Shown here one piece after another: positions 1 to 64,000 of a stretch of DNA of 64,000 nucleotides. Position numbers and translations under genes: made by a program. Origin of the DNA: Panopea generosa (lineage: Eukaryota > Mollusca > Bivalvia > Adapedonta > Hiatellidae); NCBI GenBank assembly GCA_029582155.1, contig CM055901.1, positions 25,577,657 to 25,641,656 of the forward strand. Direction: 5' to 3'. The notes beneath the pieces are model-generated. The model worked only from the letters and a program-made list of their open reading frames with translations, was not told where the DNA came from and made no database searches. Numbering within the stretch: the stretch's first letter is position 1; each line of letters opens with the position of its first letter.

Positions 1-416
1 GTGTGGTGGGAGCAGATAACTGGTTAAATATATTTATTTGTAAATTAATGTACTTATTTTATCATACATAATAATGAATTATAAAGAATGACTCAAACCT
101 CGGTGTATTTTATTACCAGAGGTGTTACTTTAAGCAACATTTATTGTGTTAGTTTTTTATATAAATAGTCGAAACGATTTGGAAATAAGCCTAATAAAAC
201 TTAATAAATTACTGTCCATTGCGATCTACCAATATGGTTTGACTAATATGTACATGCATTTATTTAATGAAATAAACAAAAAAAATGTTGAGAAAACAAG
301 AAGCAAGACTGGCCCTAAGTCGCCCATTTCATTTTATTTTGCATTGTAATTTTGAATGGACTAAGCTTGTGAAAAACTTATTGACGAGAAACTTAATCTT
401 ATCGAACTTTAGACCC
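1..416. other. AT-rich sequence, no gene seen
   Basis: Low-complexity AT-rich DNA with only short chance reading frames. No splice-bounded exon or repeat could be recognised. Confidence 0.5.
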
Positions 417-497
417 TTATCCATAGACCAGTTATGATATCCATAGACCAATTATGATATCCATAGACCAATTATGATATCCATAACTAATTATGAA
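417..497. repeat. 20-bp tandem repeat, about 4 copies
   Basis: Four consecutive copies of a 20-bp unit (core atccatagaccaattatg), the last one degraded. It abuts the left edge of the inverted-repeat element at 498. Confidence 0.85.
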
Positions 498-998
498 CTA
501 ATCGGGGCTTAAATTCATCAATAATTTGAGTCTGAGAATTCGACTCAGACACAAAATCTTACATTTTGTAAAACCAGGGATGGTATTCACATACCATCCT
601 TAAGGACATTCTTAGACTTGAACTTTGAAAAACACACTTGGAGACACTTTCTTTATTAGACCATGTAAGGAAACCTAATACATAGTCAAACAAAATCTCA
701 CAATTATTCTCTCTGTTATGGTAAACTAGATATTTAAGGTTGAAATTTGGTTTACTAAGCTCAAGTCTAAGAATATTCTCAAGAATGGTTGGTGAATACG
801 ACCCCGGGTAAACATACAATTATGGGTAATAAATATGACCCTGCAAAATTTTCTGTTAAATAAACATTAAAACTGATTGTTTCTACAATTAAATATAGTA
901 ATTTGCTTGTTTAATAGATGTTATTTGAATCTGAAATATTTAGTCTGAGTGTAAATCTCAGGCTCAAAATATTGATGAATTTAGGTCCTGGCTAGTCG
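498..998. mobile_element. MITE-like element with ~45-bp terminal inverted repeats (outer)
   Basis: The left end (about 500-550, containing aaattcatcaataa) and the right end (about 925-995, containing attgatgaattta) are imperfect reverse complements over about 45-60 bp. That gives a foldback/MITE of about 500 bp with no coding capacity. A second inverted-repeat element (574-808) lies inside it. No target-site duplication could be assigned with confidence. Confidence 0.65.
574..808. mobile_element. MITE-like element nested in the 498-998 element
   Basis: The left arm 574-630 and right arm about 745-808 are reverse complements over about 50 bp (shared core attcttagacttga). The element is about 235 bp and non-coding. 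The small minus-strand reading frame across it is a by-product. Confidence 0.65.
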
Positions 999-1147
999 GT
1001 TCTTTAGAAGAAGACTTAAAAAACACTGTTATCCTTTTTAGGGCACCTGCTTGGGTCTTATGAATAGTATATCCCCTTTAGAAGATACAATCTGAAGTGT
1101 TATGATTAAACAATGCCACAGATATCAACATTATTAAAAAAATAATT

Positions 1148-3035
1148 CGACACTTTCATTCGAAGAATGGTTGATTATCACGACATCGGGATATGTTTAT
1201 GAGTGAACAGACACTATCATTCGACATATGGTTGATTGACACGACATCGGGATATCTTTATCAGTGAATAGGCACTATCGTTCGACATATTGTTGATTGA
1301 CATGACATCGGGGTATGTTTATCAGTGAACAAACACTATCATTCGTCATTTGGTTGATTATCACGACATCGGAATATGTTTATCAATGAACAGACACTAT
1401 CATTCGACATATGGTTGATTATCACGACATCGAGACACGTTTATCAGTGAACTGACACTATTATTCGACATATGGTTGATAATTAGGACAATTGGGATAA
1501 GTTTATCAGTGAACAGACACTATCGTTCGACATATGGTTGATTATCACGACATCGGGATATGTTTATCAGTGAAGAGACACTATCATTCGACATATGGTT
1601 GATTATCACGACATCAGGATATGTTTATCAGTGAAGAGACACTATCGTTCGACATATGGTTGATTATCACGACATCGGGATATGTTTATCAGTGAAGAGA
1701 CACTATCGTTAGACATATGGTTGATTGGCATGACATCGGGATATGTTTATCAGTGAAGAGACACTATCGTTCGACATATGGTTGATTATCACGACATCGG
1801 GGTATATTTATCAGTGAAGAGACACTATCGTTCGACATATGGTTGATTATCACGACATCGGGATATGTTTATCAGTGAAGAGACACTATCGTTCGACATA
1901 TGGTTGATTATCACGACATCGGGATGTGTTTATCAGTGAAAAGACACTATCGTTCGACATATGGTTGATTATCGCGACAACAGGATGTGTTTATCAGTGA
2001 AGAGACACTATCGTTCGACATATGGTTGATTATCACGACATCGGGATATGTTTATCAGTGAAGAGACACTATCGTTTGACATATGGTTGATTATCACGAC
2101 ATCGGGATATGTTTATCAGTGAAGAGACACTATCGTTCGACATATGGTTGATTATCACGTAATCGGGATATGGTTATCAGTGAACAGACACTATCGTTCT
2201 ACATATGGTTGATTATCACGACATCGGGATGTGTTTATCTGTGAAGAGACACTTTCATTCGACATATAGTTGATTATCGCGACAACGGGATGTGTTTATC
2301 AGTAAAGAGACACTATACACTATCGTTCGACATATGATTGATTGGCATGACATCGGGATATGTTTATCAGTGAAGAGACACTATCGTTCGACATATGGTT
2401 GATTATCACGACATCGGGATATGTTTATCAGTGAAGAGACACTATCGTTAGACATATGGTTGATTATCATGTTATCGGGGTATGTTTATCAGTGAAGATA
2501 CACTATCGTATGACATATGGTTGATTATCGCGACATCGAGACACGTTTATCAGTGAAATGACACTATTATTCGACATATGGTTGATTGGCATGACATCGG
2601 GGTATGTTTATCAGTGAACAAACGCTATCATTCGTCATTTGGTTGATTATCACGACATCGGAATATGTTTATCAGTGAACAGACACTATCATTTGACATT
2701 TTGTTGATTATCACGACATCTGGATATGTTTATCAGTGAAGAGACAGTATCATTCGACATATGGTTGATTATCGCGACATCGGGGTATGGTAATCAGCGA
2801 AAAGACAATATCATTCGACATATAATGTGTCACATATATATGGTGATTTTGTCATTTCAGTGTATATCATTTCATCAAAATGTGATATTTTCGTCTCTGA
2901 GAATTCACTGACATTTGAGGAGTTATTGTGGCAGAGTTTTCATCTATCTCTTTGGAGACACTGATATTCGACATACGCGGGGTTATCACGACAGACAGAC
3001 TTTTTTGTCACTGAGAAGACACAAACATTCTGTTG
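1148..3035. repeat. 61-bp tandem array (~30 copies)
   Basis: A 61-bp unit containing ttcgacatatggttgatt and gtttatcagtgaagag is repeated head to tail. The period was measured directly, for example between 1860 and 1921. Copies are nearly identical in the middle (1500-2450) and decay toward both edges. The last degraded copies at about 2900-3035 run to within 30 bp of the GPCR stop codon, so the receptor's 3' untranslated region probably includes part of the array. Confidence 0.95.
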
Positions 3036-3061
3036 TTCGTGTCCGCGCTCTCATTCTCAGG

Positions 3062-4312
3062 TTACAGACGACAATCAGACCCTTCATAACCACTAGACGA
3101 CTCAATCTTATGAATGTCGTCGAATTTCTTCCCGCCAGCACTACAGTCATCAGTGTCCGTCTTTCTCGTCTTGTTGGAGGCAGTAGACGTAACACTGGGT
3201 GACAACACGGTTTTACGGGTGCAACTACAGAAAAGCTCGACGTATTTCCGGTAGAAGTTCCGATTGAGAACCATGTAGATGATGAAATTAATGGAAGAGT
3301 TAACCATTTCAAATAGAAGAGAAAAATCGCTTAGAGCTAAAAACATGTTGTGGTATTTTCCGAAAAAGCTGAATCCTTCAATTGTTGTTGACGCCAGAAG
3401 AAGAACGTCGCCAGGAATGAGGCATATGAGAAAAAACACGGCAATAGATAGCAGAACTCGGGTTATTTTTTTCTGCTCTTCGTTGCGTTTAGAATTAGCT
3501 TGTGAAGCGCTTCTCTGAATTGATCGACTACGCTTTAAAAGTATAATAATTGCAATGTTCAAGAAAAGCACGACCAATACCGGAATGTGACGAAAAACTA
3601 TAGGTAAAATATACTCGTTATAAACTTTTAGCGAGTGTACGTTATCTAACGCGAATTTCGTCTGGGATATGTATGGGCGTGGTCCGTAGTACGTATAAGT
3701 GTACTGTGCCGGAAGTGGTGCAAGACCACAAAATACTATGATGACGCAAGCAATTATAACAATAGTCATTCTGGTCTTGGTAACAATGCTGCGGACCTTC
3801 AGCGGAAGAGCTACGGCGATGAAACGCTCTGCCGAAATAACGACGACGAGTAACGTGGATACGCGACTGAATGAGGTCTTTAAGTAAAACATATACGAAA
3901 ACGTTTTGGCATTAAATGTGTCCGCCATCAAAGGATCGAACACCTTGATAATGCCAGTAGATTTCCGAACCATGTTTGTTAGGAGAAATAAAGTGTCGGA
4001 CAAAGCGAGTGCAATCAATACGTAAGAAGTCGGTGATTCGCGTAATTTCTTCTGAAGCATGACGATGAGACTAAGAAGATTGCCAAGAACACCAAACACC
4101 GTCAAGGTGGGAAATATGATGCATTGCAGAACGAATAAAATCTCGTCCGAAAGTTCTTTCGACATGAGATTTGATGGGTTGTTCCATGGGAGGTTGGCAA
4201 CTGCACGTACGTTGTTTTCAGTGGTGACATTAGATGCAATATCTTCTGTCATGTTAACCAAAGCTGTACTGTTTGTAATAGCAAACAAAATACTTTGATT
4301 GTCGATCTCCAT
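3062..4312 (-). CDS. Class A (rhodopsin-family) GPCR, FMRFamide/peptide-receptor-like
   Basis: A 416-aa single-exon receptor for an extracellular ligand, probably a neuropeptide, signalling through G proteins at the plasma membrane. Seen directly: N-glycosylation sequons at N5, N14, N20 and N28. Seven hydrophobic segments lie at about 57-85 (N78 of the TM1 GN motif), 97-117 (D106 in LALSD), 138-166, 182-204, 234-259, 283-308 (CLIP, P300) and 322-350. E-R-F at 162-164 replaces DRY, and N-F-I-I-Y at 342-346 replaces NPxxY. A basic, Ser/Thr-rich tail follows. The ATG is supported by an in-frame TAA four codons upstream. The NFxIY pattern and the RHIPV motif entering TM5 recall FMRFamide-type and lophotrochozoan orphan receptors; the ligand is inference. 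No cysteine is visible at the TM3 position or in ECL2 (205-233), which is unusual. Single-exon structure is common for expanded invertebrate GPCRs. Confidence 0.92.
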   Translation of the reverse strand: MEIDNQSILFAITNSTALVNMTEDIASNVTTENNVRAVANLPWNNPSNLMSKELSDEILFVLQCIIFPTLTVFGVLGNLLSLIVMLQKKLRESPTSYVLIALALSDTLFLLTNMVRKSTGIIKVFDPLMADTFNAKTFSYMFYLKTSFSRVSTLLVVVISAERFIAVALPLKVRSIVTKTRMTIVIIACVIIVFCGLAPLPAQYTYTYYGPRPYISQTKFALDNVHSLKVYNEYILPIVFRHIPVLVVLFLNIAIIILLKRSRSIQRSASQANSKRNEEQKKITRVLLSIAVFFLICLIPGDVLLLASTTIEGFSFFGKYHNMFLALSDFSLLFEMVNSSINFIIYMVLNRNFYRKYVELFCSCTRKTVLSPSVTSTASNKTRKTDTDDCSAGGKKFDDIHKIESSSGYEGSDCRL

Positions 4313-4480
4313 GACGCAGGCTTATCAGGCTACAGAGTAGTTATGAAATTCGTCCTGTAAAAAAAGTTGGAAAAAATTACATTGTGTACAAAAGTTATGA
4401 AATCAATGTTGTACAAAGTGCATGGAAAAAAATAGAATGGACTCTTCTTGACTCAGATGCAATTTCAGGGGGTAATCTGG
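4313..4480. other. 5' flank of the GPCR gene
   Basis: Non-coding sequence immediately upstream of the receptor start on the minus strand. It presumably contains the 5' untranslated region. No clear TATA box or upstream splice acceptor could be assigned. Confidence 0.3.
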
Positions 4481-4483
4481 ACC

Positions 4484-4905
4484 TACAGATGAAGAGGGTA
4501 GAAATAAAACGTTATTTCTCTTTTCTTCTTTTTTCAGGGCTTTGTATTTCAGTGATTTTTTTTTTTACCATGTGTCAGTATTTTGGAAATCACCACTGAA
4601 AATTTGATGCTGATACTAGATTTCTGGGTGATTCTATGTCATTTCAGGAGTGTTGGTTCTAACTGTATCGTGGGCGAATAGTTGACATATTATTACTCTG
4701 GAAATTGATAGATATCACAAAAGCATTGATTTTTTATAAAAACTTGGTCAATGTATGTTTTTCCCCTTTGTTATTGCATATCTTGAACCAGTGATGAATT
4801 TGAGCCCAGACGCATGCTGCAGATTTGTATTCGCTGTATTATGGATATAACTGTTACAACGGAGCCCTATGGAAAATGTAATAGTGGTGTGAGACGTTTA
4901 TGTTG
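4484..4905. mobile_element. Dispersed element, inverted homologue of 15020-15473
   Basis: Reading 4484-4900 on the plus strand gives a diverged copy of the reverse complement of about 15030-15450. Shared landmarks are agatgaag...ggtagaaataaaac, the ccactgaaaatttgatgc block, gttgacatattattactctgg and cggagccctatgg. The right-hand end of this copy grades directly into the 49-bp tandem array. Confidence 0.75.
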
Positions 4906-5290
4906 CAACGGAGCCCTATGGGAAATGTGATAGTGGTGTAAGACGTTTATGTTGCAACGGGGTCCTATGGGAAATGTAATAGTGGCGTTAGACGTTTATG
5001 TTACAACGGAGCCCTATGGGAAATGTAATAGTGGTGTAAGACGTTTATGTTGCAACGGAGCCCTATGGGAAATGTAATAGTGGTGTAAGACGTTTATGTT
5101 GCAACGGAGCCCTATGGGAAATGTAATAGTGGTGTGAGACGTTTATGTTGCAACAGGGTCCTATGGGAAATGTAATAGTGGCGTTAGACGTTTATGTTGC
5201 AACGGTGCCCTATGGGAAATGTAATAGTGGTGTAAGACGTTTATGTTGCAACGGTGCCCTATGAGAAATGTAATCGTGGTTTCAGACGTC
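4856..5290. repeat. 49-bp tandem array, ~9 copies, derived from a transposon end
   Basis: The unit contains gcaacggagccctatggg, aaatgtaatagtggtgt and agacgtttatgtt. The period is 49 bp (for example 5052 to 5101). The same sequence occurs once, inverted, at the left end of the element at 15020-15473, so the array looks like local amplification of a transposon terminus. Confidence 0.9.
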
Positions 5291-5305
5291 TATGAGATTT
5301 ACGTG

Positions 5306-5750
5306 TAGTCTTGATCATATGCGACGCTTGCTTTTCTAAAAGGCAAAAGTCTTGACAAGTTGTGCAGAAGAAACGTTTGGATCTGGAAGTTAGTCTTGAT
5401 CATAGGCGACGATTGCTTTTCTTAAAGACAAAGATCTAATTGGCTGTAACAAATACACTTCTGCAAGGGTTATGATATAATAAAATTTAATATTAAAACA
5501 TATCTATTGGATGGAAACCATGGCAGTTATCTTGTACAAGATATTTGTCATAGGAAATATCTAATAATATAAAAATAATGAATATAGAAATAAACATACA
5601 ACCGATACTCCTTTGAAATACTATGGCAATCTCCGAGGTAGTCCGAAACGTTATTTGATTTTCGCTAAATAAAAAATAATTTTATTCTCGGGCGAACTTG
5701 TCAAGACGTTTGTCTTTTAGAAAAGCAAGCGTCGCATATGATCAAGACTA
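5306..5750. mobile_element. Foldback/MITE with 55-bp inverted ends
   Basis: The left end 5306-5362 and right end 5695-5750 are reverse complements over about 55 bp (core gcgacgcttgcttttctaaa). A third diverged copy, in direct orientation to the left end, lies at about 5388-5437. The element is non-coding and about 445 bp. A relative of the same terminus forms the hairpin at 34451-34518. Confidence 0.8.
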
Positions 5751-5929
5751 ATTCAAGTGTAGTATATGCATCAGAAGCATTCGTGAAACTTCAAACTGCC
5801 ACCATTAGACGCAGCGTCCAATGTTTACATTCTGTCAGTTTATCAATCTGGAGCCTGCGGTCTGAAGTCCCCGACAACGAACAAGGTTTATATTTTTTTT
5901 TTAATATCCGATATTGCGCAGAATGACAT

Positions 5930-6095
5930 TAGTCATAGTATTTGAATGTATTTAAATGTATTTGAATGTATTGTATAGTTACTAAAATTCCAAATCACGT
6001 GTAAATGATGTGCTATTATATTGTACATATGTAATGTGTGTGGGCCGGAGGCCTGAGTCACTAATAAAGAATAAAGAATGAATAAAGAACATTTG
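5930..6095 (+). mobile_element. Probable 3' end of a non-LTR retrotransposon
   Basis: A tgtacatatgtaatgtg block is followed by gggccggaggcctgagtc and a microsatellite-like (aataaag/aatg) tail. This style of 3' terminus is seen in truncated LINEs. No reverse transcriptase code is present, so this is a 5'-truncated relic at most. Confidence 0.4.
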
Positions 6096-6409
6096 TTTAC
6101 CGGGATCGGTGTTTCATCAGTTCTGACACAACGTTATTTATTAAAATCGGATTTTATACCTGGAACCGGTCAAATAACCGGATTCATTTAAATTCTCGTT
6201 TTATGGAATAATACATCTAAAGAACACCGGGTAGGAAATGGCAACCATGTTAATTAAATATTAATATATCAAATAGATACGGTATCCTCTACAGTAAAGA
6301 ACTATAATAAAACATAATAAAAACATTTATAGATTTGTTTTCCCTTACTATTCCAACAATATTTGATTTGTTAAACCCAACATATTGAACGGAACCCCAA
6401 TTAGTCATG

Positions 6410-6713
6410 TACGAGGGGCATTCAGTATATTCTATAACTTTTCTCCGGATATTAAATATTTTCACAGGAACGGAATTTTTTTTCAGGCCAACTCTTTTTA
6501 GCATGGGAAATAGGAAAAAGTCCCCAAGGCTTAAGTCAGGGGAATAATGATTGTGTATAATTCAATAATGAATATCTCAATTATAATCGGATTAAATGAG
6601 GAATTCGCAGGTGTATTGAATAAATATCCCCAAACAATTGCACGAGTTTTTCTTACGCAGCATTGTTTCTACGGAAGGCCATTAGTGACAGAATTTATTG
6701 AATATCCCTCGTA
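6410..6713 (-). mobile_element. Internally deleted mariner-type element with transposase C-terminal remnant
   Basis: The two ends begin TACGAGGGGCATTCAG (plus strand, from 6410) and TACGAGGGATATTCAA (minus strand, from 6713). These are inverted repeats of about 25 bp including the TA target dinucleotide. On the minus strand at about 6560-6480 the reading frame gives HYSPDLSLGDFFLFPML, a close match to the YSPDLAPCDFFLFP motif that carries the last catalytic Asp of DD34D mariner transposases. Most of the transposase is absent, so the element is non-autonomous. Confidence 0.75.
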
Positions 6714-7865
6714 TTCAACAGACCCTGTAACTGAACACAGGGCTGACGTCACAATATATATGTAATGATTTTAATTAGAAAAAAAACAAATATGTATAAT
6801 AAATATCAATAAAAGAGCACTTTGAAAATACAAAAATATCAGTTGAAATAAATGCTTAGATAATTTTGCTACATAAAACATAATTATGTGGTATCTCGGT
6901 GTATCAAGCAATACCCCACAAATACAGCTTCAAAACTCAAATTACCCATCCCTTTGGCTCAATCATCAGATGTATTCATTTCGTCAGAGCATTTAGAGTT
7001 TATGACAATATTTCTGGATTTGTTACAGCCAGAAGGCTGGATTAATGAGGAAATAATACACCTTTGTTTGAATAAGTATGTATTGTGAACTTATTTGAAA
7101 AACAGTTGAGATTCGTAGCGCACTTTCACCTAATAAAGTAATTATAGAAGTACTGTTTTGCGCGACAATTATCTGCACACAATGCATCGAACATCAGTAC
7201 ATTCAGTGCGGCTTTTATTTTTAAGAAAAAAAATTGTTATTACAATGATTTTAATTATGTTATTTATTCGAAAATATAAATTGTCGAAATTTTCCCATTT
7301 ATACGGAGTTTTATTCGATGAAATGACACTTTAATTTGACAGGAAAAGAAACAGCATGTATATGGTATTGAAATGTGTTAAATAATTGTGACTAAATATG
7401 TGCCATGTGTTTGAGACAAAATGAAATTGTGGCAGCTATGCAAGATTCATAAAATGTATGGGGAACAACCCAACGTTCTGTACAACTTTTGTTTATCAAG
7501 ATAATCTACTATATTTCCCCTAACATTCTCTACGCGTGAACATTCTACATTCAAACACCGACGATTTCTACACTGTACTTTTCTATTCCATTTTTTAAAT
7601 ATATTTTTTTAATTTTGATATACCTATTGCGATAACAAAGGTTGTTAACTTAATTTATTTTAATTTAATCTTTGTCCCTCGTATACAACAAAGAACCGGA
7701 CGCTCAATGGTTTGGTAATTATGTATATATCGGATATGGTTTCTTATAATTCTAACAGTAGAATGGCAAATAATTAGCATGTACTAAACGTGAGCGGTCA
7801 ATAGTATGTGCTTTTCAAATATTGGAAGAGATTATTGAGACAAATGTGAGCAATATGATTCCTAG
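6714..7865. other. AT-rich intergenic sequence, no gene seen
   Basis: Only short chance frames, homopolymers and TATA-like strings are present. No splice-bounded exon or recognisable repeat was found. Confidence 0.4.
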
Positions 7866-8296
7866 GTCTCACTACACAGTTGAATTTGGTTCTTTCATCT
7901 TTATAAAATAAGGTCTACGATTTCCATTGTAAAAAACAATTCCACATTTTTTTAAAAGTATCTTTTATTCATAGCGGTATTATATACCCACATAAAAATG
8001 AACAATAACTGGTAGGTTGACCAGTTTTTTTTTAAGAGGGTGCAGTGACACCGTTTTTTTTAAATAAAGAAGTCCTCAAATACTCATAAATACATGCATA
8101 TGTTTAAATCCTTTAAAAGTCACTTTTTAACACCAGTGAGGTCTTATTGCAGTACATGCTATGTCAACTTTTTCTCTACTCATTTGCATCAAGAAATCAC
8201 AACCATTATGAACAATTTTGAAAATATTTCAAAACCAAATTACAAACGCCTTCTTTTTAAGTGTAAGATAAAAGGGGCGTTACTGTGTAGTGAGAC
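7866..8296. mobile_element. MITE-like element with 15-bp terminal inverted repeats
   Basis: It starts GTCTCACTACACAGT at 7866-7880 and ends with the exact reverse complement at 8282-8296. It is about 431 bp and non-coding apart from a chance 80-aa frame. A shorter relative with similar ends lies at 39102-39376. Confidence 0.7.
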
Positions 8297-8451
8297 GTAT
8301 ATGTATGAAATCATAGATGCAAGGACAGTCAGGTGATGCAGTTACTTTTCCTTGTTAAATAAATACCAAAACGTTATTATCTGGAATAAAACAAATAATA
8401 GTTTATCAAGTCAACAAGTAAGTAAGAAGTAAATATTAAAATAGTCTATAC

Positions 8452-8527
8452 CTTTCAACAGTCCAGCGTTTGTTGTCCAGTGTCTGCGAAGAATACCACC
8501 ACTCCCGCTTGGTTCGTGCTTAGCCAT
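8452..8527 (-). CDS. Possible first coding exon of an unidentified gene
   Basis: On the minus strand an ATG in good context (A at -3, G at +4) opens 25 codons, MAKHEPSGSGGILRRHWTTN and five more residues (AGLLK). The frame runs into a good donor (AAAG/GTATAG) in phase 1. The local GC content and codon use stand out from the surrounding AT-rich DNA. No following exon was found before the GPCR, so the rest could lie beyond the window or may not exist. I do not recognise the protein. Confidence 0.35.
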
Positions 8528-9939
8528 TTTTATATAACAGCTGAATGACAATTAATAACTAACTTATGGCAATATTTAACACTTATCTATCTATTAATCA
8601 CAAAGCGTGCGATAAACGCTAACTATATCGCACAATTATCCCAAATGAGATCACATACGTAAACATGAAAACAATGGCAGACGAAACACCTTTCTCTTTA
8701 TTGGTATTTTTTCACATCAGCAATATTAGTTTGTGAATGCTTAATGATGGTATTATTAATTTAGCTTTGACGTTATTGTCAATTATATTCTGTAATTTAT
8801 ATTCATTTTACTGAACGCAATAGCGTATGTGTCTTCATCATTAGCGCTTTTCTTTTAAAACAGACAATTTGGATATATGTGTGGGTGAACATTTTGCTAT
8901 CAATATTATGGTAACGCTTGTTACAATAACAATTAGCCTTTTTTTCAATAAGTTCAACTTTTGACCTCAATATCGCTCACAATACTTGTTACAATTAGCA
9001 AATGTTTACGCAATTCAACACTTTTTTTCATCCGAGTGAACTTGTCTCTAGGTGTAGACTCACCATTGATTTTTGTTCTTTATTCTATAGTAAATAATAA
9101 AAGTTTGAAGGCTTGTCATTCATAGAGAAACCCAAATGATAGAAATGAAACCTACATTTTACTGTTTGTCAACCTCTGTACTATCAAAATATGATGAGAA
9201 AAGTAGGGGTCATGTGTCATTTAAGAGACTTTTTTTTTGCTGCTCAGTGTGTACACTGGTGACAAAGTGAAAGTAAACTTCCGAAATCATGTATTCATAC
9301 CCCAATTTCCAAGCACCATTTTTTTCTAAATTCACAATTCAAACATGACAATGCTATCAAAATGTTCAAAATACATCAATAATGCTATTCAAATAAAAAC
9401 ATGAGCATTAAAATAAGGAAAATGCAATTTTAAAGAAGAAGAAATGAGGATTATTTATAACCGCCATTATGCGACTACCCCACGGAAGCACTTCCTTTTT
9501 GCAGTGGTGGTACTATGCCTCTAACAACAGTATATACGCCCATAGTTTGTATTCAAACAACACAAAAGGTAACCACGTGACGCCCTCTGAAAGGCATCTG
9601 CTCTACCTGCTGATGAAACATTTGGCTGAACAAGGCACTGCCCTATAGTCAGTCAAGCTCCAATGGCATTGGGGACAATCATTTCTATATGGAATCACCG
9701 ATACGCATTGTCTGGCCAATTATATTGTTTTTTCCTAAGCAACTGTGTAAAGTGATTACCTGTTTATAACTTGCATCTGCACAGTGTTGTTATTATTTGT
9801 AAATTTACATAAAAATGATATTCTAGTTCGGCAATTTATTTTGAATTATCGCTTACACTTGGTTTTCATGCTTCCATCGAGGTGTATGTTTGATAAACCA
9901 ATAAAGCAAAATAGAACGAGCACACTTTCCCTTAAAGAA
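8528..9939. other. AT-rich flank, no confident gene
   Basis: If the exon at 8452-8527 is real, this is its promoter side. A 59-codon frame at 9469-9648 is the only coding-like stretch and is unrecognised. The rest is AT-rich with homopolymer runs. Confidence 0.35.
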
Positions 9940-10140
9940 TAATGAATGAATGAATGAATGAATGAATGAATGAATGAATGATTTTTTTTTTTTTGAATGG
10001 GGTTTAACGCCATTTTCAACACATTTCAGGTTATATATGGCATATCCAGTTTTACTGGTGGAGGAAGACCTCAGACTGAGTCAGACTGAGTAGAACCACC
10101 GTCCTTCCGCAAGTAATGAATGAATGAATGAATGAATAGG
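9940..10140 (-). mobile_element. SINE-like repeat between two (AATG)n microsatellites
   Basis: (AATG)n tracts at about 9940-9980 and 10116-10137 flank a segment containing tggcatatccagtttta and ctcagactgagtcagactga. The same block, in the opposite orientation, occurs at 50890-51150 and 59588-59662, so this is a dispersed family. The T-rich left edge suggests the element's A-rich 3' tail lies on this side in minus orientation. Confidence 0.6.
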
Positions 10141-11030
10141 ATTTTACGCCGTACCAACACATTATAGGTTATTCGACGCCAACAGGAAGGAAGGTTCCAG
10201 GTTCACTCTACATGTATAAAAACAACGAATTAACATACATATTTAAAAAAAAAAATACACCAACAAATGAATATGCAGAATGAACCTAGAACCTTGATAC
10301 CTGCATAACTGCAGAGTTTCAGCAAATTCTATCGTATTACTTAAATTGTCTCTTTTTACGACATGTATGAGCCACAGTGATCCTATTCTTGCCATCACTC
10401 ATGGCTCCCTGGAACCACACAGGGGTTGATAATTTAACCACAATAGTGAGCATGACAAAAAATGATAAAATGAACATGACACCCATTCGGAGGATTCCTA
10501 CCCCTCTGCAGAGATGGACAGTGATTCTATTCTAAACCGGAACCACACGGGCCTTAAAGAACAAGAGCTTATAACTATTTTCCTATTGCTTCACTTTTTA
10601 AACACGATCTATCATTGGACAGACACGTACATTACCGGTTTTAAAAATTAAAGTTAGACTTACTTTAATTTCTGAGATAGAATTATTCTACAGTAACACT
10701 GTTCAGGTTGTTTGTATTGTATTTAATAGTATATTCATAGTCAAAGAAAGCTTCAAGATTTCATTATTTGTAACTTAAATATATAATGTTTCTTATTACA
10801 TACATATATTATATATACATTCAATATATTTATTTATCACGTGACACATTTTATGAATAATTCGTTAATATTTTTAAATATTTGTAACACATAAAGTAAC
10901 ATCCGTACATCTGTAGTTAATATTTCAAAAAGAGGTTTGACTTTATTATTTATAAACAATTTGCTTTTAAATAAATATATTTAAAAACTCCCTAAACCAT
11001 CCATGAAAGATAATATATATGTACGCTCAT
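10141..11030. other. AT-rich intergenic sequence, no gene seen
   Basis: No exon-like or repeated structure was recognised apart from a repeat-like start (gattttacgccgtaccaaca) that resembles sequence at 56405. Confidence 0.35.
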
Positions 11031-11034
11031 ATTC

Positions 11035-11061
11035 ACTCACTCGCTCGCTCGCTCGCTCGCT

Positions 11062-11101
<40 letters not shown>

Positions 11102-11103
11102 CA
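11035..11103. repeat. Tetranucleotide microsatellite (CTCG)n then (CACG)n
   Basis: Uninterrupted ctcg units change to cacg units, a compound microsatellite of about 68 bp. It directly precedes the 62-bp array. Confidence 0.95.
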
Positions 11104-11107
11104 TAGG

Positions 11108-11750
11108 TAAGCTATATATTTCACTGTAAACTGATTACGGGTTGTACATTCCATATAACAACTAATAGATTAGCTTTACATGTCAGTGACCTGATTACGA
11201 GTTGTACATTCCGTATAACAACTAATAGGTTAGCTATATATGTCACTGTGACCTGGTGTACATTCCGTATAACAACTAATAGGTTAAATATATATGTCAC
11301 TGTTACCTTATTACGGGCTGTACATTCCGTATAACAACTAATAGGTTAGCTATATATGTCACTGTGACCTGTTGTACATTCCGTATAACAACTAATAAGT
11401 TAAATATATATGTCACTGTGACCTTATTTCGGGCTGTATATTCCGTATAACAACTAACAGAATTGCTTTATATGTCACTGTGGTTGTACATTCCATATAA
11501 CAACTAATAGATTGCTATATATGTCACTGTGACCTGATTACGAGTTGTACATTCCGAATAACAACTAATAGATTAGCTATATATGTCACTGTGGTTGTAC
11601 ATTCCATATAACAACTAATAGATTGCTATATATGTCACTGTGACCTGATTACGAGTTGTACATTCCGTATAACAACTAATAGATTAGCTATATATGTCAC
11701 TGTGACCCGATTACGAGTTTTACATTCCGTATAAAAACCAATAGAAGAGC
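11108..11750. repeat. ~62-bp tandem array, about 11 copies
   Basis: The unit contains gtacattccgtataacaact, aatagattagctatatatgt and cactgtgacctg. Some copies lack an approximately 12-bp attacgag block, giving a mixed period. It is non-coding. Confidence 0.9.
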
Positions 11751-12584
11751 GAGATTGTCTCATAGTCTTTCTTGCATCCTTTATTGCATTGTCAGCTATC
11801 GATTGATGATTGAGTTGAAAATTAAGAAAATAAAGTTCAAATAAAAAAAAGTACTTTGCTACAGAGAAAGCAAAAAACTAACATAGGGAACGATCCTGGT
11901 TTTCATTTCGTTAAATTTCAAGCAAATGTTCTATCAACCTCTTGCAATAAAATAGTATTTGCCTTCGTGTGCAAACAATGCATTCCCTCGTTCTGCCACC
12001 CGTACGTCTAAAGACATAAAATTGAAAGAATCGTTTGTCGTTTATGCGAAAGTACTTGTGCAATCATATATGCAAGTGCGCTTGGTCCGATGGGAATCGA
12101 TAAAATAAGTTTATTGGCAAAAAAAGCAAACTGATTAAAAAGAACATTATGTTGGTTTAAACATATTTTATTCACAAGTTATGTACATTATATCCCATAT
12201 ATATAGAGTAAGAAGGAATGAAACGAAAACTAATAATAAAATAAACAAAAAATTGAAACTATACATAGAAATAGAAATTAAATAGAAACGTCCCTCTTTT
12301 ATAACCGATAAGCTCTGTCTGTGTTTGTGTTACATGTCCAATGTAGGCTACATGTTTTTTTTACCCTGGCGATGTTGAGAATACGACCATATGGAGTTTA
12401 CATCATATACACTGTGAGCATAGCGCAAGTGCCCAAAACATTCATTTCCACTTTTTTCCATGTGCAAGCTATATATGCGGCCGACCGTGAGGTTTTTCCG
12501 TCTACGTCATACAATTCATACAATAGAGGCCAATTTCAAAAATATATTTTTATTTTTCACATTTTCAACATGCCAGGGATTTCT
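11751..12584. other. Intergenic sequence, no gene seen
   Basis: AT-rich sequence with no supported feature. The open frame beginning at 12321 overlaps the transposase relic downstream but shows no protein signature of its own. Confidence 0.35.
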
Positions 12585-12995
12585 GAAAACGGACACAATA
12601 GGGATGATAGCGAGTGGGGTGACGGTCATGACGCCGGGTCGCGCGTCATTTCGGGTGCTGTCGTAAAACGATAGAGAGACTTTAGGCACGTAACCGAGAC
12701 ACCTGGGATGTTTACGGTTTGTAGAGACCTGGTGAACAACGAGAAACGATGACCGGAACCGACCATTACATCACCTTGACGGGCGCACTTACGTCGGCGT
12801 CGGTTGCCAGCCAAATTCACTGCTGGGAGGCATGGTGTCTCAGCACAAACTACTGGTAATCGTTTGCAATCAATCAGAACCCGGCGCCTATTCACTAGTC
12901 AAATAATGAACCGACGTCATCGCGCTGTCAGGCTTTATCGACGCGATGGTCATCTGAACCGGAGAATGGCAGACCAGGTTCACCAGGCAATACTT
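12585..12995 (+). pseudogene. Tc1/mariner transposase N-terminal half, decayed
   Basis: A GC-richer island. Conceptual translation, hopping between frames, gives fragments in the order of a Tc1/mariner DNA-binding region: TIGMIASGVTV (first helix-turn-helix), AVVKR then RDF (end of the HTH), DHYITLTGALTSASVASQI, then HGVSAQTTGNRLQSIRTRRL and MNRRHRAVRLYRRD. The last blocks correspond to the VSAQTVRNRL...ARRP...RHR..RL.WA region just before the catalytic core. An in-frame stop, at least one frameshift and loss of all DDE residues show it is dead. Confidence 0.65.
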
Positions 12996-13970
12996 CTACT
13001 ATTTATAATAAAGAACTCATTTGTATAAATTCAATCTTCCATGAAGCCCTCAAAATATTTACATAGTAAAACATTAATTTCAATGTTTCCATATGGCCGG
13101 TAGTTTCCAATGATCCTTACCAAAATTGAGAATAACTGGGTTACAAATTGAGAGCAAACCACCAAATGATAATCTTTGTGATCTTACTCCGGTGTTGCGG
13201 CGGGAATCGAGGAATTTGCGAAATGAAATTGGTTTTGCGTTACGTTACGTCGAGGCGCCATAAAATTATTGCATACATACCTGCAAATGGTGCTCAGTCT
13301 CGTTTTTACGAAAAGTAATCCTAATGACAAATTCGACTCAAACTCGATGACCTAAACGTTACATATCGACCCCCACCGACTTCTCCACTATTAAAGTGCT
13401 CGTGCTAACCATATTTAGTGAACTTTAATAAACCCATAAATAAATAAACTTTATATTTGATTATTTATAACTATAGCCACTTTGGCTTTATGGAATATGT
13501 CACTAAAATTTGGAGGGGCGTTTCTTATTTTGCTCAGTATAGTTTCTCTCCACCAGGTTGAACACAAAAACAAATAGACAAAGTCAATCAAATGATACTA
13601 TTTAGTGTTTTCAGCATCTACAAGTCCATGCCTTAGTTTTGACATGGTAATACACAATGCGTAAACATTATTCAGACAAAAATAATTAAGAACAATTCTT
13701 GCATTATGAAATACAATGTCCAAACAATCATAGAACTGTGGGAATGAAAATGTCTTAACGCACAACGCACAATTCAAAAAATGTTATTCCATGTTTAATT
13801 CCGTGAAGGCGTGAATTAACATTAACAATTCCAATGAACTAAAATACGAAAATAAATACTTTATAAGATTTAAATTTCAATAAAAAATACTATTTATACG
13901 ACATTTACATATTTAATCAACCCTTACAGTTAGTAATTGGAACACCTGGCAATTCTGATAAATCATCACT
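12996..13970. other. AT-rich intergenic sequence, no gene seen
   Basis: No exon-like segments, repeats or RNA genes were recognised. Confidence 0.35.
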
Positions 13971-13984
13971 TAAATCTATTTCTG

Positions 13985-14085
13985 AACCACAGCGGTTGTC
14001 TAGTGGTAGAGTATCTACCTTGCATTCAAAAGGTCGTGGGTCCGATCCCTAACTGGGTTATACTAAAGACTAGAAAAATTGTACA
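13985..14085 (+). mobile_element. tRNA-like SINE head
   Basis: gcggttgtctagtggtagag resembles a pol III A box and D arm. gggtccgatccct 40 bp downstream resembles a B box and T arm. The following gggttatactaaagact block recurs in degraded form at about 54686-54704. No well-paired cloverleaf or CCA-side acceptor stem is evident, so this is a SINE relic rather than a working tRNA. Confidence 0.5.
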
Positions 14086-14689
14086 AAAAATGAATGTTCA
14101 CCCACCCCATATTTTAGCAGAAAAAAAGTTGAATCCTAAATATACACAGTACGATATAAAAGACATTTCGGTGTGATAGAATTGATTTTTATCAATGCAA
14201 AAGGTCGTATTATAACACTTAATACTACTGGTCAAGCATATCAAGAAATACTAATTAAACATTACTTGAAATAATTCCAGCAAGAATTTAAAATAAAGTT
14301 TAAGCTATAGTTGAGGTGAAATTCTGTTTCAAGGTAAGTTTGATATCCTTCTACGTTCTAAGTTGTTCAGTTTTATACATATATACAATACAGTCCTATG
14401 CACTCCACCTCAGATGGCAATATATCGGTACCAGTTCACAAAAATGGATCTATAGTTGAAATAATCTTGTACCAGCATGCACAGTTTATCACAGCTGGAT
14501 ACCCTTTCATTAAAATGAAAAAAAAATTACAGAAAACTAAACTTTCATGAAAAAATTTAAAAAAAAATCTAAAAGAAAAAAAAAAAAATAGATTAAATTT
14601 TAAAAATAAAAATAAAGATTAAACTTTAATAAAAAACTTTAATCAAATTTTTCTAAGTCTACAAGAGCAATTATTCTGCAAAAAGTAGT

Positions 14690-14990
14690 CCCAGAGTTAT
14701 GGTTCTTATATCTGTGCGTTCCATTGATGATGCTGAACACATGTGTGAAGTTGTATTCATATCGAATGAGTGATTACATAGATATCTGACCTGATAAAAA
14801 ACTTTAACCTGAAAAATTAAGTCCCAAAAAGGCCATAACTTTGCCAAAATGCAACCCAGAGTTATGGTTCTTATGTCTATGAGTTCCACTGTTGATGCTG
14901 AACACACATGTGAAGTTTCATTCATATTGAATGAGTGGTTGCATAGATATCTTACCTAACAGAAAACTTTAACCTGAAAAACCAAAGCCA
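14690..14990. repeat. Two-copy ~165-bp direct repeat
   Basis: The segment starting cccagagttatggttctta at 14690 is repeated, about 80 percent alike, from 14855. Both copies contain gatgctgaacacac/atgtgtgaagtt and end with actttaacctgaaaaa. It immediately precedes the inverted-repeat element at 15020 and is probably part of a larger composite repeat. Confidence 0.8.
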
Positions 14991-15019
14991 TCGCCGACGC
15001 CGGGGCGAGTACAACATGT

Positions 15020-15473
15020 CTCACACCACTATTACATTTCCCATAGGGCTCCATTGTTACATTTATGTCCAAAACAGAGTGAAAAATTAAATTCTGAAGA
15101 ATGTGCCTGGGCTCAAATTCTTCACTGGTTCAAGAAATGCAATTATAAAGGAAAAAAAGTATATTTTGACCAGGTTGTTTTTTTTTTAAATTCAATGCTT
15201 TTGTGAGACCTATCAATTCCCAGAGTAATAATATGTCAACTATTCGCCCTAGATGCAGTTCGAACCAACAATTCTGAAATGACACAGAATTGTCCAGAAA
15301 GCTGGTATCGGCATCAAATTTTCAGTGGTATTTCTAAAATACTGACCATTTAACTCATGCTAGCAAAAAACAAAACATTGCAGTACAAAGCTCTGAAAAA
15401 AGACAAAACTAAAGTTTTATTTCTACCTCCTTCATCTGTTCGGAGTACTCAAGGGAGATAATAGTGGTGTGAG
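15020..15473. mobile_element. MITE-like element with CTCACACCACTATTA inverted ends
   Basis: It begins CTCACACCACTATTA at 15020 and ends with its reverse complement at 15459-15473. It is 454 bp and non-coding. Its left terminus is the sequence amplified in the 49-bp array at 4856-5290, and the interior matches 4484-4900 in inverted orientation. A poly-C tract follows at about 15481-15499. Confidence 0.8.
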
Positions 15474-15850
15474 TCCAACAGCCCCCCCCCCCCCCCCCCT
15501 CCCTATTCTACAACTGAAATAGTCGAGTTAATAAATACAACAAAATCAAATGCCACTTTCATGAACGTTTAAGGAGACAACAGCTTCAATATAATCATAA
15601 CTTCATCAAAATATAATCAAAGTATTTTTTATATATGCTTTATATTTTATACAATCAGAGCTTTCTAATATGTTTTCTTTGTTTCAGTTCTGCCTTTTGT
15701 ATTCTGCCAATATTGCCCATTGCTATCTGAGCCACTTAACTCTCAATATCACAATCAATTGAGCTTCTGTGATTTAAATTAAAAGTAATTGTATATGTAA
15801 TTAAAACTTAACATATGTAAATTGTTATGAACAGGACGAACATCCAAAAC

Positions 15851-16085
15851 AGTTGATTGATTGATTGAATATTTAGCATCATTTTTATGCCATCGAGGGC
15901 TAACAGACAATCAGTTAACCTAACCACTGTTTCCTGGGATTAACCAGTACTCGAGCACACCCCATCCCCACAATTAACTGGTAACTTTCCCACTTGAATC
16001 AGCGGTGAGGGACGAATGATAATGAGACACAATGTCGTATATCAATCGTCACGGAGACTGTTGCCGGGCAGGTATTCGAACTCAA
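15851..16085 (-). mobile_element. tRNA-derived SINE (family A), truncated head
   Basis: In minus orientation: tRNA-like promoter side at about 16060-16085, a conserved body (atgataatgagacacaatgt; ccatcgagggctaacagac) and an (AATC)n tail at 15851-15870. Other copies are at 23440, 53875, 54287 and 59965. It sits just beyond the poly(A) signal of the macro-domain gene. Confidence 0.8.
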
Positions 16086-16151
16086 AAAAATCATATCAAA
16101 AAGTAAACTAACAATCATTATTTAATGTCAAATAAACACCGGTGCTCAAAA

Positions 16152-16157
16152 TTTATT
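16152..16157 (-). terminator. Poly(A) signal AATAAA
   Basis: An AATAAA on the minus strand lies about 75 nt past the TAA stop of the macro-domain gene's last exon. It is the first canonical polyadenylation hexamer downstream. Confidence 0.6.
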
Positions 16158-16229
16158 CCAAAAACACAAACTATCATATATATCTAACAACTGTTTTTTT
16201 CATTGGTTTAACAACATGCTTACATCAAG

Positions 16230-16719
16230 TTATTTATCAACTGATCTGGGTCCTGTATATTCCAACTCCTCATCACTGTCATCACCTTCGTCATCCCCAG
16301 TATGTCCATCACTAGCATTGCCTTTAATATCCTCGTCTGTAACCATGTCTTCCTTCATACAAACATTTACGCTATTAGAGTCACCATTACCTTTATTATC
16401 ATGTTCAGCTGCACATTCCATTGCAATATCAACATCGTCACGTGTAGACATTTTGATTTGGCTTCCACATTTGATCTCATCATCTGCGGTCCCATTGTTT
16501 TCGCCAGTACCTGTAACCTCACTAATATCTTCTTCATCATCACCATCATCACCATCATCAGCATCATCATCAGTTGTTTCAGTTTTCTTACTGTGTTTCT
16601 CAGGATAATCAAGTAAAGCATCCCAGTTCTTTTCAAGATTCTCATCACTTTGCTCAAACTGCTCCGATGTTGCATCTGTGGCTGTTGCTTCACCAGGTTC
16701 AACACTTTTACTGTTTTTG
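16230..16719 (-). CDS. Macro-domain gene, exon 9 (acidic C-terminus and stop)
   Basis: Acceptor TTCATTTTGCAG precedes 16719. The incoming phase completes the AG left by exon 8, giving Ser. The translation is dominated by Asp, Glu, Ser, Thr and Gly, for example a D/E run DDDADDGDDGDDEED, and ends VDK then TAA. Long acidic tails are usually disordered and may bind basic partners such as histones; that role is inference. Confidence 0.8.
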
Positions 16720-17747
16720 CTGCAAAATGAAGCTATAGATGTTCTCACAGCATATTAAATATAACTATGAAAATGCAATGGCATTCTTTGTTAGGCATAA
16801 TATATTTAATGTATAATACGTTATTAAATACAAAAGCCCAAAAGGCCTATCAGTATACATGTTACAATACAATCATATATAAGGTGCATAATTCAATGCA
16901 TAAAACAAATCTTATCTCAGCTCTTGCATGTAAATTAAAGAGCTATTTTCCAATTTTCCAAAGAATACGACGTCGGTATGTCATATAAATTGGCATTGAT
17001 ACAATTACTGATGGAAACTAATACGACTAATATTTCCTTATAAAGGTAATTGGAAAAATAAATATAGTAAATATACCACTTTCCACTGTTACGGGATAAA
17101 AAGAATCTTACCTATATACATGTGTATATATGTGGGGATAAGTATATGTGCACAAATGGACATAAATCTACAGACCAGACTACGGTGAGCGTGCCCATGT
17201 ACAATGAAAACCAGGACACAATATTATAGAATCGACCATCTCAATAAAATGGGTTCAACCATACCATATACACAATGGTGTAACATGTAACACATCTGGA
17301 CTGTGCGGACAATTTTCACACATGAACTGGTGAATATATAAGTAGGATCCAGTTAAGGGTTTGTAACTGCTCTCATGCTATATAAGGACAGACATAGAAA
17401 CCTGTTGGATCATAACAAGAACAATCATTATTCAATTTGACAATTAAAAAATCATTAACTATTAAGAAAGTTTGGTTAGAAAGCCAGGGCCAGAGTGCAT
17501 ACAGATGAAGGACACACAATTATCAGAATGGCTTGTTACTTAAAATATGAAATGGATATTGGTACGATTTGTATATTTTCCAATAAGATTATATAGTGGA
17601 TAGGATGAACGTTTGGTGCCAATAAAGTAATATAATAGGAAAATATAGTGGATAGGATGAACGTTTGGTGCCAATAAAGTAATATTTGCAAATTTATTTA
17701 GTTGCCAATTAAACTAACGCATGCCCACTCATAGAGAAATATTAGTA

Positions 17748-18795
17748 CAGTAGAACTTCGATAGCTCGAACTCAGTTGGCTGGAACACCACCGATCGCTC
17801 GAACAACTTACCCAGTCCCTGCCAAATTCCTATTTAATTTCTATTATTCTACCACCGATGGCTAGAACACTGATAGGTCGAACAGTCAAACTAGAAATTA
17901 GGTCCCGCTAACACACTAACCTGTATTTTTCACACCTTTCGGTCGAACAGCTGTTTGATAAAGAAAATCGGAAAAGTATGCCATGTTCATTCACGCATTC
18001 AAAGGTGTGAAGTAATTTCTACACACCAGACTATTCCCACTTAAAGTCTTAAAGAGCGAGAAGTTTGTTATGATAATTTGGCGAGTGTATTTATAATTGG
18101 TCACACACTTGCTTTAATTGTATAACGCATGTTGCATTATTTAAGTTAATATGATTCTTAATCTGATGTTTATTTGTAATTTGAGATGAAATCAAATTAA
18201 AATCAATTTATATTGCAAACAAAAAGTAAAGAGTGTCACAATCAATTTTACCCTATAAATCTTAGACATGGGAAGTTCAGTCTCATTGCACAGTGTCACA
18301 TTTAACAACACATTTACCTGAAGAAGAAACGGCTCAGCAACTTAGTGCAGAACCCGGTAACGGGAGGGGTTAACTAAGTCGGTCTCTTTGACTATTGCCA
18401 AGCAACTTGGTGAAGGACCCAGTAAAACCGTAGTGTGTGAGTATCATGTCATTTACATTCTCACGCACACCGAAAGCTAAATATAGCTATTTAAACAAGT
18501 GTATATATGATGAAAAAAAGGTAAATTAAGTAATTATAGTGTAATATAATTTATTATATTTGAAAACTATCTTTTCTGGTATAGTGGTTTTTCCAAATAA
18601 ACAAGAAATACGCATCGTTTACATAATTTATTGCACCTGTCCAAAGTGTACACATGGGATTCAATAATACGCTCACAAACGTACTTGAACACCATGTCCA
18701 TGTACGATGACTGTTGTACCAGGCTTGACTCGAACTACCGCTGACTCGAACTATTTTGGCCAGTCAGTCGAGTTCGAGCGATCAAAGTTCTACTG
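17748..18795 (+). mobile_element. pogo/Tigger-like DNA transposon relic
   Basis: The ends are CAGTAGAACTTCGATAGCTC (17748) and the reverse complement of CAGTAGAACTTTGATCGCTC (to 18795), flanked by TA on both sides as expected for Tc1/mariner/pogo insertions. At about 18368-18450 the plus strand reads SLTIAKQLGEGPSKTVV, resembling the helix-turn-helix of CENP-B/Tigger transposases (IAKQLG.SKSTV). No catalytic core survives. It is intronic in the macro-domain gene. Confidence 0.7.
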
Positions 18796-19214
18796 TATTT
18801 TGATACTCGGTAGAATAAGGGTAAGCATTGGTACATTTAATAACGCACACGTTCGTAAAACTAATGTAATGTGTTAAATTTTCTATATCAATAGACATTT
18901 TTCGACTTGAACAAAGCCATTTCTGGTCTTTGGTCAAAACATTATAATTGATTTGGTTTAAAGTATAAAAAAAACTAAAAGAATTTGATGTGACCCTCAA
19001 ATTCAAAATTCACATTTAAAATCTTTTTTTTTTTACTTTTAAAAAGGGATATTAAAATGTAATGTAATAATGCTCTAAAACGTCTAATTAGTGTCAATTA
19101 AAAGCATAATTAACATCAAGCTTAAAGGTAAAATTCATCTTTAATAAAGAATATTGTAATTGTTTTTAATAAAATTGTACTGTGTGTAAGATAACATTAA
19201 TAATAAGGACATAC

Positions 19215-19655
19215 CTAATTGGTTGGTCGGAATGCACGTTCATCCCTGTTGAGTCCTCCAGTTTATCTTCATCATGATCTGTGTCAGTATCTTCACTTAT
19301 TGCACCTGTTTCGACTTCATCATCAAGCTGTTGTTTATCTGATGTAGCTTCGTCTTCCTCAGACATGTCACTATCGCTGCTCCCTTCTCCTACATCTTTC
19401 TTTGAGACAACTGTATCATTCTCGTCCCTGTCCTTTACCTCACCATCGGTATCTGATTGACTTCCATCTTCAGCACTATCATCTCCTTTCTTCTCATCAT
19501 AATCATCTTCCTCGTTTATACCGTTTTCGCTTTTTATATCAGACGTCTTGCTAGTTTCAACTGCCTGTTTTGGTTGATCATGGGTTCCCTCTAATTCAAT
19601 TGGTAGTTTAAAGTCAGCTGCAGCAAAGTCGTACAATTCAACTCGTGTATTGTAC
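19215..19655 (-). CDS. Macro-domain gene, exon 8 (acidic linker)
   Basis: 441 nt between acceptor CTATTTTTCAG and donor TAG/GTATGT. It begins YNTRVELYDFAAADFKLP and then becomes strongly acidic (EEDDYDEKK, SEEDEATSDK, DTDTDHDEDK). Phase 2 in and phase 2 out match its neighbours exactly. Confidence 0.82.
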
Positions 19656-20298
19656 CTGAAAAATAGTTCAAGTAATTTGGTCATAATTATTAAACAGGGC
19701 AAAAGTAATTGCTAACAATTTTTTTCATCCTCATTAAATATATAATATATTAAATGATAGCGATTCATATACGTGTACCTGTATGTTTGTTATTATTTCA
19801 ACCACTTCATCTGTCAGAAAGAATAAGAGAATATTAGTAAACAGCAAGAGAGCAAGACAGGCAGATAGATAAGAGTTTGTGGGAAAGAGACACAGATATA
19901 GAGAGACAGAATTACAGGCGTAGGCACCCTGGCATACACCAGTGCTCCAGATAAGCACTATTTGGGGGTATTTAAGCACTAAAATTTCTTAAGCATTGAA
20001 AATTAAATTAAGGGATAAAATAAGCATGGGTTGTTCTTAATTTCAGTGGTGATTAGTTTGTTTTAAATGGCAATTTGATAAGAATGTTCATTTTTACTCT
20101 TAACATTTTGAAAATAATCACTGTAAACTTATCTAAGGGGTAAAATACTAATTTGATGAAATGCTTATCTGAAGTACTGATAAACACTGATACAATCAGC
20201 CAGTCAGTCATAGAATTTACCGAGAGTTGATTTTTAAATGAAACGTATGTTATTTAGTTTAAACGGCTATCAACACAAACAAAGGCACAAGAGATTAC

Positions 20299-20506
20299 CT
20301 CTCTGCAGCAGAACATATGGCCTGTGCAATGTCACAGTCTAGCAGGGACTGAACAATCGTGATGGCAGCCATGGCTGTATCCTGGTCGAAACAGATCAGG
20401 TGAACGTCTTTCAAATGCTGGGAGGCGGAAGTTGCCTTGGTCGAAAATATTAGCAACGCATCGAAGAATGCCTGAACGCAAACATCGAGTGGAAACCCAA
20501 ATGCAC
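20299..20506 (-). CDS. Macro-domain gene, exon 7 (end of macro domain)
   Basis: 208 nt, acceptor TTTATAAACAG and donor GAGAG/GTAATC. It encodes AFGFPLDVCVQAFFDALLIF, then HLKDVHLICFDQDTAMA. This matches the last third of a macro domain: the GIFGFP-type loop, the helix, then the V.l..fd strand. Phase 1 in joins exon 6 to recreate the SAGAFGFP loop. Confidence 0.88.
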
Positions 20507-20828
20507 CTGTTTATAAAAATGGGTACTTAAGTTCTATTATTTTAAAATATTTTGCAAGTGTCATTTTAACATTTGAATTTGTTTTTTTGTTTTGTTTAAT
20601 TCACACACAGTATTCAAATATCAAAAGACGTCAATAGTATATCAATTCCTTGCTATAATAAGAAACTGCTTTGTACCAATTATAGTTTGATATATCCTTT
20701 GTGTGTTCAGGGAGGAACGGGCACCTACATATGGTTTTTGTTGCTCACTAGGGGCGCAGATTATTGCGGTCAGACATCAGTCTTTTGAATGAGTTTAGAG
20801 CCTGTTTGTTTTCTTCAGTAGATCCAGT

Positions 20829-22660
20829 CTAAGACCGGATAAATTGCATTACCACTCTCGCTCCAGTCAAGGAATTGATAAACTGCATCACCACTCTAGA
20901 TCCAGTCTAGGATAAACTGCATCACCACTCTAGATCCAGTCTGGGATAAACTGCATCACCACTCTAGATCCAGTCTAGGACCGAATAAACCACATCACCA
21001 CTATAGATCCAGTCTAAGACCAGGTAAACTGCATCATCACTAGGGATCCATACTAGGACCAGATAAACTGCATCATCACTCTAGATCCAGTCTAGGATAA
21101 ACTGCATCATCACTCTAGATCCAGTCTAGAATAAACTGCAACACCACTTTAGATCCAGTCTACGATAAACTGAATCATCACTCTAGATCCATTCGAGGAT
21201 AAACTGCATCACTTCTCTAGATCCAGTCTAGGACCAAATAAACTACATCACCACTCTTGATCCAGTCTAAGACTGGATAAACTGTATCATCACTTTAGAT
21301 CCAGTCTAGGACCGGATAAACTGCATCATCACTTTAGATCCAGTCTAGAATAAACTGCATCACTACTCTAGAGCCAGTATAGGATAAACTGAATCATCAC
21401 TCTAGATCCAGTCTAGGACAAACTGCATCACCACTCTGGATCCAGTCTAGGATAAACTGCATCATCGCTCTAGATCCAGTCTAGGATAAACTGCATCACC
21501 ACTCTGGATCCAGTCTAGGATATATTGCATCACCACTCTGGATCCAGTCTAGGATAAACTGCATCACCACTCTGGATCCAGTATAGGATATATTGCATCA
21601 CCACTCTGGATCCAGTCTAGGATAAACTGCATCACCACTCTGGATCCAGTCTAGGATAAACTGCATCATCACTCTAGATCCAGTCTAGGATAAACTGCAT
21701 CACCACTCTGGATCCAGTCTAGGATATATTGCATCACTACTCTAGATCCAGTCTAGGACAAACTGCATCACCACTCTGGATCCAGTCTAGGATAAACTGC
21801 ATCATCACTCTAGATCCAGTCTAGGATAAACTGCATCACCACTATGGATCCAGTCTAGGATATATTGCATCACCACTCTAGATCTAGTATAGGATAAACT
21901 GCATCATCACTCTGGATCCAGTCTAAGATAAACTGCATCATCACTCTAGATCCATTCTAGGACAAACTGCATCACCACCCTGGATCTAGTCTAGGATAAA
22001 CTGCATCACCACTCTAGATCCATTCTAGGACAAACTGCATCACCACTCTGGATCTAGTCTAGGATAAACTGCATCATCACTCTAGATCCAGTCTAGGATA
22101 AACTGCATCACCACTCTGGATCCAGTCTAGGATAAACTTCATAACCACTCTAGATCCAGTCTAGGATAAACTGCATCACCACTATGGATCCAGTCTTGAA
22201 AAAATTGCATCACCACTCTAGATCCAGTCTAGGATAAACTGCATCATCACTCTAGATCCAGTCTAGGATAAACTGCATCACCACTATGGATCCAGTCTTG
22301 AAAAAATTGCATCACCACTCTAGATCCAGTCTAGGATAAACTGCATCATCACTCTAGATCCAGTCTAGGATAAACTGCATCACCACTCTGGATCCAGTCT
22401 AGGATAAACTTCATCATCACTCTAGATCCAGTCTAGGATAAACTGCATCACCACTCTGGATTCAGTCTAGGATATATTGCATCACCACTCTGGATCCAGT
22501 TTAGGATAAACTGCATCACCACTCTGGATCCAGTCTAGGATATATTGCATCACCACTCTGGATCAAGTCTAGGATAAACTGCATCACCACTCTGGATCCA
22601 GTCTAGGATAAACTGCATCACCACTCTAGATCCAGTCTAGGATAAACTGCATCACCACTC
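20829..22660. repeat. 34-bp tandem array, ~50 copies, in intron 6
   Basis: The unit is tctagatccagtctagg followed by ataaactgcatcatcac, period 34 (for example 22321 to 22355). Some copies carry a 5-bp gaccg insertion. Each unit contains a CTAGA...TCTAG inverted pair. It is non-coding and lies between macro-domain exons 6 and 7. Confidence 0.95.
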
Positions 22661-22866
22661 TTTAACAACGATGACAGAATGACAATCATTTTTGGTCTTA
22701 CATAATGCTGATGTCACAAGTTCAAGGTCAACTCGGTCCATAATATTTGTGGAAAGTTCTATTCAGATTAATTCTGAGTTTTTTTCTTGCAAATTAAACT
22801 TTAAATCTCATATATAATCTACTATGCATGTGGTAATAAGACCACACCTGCGATGACATCACTTAC

Positions 22867-23037
22867 CGGCACTTATTAACGGCATGGCTATAGACTGTAA
22901 CCAAAGTTTTTCGTCTGCATATTGAAGGCAATTTATATACGAACAGACAAGACATTGGGTGACTTTCTCAGCCTCTCTTTCATTCCACATTGGTCCAACT
23001 ACATGTAGGATATTACTAACACGCTGGCTTAACTTTC
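22867..23037 (-). CDS. Macro-domain gene, exon 6 (middle of macro domain)
   Basis: 171 nt, acceptor ACTTTTACAG and donor GCCG/GTAAGT. It encodes KLSQRVSNILHVVGPMW then LWLQSIAMPLISAG. These are two hallmark macro-domain strands: VIHVVGP.W and SIAFP.ISTG. Symmetric phase 1. Confidence 0.9.
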
Positions 23038-23439
23038 CTGTAAAAGTATGCATGGACTTAATATAGATACATAAGTTGTTGTTTTTTTGTGTCTTTTTAA
23101 ACAAAACAAATCTAAGTACAGTTTTCACTAATTTAACATGGGTTTTATTTTAATTTCTTTATATATTATCTCAAATGTTTTATTCTAAAAAGTAGATTGA
23201 TTAGAAAGTCATTTGATTATTTCAACTTCATTCAAGCCCATTCATTAAATCAACTTTAAATAGGGATACATTATTAATTTTGCCTCTAATTAAATATTAA
23301 ATATTATAGATAGAGAATGTTTTCTGAATTCGTCAAGGTTTCATTTTCATCATCAAATATTACGTTATTTGTGAGTTTCACTGCTAAATACCATATTCGA
23401 ACTGCAATACACATGCTTTTTCAGTTGGTTTAAGATTGA

Positions 23440-23725
23440 TTGAATATTTAGCATTATTTGTATGCCATTGAGGGCTTACAGACGTTCAGTTAACCTAACC
23501 TCTGTTTCCTGCGATCCTGAAAGGTTAACCAGTACTCAAGCACACCCCATCACTGCAAATTATTGATAACTTCCCGAAAATCGGCGGTGATAGACGAATG
23601 ATAATGAGACACAATGTCGTATGTCAATCATCACAGACACTGTTGCCCCCACGGGCATTTGAACTCATGACCCCTGGATTGATAGTCAGACACATAACCG
23701 ACTGAGCTTATCGGGCCTGGCTTTT
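23440..23725 (-). mobile_element. tRNA-derived SINE (family A), near full length
   Basis: Minus-sense copy with the tRNA-like head at 23660-23720 (A-box-like agctcagtcggttatgtgtc and B-box-like gggggtcatgagttcaaat in reverse), the conserved body and a tail at 23440. It lies in intron 5 of the macro-domain gene. Confidence 0.8.
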
Positions 23726-23963
23726 TCAGTTGGAAAACATCTCATGTGCAACCACTTTGAATGTTTGAAAGAGATACATGCGTTACGGAATGAACTACAA
23801 ACTTTCATCTACAGATGGACAGACAACCTGACAGAAGGAAGGATGGGCACGGTAGGACAAGAATATCCCCCTAATTCAACTTTGTTGCAGGGACAGAGGT
23901 ATAAAATAAGTGAACATCTGTAATAATGGTACAACCATTAAAGCATTTAAACACTTTACACAC

Positions 23964-24271
23964 CTCCAGCAGCTGTGCTGGTAACTTCTGCCCAATTCAA
24001 TGGCCCATTGTTCTGCACATACTTGTAACATTCAGCCTGCAACTGGTACCCGACCGCATGTATTATCGCCCTTGACACTCCATACTGATTGGATAGGTCG
24101 GGACTGGAAGGGTTCACTATAGCATCAGTAGTTTGTTTTGTGATGTCGTCCATGGCAACACGAACATTGATGTTTTTTCCGACGGTAAACGAGAAGGTCA
24201 GTGGAACATCACCAAAGTCTGTATGTGCAACATCTATACCACTAGTATATGCCAGCATCGCTCGTGCTGGT
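23964..24271 (-). CDS. Macro-domain gene, exon 5 (start of macro domain)
   Basis: 308 nt, acceptor CCCATATTTAG and donor TGGAG/GTGTGT. It encodes NINVRVAMDDITKQTTDAIV followed by NPSSPDLSNQYGVSRAI. This is the GDIT..DAIVNAAN...GGGVA.AI region of a macro domain. The second Asn of VNAAN is replaced by Ser and the Gly-rich loop is not conserved, so ADP-ribosyl-hydrolase activity is unlikely. Confidence 0.9.
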
Positions 24272-24560
24272 CTAAATATGGGAAACAAATAAATAAAAAC
24301 TACTACACAGAAAATGGTACAAATGACAATTCGCATAGTGTGCTGGAAAATATTTTTATGAACTCTAATAAAACATACAGGGTGTGCACCAAACATCCGT
24401 AAAATTCCGCAAAGACTTAATAAGGAAATACAAAAATACACAAAAGACACACAATGAGAAGAAAGTAATGCTTCATCTCCAATAAACACCCCTCTCACAC
24501 GAAACAAAAAGTTTTCGCTTACATGTTAATATGCATAACTGAGTATATATATTAACTTAC

Positions 24561-25285
24561 CTTGGTTTGTTTTCTTGGAAATTAGTATCATCAGCGAATG
24601 ATATTCTTCTGTTACCACCATCAGCCCCCTCTCTTATGTATTTGACCTCATCATTTTCACTATCAGAGTCACTACTCTCGTCTTCACCTCCGAACTTATT
24701 CTGGTAAGTCCTATATTCTTGGTTGTGATGGGAATTTTTATCATTGCAAAAATCCTTTGTCTCGTAAACACCTTTCATCGGTCGCTTCCGTTCCGTTGCA
24801 TTTTCTCTCTCAGGGTCTTGAGTGTTTCGTCTTACTGTGTCTCCAAATTTATTGTATCCCATATGCCTATGCCCACTCTCTATTGCTTGCTCAGCTCTAC
24901 TCCAGTCATTATACCCACCAGCGTTTTCTTTGCTTCCACTGTTGTTATGACTTGTTGCCCCATAAGCCCTCTGTGGATTACTGTTTTTATTTTTATTTGG
25001 TTTAGAAACAAGTGGTGTTGCTTTGCTTTCATCCCGTTCTGAGGAAAATTTACTAAAATTTAAATGGTTCTGCTCAAGGTGTTCGAAGCGGGTGTCTGGC
25101 GGAGATTGAATTTGTATGTTTGGACGCTTTATTTCATGTCTTGGCTGTTCCCACCTGGGATCCGGCGCACAGGCTCCCTGTATATTTTCAATGGTTGGAG
25201 AAGTTACTGCTTCCTCTCTTGGAGAATTTATGTTGAAATCATATGCATCCAATATGTTGTCTAGATAATTTAAAGCCCACTCGAG
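24561..25285 (-). CDS. Macro-domain gene, exon 4 (charged linker)
   Basis: 725 nt, acceptor TTGTTAATTTCAG and donor CCAAG/GTAAGT. It opens LEWALNYLDNILDAYDFN, completing the last helix of the preceding KH-like segment. It then becomes a hydrophilic Asn/Ser/Arg/Glu-rich region with no recognised fold. The frame is open through the whole exon, and phase 0 in and phase 2 out fit. Confidence 0.85.
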
Positions 25286-25894
25286 CTGAAATTAACAAAT
25301 CGAAATAATTTACAATTCTTAAAATATTGATGAAGTATTTATTGATCAAGTTTTTGGTTTTACTCCATAATGTTATTTTTGTTGGTTTTGATAGTATGTA
25401 AAGAATCAAACGTGTGGTTTATGATGTTTTAAAAATGTCATTTTTACTGCGGTATTGGTTTTTGCACGTGTCCGTTATTGCAGTATGATTGATATGGCGG
25501 TGTTCCAAGTAGATGGTGAACATCTGTAGCTGATATTTATAGTTTGTTATACAAATATGCACGTGCTCATTGTAATTGGGAACATTTACTTCCATTAATC
25601 TATGTGGTGTTTTATACTGTCTAAATGGATTGTTATTTGTTACTTAGGAGTGTTTTTAAAGATGTATATTATATGACCTGTTTACTATCAATAAACTATA
25701 CTGAATTTATGTGTAATTAATTTTCAAGACTTTGATGCAAAACACATCTAAGTCAAGTCCTTAGACATTTTATCAAGCAAAACTGCGCATATAATGTAAT
25801 TTTCACATTAATTTTTAAAAATGAGGGTAAATTTAACACTTACACTTAAAACAACTTTTTCAATTACCTTCATATTAAAATAAGTGTTTGCAAA

Positions 25895-25990
25895 GCGGGC
25901 TGCTACTGTAGTGGATAGAGTGATTGCCGCTCATGCAAGAGGTTGCTTGCTCGATCCACAGCTTGACTCGATGCCTCTTAAAAATAGAGA
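25895..25990 (+). mobile_element. tRNA-like SINE relic
   Basis: gtagtggatagagtgattgc resembles an A box. cttgctcgatccacagc about 45 bp later resembles a B box. The pairing is too poor for a functional tRNA. It sits in intron 3 of the macro-domain gene. Confidence 0.35.
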
Positions 25991-26177
25991 CATTATTGGC
26001 TCTATCCATGAAGCGGACTCGAGAGCAGTTTGTATAAGCATTCAGATTTCTTCGCAATTAGGCTAAAATAAATTAGTATAAACTAAATAACATGTTACTG
26101 GACTATCTAGTGACAAAGTATGATTTATGATTGAATTAATCAGCTTAAAACAAACTAGATATAAATGACGCGTATAC

Positions 26178-26333
26178 CTGGTGCCATGTTCCTGCTAACT
26201 CATATGTCTCTTTCTCATAGGAAAAGTTGACAGACACTTCACCAATGAACTGGATCTCTTCCACGATATGTGGGTTCGTACTGATAAACTTACAAACATT
26301 CTGTTCAAGGTCGACCACAACATGCTTAAAAAC
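26178..26333 (-). CDS. Macro-domain gene, exon 3 (KH-like segment)
   Basis: 156 nt (52 codons, phase 0 both sides), acceptor AATTATCTTCAG and donor CACCAG/GTATAC. It encodes VFKHVVVDLEQNVCKFI, then EEIQFIGEVSVNF and YELAGTWHQ. The strand-helix-strand pattern ending in .l.G....v..A...i resembles the degenerate KH domains that follow the RRM in PARP10/14. This is a weak family match. Confidence 0.8.
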
Positions 26334-27210
26334 CTGAAGATAATTTAATGTACAAATAAATAATACCATATTCTAGGAGATATACATTTTTAATACCCCT
26401 CACCTTCTTAATACATCTTACATGCAGTGTATACATGTAGTAATAGTTAAAGGATATTACCCGCCCTCAATACAAAACCTATAAATAGGTGGATGGGGTA
26501 TAGCCAATGAATCTTTCCTAAAACAAAAATATGTAAGAGAAACATTAGCTCTCAGTCTCATTGTATATTTTTTAACATACCAGTTTATCACTTTGTATCT
26601 TGCTGCTTGGATTTAAGTTCAGTTGCATGTGAATAATATTGCACATGTTAATTTTATATCACAATGTCTGGGGTCAAGATAACAACATTGTATTGTATTG
26701 AGTTTTCTCTCCGATTAAATGTAGGGTCTAATAATTGGGATATGCCAGATTGGACAAAACAATTTATTTTCTGCAATAATTATTTCCAATAACCAATGTG
26801 AACTGGCCTAATATGTTTGGACTAGATAGAACCTAGTCATGTCATTCCCAGATATTATCTGTTCAGAAGACTCAACTGCTTTATAAATAACATAATTAAT
26901 AATAAGTCATGTTTCGATCTGAGTTCCACTTTGGGTCATCATATGTATTTTATACAAGATGTTTGCCCCAAAGATTTTTGGTATGTTCTATATATATTCA
27001 AGATTAATATTCTTTGTAAATTATCTTAATTATTTTAAATGGTTTCAACATCACCATCAATTATTTAATTGATGTACACAATGTGATGACCTGAAATAAT
27101 TTAGTTCACTGCAAAAGGTTTGTTTTAGAAAGTTTTCTTACAACGTCATTTTAAATGGTCAGTTTGAGTGCATACTCAATTCAAGCTGTTCTGTACTATT
27201 TGGATCTCAC

Positions 27211-27284
27211 CTGTTTGGGCAGAGCAGCCACGGAAACGTCTTTACTACATAACTGATGTTTCTTCGACAGAAGGGCTTGGACAA
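27211..27284 (-). CDS. Macro-domain gene, exon 2 (end of RRM)
   Basis: A 74-nt micro-exon, acceptor TTCCTTTGCTTCAG and donor CCAAACAG/GTGAGA. It encodes VVQALLSKKHQLCSKDVSVA then ALPKQ. This is the closing helix and strand of an RRM (A..vL...H.l....v.V). It restores frame between exon 1 (phase 1) and exon 3 (phase 0), which is strong evidence that it is real. Confidence 0.82.
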
Positions 27285-27429
27285 CTGAAGCAAAGGAAAT
27301 TTGAGCTTAATATGCACAATAAAAATGCAATTTACATAATTATATATAGAAATATTATTGATACAAACAGGGAATTTGAGACAGGTCCTCGGTACAAGCC
27401 ATGGAACAATATTTAGTTAAAAGATGTTA

Positions 27430-28440
27430 CGTTATGTAACATTCACAAGTAAATGGCAAGTAGATGTTACAATATGCAACGAAAGCAAATAAAATATTTC
27501 CATGAAAATGCAAGAAAAATACTTCTATAAAATGCAACATTCACAAGTAAAACATTTCCATACTATGCAACATTCGCAAGTAAAATATTTCTATGATATA
27601 AAACATACGCAAGTAAGATGAAGCTGTGATATGCAACACTCACAAGTAAAATATTTCTACAATATACAACATGCGCAAGTAATATGTAGCTGCAATATGC
27701 AACATTCACAAGTAAAATATTTCTACCAAATACAACATATGCAAGTAAGAAATAGCAGCGATATGTAACATTTGCAAGTAAAATATTTCTACGATATACA
27801 ACATACACAAGTAAGATGTAGCTGCAATATACAACATACACAAGTAAAATGTGGCTGCGATATACAACATACACAAGAACGATGTGGCTGCAATATACAA
27901 CATATACAAGTAAAATGTAGCTACCATATACAACATACACAAGTAAGATGTGGCTGAGATATACAACATTCACAAGTAAAATGTGGCTGAGATATATAAC
28001 ATACACAAGTAAGATGTAGTTACAATATACAACACACACAAGTAAAATGTTACTGCGATATATAACCTACGCATGTAAAATGTAGCTAAGATATATAACA
28101 TACACAAGTAAAATGTAGATGTGATATACAACATACACAAGTAAGATGTAGCTGCGATATGCAACATTCTCAAGTAAAATATTTCTACGATATACAACAT
28201 ACGCAAGTAAGATGAAGCTACAATATACAACATACACAAGTAAAATGTAGCTGTGATATACAACATACACATGTAAAATAAAGTCATGATATACAACATA
28301 TGCATGTATAATGTAGCTGTGATATACAACATACGCATGTATAATGTAGCTGCGATATACAACATATGTATGTACAATGTAGCTGCAATATACAACATAC
28401 GCATGTATAATGTAGCTGAGATATGCAGCAGCTAGTCAGA
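27430..28440. repeat. 33-bp tandem array in intron 1 (~27 copies)
   Basis: The unit is aagtaaaatgtagctg followed by cgatatacaacatacac, period 33. Because 33 is a multiple of 3, it creates long spurious minus-strand frames of 11-residue repeats. The copies are more diverged on the left. Confidence 0.92.
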
Positions 28441-28576
28441 AACACAGCCAAACTTTGCTTGTTTATGTAGGCCTTGATTCTCTATAAAAGATTATTAGTA
28501 AAATACCAAGACTGGCTTAAATATCTTGCTGATTTTGCTGCATATGTTCCTAACAGGGAATGAATGCTTGTAAAAT

Positions 28577-28578
<2 letters not shown>

Positions 28579-28620
<42 letters not shown>
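28579..28620. repeat. (TG)n microsatellite
   Basis: An uninterrupted TG run of about 42 bp in intron 1 of the macro-domain gene. Confidence 0.98.
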
Positions 28621-28622
<2 letters not shown>

Positions 28623-28699
28623 GTTCTGAAAAGAACAATGAGGCCTTGGGTAAATCTGGTAAAGGTCACTGATACAACATAGAAAACGGTTTCCTCTCA

Positions 28700-30470
28700 A
28701 TAACTTTTCCTTTAAATTTTATAAATTCCTTATTTAGAATTTGATGAAATTAAGTGAGTGGGTTACTTAAATGAAAATGAAGCTTGAGATTTGGTTTAAT
28801 GTAAATCGGGACAGTGTCGCTGCTACTAAAACAGGAAATATAGTAATTGCTTAATAACTGAAGTTTCCTTCGAGACATGTTGATGGCAGTGTGTATATGT
28901 TTCTGACATGGACAGGTAGCCTTGAATTTGTTTTGAAGTGAATTGGGTCAAGGTCACTGTACCTAAAATTAGAAAAAATGTTTTTTGTTCAGTATATTTA
29001 GTGTTTTTTTTCTTCAGATATTTTTAGAAATGTTTGGCTTCATTTACACACAGCATTTATAATGCTTCAGGGTAATCCCCATTTATGGATTATACAATTG
29101 TTGTTGAATCAAAAGTTTTCACAGTCAAAGCCAAAAGGTGGATCATCCGTGTCAGATGGACACATTTCTACTTCTTTCTTTCCTATTTAATGTTAGGTTG
29201 AAAGCCGTAGTGTTTTTGTAGCTATGAATATGGTGGACCTTTCAGGAGCCTCTCTTTATAAATAGTTTTAATAGTTGTTTTAATTAATTAAATGAGTTTT
29301 ACCTATGTATTGCATATTATTTCATTAGCTCTTTCAAATACTGAAACTCTTTAATAATGAGTTCACTACAAATCCTGGCAATTTACCTCCTCTTTATGTA
29401 AATGTTATGGACAGTAAAATATTCAAGTATCCGTTGGTTAAAAGATTCTGTGATCTTGGTTCACAATAATAATACCTTCTATTTTTATTCATTGTAATCT
29501 CCATTTTTTAAAGAAGATACATCAGTATTTTTCAAAATTGGCTCAAAATATTTTTTCCAATATATCATGCCTATATATACTCACTGACCCCGTATTCCCA
29601 AAAGGATATCTATTTAAATATGCTTATAGAATATATTAAAAGGAGATTTCCTAACTTTGGCTACAGACCTAGTTTTTACCAAAAAAGATTTCCCGCTTAA
29701 AAGTGGAGCATATTTTCTGATGTATTATACAAATTACATGATTTCATTTGATTTCAATTTGATCCATTATACAAGTTTTCACTTAATCTTAGAAAGAGTC
29801 TCAATGATGATGCAAGGTTGTCAAGCAGTATTTAAGTGTTGACTATTTTTAGAACAATGATTTCGTTTCAAGTTTACCACTCCAATTTAATTATTAATTT
29901 TGTCACATTTTGGTGAAATCTGGCCAATCAAACCATCCAGATTTATTTATTAATGATAATTAGATGCTTTTTATCAAACAAGTGTTTTAATTTTTAAGAT
30001 ATTTTTAGCGTTTTTTTACTGATATGCTCCCTATAAAAGGTTAAGCATCAGTGTCAACATTTATTTTACGAATGCATGCTCACAAATAAAATAATATTTT
30101 AGATAAGTGTAAAATGGGAATATTAATCCCCATATCTATAAGAAAATCTTCAGTTTAACAGGGGTGGTTTTTGTTGCATTTATTTCTTCTTTTTTTTTAA
30201 ATATGAGTAAATAACTTTAATATTGCTTTTAAAACACAGTTAAAACTAATGAAAATCAACTTTGAGTTACTTTTTTCAATGATAAAACAAAGTACGAAAA
30301 TATAATGTCTTCCAATCATTTATCTTAGATCCCCTATCCAAAATAAAAATAAAATCAATGCTGTGCATACATTTATAATTGTGTAATTCATTTATATATA
30401 TGCATCTTATAAATTGTTCATAACCATATGAAATGGTCTTGCTTTTAAGAAATTGGCACAAGACAAAAAG
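28700..30470. other. Intron 1 sequence, no gene seen
   Basis: AT-rich intronic DNA. The segment at about 29520-29640 resembles the reverse complement of 58110-58200, so a dispersed repeat is present. No exon was found here. Confidence 0.4.
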
Positions 30471-30477
30471 TCATGTT

Positions 30478-33235
30478 TCTCAATCAGTTACTCAGTCTGT
30501 CACTCACTCGCGTTCCAATATAACCAACTTGCACAATATATCTCTCAATAACTCATTCATTCACTCACTTAACCATTCACTAAGTCCATTACTCCATTAA
30601 TGAAAAATTCATTTACTCACCCAATATATCATTCTATCACCCACTAGCCAAAAAGACCAACTCACTCACTCACTTTTCATATACAACTCATGCAATATAT
30701 CACTCACTAACTCACGCATTTACTCACTCAACTACTCACTAATTCCATTACTCCATTAATGAATAATTCATTCACTCACACAATAAATCATTCTATCACC
30801 CACTCATCAAACAGACCAACTCATTTACTCTCTCTTTTCAATATACAACTTGTGCAATATATCACTCACTAACTCACTCACTTAACCACTCACTAACTCC
30901 ATTACTCCATTAATGAATAATACATTCACTCACCTAATATATCATTTTATCACCCACTCACTAAACAGAACAACTCAATCTCTCTCTCTTCAATATACAA
31001 CTCAACAATATATCATTCACTAACTCATCCATTCACTCACTTAACCACTCACTAATTCCATTAATGAATAATTCATTCACTCACCTAATACATCATTCTA
31101 TCACCCACTCACCAAACAGACCAACTCACTCATTCTCTCTCTCTTCAATATGCAACTCATGCAATATATCACTCACTTACTAATCCATTCACTCACTTAA
31201 CCATTCACTAATTTCATTAATGAATAATTCATTCACTCACCTAATATATCATTCTATCACCCACTCACCAAACAGACCAACTCACTCATTCTCTCTCTCT
31301 CTCTCTCTCTCTTCAATATGCAACTCATGCAATATATCACTCACTAACTCATCCATTCACTCACTTAACCATTCACTAATGTCATTAATGAATAATTCAT
31401 TCACTCACCTAATGTATCATTCTATCACCCACTTACCAAACAGACCAACTCACTCATTCTCTCTCTCTCTCTTCAATATGCAACTCGTGCAATAAATCAC
31501 TCACTAACTCATCCATTCACTCACTTAACCCCTCACTAATTTCATTAATGAATAATTCATTCACTCGCCTAATACATCATTCTATCACCCGCTCACCAAA
31601 CAGACCAACTCATTCATTCTCTCTTTTTAATATACAACTCATGCAATATATCACCCACTAACTCACTCATTCCCTCACTTAACCACTCACTTAGTTCATT
31701 ACTCAATTATTGAATAATTCATTAACTCACCCAATATTTCACTCTATCACCCACTCATCAAACAGACCAACTCATTCACTCTCCCTTTTCAATATACAAC
31801 TTGTGCAATATATCATTCACTAAATCACTCACTTAACCACTCACTAAGTCCATTATTCCATTGATAATAACTCATTCACTCTCCCAATAAATCATCCTAT
31901 CACCCATTCAATAAACAGACCAACACACTCACTTTCACTTTTCGGTATACAACTCATGCAATATATCACTCACTAACTCACTCATTCACTCACCTAACAA
32001 CTCACTAAATCTTTTACTCCATTGATAAATAATTCATTCACTCACCCAATAAACCATTCTATCACCCACTCAATAAACAGGCCAACTCACTCACTCCCAC
32101 TTTTCAGTAAACAACTCATGCAATATATCACTCACTAACTCACTCATTCACTCACCTAACCACTCACTAAGTCCATTACTCCATTTATAATAATTCATTC
32201 ACTCACCCAATAAATCATTCTATCACCCACTCACTAAACAGACCAACTCACTCACTCTCACTTTTCAGTATACAACTCATGCAATATATCACTCACTAAC
32301 TCACTCATTCACTCACCTAACCACTCACTAAGTCTTTTACTCCATTGATAAATAATTCATTCACTCTCCCAATAAATCATTCTATCACCCACTCAATAAA
32401 CAGGCCAACTCACTCGCTCCCAATTTTCAGTAAACAACTCATGCAATATATCACTCACTAACTCACTCATTCACTCACCTAACCACTCACTAAGTCCATT
32501 ACTCCATTTATAATAATTCATTCACTCACCCAATAAATCATTCTATCACCCACTCACTAAACAGACCAACTCACTCACTCTCACTTTTCAGTATACAACT
32601 CATGCAATATATCACTCACTAACTCACTCATTCACTCACTTAACCACTAACTAAGTCCATTACTCTATTGATAAATAACTCATTCACTCTCCCAATAAAT
32701 CTATCTATCACCCACTCAATAAACAGGCCAACTCACTCACTCTCACTTTTCAGTATACAACTCATGCAATGTATCACTCACTAACTCACTCATTCACTCA
32801 CTTAACCACTAACTAAGTCCATTACTCTATTGATAAATAATTCATTCACTCTCCCAATAAATCTATCTATCACCCACTCAATAAACAGGCCAACTCACTC
32901 ACTCCCACTTTTCAGTATACAACTCATGCAATATATCACTCACTAACTCACTCATTCACTCACTAAGTCCATTACTCCATTTATAATAATTCATTCACTC
33001 ACCCAATCAATCATTCTATCACCCACTCACTAAACAGACCAACTCACTCACTCTCACTTTTCAGTATACAACTCATGCAATATATCACTCACTAACTCAC
33101 TCATTCACTCACTTAGTCCATTACTCCATTTATAATAATTCATTCACTCACCCAATCAATCATTCTATCACCCACTCACTAAACAGACCAACTCACTCAC
33201 TCTCACTTTTCAGTATACAACTCATGCAATATATC
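30478..33235. repeat. ~160-bp tandem array rich in (ACTC), ~17 copies, intron 1
   Basis: Each unit carries catgcaatatatcactcac, a block of cactcact repeats, ccattactccat, aataattcattcactcac and a ccaactcactcactctca stretch. The spacing of gcaatata was about 160-162 bp over several units (32281, 32443, 32603). The unit length is close to a nucleosome repeat. Confidence 0.92.
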
Positions 33236-33506
33236 AATAACTTACTAATCTCACTTTTCGATACACAACTTACACAATATATATATATTAATAGATAACC
33301 CACTCACTCAGTCCAATGCTCATAAATTCATTTACTCACCCAACTCACTCACTCTCATTCAGTCGTTCAATCACTTATTTACCAACCCAATTCCTAAACA
33401 CCTGTCTATTCAAGTACTCACTCACTCAATCAATCATCAAATCAATCAATCAATCAATACATCAAATTGACATGCAGTTTAATATAAAAATAGTTAGTTT
33501 TATCAC

Positions 33507-33663
33507 CTTTTGATTCATGAAACAGCACAACTGCCGAGTTATGTGGAAGTGGGTGGAGTATCTGCCTCACATGACCCCCACCATTTTTGGGATTGCTGAA
33601 ATACATCTTTAGATGCTTCTCTGTCACTTCGTCAGACAGGTTGGTCACGTGGACACCAGACAT
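33507..33663 (-). CDS. Macro-domain gene, exon 1 coding (start of RRM)
   Basis: The start ATG is at 33663 (ACAAAAATG context) and the donor AAAAG/GTGATA is at 33506. It encodes MSGVHVTNLSDEVTEKHLKM, then YFSNPKNGGGHVR and NSAVVLFHESK. VHVTNL is an RNP2-like strand, and LKMYFSNPKNGGG matches the LELYFENKRRSGGG pattern of PARP10/14-type RRMs. An acceptor (ATTGTTTTGCAG) at about 33700 implies an upstream non-coding exon and argues against the upstream in-frame ATG at 33726. Confidence 0.82.
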
Positions 33664-33825
33664 TTTTGTTGTTATTGCAAAACAACCTGCCAATATTAAC
33701 TGCAAAACAATACATGTATTTATCATTTACATATTGCGAGATCGGCAACTCATATCAAGGAAGGAAAAAAGTACAAATTTTCGTGAAAATGGTGAAAACA
33801 TTATGTGTACACTTGCACCCTTCCC

Positions 33826-33850
33826 CCCACCCCCCCCCCCCCCCCACCCT
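33826..33850. repeat. Poly-C tract
   Basis: A C-rich run with few interruptions upstream of the first coding exon of the macro-domain gene. Confidence 0.9.
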
Positions 33851-34359
33851 CTCCCCGCGGCCAATACCTGCTTACCACCCACTCAACACTCCAGTCTCAA
33901 TGACATTTGGGAACCATCTCTGAGATTTACAAAATCCACACTAGGCCCCCACCCACCCTTCTGAATATGTAGGCTAATATATATGGCCTACTCCGGACCG
34001 AATATGTGTTGATTTCACATACAGAATATTAGGCTACTCACCGTTTACAAGTTATTTTTACACAACAAATACACTCCTGTCTCCTGGCAGTAGGTAATGT
34101 AATTAGAAAGGTACATCTGAAGGGAACTGGCTACAATGGACAAAATACAAACCGAAAATTGAGTTTCCAATTTTGTGTAGTTTCGTTATCGAATTGTGTT
34201 ACCCCACCCGGTCCCGCCAGTTGTTCAAACTACGCAGCTTTTTATTGGTAGTTGTGAATTGTTAAATGCTAATTAAAGTAAATATAAACATCGCAATATT
34301 TGTTTGTATCGTTTTAACTGTTAATATCGATATAGGCCTATTTGTTTATTTAAACTTAC

Positions 34360-34430
34360 CTTTTAGCTGTCGCTGTTGTGTGTGTGTGTGATTCGCTATT
34401 AGGTTTTCCCCTCAGTGTTTAAAACGAAAG
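34360..34430 (-). other. Putative 5' non-coding exon and promoter side of the macro-domain gene
   Basis: On the minus strand, GCTAAAAG/GTAAGT gives a strong donor at 34360, with no ATG-led frame before it. This is consistent with a 5' untranslated exon spliced to the acceptor at about 33700. The transcription start is not located, so the outer boundary is a guess. Confidence 0.45.
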
Positions 34431-34450
34431 TAGAGTTATCGGGCGAGAGT

Positions 34451-34518
34451 GTAGTCTTCATCATCTGCGACGCTTGTTTTTCGAAAATCACACAAGCGTT
34501 GAAGATGACCAAGACTAC
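34451..34518. repeat. Hairpin related to the 5306-5750 element ends
   Basis: The left arm gtagtcttcatcatctgcga...cgcttgt and the right arm ending ...aagactac are near-perfect reverse complements (27 bp each). They match the termini of the foldback at 5306-5750. The hairpin lies just upstream of the putative 5' exon of the macro-domain gene. Confidence 0.75.
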
Positions 34519-35345
34519 CATGAAGCTTTTCATTTGAATTCAATAGAATACACAATGTTAAAAATAGATTCAACAGTAGGCCATTATATGCACATATGTT
34601 GTTTATATACTGTAAAAGTACAGAACAGAAGTGGAAGAATATAAAGTTTCATAATCGATTATGTATGAGTCAGGCCCATGCGATTGTCACAAGACAACAT
34701 GATATCTTGACAATATGTTGCATTTAATCTGAGCTGGCTTGACGAGGCTGATGCGGAAATAAAAAGTGAACAAAGGCTGTGATTTCATCAAATTTACCAG
34801 GCGTGAATGCTCTTATCAGGCAAATATTAGGTATGTTGTATTTTTATTTTTAAATAGATCTAGATCTACATTGTTTTGAAACCCGGAGTTCCTTCCGATA
34901 CAAACATGGGAATCGCACGATAGCGAAGGTGGAGATTTACAAACATGCTTTTTTTATACAAAAACACATTACTATAGAAAGGTGTGCTATTGAGAACGTG
35001 TCCGTTGTTGTCCAGTTGTATAGCGCACTAAGATCGGAACGTTATGGGCTGGATCCTCGCCATAGGTTTGTGTGGTGTCCTCGAGCAAAACACTTTATTC
35101 GCATACTATATATGCGTAGTACTGGCTGTACCCAGGAAGACTCCGAGATTTATTTTTCTAAGTTGTAAGAACTTGTTTCACAGTCGATGTAAAATGAAAA
35201 AGTTAAAGCTAAATATGTACAGTGTTTTAATACACACACAGTGTATGTATGTATGTATGTAGCACCTTTAAATGATGTACTGCATATCGTGCTATACATG
35301 CGATAGTATATTACATAATTGCATGTAATATAGAGGGGTTATATA

Positions 35346-35997
35346 CCGTATATGTTCTAATTAATGCCCCCGGGGGCGTTACATTTTACAAGGTGGGGGC
35401 GTTTATAAAAGATAAAAAAGCAAATTTGAAAACAGTTAAAAATACAACAAAGCCCTGGAATAACACCTTAAATCCGGTTTAAATTCCCGAAAAAGTGGTT
35501 CAGAATTATTTGAGAGTGAATGAAATAATCGACATAGGATGAAAAAAAGCTGAAAATCTGTATGAAATTACTAGTCTGCGTACTGGAATATCCGAAGTTA
35601 TGGTCAGTATACTCTTCACTTTAAATCACTTGGACGCTTGCTCTTATCAATGTGGAAATATGAGCTTTCAGCGTACACAGACTAACCGCATTTTCCGACG
35701 TTTTGTAATGTTTTAATCGGCAGACTGTATTTTTACTAGTTTTAAACAGCAAATATGGGGAAGTGTTCATTCAACCAAAAATGGTTAAGTGGTCACCCAA
35801 GATATAAACAATGGGTTAAAGAGTTCAAAGGTAATAAACACTCCGCTAATTGTTGTTTGTGTAACAAAATAATCGATCAGGGAAAGATGGGCGAATACGC
35901 ACTCAACTCGCATATACGTTTTGTTTTTTAATTTTCCAGAAAAATCGGTGGGAGGGCGTTTATAAGAGTGGAGGCGTTTATAAGGGGAATATACGGT
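35346..35997 (+). mobile_element. Non-autonomous TA-flanked DNA transposon, copy 1
   Basis: CCGTATATG...AATATACGG ends flanked by TA on both sides, with GC-rich subterminal gggggcgtttataa motifs. It is 652 bp. A second copy, inverted, lies at 58514-59181 (668 bp) and is alike along its whole length. Copy 1 keeps a short open frame at 35755-35931. Confidence 0.88.
35755..35931 (+). CDS. 58-aa BED-finger-like fragment inside the transposon
   Basis: It begins MGKCSFNQKWLSGHPRYKQW and continues with NCCLCNKIIDQGKMGEYALN then SH, before a stop. FN.KWL......Y..W......C..C.K.I....MG..AL..H is the pattern of the N-terminal BED/ZBED-like zinc finger in many hAT-related transposases, cut off at the first His. 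It is probably a leftover first exon of a parent element's transposase. Copy 2 has a 1-bp length difference shortly after the ATG. Confidence 0.5.
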   Translation: MGKCSFNQKWLSGHPRYKQWVKEFKGNKHSANCCLCNKIIDQGKMGEYALNSHIRFVF

Positions 35998-35999
35998 AT

Positions 36000-38001
36000 G
36001 TTGTTATTGGACTGAGCCACAGAGCTGGCATTATAGAAATGTGTGTGTTTGGGTATGTATAGCACAGTTAGGTTATCGATATAATTTAAAAAACATGCTT
36101 TTACATTACATGTATGTACAACGGGTGGGTGGGTGTTTGGTACGTACGTATTTTTACAGGTGCTTTAAAGCGAGTATATCAGGAAAACGTGCTATAATGT
36201 CTTCATTTTTTATCAAAGTGGATTAAAACCATCTCATTGTCATTAATAAATATAATCCAAAGGGGGGAAGGGGTCGGGGGTCGAATGTATTTTGAAGGTA
36301 TTCGTTCTTAGGTGGTGAAAACGATGGGACGTGTTAAAATGGCGGACATTCGGTAGGAATATTGATGTCAAAGCACAGAAAAACACGGTTATTTATTTTA
36401 TTCTCATTATTTTTCTTAATGCATCCTTAGTATACTGTCTTCCATGGGTAGTTCATTCCTACCATGCAACAATCACCACAAAAGACGTAATTCGAGAAAA
36501 CCGAGACTGTTTACATGTACCGAAATCCATATTCACTAATAGGCACCTTCTTTTTGAGTTTTTTTTTCTATGCTATTACGCTGTATTTTCATGATTTTTA
36601 CTATCAGTACTGTTTTCACCACCAATTATTTTGAAATTACACTTGATTCGTTCGTTTAATACCTCCTCGTTTTGATATCCATATGTGTACGCCAATATAT
36701 GATGGTTTTCGTCAACTGTATACCATAAATGATAGTTCTGTCCACATATGTTTTGAGAAACTGTTGTTGCGCTTGTAGTTCTGACTCTAAATCTTAATTA
36801 TCTAAAGTTGTGGAGCTTTAAATATTGTCACTAAACTGTTTTCACTACAGAGTTACGTCCCTTCTAAGTGACGGTATCAAGATTATTGCGCTAAAATAGT
36901 TCTTTGTACTTTGGCTTGATATATTTCATGGTTTGAATGGACTGTTATTTCTTGCTGCAGATAAATAGAGCAACTTCTGACAATATACTGCGATAAGGCA
37001 TCATTTGTGTTAACAAGTGACTTCCATTGGATTTTAACAAATGGATATATTTAAGAGCTTTTGAGGACTTCTTTTTTAAACTGAGGGTTTTTAAAACAAC
37101 AAGCTGGTCAATACTCTAGCTTTTGTGCATTTTGTATGAACAGATACATTCATGCTATGAAAAAAAATACTTTAAAAACGTTTCTATGTGGATATTTACC
37201 ATGGAAATCCTAGATTTTGTTCTATATGGAAAGAAAGACTTGAATGTTATTTTGGCACGACCAGCTTAACAATGGCTGGACATGTATCAATAGCAAAAGC
37301 ACAGCTGCTACCCTGAATTAAATGTAATATAAGTTCACATTGCATATTATAGTGGCGGATTAATTGCCTGATTAGTTAGGAAACTGTGCGCTACGTTACA
37401 GTACCAGCTTGAAAAACGACACTTGAAAAAGGAGATACCTGGTATTTATTCGGCATTACCTTTGAGTTTATAATCCTGCAATTACTTGAAATTCCCTATA
37501 TATGTTTCATATCAAGTTTGGTTTTCGAACACTACCCCTCAAAACTAAGTGTTTATCTTCATTCAAGACGACAGAGTTTAGCAATATAAATGGCACTCAT
37601 GGTTCAGTAGGTTGAGTATCTTTAAATTCGTATATTTTACCTTACTTTTCATTGTTAGCCAGAACCAGACTGAATATACAGTCAGTATAACCTGTCGGTT
37701 GGTTTGTGTGTGTTTTCTTGAGAACGTGTTTTCCTGGGGAAATCGTTTTAAATGTAAAACAGGAGAAACCATATCTTCAATTTCAAGATAAACTAAACTT
37801 ATTTTGTTATTCATGAAACTAACCGTCATCCTAACGTTAATTAATTATATCGAATGTTGAAGAGACGAAACGTGAATATCAACGTTTGTCTGTTCGATTT
37901 CAATTAGTTTTTAATTGACAGTATATAGACTTTGTTACAGATCAGTGATAAGCATACTGTTTAGCTGTCGTTGTCATTAACCATTTTGGAATACAGACAA
38001 A
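36000..38001. other. Intergenic region upstream of the sulfatase
   Basis: AT-rich, with no coding exon found. It contains the 5' untranslated region and promoter of the sulfatase near 37850-38001 (not resolved). A stretch at about 36176-36250 resembles 57460-57550, a dispersed repeat. Confidence 0.4.
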
Positions 38002-38080
38002 ATGAGTCTGGAGATAAGGTTGTTGGTAGTATTTACGGTCGCTGGACTTGCTGCAGGAAGGAACGTGTTGGTGATTCTGG
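38002..38080 (+). CDS. SGSH: SGSH exon 1 (signal peptide)
   Basis: 79 nt encoding MSLEIRLLVVFTVAGLAAG followed by RNVLVIL. This is a clear signal peptide and the first sulfatase beta strand. The donor is CTGG/GTAAGT, phase 1. The position of RN.L.IL..D matches the sulfatase N-terminus, supporting this ATG. Confidence 0.9.
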
Positions 38081-38102
38081 GTAAGTCCATAAGTTAAATG
38101 TA

Positions 38103-38850
38103 ACCTTATAACTTAACACCGCCTATAGTCATCATCCATATAACTTTAGTTTGTCATTATATAACTTTATACCGCCGAGTCCGTCGCCATATAACTTAAC
38201 AGTGCCTAGTCATTGTAAACATAACTTTAGCTTGTTATTATATAATTTCATATCGCCTAGTCGTCATCCATATAACTTCAGTTTGGTATTATATAATCTT
38301 ATATCGCCGAATCCGTCGCCATATAACTTTGTATCGCCTAGTCTGTCGGAATAAAACTCAACATCGCCTAGTCGTCATCCATATAACTTTAGTTTGTTCT
38401 TATATAACTTTATATCGCCGAATCCGTCGCCTTATAACTTTACATCGCCTAGCCGTCATCCATATAACTTTAGTATGTTATTATATAATTTTATATCGCC
38501 TAGTCTTATCCAAATAACTTTAGTTTGGTATTTGGTATTATATAATATTATATCGCCGAATCCGTCGCCATATAACTTAACATCGCCTAGTCATCATCAA
38601 TATAACTTTAGTTTGTTATTATATAACTTTATATCGCCGAATCCGTCGCCATATAACTTAATATCGCCTAGTCGTCATTCATATAACTTTAGTTTGGTAT
38701 TTTATAACTTTATATCGCCTAGTCATCGTCCATATAACTATAATTTGTCATTATATAATTTTATATCGCCTAGTCTGTCACCATATAACTTTCCTTCGTT
38801 ACCATATAACTTAATATCGGCTGTCCGTCGCCAAATAACTTTATAATATA
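38103..38850. repeat. Irregular ~80-bp tandem array in SGSH intron 1
   Basis: Alternating blocks gccatataactt, atatcgcctagtcgtcatcc and tttagtttgttattatataa give a composite unit of about 80 bp with missing sub-blocks, about 9 copies. It starts 22 bp after the exon 1 donor. Confidence 0.9.
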
Positions 38851-39101
38851 TTTGCTATCAGTGTACAGGTAATTGAATGGGCCTATCGATGCGTGAGCAA
38901 GCGGTTTTGATAGACAGTACGATTTTCGAGAAAGACAATACATAATGGTCACCCCTCGTAAATAATGTACTAGTATATAATGTTTGAGGGCCTCATGGAA
39001 TATTGACTTGTTCAAATCAGTTCTCTCGTTAAGTCAATACTTTATTTTATTATTTTCATTATTATTATTGTCTCTATTCTTGTCATGATTTGCTCCTCTA
39101 G

Positions 39102-39376
39102 GTCTCACTACACGGTTGTTCCATTTCCCCATGCTTTTTTTTCATTGAAAAAGAAAGTCTTATATAATTTGGTTTCAAACATTTTCAAAATGCTTCATAG
39201 GGGCTGTGTTATCTTTGCTGCAGATGAGTAATGCAAAAGCCGGCATTGCATATACTGCAATAAGACATCACAGGTGTTAAAATGTGACTTGTATAATTTT
39301 AGCCTGCCAGATGTGCTGTATTTTATATACTTGTTTTATATAGAACAAAACACAAAATTCAATTGTGTAGTGATAC
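39102..39376. mobile_element. MITE-like element in SGSH intron 1, related to 7866-8296
   Basis: It starts gtctcactacacggttg and ends caattgtgtagtgatac, an imperfect inverted pair. The left end is the same as the element at 7866, including the ctaggtctcactacac context. Confidence 0.55.
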
Positions 39377-39770
39377 CCCAAAGTGAGCGGTATTATACTG
39401 TGACTGCAACTATTCATATAAAGGAAACAATTGAATAAGGAAATTCATTTCGAAACATTCCTGTTAATCTACAGAGATTTGCGATGGTATTCTGGTAGGC
39501 CGACGCTTTATCAGTTAGACTGTGAACTATAATGATATAGCAATAGCAAGCCAACCTGTGGCTTCTTGACAACAATCGGAACAAATTCGGTAATTCGGAG
39601 TGTCAGACCGTTGGCATTGGATTACTAATTAACGACAGCGAATAAGCCGAATATCAACATTATTTCAATAATAATATCAGTATTTAATTTCGAAATATCG
39701 AAAATATTCGATAATATTCGATATGGTTATTTCATGAACTTGTAAATAAATAAATTAACTTGCATACCAG

Positions 39771-39903
39771 GCGATGATGTGGGTTTCCAGTTCGGAGCGT
39801 ACGGTAACACAAAGATAAAGTCACCCAATGTGGACGCGCTAGCCGAGCGGAGTTTGTTGTTCAAGAATGGATTCACCTCCGTCAGTAGCTGTTCGCCAAG
39901 CAG
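39771..39903 (+). CDS. SGSH: SGSH exon 2 (metal site and catalytic cysteine)
   Basis: 133 nt between acceptor CTTGCATACCAG and donor AAGCAG/GTATAA. It encodes [20 protein letters not shown], then [14 protein letters not shown] and [10 protein letters not shown]. The DD pair and the C-S-P-S-R sulfatase signature are present; Cys67 is the expected formylglycine site. The exon ends inside the Arg71 codon (phase 2). Confidence 0.95.
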
Positions 39904-41033
39904 GTATAAATACACTTCTCAAAATTTCAAACCCACCAATTTTGTTCCAATCAGATTTTAACACAGCAATTGCCTGTTTCTATATTTAGTCTAGTTCGCA
40001 TCGAGTTTTTTTTCTAATTTTAATATTCCATCAAAATAATTTCGTCTCTGAAGAGTAATCTTTCTGTTTTGTAAAACAAAGAATATAGTACATAGCACAA
40101 ACTTTCCTTCGTTGAAAAGGAAATATTTTTTATTACAATTTTTTACAAAAAAGTAGAAAGATTTACAAAGGACGCCTATGCCCTTAATTTATGTTAGTTT
40201 TTACCAATAATTAAATCGAAAAGGGGCAATAACTCCTGTAAAACTTGGACGACGTTGACAAAAATCGATCTTGGTCTGTATTTTATGATTACACAGCCAC
40301 ACTTCAAATAGTAATTAGATTTACACACCCTTTCGGAAATTTTTGATAGGAAACCAATTTGACGGACCGACGGACGGACGCACGCACGCACTCACACACG
40401 GAAGAACGAACAGACGGATATAACCACACTTAATACCCATTCATCATTTTCGAATACTACAGAGTTAAATATTCTGCATTGACAATGTCAGAAAACATAA
40501 GGCAAAATTTAATCTCGTCTCATAAAAACTCATTTAAACTTTAAAATGTTGGTGTGTGTATTTATTTGCTTTACAACAAAACTACTTTGTTGTTAGTTTT
40601 GTTTCAATTGTTGTTTATCGAGATAACTTTTTAAAGCTAGGACCCCGTAACGACGTTCGACCATATGTAATCGCCCAACCAACAGCACCAGATGAGCATA
40701 ATTATCCTCAATTTCTAATCACATCCCATATAATTCTATTCATCGGTTGAACGTCTGTTTATAGTGTAGTTATTTACCAGGAATGCATTTCACAAAAAAA
40801 AAAAACTTACGACAAAAATCGTCGTAAACGTAAACCAACACTTATTCATAATAGTTTTAATTTTCATCCAAATGAATCCAAGTTGGCTCAAATCATGCAG
40901 AAAGTTACATATTTTCTGAAAATACAATCATTTTAAATGTCGATCTAAATTTGAACACACAACGGAGAAATTGTCAAATTGACTTTTGTGAAACGCAGCC
41001 TTGAACTGTAAATACCACTGGTGACATCTGCAG

Positions 41034-41167
41034 GTCGGTAGTTCTGACAGGTCTTCCACAACACCAGAATGGCATGTACGGACTTCACAGCGGCACTCCA
41101 AACTTCCAATCTTTCGGTGACGTCAAAAGTTTGCCGGATATTCTGAAGATGCGTTCCATTCGGACAG
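41034..41167 (+). CDS. SGSH: SGSH exon 3a (alternative, divergent)
   Basis: 134 nt, acceptor GACATCTGCAG and donor CGGACAG/GTTTGT. It completes Arg71 and encodes [18 protein letters not shown], then SGTPNFQSFGDVKSLPDIL and KMRSIRTG. It has the same length and phases (2 in, 1 out) as exon 3b. The first 18 codons give a protein segment identical to 3b, while the rest differs at about 15 of 27 positions. The variable half is less like vertebrate SGSH than 3b is. Confidence 0.9.
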
Positions 41168-41270
41168 GTTTGTCCCGTCTCAGTTTCTGACTATACTTTA
41201 TGGATGTTCTTCTTTTAGGTGATGGGTCTGTACAAATCTTGTGTTGCTTCAGAACTGATGACAAGGTCAA

Positions 41271-41596
41271 ATTCCATGGTGGTGAACCCGCGTAATCTTA
41301 TCCTGTGGAGTGGTGCAAAAAATCGGCGGATAAATGAAGATAACTTTCTTAATATTTCATGAAACTTCACGAAACAAAGACGAACACCGTCTCTGTTTAG
41401 AGATTAATCACCGTTTTTATGCCCACTTGATTTCACCGGTGGTTCATCTCTATATACAGACCGACGTTCGTCTGTGTTTCGTAAAGTTTCTTGAAATATA
41501 AGTTATCTGCAAAAATGTAACATGAAACGGACACTTTTCCTCCGATTCTGTGTACCACCCCATAGAATAAAGATACGTGGGTTGGCCACCGGGAAT
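41271..41596. repeat. Long inverted repeat between SGSH exons 3a and 3b
   Basis: The left arm (about 41271-41394) and right arm (about 41457-41596) are reverse complements over about 125 bp with small indels. Matching blocks include attcc..ggtgg...aaccc, gtggtgca/gtggtaca, atcggcgg/atcggagg, agataactt, atatttca.gaaact and acgaacaccg-type ends. The loop is about 60 bp. It could be a foldback transposon or an RNA structure acting on splicing. Confidence 0.75.
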
Positions 41597-41814
41597 ACAC
41601 CGGGATTTGAAAATAACAATTTGATTTCCCAGATACACTTCGTCACGAAGGTTGTACACAAACTGTGTATGGTACAATATCAAAACCAGCTTGTTGTTAC
41701 AGATGGCATATATTGGTTTGGATGCCACTGGTTATGGTGTAATTACCCATCACCCACCCACGTTAGTTGTAAAATTCTTTGTATCTTTATTTATATTGTT
41801 TCGTACCTCGGCAG

Positions 41815-41948
41815 GTCTGTAGTGTTGACTGGACTTCCCCAGCACCAGAATGGCATGTACGGTCTGCACCATCAAATACACCATTTCGAATCATTTAATG
41901 GCGTTAGGAGTCTACCTGTGATTCTGGACAAACACAAGATACGTACAG
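41815..41948 (+). CDS. SGSH: SGSH exon 3b (alternative, canonical-like)
   Basis: 134 nt, acceptor GTACCTCGGCAG and donor CGTACAG/GTTTGT. It encodes [18 protein letters not shown], then [19 protein letters not shown] and DKHKIRTG. The HHF.SF..VRSLP pattern is the one I recall for vertebrate SGSH. Splicing 3a to 3b would shift the frame, so only one can be used per mRNA. Confidence 0.93.
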
Positions 41949-42094
41949 GTTTGTCGCCTTACATAAACCTTATTGCATAACGGACAATGACACTCGTCAT
42001 ACCATCGGTGTCACTTGTTGTGTCGACACCTCGGCAGAACGTCCGTTCCGGTGTCAAATCAGTGATACTTCGACTTAACTGAAGAATAATTCTC

Positions 42095-42175
42095 ATTAAA
42101 ATCAGATCAACATAAGCTTCCATACTCTATGCACAGTGCATAAGGTATGGAAGCTAAAGTTGATTTGATTTTAAT
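42095..42175. repeat. 81-bp near-palindrome in the SGSH intron after exon 3b
   Basis: Two 40-bp arms around a 1-bp centre, about 35 of 40 positions complementary. The arms begin attaaaatcagatcaac and end gttgatttgattttaat. It is AT-rich and may be a minimal MITE. Confidence 0.85.
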
Positions 42176-42639
42176 CAGATTGTCATTAAATAAAAGGCAC
42201 TTTGTCCAATATATTCCCCATAGACTATGATATTTATGTATATCTTCATGTTTGAAGCTTGATTTGACACTAAGCAATAATTACCATCGTTATAAAAATA
42301 TATTTCGGATTTTACCTAAGAGTATTATAAACTGACGTCAAAAAGGAACGCTCTACCAAACATTTTCTAACAATAGAAACTTTCCTATACTTAAAGTGCA
42401 AGTAGTTCAAGAACGTTACTAGACATCCATGTATGTTTGTACAGACATGTAGACATGTAGAATAAATTCAATTAATAAATCAATGTCATTTTAATTTTGA
42501 AATGTAGTTTATCTCATACGGTAAGGTCAGTTTAGGTATTGCCGTGAAGGCAATCGTCGGAACGTTCGTTTTAATACGAGATGAGGTACGCCATTTTTAA
42601 AAATAATATTTCATCACCACAACTCTCCCCGCATTGACA

Positions 42640-44115
42640 TTGGCTGAATTGGTACATACTACCTGCATGATTCCGGTACCTGGCTGAATTGGTACATACT
42701 ACCTGCATGATTGCAGTACCTGGCTGAATTGGTACATACTAACTGCATGTTTCCGGTGCCTGGCTGAATTGGTCGATACTAACTGCATGTTTCCGGTGCC
42801 TGGCTGAATTGGTACATACTAACTGCATGTTTCCGGTGCCTGGCTGAATTGGTATATACTTACTGCATGTTTCCGGTACCTGGCTGAATTGGTGCAAACT
42901 ACATGCTTGTTTCCAGTGCCTGTCTAAATTGGTACATAGTAACTGCTTCTTTCCGGTGCCTGGCAGAATTGGTACATACAAACTGCATGTTTCCGGCGCC
43001 TGGCTGAAGTGGTACATACAACCTGCTTGTTTCCGGCGCCTGGCTAAATTGGTACATACTACCTGCTTGTTTCCGGTGCCTGGTTAAATTTGTACATACT
43101 ACCTGCTTGTTTCCGGTGTCTGGCTGAATTGGTGTATACTACATGATTGTTGCCGGTGCGTAGCTTAATTGGTGCATACTACCTGCTTGTTTCCGGTGCC
43201 TGGCTGAATTGGTGCATACTACCTGCTTGTTTCCTTCGCCTGGCTGAATTGGTACATACAACATGCTTGTTTCCGGTGCCTGGCTAAATTGGTACATACC
43301 AAAAGCTTGTTTTCGGTGCCTGGCAGAATTGTTGCATACTACATGCTTGTTTCCGGTGCCTGGCTAAATTGGTACATACTACCTGCTTGTTTCCGGTGCC
43401 TGGCTAAATTGGTACATATTACCTGCTTGTTACAGGTGCCTGGCTAAATTGGTACATAATACCTGCTTGTTTCCGGTGCCTAGCTGAATTGGTACACACT
43501 ACCTACTTGTTTCCGGTGCCTGGCTAAATACATACATACTACCTGCTTGTTTCCGGCGCCTGGCTGAATTGGTACATACTACCTGCTTGTTTCCGGCACC
43601 TAGCTGAATTGGTACATACTAACTGCATGTTTCCGGTGCCTGGCTGAATTGGTGCATTTTACATGCTTGTTTCCGGTGCCTGGCTTAATTGGTACATACT
43701 AACTGCTTGTTTCCGGTGCCTGGCTGAATGGGTACATACTTACTGCTTGTTTCTGATGCCTGGTTAAATTGGTACATACTAACTGCTTGTTTCCGGCGCC
43801 TGGCTGAATTGGTACATACTAACTGCTTGTTTCCGATGCCTGGCTAAATTGGTACATACTACCTGCTTGTTTCCGGCGCCTGGCTGAATCGGTACATACT
43901 ACCTGCTTGTTTTCGGTGCCTGGCTGAATCGGTACATACTAACTGCATGTTTACGGTGCCTGGCTGAATTGGTACATACTACCTGCTTGTTTCCGATGCC
44001 TGGCTGCTTGTTTCCGATGCCTGGCTAATTTGGTATATACTAACTGCATGTTTGCGGTGCCTGGATGAATTGGTTCATAGTTGCCTGCATGTTTTCGGTG
44101 CCTGGATGTATTGGT
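42640..44115. repeat. 40-bp tandem array, ~36 copies, in the SGSH intron before exon 4
   Basis: The unit is ggtacatactacctgcttgt followed by ttccggtgcctggctgaatt, exact period 40 over most of its length. Spurious minus-strand frames arise from it. It ends about 85 bp before the exon 4 acceptor. Confidence 0.96.
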
Positions 44116-44198
44116 GCCTTGAATAAAGACATTAACCAACATTTTCAATTCTTTGTGTGTGTTGTAACATTATCTACAAAAGACTAGATTTTTTCCAG

Positions 44199-44349
44199 GT
44201 ATAGTTGGCAAGAAGCACGTTGGACCTGATACGGTGTACAAGTTCGACTACGAGATAACGGAGGAAAACCACAACTTGGAACAAGTAGGCCGCAACATCA
44301 CGTGCATGAAACATTACATTCGGGAATTCCTTACCAAAAATGATAGCAG
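44199..44349 (+). CDS. SGSH: SGSH exon 4
   Basis: 151 nt, acceptor GATTTTTTCCAG and donor AGCAG/GTTAGG. It encodes [20 protein letters not shown], then [20 protein letters not shown] and [11 protein letters not shown]. The Lys and His of GKKHVG correspond to active-site residues of SGSH-type sulfatases. NIT is a potential glycosylation site. Confidence 0.95.
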
Positions 44350-45092
44350 GTTAGGACTCTGTATAGTCGTACAAACTACCTGCATACTTAAAAAGTACGA
44401 GAGGGCTTTGTTTGTAAGTCGACTTGCATAGGCGAATTGTTTTGAGTATATTCTCCATAGTTTAAGTCATACCCCACCCCCAGCCCCACCCCACCCACAC
44501 ACACACGCGCGCGCACTCCCTTTCCCCATCACAAATCCATGAACACACAATAATATCGGCCCAATTAATTTTAGAATGCAGAGGCGGCTTCTAAACCTAT
44601 GAATGACTTGTCTTGATTTGACGTGACCTGCACGTGCATCGTATTTCCTGAGCATCCTAATACATGTACTTGTTAAAATGTCATACCTTCCCATAAATGG
44701 CAACACTTTATAACAAGTTTTGACTAATGATAACCATGTCTATATATCCACTGGCCATTCCCCGCTCATATACCTTACAGAGAGTTATAAAAATGTAGAA
44801 GAGTAATTCCCAAGCTGAGAGTGAGTGCGAATCTTTCCGAGTCCGTCTTCTAGGGGTTTGAGGAACAATCGGGTATGATTAAGGAATATCACCGCGACCT
44901 TTATTGTGTACGACCAGCACATAAGCGGCACAAAGTCTGCTTCAGTGTCAAGTCTAAGTCACGTGTTTTTTCTACATTGTTAAACAAGGAATCGGTTCTG
45001 GCTCATGACATCTTTTCTTACAATTCATAATTTTAAATATTTCAACTCTGTTCAAATCGCTGCCGTGATATATATTATCCTTTATCTTTCAG

Positions 45093-45331
45093 ACCGTTTC
45101 TGTTATACATTGGAATACACGACATACATCGATGCGGATATGGAGGCAAGCGTGGAGATTTCTGTGAAAACTTTGGTGATGGTATGACGCCGGGGACAGG
45201 ATCGATCGCGGACTGGAAGCCCATCGTGTACAACCCTGACGACGTGGAGGTCCCGTACTTCCTGCCCGACACTCCCGCCACACGGAAGGATATAGCCAAC
45301 ATGTACAAAACATACAGCCGCTTTGATCAAG
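45093..45331 (+). CDS. SGSH: SGSH exon 5
   Basis: 239 nt, acceptor TTTATCTTTCAG and donor GATCAAG/GTACAA. It encodes PFLLYIGIHDIHRCGYGG, then CENFGDGMTPG, DWKPIVYNPDDVEVPYFLPD and MYKTYSRFDQ. IHDIHRCG carries an active-site His, and the V.VPYF.PDTP block is characteristic of SGSH. The exon ends in phase 1. No in-phase continuation (expected G.G..L..L) was found in the remaining window. Confidence 0.95.
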
Positions 45332-45469
45332 GTACAAATCTATAAAACATCCACAAAATATAAGTTCGTTTCGTCTCGTCCAAGGATTTGGTGGCATTTT
45401 AATAAACACACTTTGATATAATTATGTATTTCAGTACACATGTGCATAAACTAGACTAAACAGCTGAAC

Positions 45470-48456
45470 TTGGATTTTGGTTAATATCTCAACTAATTAT
45501 TGAATTTTATCCAAATTTGGAAGGAAATGAGAACAACGTGTTATGGTAATTGTCTGAAAATAAATGTATTCGTTTATCTATGAAGATCATTATGAACTTG
45601 TAAAACTGTTTGGCGGCGACTCCTCATGGAGTAGTTCTGCAGGTACTGCTGAGGTTACTGTTTCGCGTAGTTGAGATAGTTCTGCAGGTACTGCTGGGGT
45701 TACTGTTTCACGGAGTTCAGATAGTTCTGCAAGTACTGCCACGGTAACTGTTTCACGGAGTTGAGCTCGTTCTGCAGGTACTGCTGGGGTTACTGTTTCA
45801 CGGAGTTGAGATAGTTCTGCAGGCACTGCCAAGGTAACTGTTTCGCGGAGTTGGAGTTGAGCTCGTTCTGCAGGTACTGCTGGGGTTACTGTTTCACGGA
45901 GTTGAGATAGTTCTGCAGGTACTGATGGGGTTACTGTTTCACGGAGTTCAGATAGTTCTGCAGGCACTGTCGAGGTAACTGTTTCATGGAGTTGAGCTCG
46001 TTCTGCAGGTACTGCTGGGGTTACTGTTTCGCGGAGTTGAGATAGTTCTGCAGGCACTGCCAAGGTAACTGTTTCACGGAGTTCAGAAAGTTCTGCAGGC
46101 ACTGTCGAGGTAACTGTTTGACGGAGTTGAGGTAGCTCTGCAGGCATTGTCGACGTAACTGTTTCGTGGAGTTGAGGTACTTCTGCGAGTACTGCTGGGG
46201 AAACTGTTTTGCGGAGTTGAGGTAGTTCTGCAGGCACTGCCAAGGTAACTGTTTCGCGGAGTTGAGATAGTTCTGCAGGTACTGCTGGGGTAACTGTTTC
46301 ACGGAGTTGAGATAGTTCTGCAGGCACTGCCAAGGTAACTGTTTCACGGAGTTAAGGTAGTTCTGCAGGCACTGCCGAGGTAACTGTTTCGCGGAGTTGA
46401 GGTACTTCTGCAGGTACTGCTGAGGTAACTGTTTTGCGGAGTTGAGATAGTTCTGCAGGTACTGCTGAGGTAACTGTTTCACGGAGTTGAGGTAGTTCTA
46501 CAGGCACTGCCGAGGTAATTGCTTCACGGAGTTGAGGTAGTTTTGCAGGTACTGCTGAGGTAACTGTTTTGCGGAGTTGAGGTAGTTCTGCAGGTACTGC
46601 TGGGGTAACTGTTTTGCGGAGTTGAGGTAGTTCTATAGGTACTGCCGAGGTAACTGTTTCACGGAGTTGAGGTAGTTATGCAGGCATTGCCGTGGTAACT
46701 GTTTCACGGAGTTGAGGTAGTTCTGCAGGCATTGCCGAGGTAACTGTTTCTCGGAGTTAAGATAATTCTTCAGACACTGCCAAGGTAACTGTTACACGGA
46801 GTTAAGATAGTTCTGCAGGTACTGCCGAGGTAACTGTTTCACGGATTTGAGGTAGTTCTGCAGGCATTGCCGAGGTAACTGTTTCACGGAGTTGAGGTAG
46901 TTCTGCAGGTACTGCTGAGGTTACTGTTGCACGGAGTTGAGGTAGTTCTGCAGGAACTACCGAGGTAACTGTTTCATGGAGTTGAGGTAATTCTGCAGGT
47001 AATGCTGTGGTAACTGTTTCACGGAGTTAAGGTAGTTCTGCAGGCACTGTCGAGGTAAATGTTTCACGGAGTTAAGGTAGTTCTGCAGGCATTGCTGAGG
47101 TAACTGTTTTACGGAGTTAAGGTAGTTCTGCAGGCACTGCCGAGGTAACTGTTTCAAAGAGTTAAGGTAGTTCTGCAGGTACTACTTAGGTAATTGTTTC
47201 ACGGAGTTAAGGTAGTTTTGCAGGCACAGTCGAGGTAAATGTTTCGCGGAGTTGAGGTAGTTCTGCAGGCATTGTCGAGGTAATTGTTTCACGGAGTTAA
47301 GGTAGTTCTGCAGGCATTGCCGAGGTAACTGTTTCGCGGAGTTAAGGTAGTTCTGCAGGCACTGTCGAGGTAAATGTGTCACGGAGTTGAGGTAGTTCTG
47401 CAGGCACTGTCGAGATAACTGTTTCGCAGAGTTAAGGTAGTTCTGCAGGTACTGCTGAGGTAAATGTTTCACGGAGTTAAGGTAGTTCTGCAGGCACTGC
47501 CGAGGTAACTGTTTCGCGGAGTTAAGGTAGTTCTGGAGGTAATGCTGAGGTAACTGTTTCACTTAAGGCAGTTCTGCATGTACTGCTGAGGTAACTGTTT
47601 CTCGGAGTTAAGATAGTTTTGCAGGCACTGCCGAGGTTACTGTTTCGAGAAGTTATGGTAGTTCTGCAGACACTGCTGAGGTAACAGTTTCACGGAGTTG
47701 ATATAGTTCTGTAGGCACTGCCGAGGTTACTGTTTCACGGAGTTGAGGTAGTTCTGCAGACACTGCTGAGGTAACTGTTTCACGGAGTAACAGTAGTTCT
47801 ACAGGCACTGCCGAGGTAACTGTTTCACGGAGTTAAGGTAGTTCTGCTGGCACTGCCGAAGTTACTGTTTCATGGAGTAACGGTAGTTCTGCAGACACTG
47901 CTGAGGTAACTGTTTCACAGAGTTACGGTAGTTCTACAGACACTGCCGAGGTAACTGTTTCACGGAGTTAAGGTAGTTGTGCAGGCACTGCCGAGGTAAC
48001 TGTTTCACGGAGTTAAGGTAGTTCTGCATGCACTGCTGTGGTAACTGTTTCACGGAGTTAAGATAGTTCTGCACGCATTGCCGGTGTTACTGTTTCACGG
48101 AGTTACGGTTGTTCTGCAGACACTGCTGAGATAACTGTATCAAGGAGTTGAGATAGTTCTGTAGGTACTACTGAGGAAACTGTTTCCAAATCTCAACGGT
48201 ACCTTCAGAACTACCGTAACTCCGAGAAACAGTGACTTGGTCGAGTAGAGACATTCGATATTAATGCTGATTACCCATTTTTGCGAAAGATAATTTGAGT
48301 ACTGTTGTCATTAAAATTGCTATTTCACAACGATTTTATTAAGATAAACAAATAACGTTTTCAGATAATTACCATAGCATATCGTTCTTATTTTATTTCA
48401 AATTTGGATAAAATCCGATTTCAATTAGTTGAGATATCGACCAAAATCCTTGGTGT
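45470..48456. mobile_element. Foldback-like element: inverted-repeat arms around a 45-bp array
   Basis: The left arm 45470-45580 and right arm 48342-48456 are reverse complements over about 110 bp. Shared blocks include ggattttggt, atatctcaactaatt, ttttatccaaattt, tatggtaatt and gtttatct. Between them lies the 45-bp array. The right arm ends 3 bp before the N run. Confidence 0.75.
45600..48235. repeat. 45-bp tandem array, ~57 copies
   Basis: The unit is ggtaactgtttcacggagtt followed by gaggtagttctgcaggcactgccga in two parts, exact period 45. Since 45 is divisible by 3, it yields long spurious minus-strand frames of 15-residue repeats. The last copies at 48180-48235 are partly in inverted orientation. 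Confidence 0.96.
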
Positions 48457-48459
48457 CTG

Positions 48460-48959
48460 NNNNNNNNNNNNNNNNNNNNNNNNNNNNNNNNNNNNNNNNN
48501 NNNNNNNNNNNNNNNNNNNNNNNNNNNNNNNNNNNNNNNNNNNNNNNNNNNNNNNNNNNNNNNNNNNNNNNNNNNNNNNNNNNNNNNNNNNNNNNNNNNN
48601 NNNNNNNNNNNNNNNNNNNNNNNNNNNNNNNNNNNNNNNNNNNNNNNNNNNNNNNNNNNNNNNNNNNNNNNNNNNNNNNNNNNNNNNNNNNNNNNNNNNN
48701 NNNNNNNNNNNNNNNNNNNNNNNNNNNNNNNNNNNNNNNNNNNNNNNNNNNNNNNNNNNNNNNNNNNNNNNNNNNNNNNNNNNNNNNNNNNNNNNNNNNN
48801 NNNNNNNNNNNNNNNNNNNNNNNNNNNNNNNNNNNNNNNNNNNNNNNNNNNNNNNNNNNNNNNNNNNNNNNNNNNNNNNNNNNNNNNNNNNNNNNNNNNN
48901 NNNNNNNNNNNNNNNNNNNNNNNNNNNNNNNNNNNNNNNNNNNNNNNNNNNNNNNNNNN
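48460..48959. other. Assembly gap, 500 N
   Basis: Exactly 500 unknown bases, the look of a scaffolding gap of unspecified size. It follows directly on the right arm of the foldback element, and the missing SGSH exons may lie here. Confidence 0.98.
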
Positions 48960-50885
48960 AATGTACTGATTACATGGTGTAATCTATATTTCTTCCCCTG
49001 TGACTGAAAAGTTATTCTGATTTTTGAATTTCGAGAGATTTATATGTATAAAATTATTTGAACCCTGAAACTATACACTGGCTCAGTATGATTGCAATTA
49101 AAAATGTACATCCCGGGGTAAATTGCTGTGAGCATGAGGTCATGTATCCACATAATATATTTTTAATGTGTTACAGATCTCCCTCTGGTACAATCATGTA
49201 CTAACCAAGAGTGGAAACCAGGCCCAGTGTCAGCTGTGCCTCTTGTATCATTTATATAATGTGTATCCCAATAGTCCTTATATTATCTTCCACTTATCTT
49301 TGCTCCTTACTATTCTGTGGTGTTCTTTCTATAAGAGACAGATTGGTGATTGTTTAAATGTCTGTCCAGTCTATAGATTGCTTACTAATCATGAGGTATT
49401 GCAGAGGTTTCTGGTACTGTCATTTTTCATGAATGTTCCACGTTTTTCCAGAATGCAGTAAAATGTATTGGGTTATGTTTTATTTAAATCTTCTTCTCTT
49501 TTTTTTGACGACACCTGCGTCATTGTTACTCTTGTACATGATAACTTATAAAATTAAAATTGAATGAATGAAAACACAGTTAAAATGGTTTATTTTCGTA
49601 CATCAAACCATTTCCTCCTTTGTAGGTTTCATCAAATTGCAAGGATGTTGGGTTGCACTAAAAGTCGGCATGTTTTTTATTTGGAGTGCGGCTCCGTTAA
49701 TGGTTATTGCAATAATGCGACAATTTAGGGTTCACTAAAAATTTACTGGTGATGATTGAATCAGAACCACAGTATATCAGTTTCTTGGTAATACCACACA
49801 CCTCTAAAAAAAACTATGAAATTAGCGCTTATTTTCATTCACACATGTGTTACCTTACTGTGACAATAAAAGTCAATGTTTTCATCCATATATTATCAGA
49901 TGTTTTTGAACTTGTTATTTGGCAACATTTTGCTGTTAATATAGACATCATTAGTCACAGGGCAACAGCTGGTCAATATGTTGTTTAGTTTAAAGGGAAT
50001 ATATCAGGAAGAAAACACTATAAATATCTTTAAAATGGATATAAGGCACAAATCCACGAAAATGTGACAAAATTGATATTTAAATTGAATTGGTAAACTT
50101 GAAACCAAATCCCCCTTCTAAAAGTAAACACCACTAAAATATAAAATACTGCTTGATATTACTCAAACTATTTCTATGATGTACAGTCAGTTTAAAGGGA
50201 ATATATTTGGCCTGAGGATTCTTTTTAAATTTTAGGATTGACAAAAAAAATCCCAACATAAATATAAATCATGCCTATAATTGTACTTACTCAATGAGTC
50301 CATATTGCCATAAGGAGATGATGAAAAGCAATTTCCTAGCTTATCTACCCAACAAAACTCCTGCTTAGAATTGATCTATATTATGTCCTGTGACTTCATT
50401 TTGATTTACATTTCATCTGTTGTATTGGTGCGCATATTGATGGATATGTTTTATCTTTAAACTAGTCTTAATGGGGAGGTGAAGGTCATTTAGCAGCATG
50501 TGCATGGTAATTGTTTTTAGCACAATATTGGTTTCATAGGTGGGTATTTTACTATGTTTACCTGTCTGTCAATCCAGCATTCATCCAGAAATATTACTCA
50601 AAAAGTATCCAAGCTAGGTTTGAGAAACTTTGCATGTGTAAAGAGGACAATAAGGAAATGATGCAGGTCACAGAAATTGTGGTTGTTACCTGCAAACTGG
50701 TAGGGGACTTATGTATTGCTTGCAGTACTCCAATGTCTTGTTTGAATTGGGATTTTAGATCAATTTCATCACTGCAATTTACATACAGTAATTATTTGAT
50801 CACATTTTGGCAGATTTGAAATAGCAATTAATTCTAATTATAACAAAATGCTTTTTATTCATTTGGTAATTGTTTAAGACACTTC
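48960..50885. other. Non-coding sequence after the gap
   Basis: AT-rich. A possible splice acceptor (GTGTTACAG at 49174) precedes a short frame DLPLVQSCTNQEWKPGPVSA... that stops after about 28 codons. It could be a terminal exon but is unsupported. The block 49988-50175 resembles 57455-57680 in the same orientation, a dispersed repeat. Confidence 0.35.
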
Positions 50886-50889
50886 TAGC

Positions 50890-51150
50890 AATTTCTCCTG
50901 ATATATGGGTCCACTGTGGTCTGATGGACTAAGCTGGCACCATCTTGAGATCACTTACCTCTCGCCTAAGGTCATTGATTTGGGTCCCGCTCGCTCCATG
51001 TGAGAAAGTTTGCTTACAGAAGGACGATGGTTCAACTCAGATTCGTTCTGAGGTCTCCTTCCACCAATAAAACTGGATTTGCCATATATAACAGGAAATG
51101 TCATAATATAACCTGAAATGTGTTGTAAATGGCGTAAAACCCCATTCCCC
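50890..51150 (+). mobile_element. tRNA-derived SINE (family B)
   Basis: The head gtggtctgatggactaagct with gatttgggtcccgctc downstream is tRNA-like (A- and B-box-like). The body ccaataaaactggatttgcc is shared with 9990-10110 and 59588-59662. It ends in tggcgtaaaaccccattccc. Confidence 0.65.
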
Positions 51151-51669
51151 TGATATACATGTTCTACCTTTAGGGTGCTGTTATTAATAACTGCATAACT
51201 ACAGGTAAATTAAGAATGACTGTCTGTATGCTACTATTTAGTTTTTCAAGTTTATGTAGTTTTATCATCCTCCAAACTATACACGATTTCTCTGTGCCAT
51301 GAAATCTGCCAGTACCAGTAAATGAACTATTTTGCAAACATGTTTAGCTGCTGAAAAAAAATAGAAAAAATGCTGCAATAACACACCAGCCAGGAGTACA
51401 GAGAGAATGAAATTAAATAAATTATTTCCAATGGCTTTGTAATTCCAGCATTGAGTACAAAACTATTGACTCCATGTCTGCAGAACTCTGTGTTTAGATC
51501 AATCCCTTTCTTTAATCTTTCCCCGGTGCTTGTGCCAGCACTGGAGAGCGTCAGCGGTGATCAGGTCGCATGCATTGCAGAGTGGGATCTAGGGAAGTGA
51601 TTGACAATGGATCTGTTACTTTCTATTTGTAATAATTATTGCATGATATTTTCCAACATTCTGTAAAGA

Positions 51670-51750
51670 TGACATTTATCAACGCTGCCGCACTGACGTA
51701 TCATGCTACATATGCATGACATGATACCCCACCCAGTTATGTTATATGGG
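51670..51750. repeat. Dispersed hairpin block (gtatcatgc...gcatgatac type)
   Basis: cactgacgtatcatgctaca then tgacatgataccccacccag resembles 57885-57955, where gtatcatgccgt..acggtatgatac forms a hairpin followed by the same ccccacccagt string. This is a repeat family relic. Confidence 0.5.
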
Positions 51751-51850
51751 AAAGGGAGGGAGTAGTTAGAACATAACACAAGGGATGGAGGGGGAGGGGG
51801 GAGTTTTATCATAGACTTAAAAAAAAACATAATTTTTTTTTCAGAAGTAC

Positions 51851-52093
51851 TCATTGGTAAATACTGGATTCTCCCTGCTGAATCTGACCTTGTTTGATGC
51901 AGCTTCTGCTGCTATCTCTGTCAATACTTCACATGTCCCTGTTTCTTCAACTTCAGACACTGCACAAATAACAATAAAGGATGCATGGTCGTACTTGGCT
52001 TCTTTATTCAAGTGCAATTTGGTTCTCACCATAGCTTTGGTGTAAGGTTGGATTTGCTTTGACCGTTTTTTGTGGTTGAATTCTCAATCATTG
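51851..52093 (-). other. Coding-like open frame, unrecognised
   Basis: On the minus strand an 81-codon open frame reads EFNHKKRSKQIQPYTKAMVR..., then NKEAKYDHASFIVICAVSEV and SNKVRFSRENPVFTNEYF, then stop. Amino-acid composition is protein-like and local GC is higher than the surroundings. The plus strand is also open after a pyrimidine-rich acceptor at about 51840. It could be an exon, a retroposed fragment or a transposon piece; no family recognised. Confidence 0.3.
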
Positions 52094-52582
52094 ATGGCCA
52101 CCATCTCTCAAATACAAACATGTATTCTGTTTGGAATATTTGAAAGCTCTCTTTACATAGATATACTGCCTTTGTGCATGGCTTTTGTCGCAGGACTTTC
52201 CTGTGTTTAAATATTTACTTGATCGGTCTACAGGCCTCATACAAGTGGATTTTGTTATCGTTTGCTTATGCACAAAAAAAAGATTAATGCCTTTCAATGG
52301 TGTTTTTGTGCCTTTCATTTTAAAGGATCTTGTGTTTAAGTATTTACCAGATTAATCAAAATGGAAGTAAAATGAACAATCAACAGCCATTAATTCTCTC
52401 TGTGCTTGTGTGTACCTTTTGTGTGGGCTGGAATTTCACTTTATATGTACTAGATGGGAAGGGGTCCAAAAAATTTGAATAAACCATGCAAGAAAAGAAT
52501 GTTTGGATAAAATATTTCATTATAATCAATACACCTAATCAAGCCATAGTAGTTATTGATTAGGCTTATTATTATTATTATT

Positions 52583-52765
52583 AGGCTAAAACAGTCTGAC
52601 CAGACAGAAATGACTAAATCTGTCCAGTCAACATTGACTAAAACAGTCCAGTCAAACATGACTAAATCAGTCCAGTCAATAATGACTAAATGAGTCCAGT
52701 CAACAATGTCTTAATCAGTCCAGTCAAAAATGACTAAATCAGTCCAGTCAAAAATGACTAAAGCT
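52583..52765. repeat. 24-bp tandem repeat, ~7 copies
   Basis: The unit is gactaaatcagtccagtcaa plus four variable bases (caat, aaat), period 24. Confidence 0.92.
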
Positions 52766-52769
52766 GTAT

Positions 52770-53870
52770 TTCGTGTTTTAACACATTTTAATTTGAATTC
52801 AAGCCAGCCACTGAAAAATCATATTGCTTTCCAGAAGAAGAAGAAAATCATTTCCCCTCCACTTCGCTTCACTTCACTCCCCTCCATTTCGCTTTAACGT
52901 TGATTAGAAAAATAACCATGAGATTTGAGATTGATCGAAGACTCAATAAATTTGAGGATCTTTATAAATTGTAGTTTCTTATTCTGGCATTCCTTACAAG
53001 TTACATTCATGTGTGGAGATGGAAACAAAAAGAATGACTTCATCAATTATAAAAAATGGCTTTGACCCCTTATTATTAAACAACAAATGCAGAGTTTTTT
53101 TATTACAGCCAGTGCCCATTGTACATGTGGTAATGGTTGTATCCAACTAGTTTCCTCCAGCAAGTCTGGTGACTGGGCAGTATGTAGGTGATATCTGACT
53201 GTTTATCAGGTCAGCATGCTGACTGGTTCTACAACAAATCATATTAATTACAGGCCTGGAGGTGTTCGTTTTATCAACTTATGCCCAATTAGATCTTTAT
53301 TGGTGTTAATTACCTTTTGGCTGACTTAAGTAATATAATAAACAGCACCCTTTGTGTGAGGGTTTTATTGTGTGGGTTTTTATATGTTGTTGTGGATGAT
53401 GGTATGAGGTGATACTGCTGTATATAGCTGGGATTGGTAACAGCTGATTTGTGCTTGTTGCTGGGCTGCAGTTAGTTTGTTTACCTGAATAAATTTAAGA
53501 GTTTGTTATTGACTCCTGGTGCTGATGTGTGACATTTATTGTTCTGCACCAGTTTGCATGGAATTTGTAATGAATGAAGCAATGGAACATGCTGCCATTA
53601 TTATTGTTAGGTTTAATGAATAAGTTATGATGACATGAACATGTAGTGTTTGAAGTTCTGTAAGATGTAATCGTCAACCATGTTCTGGATTTAGAAATAA
53701 ATATGAAAGAAACAAAATTTAGAATGGCTTTCAGGTTGTTTCTTTCTGGGTAGTCATATATTACAGCATACCCCATACTTTGTATGAACACATTTCTGCC
53801 TCATATTTACCCCCCTCCCCCCTCCTCTTTTTGTTTGATCATTTGAATAATTATTGTCCTTTTTATTTAT
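52770..53870. other. AT-rich sequence, no gene seen
   Basis: No exon or recognisable repeat except a short C/T-rich purine-poor stretch at about 52850-52895. Confidence 0.35.
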
Positions 53871-53874
53871 GCTA

Positions 53875-54095
53875 GTGGTGGTTAACTCTTTCATTGGATC
53901 CTGAAAGGTTAACCAGTATTCAAGCACACCTATCTCCGCAAGTAACTGATAATTTTTCTACTTGAATGAATGATGAAAGAAAGAAAAGGAATAAAAATAA
54001 GATGCAATGTCTTATGTCTATCATGATGGATACAGTTGCCAGGTGGGATGATTGATATGGAGATGAACTACCCACTGAGCTAACCTATACTGCTA
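53875..54095 (-). mobile_element. tRNA-derived SINE (family A), degraded
   Basis: It retains gaaaggttaaccagtattca, ctccgcaagtaactgataa and gatgcaatgtcttatgt, matching the family A body. The tRNA-like head is barely recognisable. Confidence 0.6.
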
Positions 54096-54286
54096 CATTC
54101 ATTTTTTACTGAACTTCAAGACATCATTATCAAAGATATTTATTCACTGTACATTAACATAGGTCTATAATTGACGATAATGTACAAATCACAGTCAAAA
54201 TGTCTTTGTCATATAAAATTATCATATGCCCAATGTGCTTATAATGTTATATTTGGAATAAATACAAACAGATTTAAACATAATAT

Positions 54287-54572
54287 AATGATTGATTGAT
54301 TGATTGAATATAAAGCATCCTTTGTATGTCATCGAGGGCTAACAGATGATCAGTTAGCCTAACCACTGTTTCCTGGGATTCACCAGTATTCTAGCCTACC
54401 CCATCTCCGCAAGTAACTGATAACTTTTCCACTTGAATCAGCAGTGAGAGACGAATGATAATGAGACACAATGTCGTATATCACGGTGACTGTTGCTGGG
54501 CAGGGGATTCGGACTCACGGCCCCTGGATTGATAGTCAGATGCGTAACCGACTGAGCTAATCGGCCCGGCTT
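54287..54572 (-). mobile_element. tRNA-derived SINE (family A), near full length
   Basis: (GATT)n tail at the left, the cgagggctaacaga body, and at the right ggattcggactcacggcccc, tggattgatagtcagatgcg and accgactgagctaatcggcc. These are the reverse complement of a tRNA-like head with A and B boxes. Confidence 0.85.
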
Positions 54573-54599
54573 ATATGAGGTGGTGTGCTGGTAACGGGT

Positions 54600-56300
54600 G
54601 TTTGGGGCTGTTGCTTCATTAAAAAGTGCATTGCAGTGGTGTACAAGGTGATAGATAATATAGGTTCCATCCCCAGGGCTGGGTCATGCCAAAGACTGTT
54701 TAGTTTATATTTATTTATTTTAGCTCAATTTTGAAGTAAGCTCAGAGCTTATTTGACCGCATTTGAGTACATTTACTGGGTAGAAGTAGTACCGAGTGTG
54801 TTTTTTTTTAGAGGTATATGGTCAAGCTTGGGATCGAACCTGCAACCTCAGGTTAAGCAGCCAACACTCTTCACTACACAACCATCCCAATTACTAAATG
54901 GTCTTGGAAGCTTTGTTCATTTAGAGAAGTTCTAATATTGGTAGTTCAACTATTTTGTCAGTATAATTGTACCAGATAGGGTATATCACAGGCCTGATTC
55001 TCCAGTGTGACAGCACTGAGAATACTGCCTCATCTGTTACTGACATACCAACCCAAACAACTATACATGTCCTCTTCACAGTCGGCAAACTTTGTTTCAA
55101 CTCTGACTTCAGTCAGTTTTATATATATTCATTCTTGCTCTGGAAATAAATCACAAACAATACTTCAGCTGTCTTTGATCATAGGGAGATATGGTTTTGC
55201 TATCTGTATAAAAAATGTCTATTTTTCTCATGGATTCTTTTTATCAGGATCTTTTTCAGTTTGATAGTCTATGATATCAGTTACTGCTGGATTTTTACAA
55301 GATGGAAACAAGCTGTTGTAGCAGAAAAGTAGTTGAGAAAAAAGAATTTATAGAAATAATTTCCTCTCTTGTTATGTTCTGAAGTAGTTGAACTGTTCCA
55401 TTGGTTGTCTTGACGAGGTACAAGATGTCAGGTTTTAATTTTTGGTTGTTCCAGGTTGTAAAATATTTAAAAAAGTAAATGGGAGCATGTTGTTAAAAGT
55501 AACATTTGTTATATGTGTATAATTGTTGTTAACTTTATGTGCACATATAAGGGAATTAACTCCTGGCTACATATAATTTTTATATTTTCTAATATTTTCA
55601 TATTACTTGACAAATCTTTTTTTTTTAAATAATTACTTGTAATTTGACTTGAGTGTTACATATGAATTAATCTTTCATGAAATTCACATATACGTAAAAG
55701 CGAAAATGTTGACATTCTATTGAATAAGACAAACGATTCTTGTAAATATCTAAGATACATGTACCATATTAAAGCCGGTCAATGTGTCAGGGGTGGACAT
55801 CAGGTTTTAGTGTACATGCTTCCCAAACCAAACTGTCACATGTGTCCCTTTCTATTCATGATACATCATCAGCAAACACAACACAGGTATACAGGCCTGC
55901 CACAACATGGCACTATCTACAAGTGTTGCCCAGCTCATTTTAATGTGGTTTGCCTACCCAACAAACAATCTGATATATATGCACATTTATACAGAAATTA
56001 AGCAAGTGATAAGTTTGTTTGCATTTTGGAATTCAATAGAGCAATGTTTTTGTGAATTTATCTGCACTACAATAGATACGGGGTATTTGGTGGATCCCAA
56101 AGTTTAATAAGCTATTTATACATGATAAATTGTTATCCTTTATAAATGGATTAGCTCTTATCCCTCACAACTGAAGGAAGTGGCCCCAGATAACATTGTA
56201 AACTGCCCTAACTTTACTGACTGGATCTAAAATTGTCAAGATTATCATCTCCAGCTGTTATGGGCTTGCTCTGAGTATTGACTATTTCTGATAACATGAC
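54600..56300. other. AT-rich sequence with tRNA-like SINE relics
   Basis: 54660-54710 resembles the 13985 SINE (gggtcatgccaaagact). 54833-54890 resembles a reversed tRNA-like head (gatcgaacctgcaacctcag). No exon seen. Confidence 0.35.
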
Positions 56301-56321
56301 TTGCTGTCTGCATGAAGTGTA

Positions 56322-56370
56322 AGGGAAGGGAAGGGAAGGGAAGGGAAGGTGGGGGGGGGGGGGGGGGGGT
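56322..56370. repeat. (GGGAA)n followed by poly-G
   Basis: Simple purine repeat then about 19 G. A (GAATGAAT)n block follows at 56400-56418. Confidence 0.95.
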
Positions 56371-57869
56371 AACTGTTACTGGTAGAGTGGTGAGGGTAAA
56401 GAATGAATGAATGAATGGTGTTTTACGGCATGTCGACACATAAATAGGTCATTTTGTGCGCGCAAGTGAGGGTAAAGAGAAATATGGCAAAATTGAAAAT
56501 TGTATTACTGGTAGTTTAGTTTAAATACTAATTCATTTTAGCTTGATTGCAAAGTAAGCCCAAGTTTATATTATGACTTATTTTGTAGACGCCAATGAAT
56601 TGAGCTGGCGGCGGAATTCTCTACCTTCAAGGTCAGCGGCCAATTATCCAATATCCACTGGACTACTGCACTGCTTTGGAAATTGTACTGAGATATTGTT
56701 GACAAACTTGTTCTCAGTACTAGTAAATGAATGATTCACAACTACTAAAGTAGAAAATATATTTGGTTATATACGGTTTTATTCATATTTCTGCCTGGTG
56801 TATTAGGCTTCATTATTATATATTATAAGAAATGAACTTCCCTGACAAACATTGGAATCGATTTGTGAGCTGTGGTGTTCCGGTGCGTTATGTCACGTAG
56901 ATAACAAGGGCAGCATGATAATGCACATTGCGGAGTCCTGACTCACATGCCCATTGCGCTATTGTCACAATCCACCTGTTGTGTTTATCAGGTTTTATCT
57001 AGACTAGTTACTATAAGTTCAACATATAACCAGTACCCTGTAAAATTTGGTACACGCTTGTAAATTTGCCTAAACTAGGCCTAATTAACCGACCTCTTTT
57101 ATCCATGTTTATTTACATTTCCATTGTCAATTGGAAGAGATATTTAAGAATGAACCTACTGAGTACTACTACTTTTTATTGGCCCTGAAGATTGAGTGTT
57201 TTTTGCTGACAGTCTTGTCTGGGTCTACATCAGTTATATCAATGACATGAAGAGGGCAAGCCAACATATTTTCTGAGATAAAATGTTTACCTGGTTGCAC
57301 ATATAGTTTTTTTTTACTGAACAATTAAACCCAATTTAATTGTGTTTACATTTAATTGTATAAGACAGTCGAAGTCCAATTACAATTGATTAAAAAAAAA
57401 TAGTTGAATGCCCATGACCATTGAAATTGTCTCGCTGTGCCAAGAGCAACAACATATAATCAGGAAAAATACGCTATAAATGTCTTAAAAATAAAATTAT
57501 TTTTTAAATGAATAAAAAGTATCTCATTATCATTAATAAATAAAATCTAAATGGTTTTGTATACATGTAAAATCCACCAAAACGTGACAAAATCGATATT
57601 TAAATTTGAGTGGTAAACTGGAAACGAAATCCCCATTCTAAAAATAGAAAGCACTTAGATACGGCTTGATGACCTTTACATCGACATTCAGATTCCTTCT
57701 AAGATAAAACAATTTTTACTTTTTCTTTACATGTATAATGGATCAAATTGAAATCAACATGTAATCACATCACTCATTTAATATGTCACAAAATTCATTG
57801 CAATTTTGTTGTTGTTGTATGGTGTTTAGCGTTGCTTTCAAAAAGTTTTCAGTCATATCGCGATGGCGT

Positions 57870-57970
57870 CTACTTGAGACAGTATTCTGAGCGCTGTCAC
57901 ACTAGAGTATCATGCCGTAGGCACACGGTATGATACCCCACCCAGTCACATTATGCTGACACCAGGTCGA
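57870..57970. repeat. Dispersed hairpin block, second copy
   Basis: cactagagtatcatgccgta, then ggcacacggtatgatacccc and acccagtcacattatgctga. The two halves of the gtatcatgcc/ggtatgatac pair are inverted. It is related to 51670-51750. Confidence 0.5.
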
Positions 57971-58513
57971 CCAGACCTAGAATTGTCCTGTAAATGCTGA
58001 GTGTCAAGCGAGGAAGCTTCTAGTACCATTTTTAGAGTCTACATTGCAATTTTAAACAGGAAATCTATTTTAGTCTGACCTAGTCTAGTTGCGTTGCCCA
58101 AGTTAGGAAATATATTATTTTGGTATGTTTAAATAGATTCCTTTTGGCAATACGGGATCAGTGAGTATATTATAGACATGGTATTTGGAAAAATATGTTT
58201 TAAACTAATTTTAATATTTTGAAAAAAATCCTACTATATATATATTCCCATTAAGTACAACTACGTACGGTACATTTGGAAATCAGCCCCAATACAAGCC
58301 AAACAGGAAAAAAAACACTGATAATTATTATTATTTTTAAATTATAAATATAATCTCTTTGTAGATCAAAGATTCTCATGCCAGAAATCAACATTAAAAA
58401 AATAGGATAAGTTAGTCCAATAAATAAAGGAAATTGGCCTACCATCAGGGTGGACAGTAGTCTCATATCTTCAAAGATTTTATTTATTATTTATTTGTTA
58501 GTAACTCTTATTA

Positions 58514-59181
58514 CCGTATATTCCCTTATAAACGCCCCCACTCTAATAACCCCCCCCCCCCCCCCCCCCCCCCATCTATTTTTCTGGAAAATCAAAAAAT
58601 AAAACGTATATGCGATTTGAGTGCGTATTCGCCCATCTTTCCCTGATCGATTATTTTGTTACACAGACAACAATTAGCGGAGTGTTTATTACCTTTGAAC
58701 TCTTTAACCCATTGTTTATATCTTGGGTGACCACTTAACCACTTTTGGTTGAACAAATCTTCCCCATATTTGCTGTTTAATACTAGTAAAAATACCGTCA
58801 GCCAGTTAAAACATTACAAAACGTCGACAATGCGGTTAGTCTGTGTACGCTTAAAGCTCATTGTTCCATATTGATAAGAGCAAGCGTCCAAGTGATTTAA
58901 AGTGAAGAGTACACTGACCATAAATTCGGATATTCCAGTACGCAGACTAGTAATTTCATACAGATTTTCAGCTTTTTTTTCATCCTATGTCGATTATTTT
59001 ATTCACTCTCAAATAATTCTGAACCACTTTTTCGGGGATTTAAACCGGATTTAAGTTTTTTTCCTAGTATTGGTTTTATTGTATTTTTAACTGTTGTTAA
59101 ATTTAATTTTTTTATCTTTTATAAACGCCCCCACCTTGTAAAATGTAACGCCCCCAGGGGCGTTAATTAGGGAATATACGG
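58514..59181 (-). mobile_element. Non-autonomous TA-flanked DNA transposon, copy 2
   Basis: An inverted copy of the element at 35346-35997, flanked by TA, with a long poly-C run near its left end. The zinc-finger fragment is present on the minus strand, but a 1-bp indel after the ATG breaks the frame seen in copy 1. Confidence 0.88.
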
Positions 59182-59587
59182 TAGTATTATACACGTTCTT
59201 TCGCAACATTGTGAGTTTCCAGAAAGTGATATCAGTCACATACTTATATGTTATAAATGCCCCTTGTGACTATATTGTTAGATCATTAAAGTCAGCTATT
59301 CTGTGTTCATCATTTTCATATCCCTGTGGACTTTAAGAGAATTCTGTACTTACTAATCAAATAAAATATATGTGAGGTAATAATTAACATATGCACATTA
59401 ATTCTGTCTCGTCAGTTTGGCAGGTTACTGACCAGTGACTTGGTGCACATTGGTGTATAAAGTCCTGACCCCAGGCAGATCATTTCAGTAATAATCTCCC
59501 CAAGGTGATAAATCACAAGTCAGGTCTCACACACAAAATGTCTTATAGTGGATAAACTGACTTTTTTTATAAATTCCATTGTTGGTG

Positions 59588-59662
59588 GTTCTACTCAGTC
59601 TGAGTCAGTCTGAGGTCTTCCTCCACCAGTTAAACTGGATATGCCATATATAACCTGAAGTT
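59588..59662 (+). mobile_element. SINE family B fragment
   Basis: ggttctactcagtctgagtc, then cttcctccaccagttaaact and ggatatgccatatataacct match the reverse complement of 10020-10100. Confidence 0.65.
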
Positions 59663-59964
59663 CACATAGATCTGACACAGTCACTGCAAGGAGCTTGGTA
59701 GTCCACAGCGGATGAACAACAGTGTGACACCGTGTAAAATATTTAGGTCAATGACCACTAAACTCAAGTGTTTGAACATGCATCATCATTTTGTCTACTG
59801 GCACTCAGTCACATGTCATCATTATGGCACAGGTCAAAGTTTTTAGCATTTCTTTATTCAATAAAACGGACCTTATTTATAGTTTTAGTGTTTAGATATT
59901 ATGGGGAAACTTCATAGTCTGAATCCCATTCTGCACCTTTCACCTTCGTCCGATGTCTCTGTTC

Positions 59965-60290
59965 TGGGATTGCCGGGCCTGAGTTGCTTAGTTGGTAACG
60001 CGTCTCTTAGTTGGTAACGCGTCTTACTATCAATCCAGGGTTCGTGAGTTCGAATTCCCTCCCAGCAACAGTCTCTGTGATGATTGATATACAACATTGT
60101 GTCTCTTTATCATTCGTCTCTCACCACTTATTCATGTGGGAAAGTTATCAGTTACTTGCGGAGATGGGTTGTGCTCAAGTACTGGCTAACCTTCCAGGAT
60201 CCCAGGAAACAGTATTTGGTAAACTGATTGTCTGTTAGCCCTCGATGGCATAAAAATGATGCTAAATATTCAATCAATCAATCAATCTGT
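59965..60290 (+). mobile_element. tRNA-derived SINE (family A), plus orientation
   Basis: The head contains ttagttggtaacgcgtct (A-box/D-arm-like, duplicated in tandem at about 59989 and 60008) and gagttcgaattccc (B box). The body ends catcgagggctaacag (reverse) and the tail is (AATC)n at 60268-60288. It is the only plus-sense family A copy in the window. Confidence 0.85.
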
Positions 60291-60299
60291 TACAGACAT

Positions 60300-62960
60300 A
60301 TGTTTTTATGCCCATGTCATTCAGATTTAAATTATGTTAAAAGTAACATAATTATTATCATTTACTATTAGTTAATTACATTATATTTAAATAGTCATTC
60401 ACTTTTATATAGAATTATATCAAACATTGTGTATAAATGGTAATTCACTATTATATAAAGTAATTACGGTGTATATATGGCTTTGTATTGTTATTATATT
60501 AGTCGGCCATTGAACCTTGTACTTATTTCATCCTATTAGAACACAGAATGTGTTAGACAATCATTAGTTATACCATAATGGCAGGCTTTATTTAGTTATG
60601 CATCCAGTGGCTGATCAAGGGGTTGTGGACAGGAGATTGAGATTCCCCAATACACCCCACCCCCTCTCTCTTAGTGGTGACTTCTCCACTGAGCTGTTTT
60701 CTTTTTATGACCACCTCATGTAATAATTTATGTTTTTTTTTCTATTTTTTTTTTTTTTGCCTTTGACAAATTTTAATGAAATGATCCAGTTTTTAGTAAT
60801 GTACCTCTCCAATCCCAAACCCTGCTGGATAATTTCCAGATACATGCTTGGTAACCGTGCATTTGTTAGACGCCACTGCAGTTTATATGGCTAGTTTTTC
60901 TTTTACTTCAAAGCAAGTAAAAGTGCAGTGTAAGCCTGTGATGCACTTTGTGGCGAGCCAGCCGAGCCCAGAATTGATCTGTAATTGTGATTTATTAAGA
61001 TAATTAACAATGCTCCAGCGTGACCTGATTTGACCCATCTATGTAATAATTTATAAGATCTTAGTGAATTTTATATGTAAAGACTTTTCTAGACAATTTG
61101 TCTCCTACAGCCACCAATCAATCATTTAGCCAGTGTGATGTCTTTTACTTTTTGTTGTTTTATTGTAACTCATTAAGACTGCATTTTTTTCTTTTTTTAA
61201 ATCGTATGTCAACTGACACGTATAGAAATGTTTTTAATATTATAATAATCCATCTGCTGGTGGCAGTATTCACTTCAAAAAACGTAAACTTTTTGTTTTG
61301 ACTGTGACAATGTATAACATCTTTCCATCATCTTCAATGGCTTTTCAATCAATTACATTAATGACTGTTTATGTTCACGTACACCTATACATACATTTCT
61401 ATTATAATATATACATAAATTTTATACGAAATCTGTGCAAGTACGTTCATTAAGACCATCCTTAAAAATATTTGTTTGCTGTGCTCTGACCCAGTGTTTT
61501 TCATGTGGGTAGGTAGGAAGCTATTTTTTTTTGTTGACAAATTTTGATTTTTACATAGTCGTTTTAAAGAAAATTGGACAGAAATCGCAAAAAAAAGTTA
61601 AATGCTTTGAAAGTCCATAAAAAAAGTTTGGGTAGCTGTAATTTTGAGTACGGCAAACAATATATTTTTTAAGGAAAATCTGATTGATTTGGTACTGAGA
61701 GTGAGGTAAACTAAGTTATTGAATAAAAAACAAATATTTTCATCAAGTTTAACTGTGCTCACTCTTTGGGTCTTTGAATTTGAGTATTATACAAGACTTG
61801 CCCGTCAGCTTCAGGGCTGGAAAATTCCACTTGTCCACTCGCCATGTCGAGTCATCATTTGGTCAGGACGAGTAAGATTTAAGAAATTGACCTTAATATT
61901 TCTGTGATTTTTAACATTCGATAAAGAAATGTTGGAAAGGGAGGATGAGTAGTTTTTGTAAGAAATTTCAAGCTCTGACCTTCCCTACACCTTGGGTCAG
62001 TAAACAGCCCATTTGTAAAAAAACATCTTAGCTGATGAAGTGCGTATTTTGTGGTTATTCATGTAACATTGTTACCAGTTTAATAAATAAATAGGATTGG
62101 TTAAGTTGACCAGGATAATACACACTTCAAATACCAGGTGTCTGAATTAAGCCTTTCTGGGATAAAATATTTACATTGTTCTTCTGCAAATTAGCATTGA
62201 ATTAAATAAAAATGGCTTCTATACAAATTCTTTAAAGAAAGAAATACTTGGTTAGAAAGCAAAAACCCTTTCATTCCAATCGACAGCATTCTTTCACATA
62301 TAATAGAGTGGATTTGGGTTTAAGCTTTTCTAGTATTTGCTCATTCAACAATCCCAAGGCTGACCCACCTTAGTACAAGATTTCATTTTGTTCTTTATTA
62401 TTCTAAAACCCTGTTCCAAAAGTGTTCAATGGAGAAAAAGGCTTATAGATATTTAGATATATATATATAAGGCATAAAGAACTGGCTGTTTCACACTAAA
62501 TGTGTTCATAAACCTCTAATAGTTGCTTCTAATAGGTACATTTCTGATTATGCAATTAATATTATCCATAAATTAGTCGAGGCTTTGAATTGGTCCATTA
62601 AACATTTATTTAATGTAGAGCGCACTATACATTTACAATAGTTTTGCACCAATTTTAGTTCATGAATATTGGCTGCTGTTAAATGAGTTTAACAGAGTTT
62701 TTTATATCATGTATAGAGTGCTTCTTTCTTGTAAACATCTGTGTATGATACATATTTTATCTGTTTACCAGTTTCCTGCACAGGAAGTCTTTCTGTCCCA
62801 GGATGCCCCATTATTGGTATCAGACTTATACTCCTGTTCAAAAATTAATTGTAAATCAGTTTGATAAAGACATTTTCTGATTTTCTGTAAGGGTGTCGCA
62901 ACTTGGTTACGGGGGGGGGGGGGGAAGGGACAGGAGTGTAGAAATAGTGTCTCTATTGTA
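60300..62960. other. AT-rich sequence, no gene seen
   Basis: Presumed intron or flank of the ZSWIM-like gene. A poly-G tract lies at about 62911-62924. No exon recognised. Confidence 0.35.
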
Positions 62961-62967
62961 AGAATAT

Positions 62968-63211
62968 GGTGACCCTTTACTTCATATAGACGCATTTGGA
63001 CACCTCCAATATAGACGCCTTTGGACACCTTATATAGAAGGCTTTTGAATTATTTGGTGAATTATGTTTATATTAACTGACAGAGTGGAAAACAGTGCAG
63101 GAAGTGTTCAGATTGCTCGTTACGAGCAATCTGAACTCTTCCTGCACTTTTTTCAAAGGCCTTCTGTGATTGGTGCGGGAAAGTGCGTATCTATGGAGTA
63201 AAGGGTTACAG
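62968..63211. mobile_element. Foldback MITE with central palindrome
   Basis: The outer arms gtgaccctttacttcatata (62968) and the reverse complement near 63185-63211 (gtaaccctttactccatag) match. Inner arms agaaggcttttgaa / ttcaaaggccttct and the central palindrome 63095-63147 continue the symmetry. Confidence 0.75.
63095..63147. repeat. 53-bp near-perfect palindrome
   Basis: Arms gtgcaggaagtgttcagatt + gctcg and the reverse complement, 25 bp each with one mismatch around a tta loop. Confidence 0.95.
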
Positions 63212-63821
63212 GTCATGTTAAAAACTTATAATGTATTAACTTAAAAGCATTCCTGTTTTACATCAACACTACAACATGTTTGAATGACTTTTTGAAAGGA
63301 TCACAGAAAAATACATCCTAAAATGCTATTATTATAAAATCCAGTCTGAGCGCTTGCATAAAGTTATTCTAGGTCAACACATTTAAAATGAAAGTTGAAG
63401 GGTGTTTTGAATGTAATGGAAAATAACTAGTCACACTGACACTATCAGATATTTACCCCAACATGGGAGGTTTTAAGGTGTGATGTCATAAATGATTTGT
63501 AGCTGTATCAGAAAGTATGTTCATGTAGTAATCAGTGTGTTATGAGTTTTTAATAAAATACAAACACTAGCATATATTATAATTATGTTTGGTAAAGACA
63601 TTCATAAGTAAGGAGTAGAGTATAATGAAGGAGATTTGAAATTGTTTTGAAAAAAGGCACCAACAAAAATATAGTTGTACATTTTTTCACATGACATTTT
63701 TTGTACAACATGCTTTAGGATATATACACATATAGGGTGTACATGTTTGCTATGACATAAGAGCTGTTTGATGTTATTTTAATCACATGTATTAATGTAT
63801 TACTTGTTTTGTGTGTTTCAG

Positions 63822-63912
63822 GTTTTCATCTCAGTGGATCAGTAACAGAACCACCTAGTCCTTTATTCTCTCAGCCTGAGCGAATGTTTCAAGTCTCTAT
63901 AAGCTTTGACCG
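63822..63912 (+). CDS. Internal exon of a ZSWIM5/6/8-type SWIM zinc-finger gene
   Basis: 91 nt between acceptor TTTGTGTGTTTCAG and donor GACCG/GTATGT, phase 1 in and phase 2 out. It encodes FHLSGSVTEPPSPLFSQPER then MFQVSISFDR. VTEP...F.V.ISFDR directly precedes CKITSV.C.CG in ZSWIM family proteins, which act as substrate receptors or adaptors of cullin-RING ubiquitin ligases. The next exon would begin with the Cys of the SWIM finger, outside the window. Upstream exons were not found. The assignment rests on motif recall. Confidence 0.6.
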
Positions 63913-64000
63913 GTATGTAAAAATATTTAAATATTTATTTAGCTGGGGTTTTTTGTGTTTTTTTTTCTTTAATGTTTACATATCTTCATATTATGTTTAT

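Follow-up and report, generated by a model that had tools for sequence, protein, structure and literature searches.

Can a sulfatase choose by splicing which segment follows its catalytic helix? The question is raised by a gene of the bivalve Panopea generosa, in which two adjacent, similar exons each appear able to follow the exon that ends with the catalytic signature. We analysed the whole stretch of 64,000 nucleotides that contains this gene (hereafter the window), taken from an assembly of 1.474 Gb in 39 contigs. The original prediction, made from the sequence of the window, had described the gene as heparan N-sulfatase (SGSH) with a duplicated and probably mutually exclusive exon 3. Human SGSH is lost in Sanfilippo A disease, and vertebrate SGSH presumably has a single exon 3. 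Here we consider whether the two exons are interchangeable, whether selection has kept both, what may govern the choice between them, and which kind of sulfatase they belong to.

Gene Model and Genomic Context

The sulfatase gene lies on the plus strand and starts at position 38002. Exons 1, 2, 3a, 3b, 4, and 5 were placed by tblastn together with their splice sites (Table 1). No exon past exon 5 was found by tblastn within the window, and later exons lie either beyond the window or in an N gap. This assembly gap of 500 N (48460–48959) is inside the gene, soon after a minisatellite in the intron that follows exon 5 (45631–48186), in which a 45-bp unit is repeated 57 times. Another minisatellite, with 34 copies of a 40-bp unit, occupies positions 42641–44006 of the intron between 3b and exon 4.

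Table 1. Positions in the window of the sulfatase exons and of the paired or folded elements associated with exons 3a and 3b (a slash marks the exon/intron border).
Feature	Position	Strand	Description
Exon 1, coding part	38002–38080	+	Start ATG, MSLEIRLLVVFTVAGLAAGRNVLVILG; donor TGG/GTAAGT
Exon 2	39771–39903	+	Ends with the catalytic C-S-P-S-R; donor CAG/GTATAA
Exon 3a	41034–41167	+	Divergent copy; 134 nt, phase 2 in, phase 1 out
Intronic arm	41217–41254	+	Predicted to pair across the 3b donor (27 Watson–Crick and 7 G–U pairs, 34 in all)
Long foldback (hairpin)	41271–41596	+	In the 3a–3b intron; main source of the intron fold energy
Exon 3b	41815–41948	+	Conserved, HHF-type copy; 134 nt, phase 2 in, phase 1 out
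Partner of the arm	41922–41959	+	Last 27 nt of 3b and first 11 nt of the intron; covers the 5′ splice site
Exon 4	44199–44349	+	Ends ...KNDSR
Exon 5	45093–45331	+	PFLLYIGIHDIHRC...SRFDQ

Long tandem arrays are also present at 1149–2823 (61-bp unit), 20837–22661 (34-bp unit), 27564–28424 (33-bp unit), and 30534–33236 (162-bp unit). The region 22862–33726 probably contains parts of a PARP14-like gene on the minus strand, oriented against the sulfatase gene, with matches to the Macro domain (22862–23149 and 23959–24525) and to the third RRM of PARP14 (33457–33726). A single open frame of 419 codons on the minus strand (3065–4321) encodes a rhodopsin-type G-protein-coupled receptor (7tm_1, E 2.5e-23).

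Two Interchangeable Exons

The predicted tandem pair, two 134-nt exons with GT–AG sites, phase 2 in and phase 1 out, was located; AG lies ahead of each exon and each donor reads CAG/GTTTGT. With either 3a or 3b, exons 1–5 give 736 nt of coding sequence and 245 residues with zero stops. If 3a and 3b are joined, a stop follows two codons beyond 3a (…IRT-G-L), and if both are skipped, a stop is reached after nine more codons, in exon 4. A working mRNA therefore holds exactly one copy, as had been proposed. The two are homologous adjoining exons with interchangeable phases, and the reading frame is broken when both or neither are used, as is characteristic of mutually exclusive exons. Chance does not explain the pair, because the homology extends over 44 codons and is accompanied by equal length, phases, and gene position.

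Several candidate causes of exclusive use were rejected. A weak acceptor of 3a (10 of 20 pyrimidines) does not stand out as a cause of regulation, as exons 2 and 4 have 9 and 10. Steric exclusion by a short intron was set aside in view of the 647 nt between 3a and 3b, as was an incompatibility of U2 and U12 sites, each site seen being GT–AG.

Age of the Duplication and Selection on Both Copies

Synonymous and nonsynonymous differences between 3a and 3b were counted by the Nei–Gojobori method, and the two halves of the exon behave very differently. The first 18 codons encode the same residues and contain 9 synonymous and 0 nonsynonymous differences (pS 0.68, dS 1.8), in agreement with the about nine synonymous differences predicted, whereas in the last 26 codons pS is 0.89 and pN 0.35. 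The predicted strong divergence of the second half is thus evident, its count being 14 residues of the last 26 codons rather than about 15 of 27. This part had been thought to lie directly after the C-S-P-S-R signature and actually starts 18 codons after it. Over the whole exon, pS is 0.80 and pN 0.21; the duplication is therefore old, since synonymous sites are saturated.

A pS of 0.80 is also far beyond allelic difference, which argues against an assembly artefact in which two haplotypes or two neighboring genes were wrongly joined. Long tandem arrays near the exons and the N gap within the gene would be in favor of such an error, but a genome DNA search with 3a gave just two matches, one to 3a and one, at 84% identity, to the 55 bases at the start of 3b (the counts are lower bounds, and a more diverged copy could escape), and within the window tblastn did not detect exons 2, 4, or 5 a second time. 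We regard this explanation as scarcely credible.

Neutral decay of 3a was simulated from 3b as the starting sequence, with 20,000 runs per branch length. All of the first 18 residues survived in 0.04% of the runs at 0.2 changes per site and in 0 of 20,000 runs each at 0.4, 0.6, and 0.9, by which neutral decay was rejected. In the last 26 positions, nine are at least 90% conserved among 51 relatives, and 3a and 3b differ at one of these nine as compared with 13 of the remaining 17 (Fisher p 0.003). The sole near-invariant change in 3a affects the second His of HHF (human His97), which is replaced by Asn. Of the residues of 3a, seven are absent from all 51 relatives (mean 0.8 and maximum 4 for the members themselves) and eight from all 14 members of the group to which the gene belongs (0–5 for the members). 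At the positions conserved in at least 13 of these 14 members, 3a keeps 9 of 11 and 3b keeps 10 of 11. The second half of 3a evolves faster, because its unseen residues exceed those of any member.

Such a record might be left by an unused or decaying exon copy, with only 3b reaching the mRNA: 3a has more unseen residues than any member and lacks the near-invariant His97, and no 3a isoform appeared among the public proteins listed (database clustered at 90% identity). A decaying copy is, however, difficult to reconcile with an open frame, intact splice sites, no amino-acid change in 18 codons despite saturated synonymous sites, and the retention of eight of nine near-invariant positions, and the neutral simulations do not yield the observed conservation; we judge it quite unlikely. 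The retained residues also bear on regulated unproductive splicing, in which 3a would mainly be a "poison" exon that breaks the frame and so reduces the amount of enzyme. The early stop obtained with both exons together would suit that role. A poison exon needs no conserved protein, yet 3a keeps 18 of 18 first residues and eight of nine near-invariant ones, and used alone it leaves exons 1–5 open, so that we give this explanation very little weight.

The predicted long purifying selection on both copies is supported by the saturated synonymous sites, the absence of amino-acid changes in 18 codons, and the simulations. Both copies are thus maintained by selection, and in 3a the constraint falls on the frame and on fold positions, with more freedom at other sites. 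A tree of exon 3 only (44 columns, a long branch, 19 of 28 forks open) did not place 3a and so does not date the duplication against the split from Mercenaria.

Search for 3a-Like Segments in Relatives

A full-length protein query gave 773 matches, of which the best 120 were inspected, and a 140-residue query for fragments gave 133, of which the best 120 were taken. From these best 240 of 906 protein matches, 175 exon-3 segments were scored and the 45 most 3a-leaning were examined. None of the 175 was clearly 3a-like in these matches from a database clustered at 90% identity; the most 3a-leaning segment matched 3a better than 3b by just 3 of 29 residues. A 61-residue exon query of the protein database clustered at 90% identity likewise gave no candidate 3a. 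These results are no evidence of absence, because clustering at 90% hides isoforms and only the best 240 of 906 matches were taken; a full-length 3a isoform differs at 14 of about 510 residues and would be hidden. The closest named proteins among the matches listed are from the bivalves Mercenaria, Mactra, Mya, and Dreissena; records of Mercenaria and Dreissena are labelled as isoforms X1 and X2. The best identity among the best 120 of 773 matches is 82%, and none reaches 90%; the species itself therefore seems to be absent from the protein set.

Predicted Pairing across the 3b Donor

The intron between 3a and 3b folds at −217 kcal/mol (z −9.8 compared with 20 shuffles). Its long foldback measures 326 nt and is perhaps a MITE-like element. 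An inverted-repeat search of positions 39904–44198 revealed 12 inverted pairs, and one arm was found to be complementary to the end of 3b. In a post hoc test on one genome, the predicted helix between this arm and the 3b donor region reached −41.7 kcal/mol, and neither 500 shuffles of the arm nor 500 of its target gave a value this low. Among 478 intron segments scanned, the best ones lie over the same arm; the ungapped complementarity was matched in none of 300 shuffles, in which three stretches of intron (with the downstream one taken as far as 42600) were compared with the two exons; and the minimum-energy fold of 41034–41960 contains the helix. The predicted pairing at the exon cluster is thus strong and beyond chance, and the intronic arm is a candidate splice switch. 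Just downstream of 3b, a local hairpin is present at 42091–42179, with 44-nt arms that are 86% complementary and separated by 1 nt.

Against the 3a donor, the same arm gives −25.6 kcal/mol, which is not significant, since 36 and 39 of 500 shuffles did as well. Two competing pairings, one per exon, were accordingly not found with this arm, and a docking site shared by both donors was rejected. Pairing of the 3b acceptor occurs in the minimum-energy fold, yet it was not significant and was also rejected. Because the pairing with the 3a donor lacks significance, the arrangement is not a classic docking/selector pair. Docking/selector systems have a shared docking site and two selectors (PMC6071210), whereas the helix predicted here would lie directly over the donor of 3b.

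The 34-bp complementarity could also be the relic of a small inverted duplication that is idle in splicing, with exclusivity arising only through decay of the double-inclusion and skipping products. Inverted copies give complementarity for free, and the reverse complement of the arm, read in the exon frame, is VLKQHKICT, which resembles part of 3b; moreover, the helix is seen in one genome and the 3a donor is without a significant partner. What speaks against a relic is that 7 of 11 non-Watson–Crick positions are G–U pairs as compared with an assumed share of about one third (binomial p 0.04), and that the helix extends 11 pairs into the intron, although both arguments are weak and post hoc. 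We take the relic seriously and lean only slightly against it.

Placement among Sulfatases

When exons 2–5 were searched against the PDB, the best match was human SGSH (4mhx), with E 4.4e-87 for the 3b version and 4e-83 for the 3a version. The gene belongs to family S1 and is closest to subfamily S1_8. Aligned to human SGSH, the translated exons in the window carry C-S-P-S-R, Asp31, Asp32, Arg74, Lys123, His125, and His181. In a gene tree built from 30 rows of exons 2, 4, and 5, with exon 3 left out and a midpoint root, a split supported at 100/100 separates 14 rows that include the window gene from 16 other rows. The former are the window gene and 13 relatives, of which 3 are unnamed and the 10 with names are all from molluscs; among the latter are Latimeria, Branchiostoma, and Lingula, together with further molluscan proteins. 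In this 30-row, midpoint-rooted tree, the window gene does not group with vertebrate SGSH.

Alignment A2 comprises 35 sequences, 14 group members and 21 others, with six rows assigned without a tree (P0011 in the group; P0120, P0027, P0032, P0023, and P0102 outside). The others (21 of 21) and the group (14 of 14) have fixed differences at positions 36 (Glu/Gln), 281 (Gly/Ala), 282 (Arg/Lys), and 399 (Asp/Ala). Lys282 and Ala399 are carried by relatives P0001–P0011, P0014, P0015, and P0018, the named ones all being molluscan. The window gene's own residues 282 and 399 belong to an exon outside the window, and Lys282/Ala399 were read in these relatives. The window gene itself has Gln36, as in the 14 group members, which is suggestive at most because two ant sequences among the best 120 of 773 matches have Gln36 too. 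The motif around 282 is present in 113 of these best 120 (7 are without it), with Lys in 16 and Arg in 97. Beyond the 14, Lys at 282 occurs in the unnamed P0104 and the sea cucumber protein P0109, neither of which is in a tree; because of the latter, Lys282 is not confined to molluscs.

The substrate-binding Arg282 sets SGSH apart from O-sulfatases, and Asp399 is its salt-bridge partner (PMC4014121). Different from the Arg282/Asp399 of SGSH (PDB 4mhx, 4miv; PMC4014121), the aligned members of the molluscan group of the gene have Lys282/Ala399; this SGSH-like group is thus without the Arg282–Asp399 pair and has the O-sulfatase lysine. The label heparan N-sulfatase given in the original prediction is doubtful because of these residues in the group members, and, with the gene also placed apart from the vertebrate SGSH group, it has to be revised: the gene is probably not an orthodox heparan N-sulfatase. 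Many public records of the Lys282/Ala399 group among the matches listed bear the name SGSH, and several such molluscan records are probably misnamed. The further suggestion that the variable part forms an edge of the substrate pocket is unproven, and residues 93–97 are not among the active-site residues named in the available text of the structure paper (PMC4014121). N-sulfoglucosamine sulfohydrolase shares subfamily S1_8 with 2-O-sulfatases of marine bacteria (PMC12549532), which makes a 2-O-sulfated substrate a reasonable guess and no more; these bacterial enzymes are 18–23% identical to the Mercenaria model across the residues that align.

Proposed Mechanism

We think it quite probable that this is an SGSH-like gene with an old duplication of exon 3, in which each mRNA receives one copy and two isoforms result, the choice being aided by the helix and the isoforms handling glycans differently. 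Either exon would be spliced in, giving isoforms identical save for 14 residues after the catalytic helix (human numbering 93–115), while wrong products with both or neither exon would be lost through early stops. The formed helix may hide the 3b donor and favor 3a, and the open helix would allow 3b. The isoforms may then differ in their handling of a sulfated glycan substrate, which is probably not the classic GlcNS, given Lys282/Ala399 in the aligned group members. A bolder version, which we consider doubtful, is that a molluscan SGSH branch lost Arg282–Asp399 and took the O-sulfatase lysine, and that this clam lineage gained a splice switch, set by an RNA helix over one donor, which exchanges the segment behind the catalytic helix and so tunes one sulfatase between two sulfated glycans. 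Candidates for these would be the animal's own heparin-like chains, which occur in the clam Coelomactra antiquata (PMC7024239), or polysaccharides of algal food.

Comparison with Known Systems and Significance

The substitution of tandem duplicated exons is a well-known kind of arrangement (PMC9741552). In the tandem duplicated or mutually exclusive exons described in PMC9741552 and PMC6071210, neighboring homologous exons likewise keep key structural residues, and there one is used at a time. Known devices for exclusive use include decay of double-copy transcripts and long-range RNA pairing nearby (PMC9741552, PMC6071210). A close parallel is exon 10 of AOX in the oyster Crassostrea virginica (PMC5589949), also a bivalve enzyme gene with tandem exon copies. 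As in the 3a/3b pair, its second copy is conserved and the first has new changes near functional sites. In the oyster the duplicated exon is the terminal one (10 of 10), and expression of both copies was measured and found to be shifted by air exposure (PMC5589949); the sulfatase copies are internal, and the pair is known from genomic sequence.

Listings from literature searches in open-licence PubMed Central showed neither SGSH nor any other sulfatase as a gene whose exons are mutually exclusive or duplicated in tandem, and within that scope the original statement that no such arrangement had been described for SGSH agrees with our search. The locus would add a sulfatase to a known kind of exon duplication, with an unusual predicted control element.

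The residues of the molluscan group matter in their own right. An Arg282Lys mutant was among the plans stated in the paper on the SGSH structure (PMC4014121), and the molluscan group carries Arg282Lys naturally, with the salt-bridge partner replaced too. Should the animal produce both isoforms, splicing would select the segment that follows the catalytic helix of a sulfatase, and the two forms would provide a natural pair for asking what role that segment has in SGSH-type enzymes.
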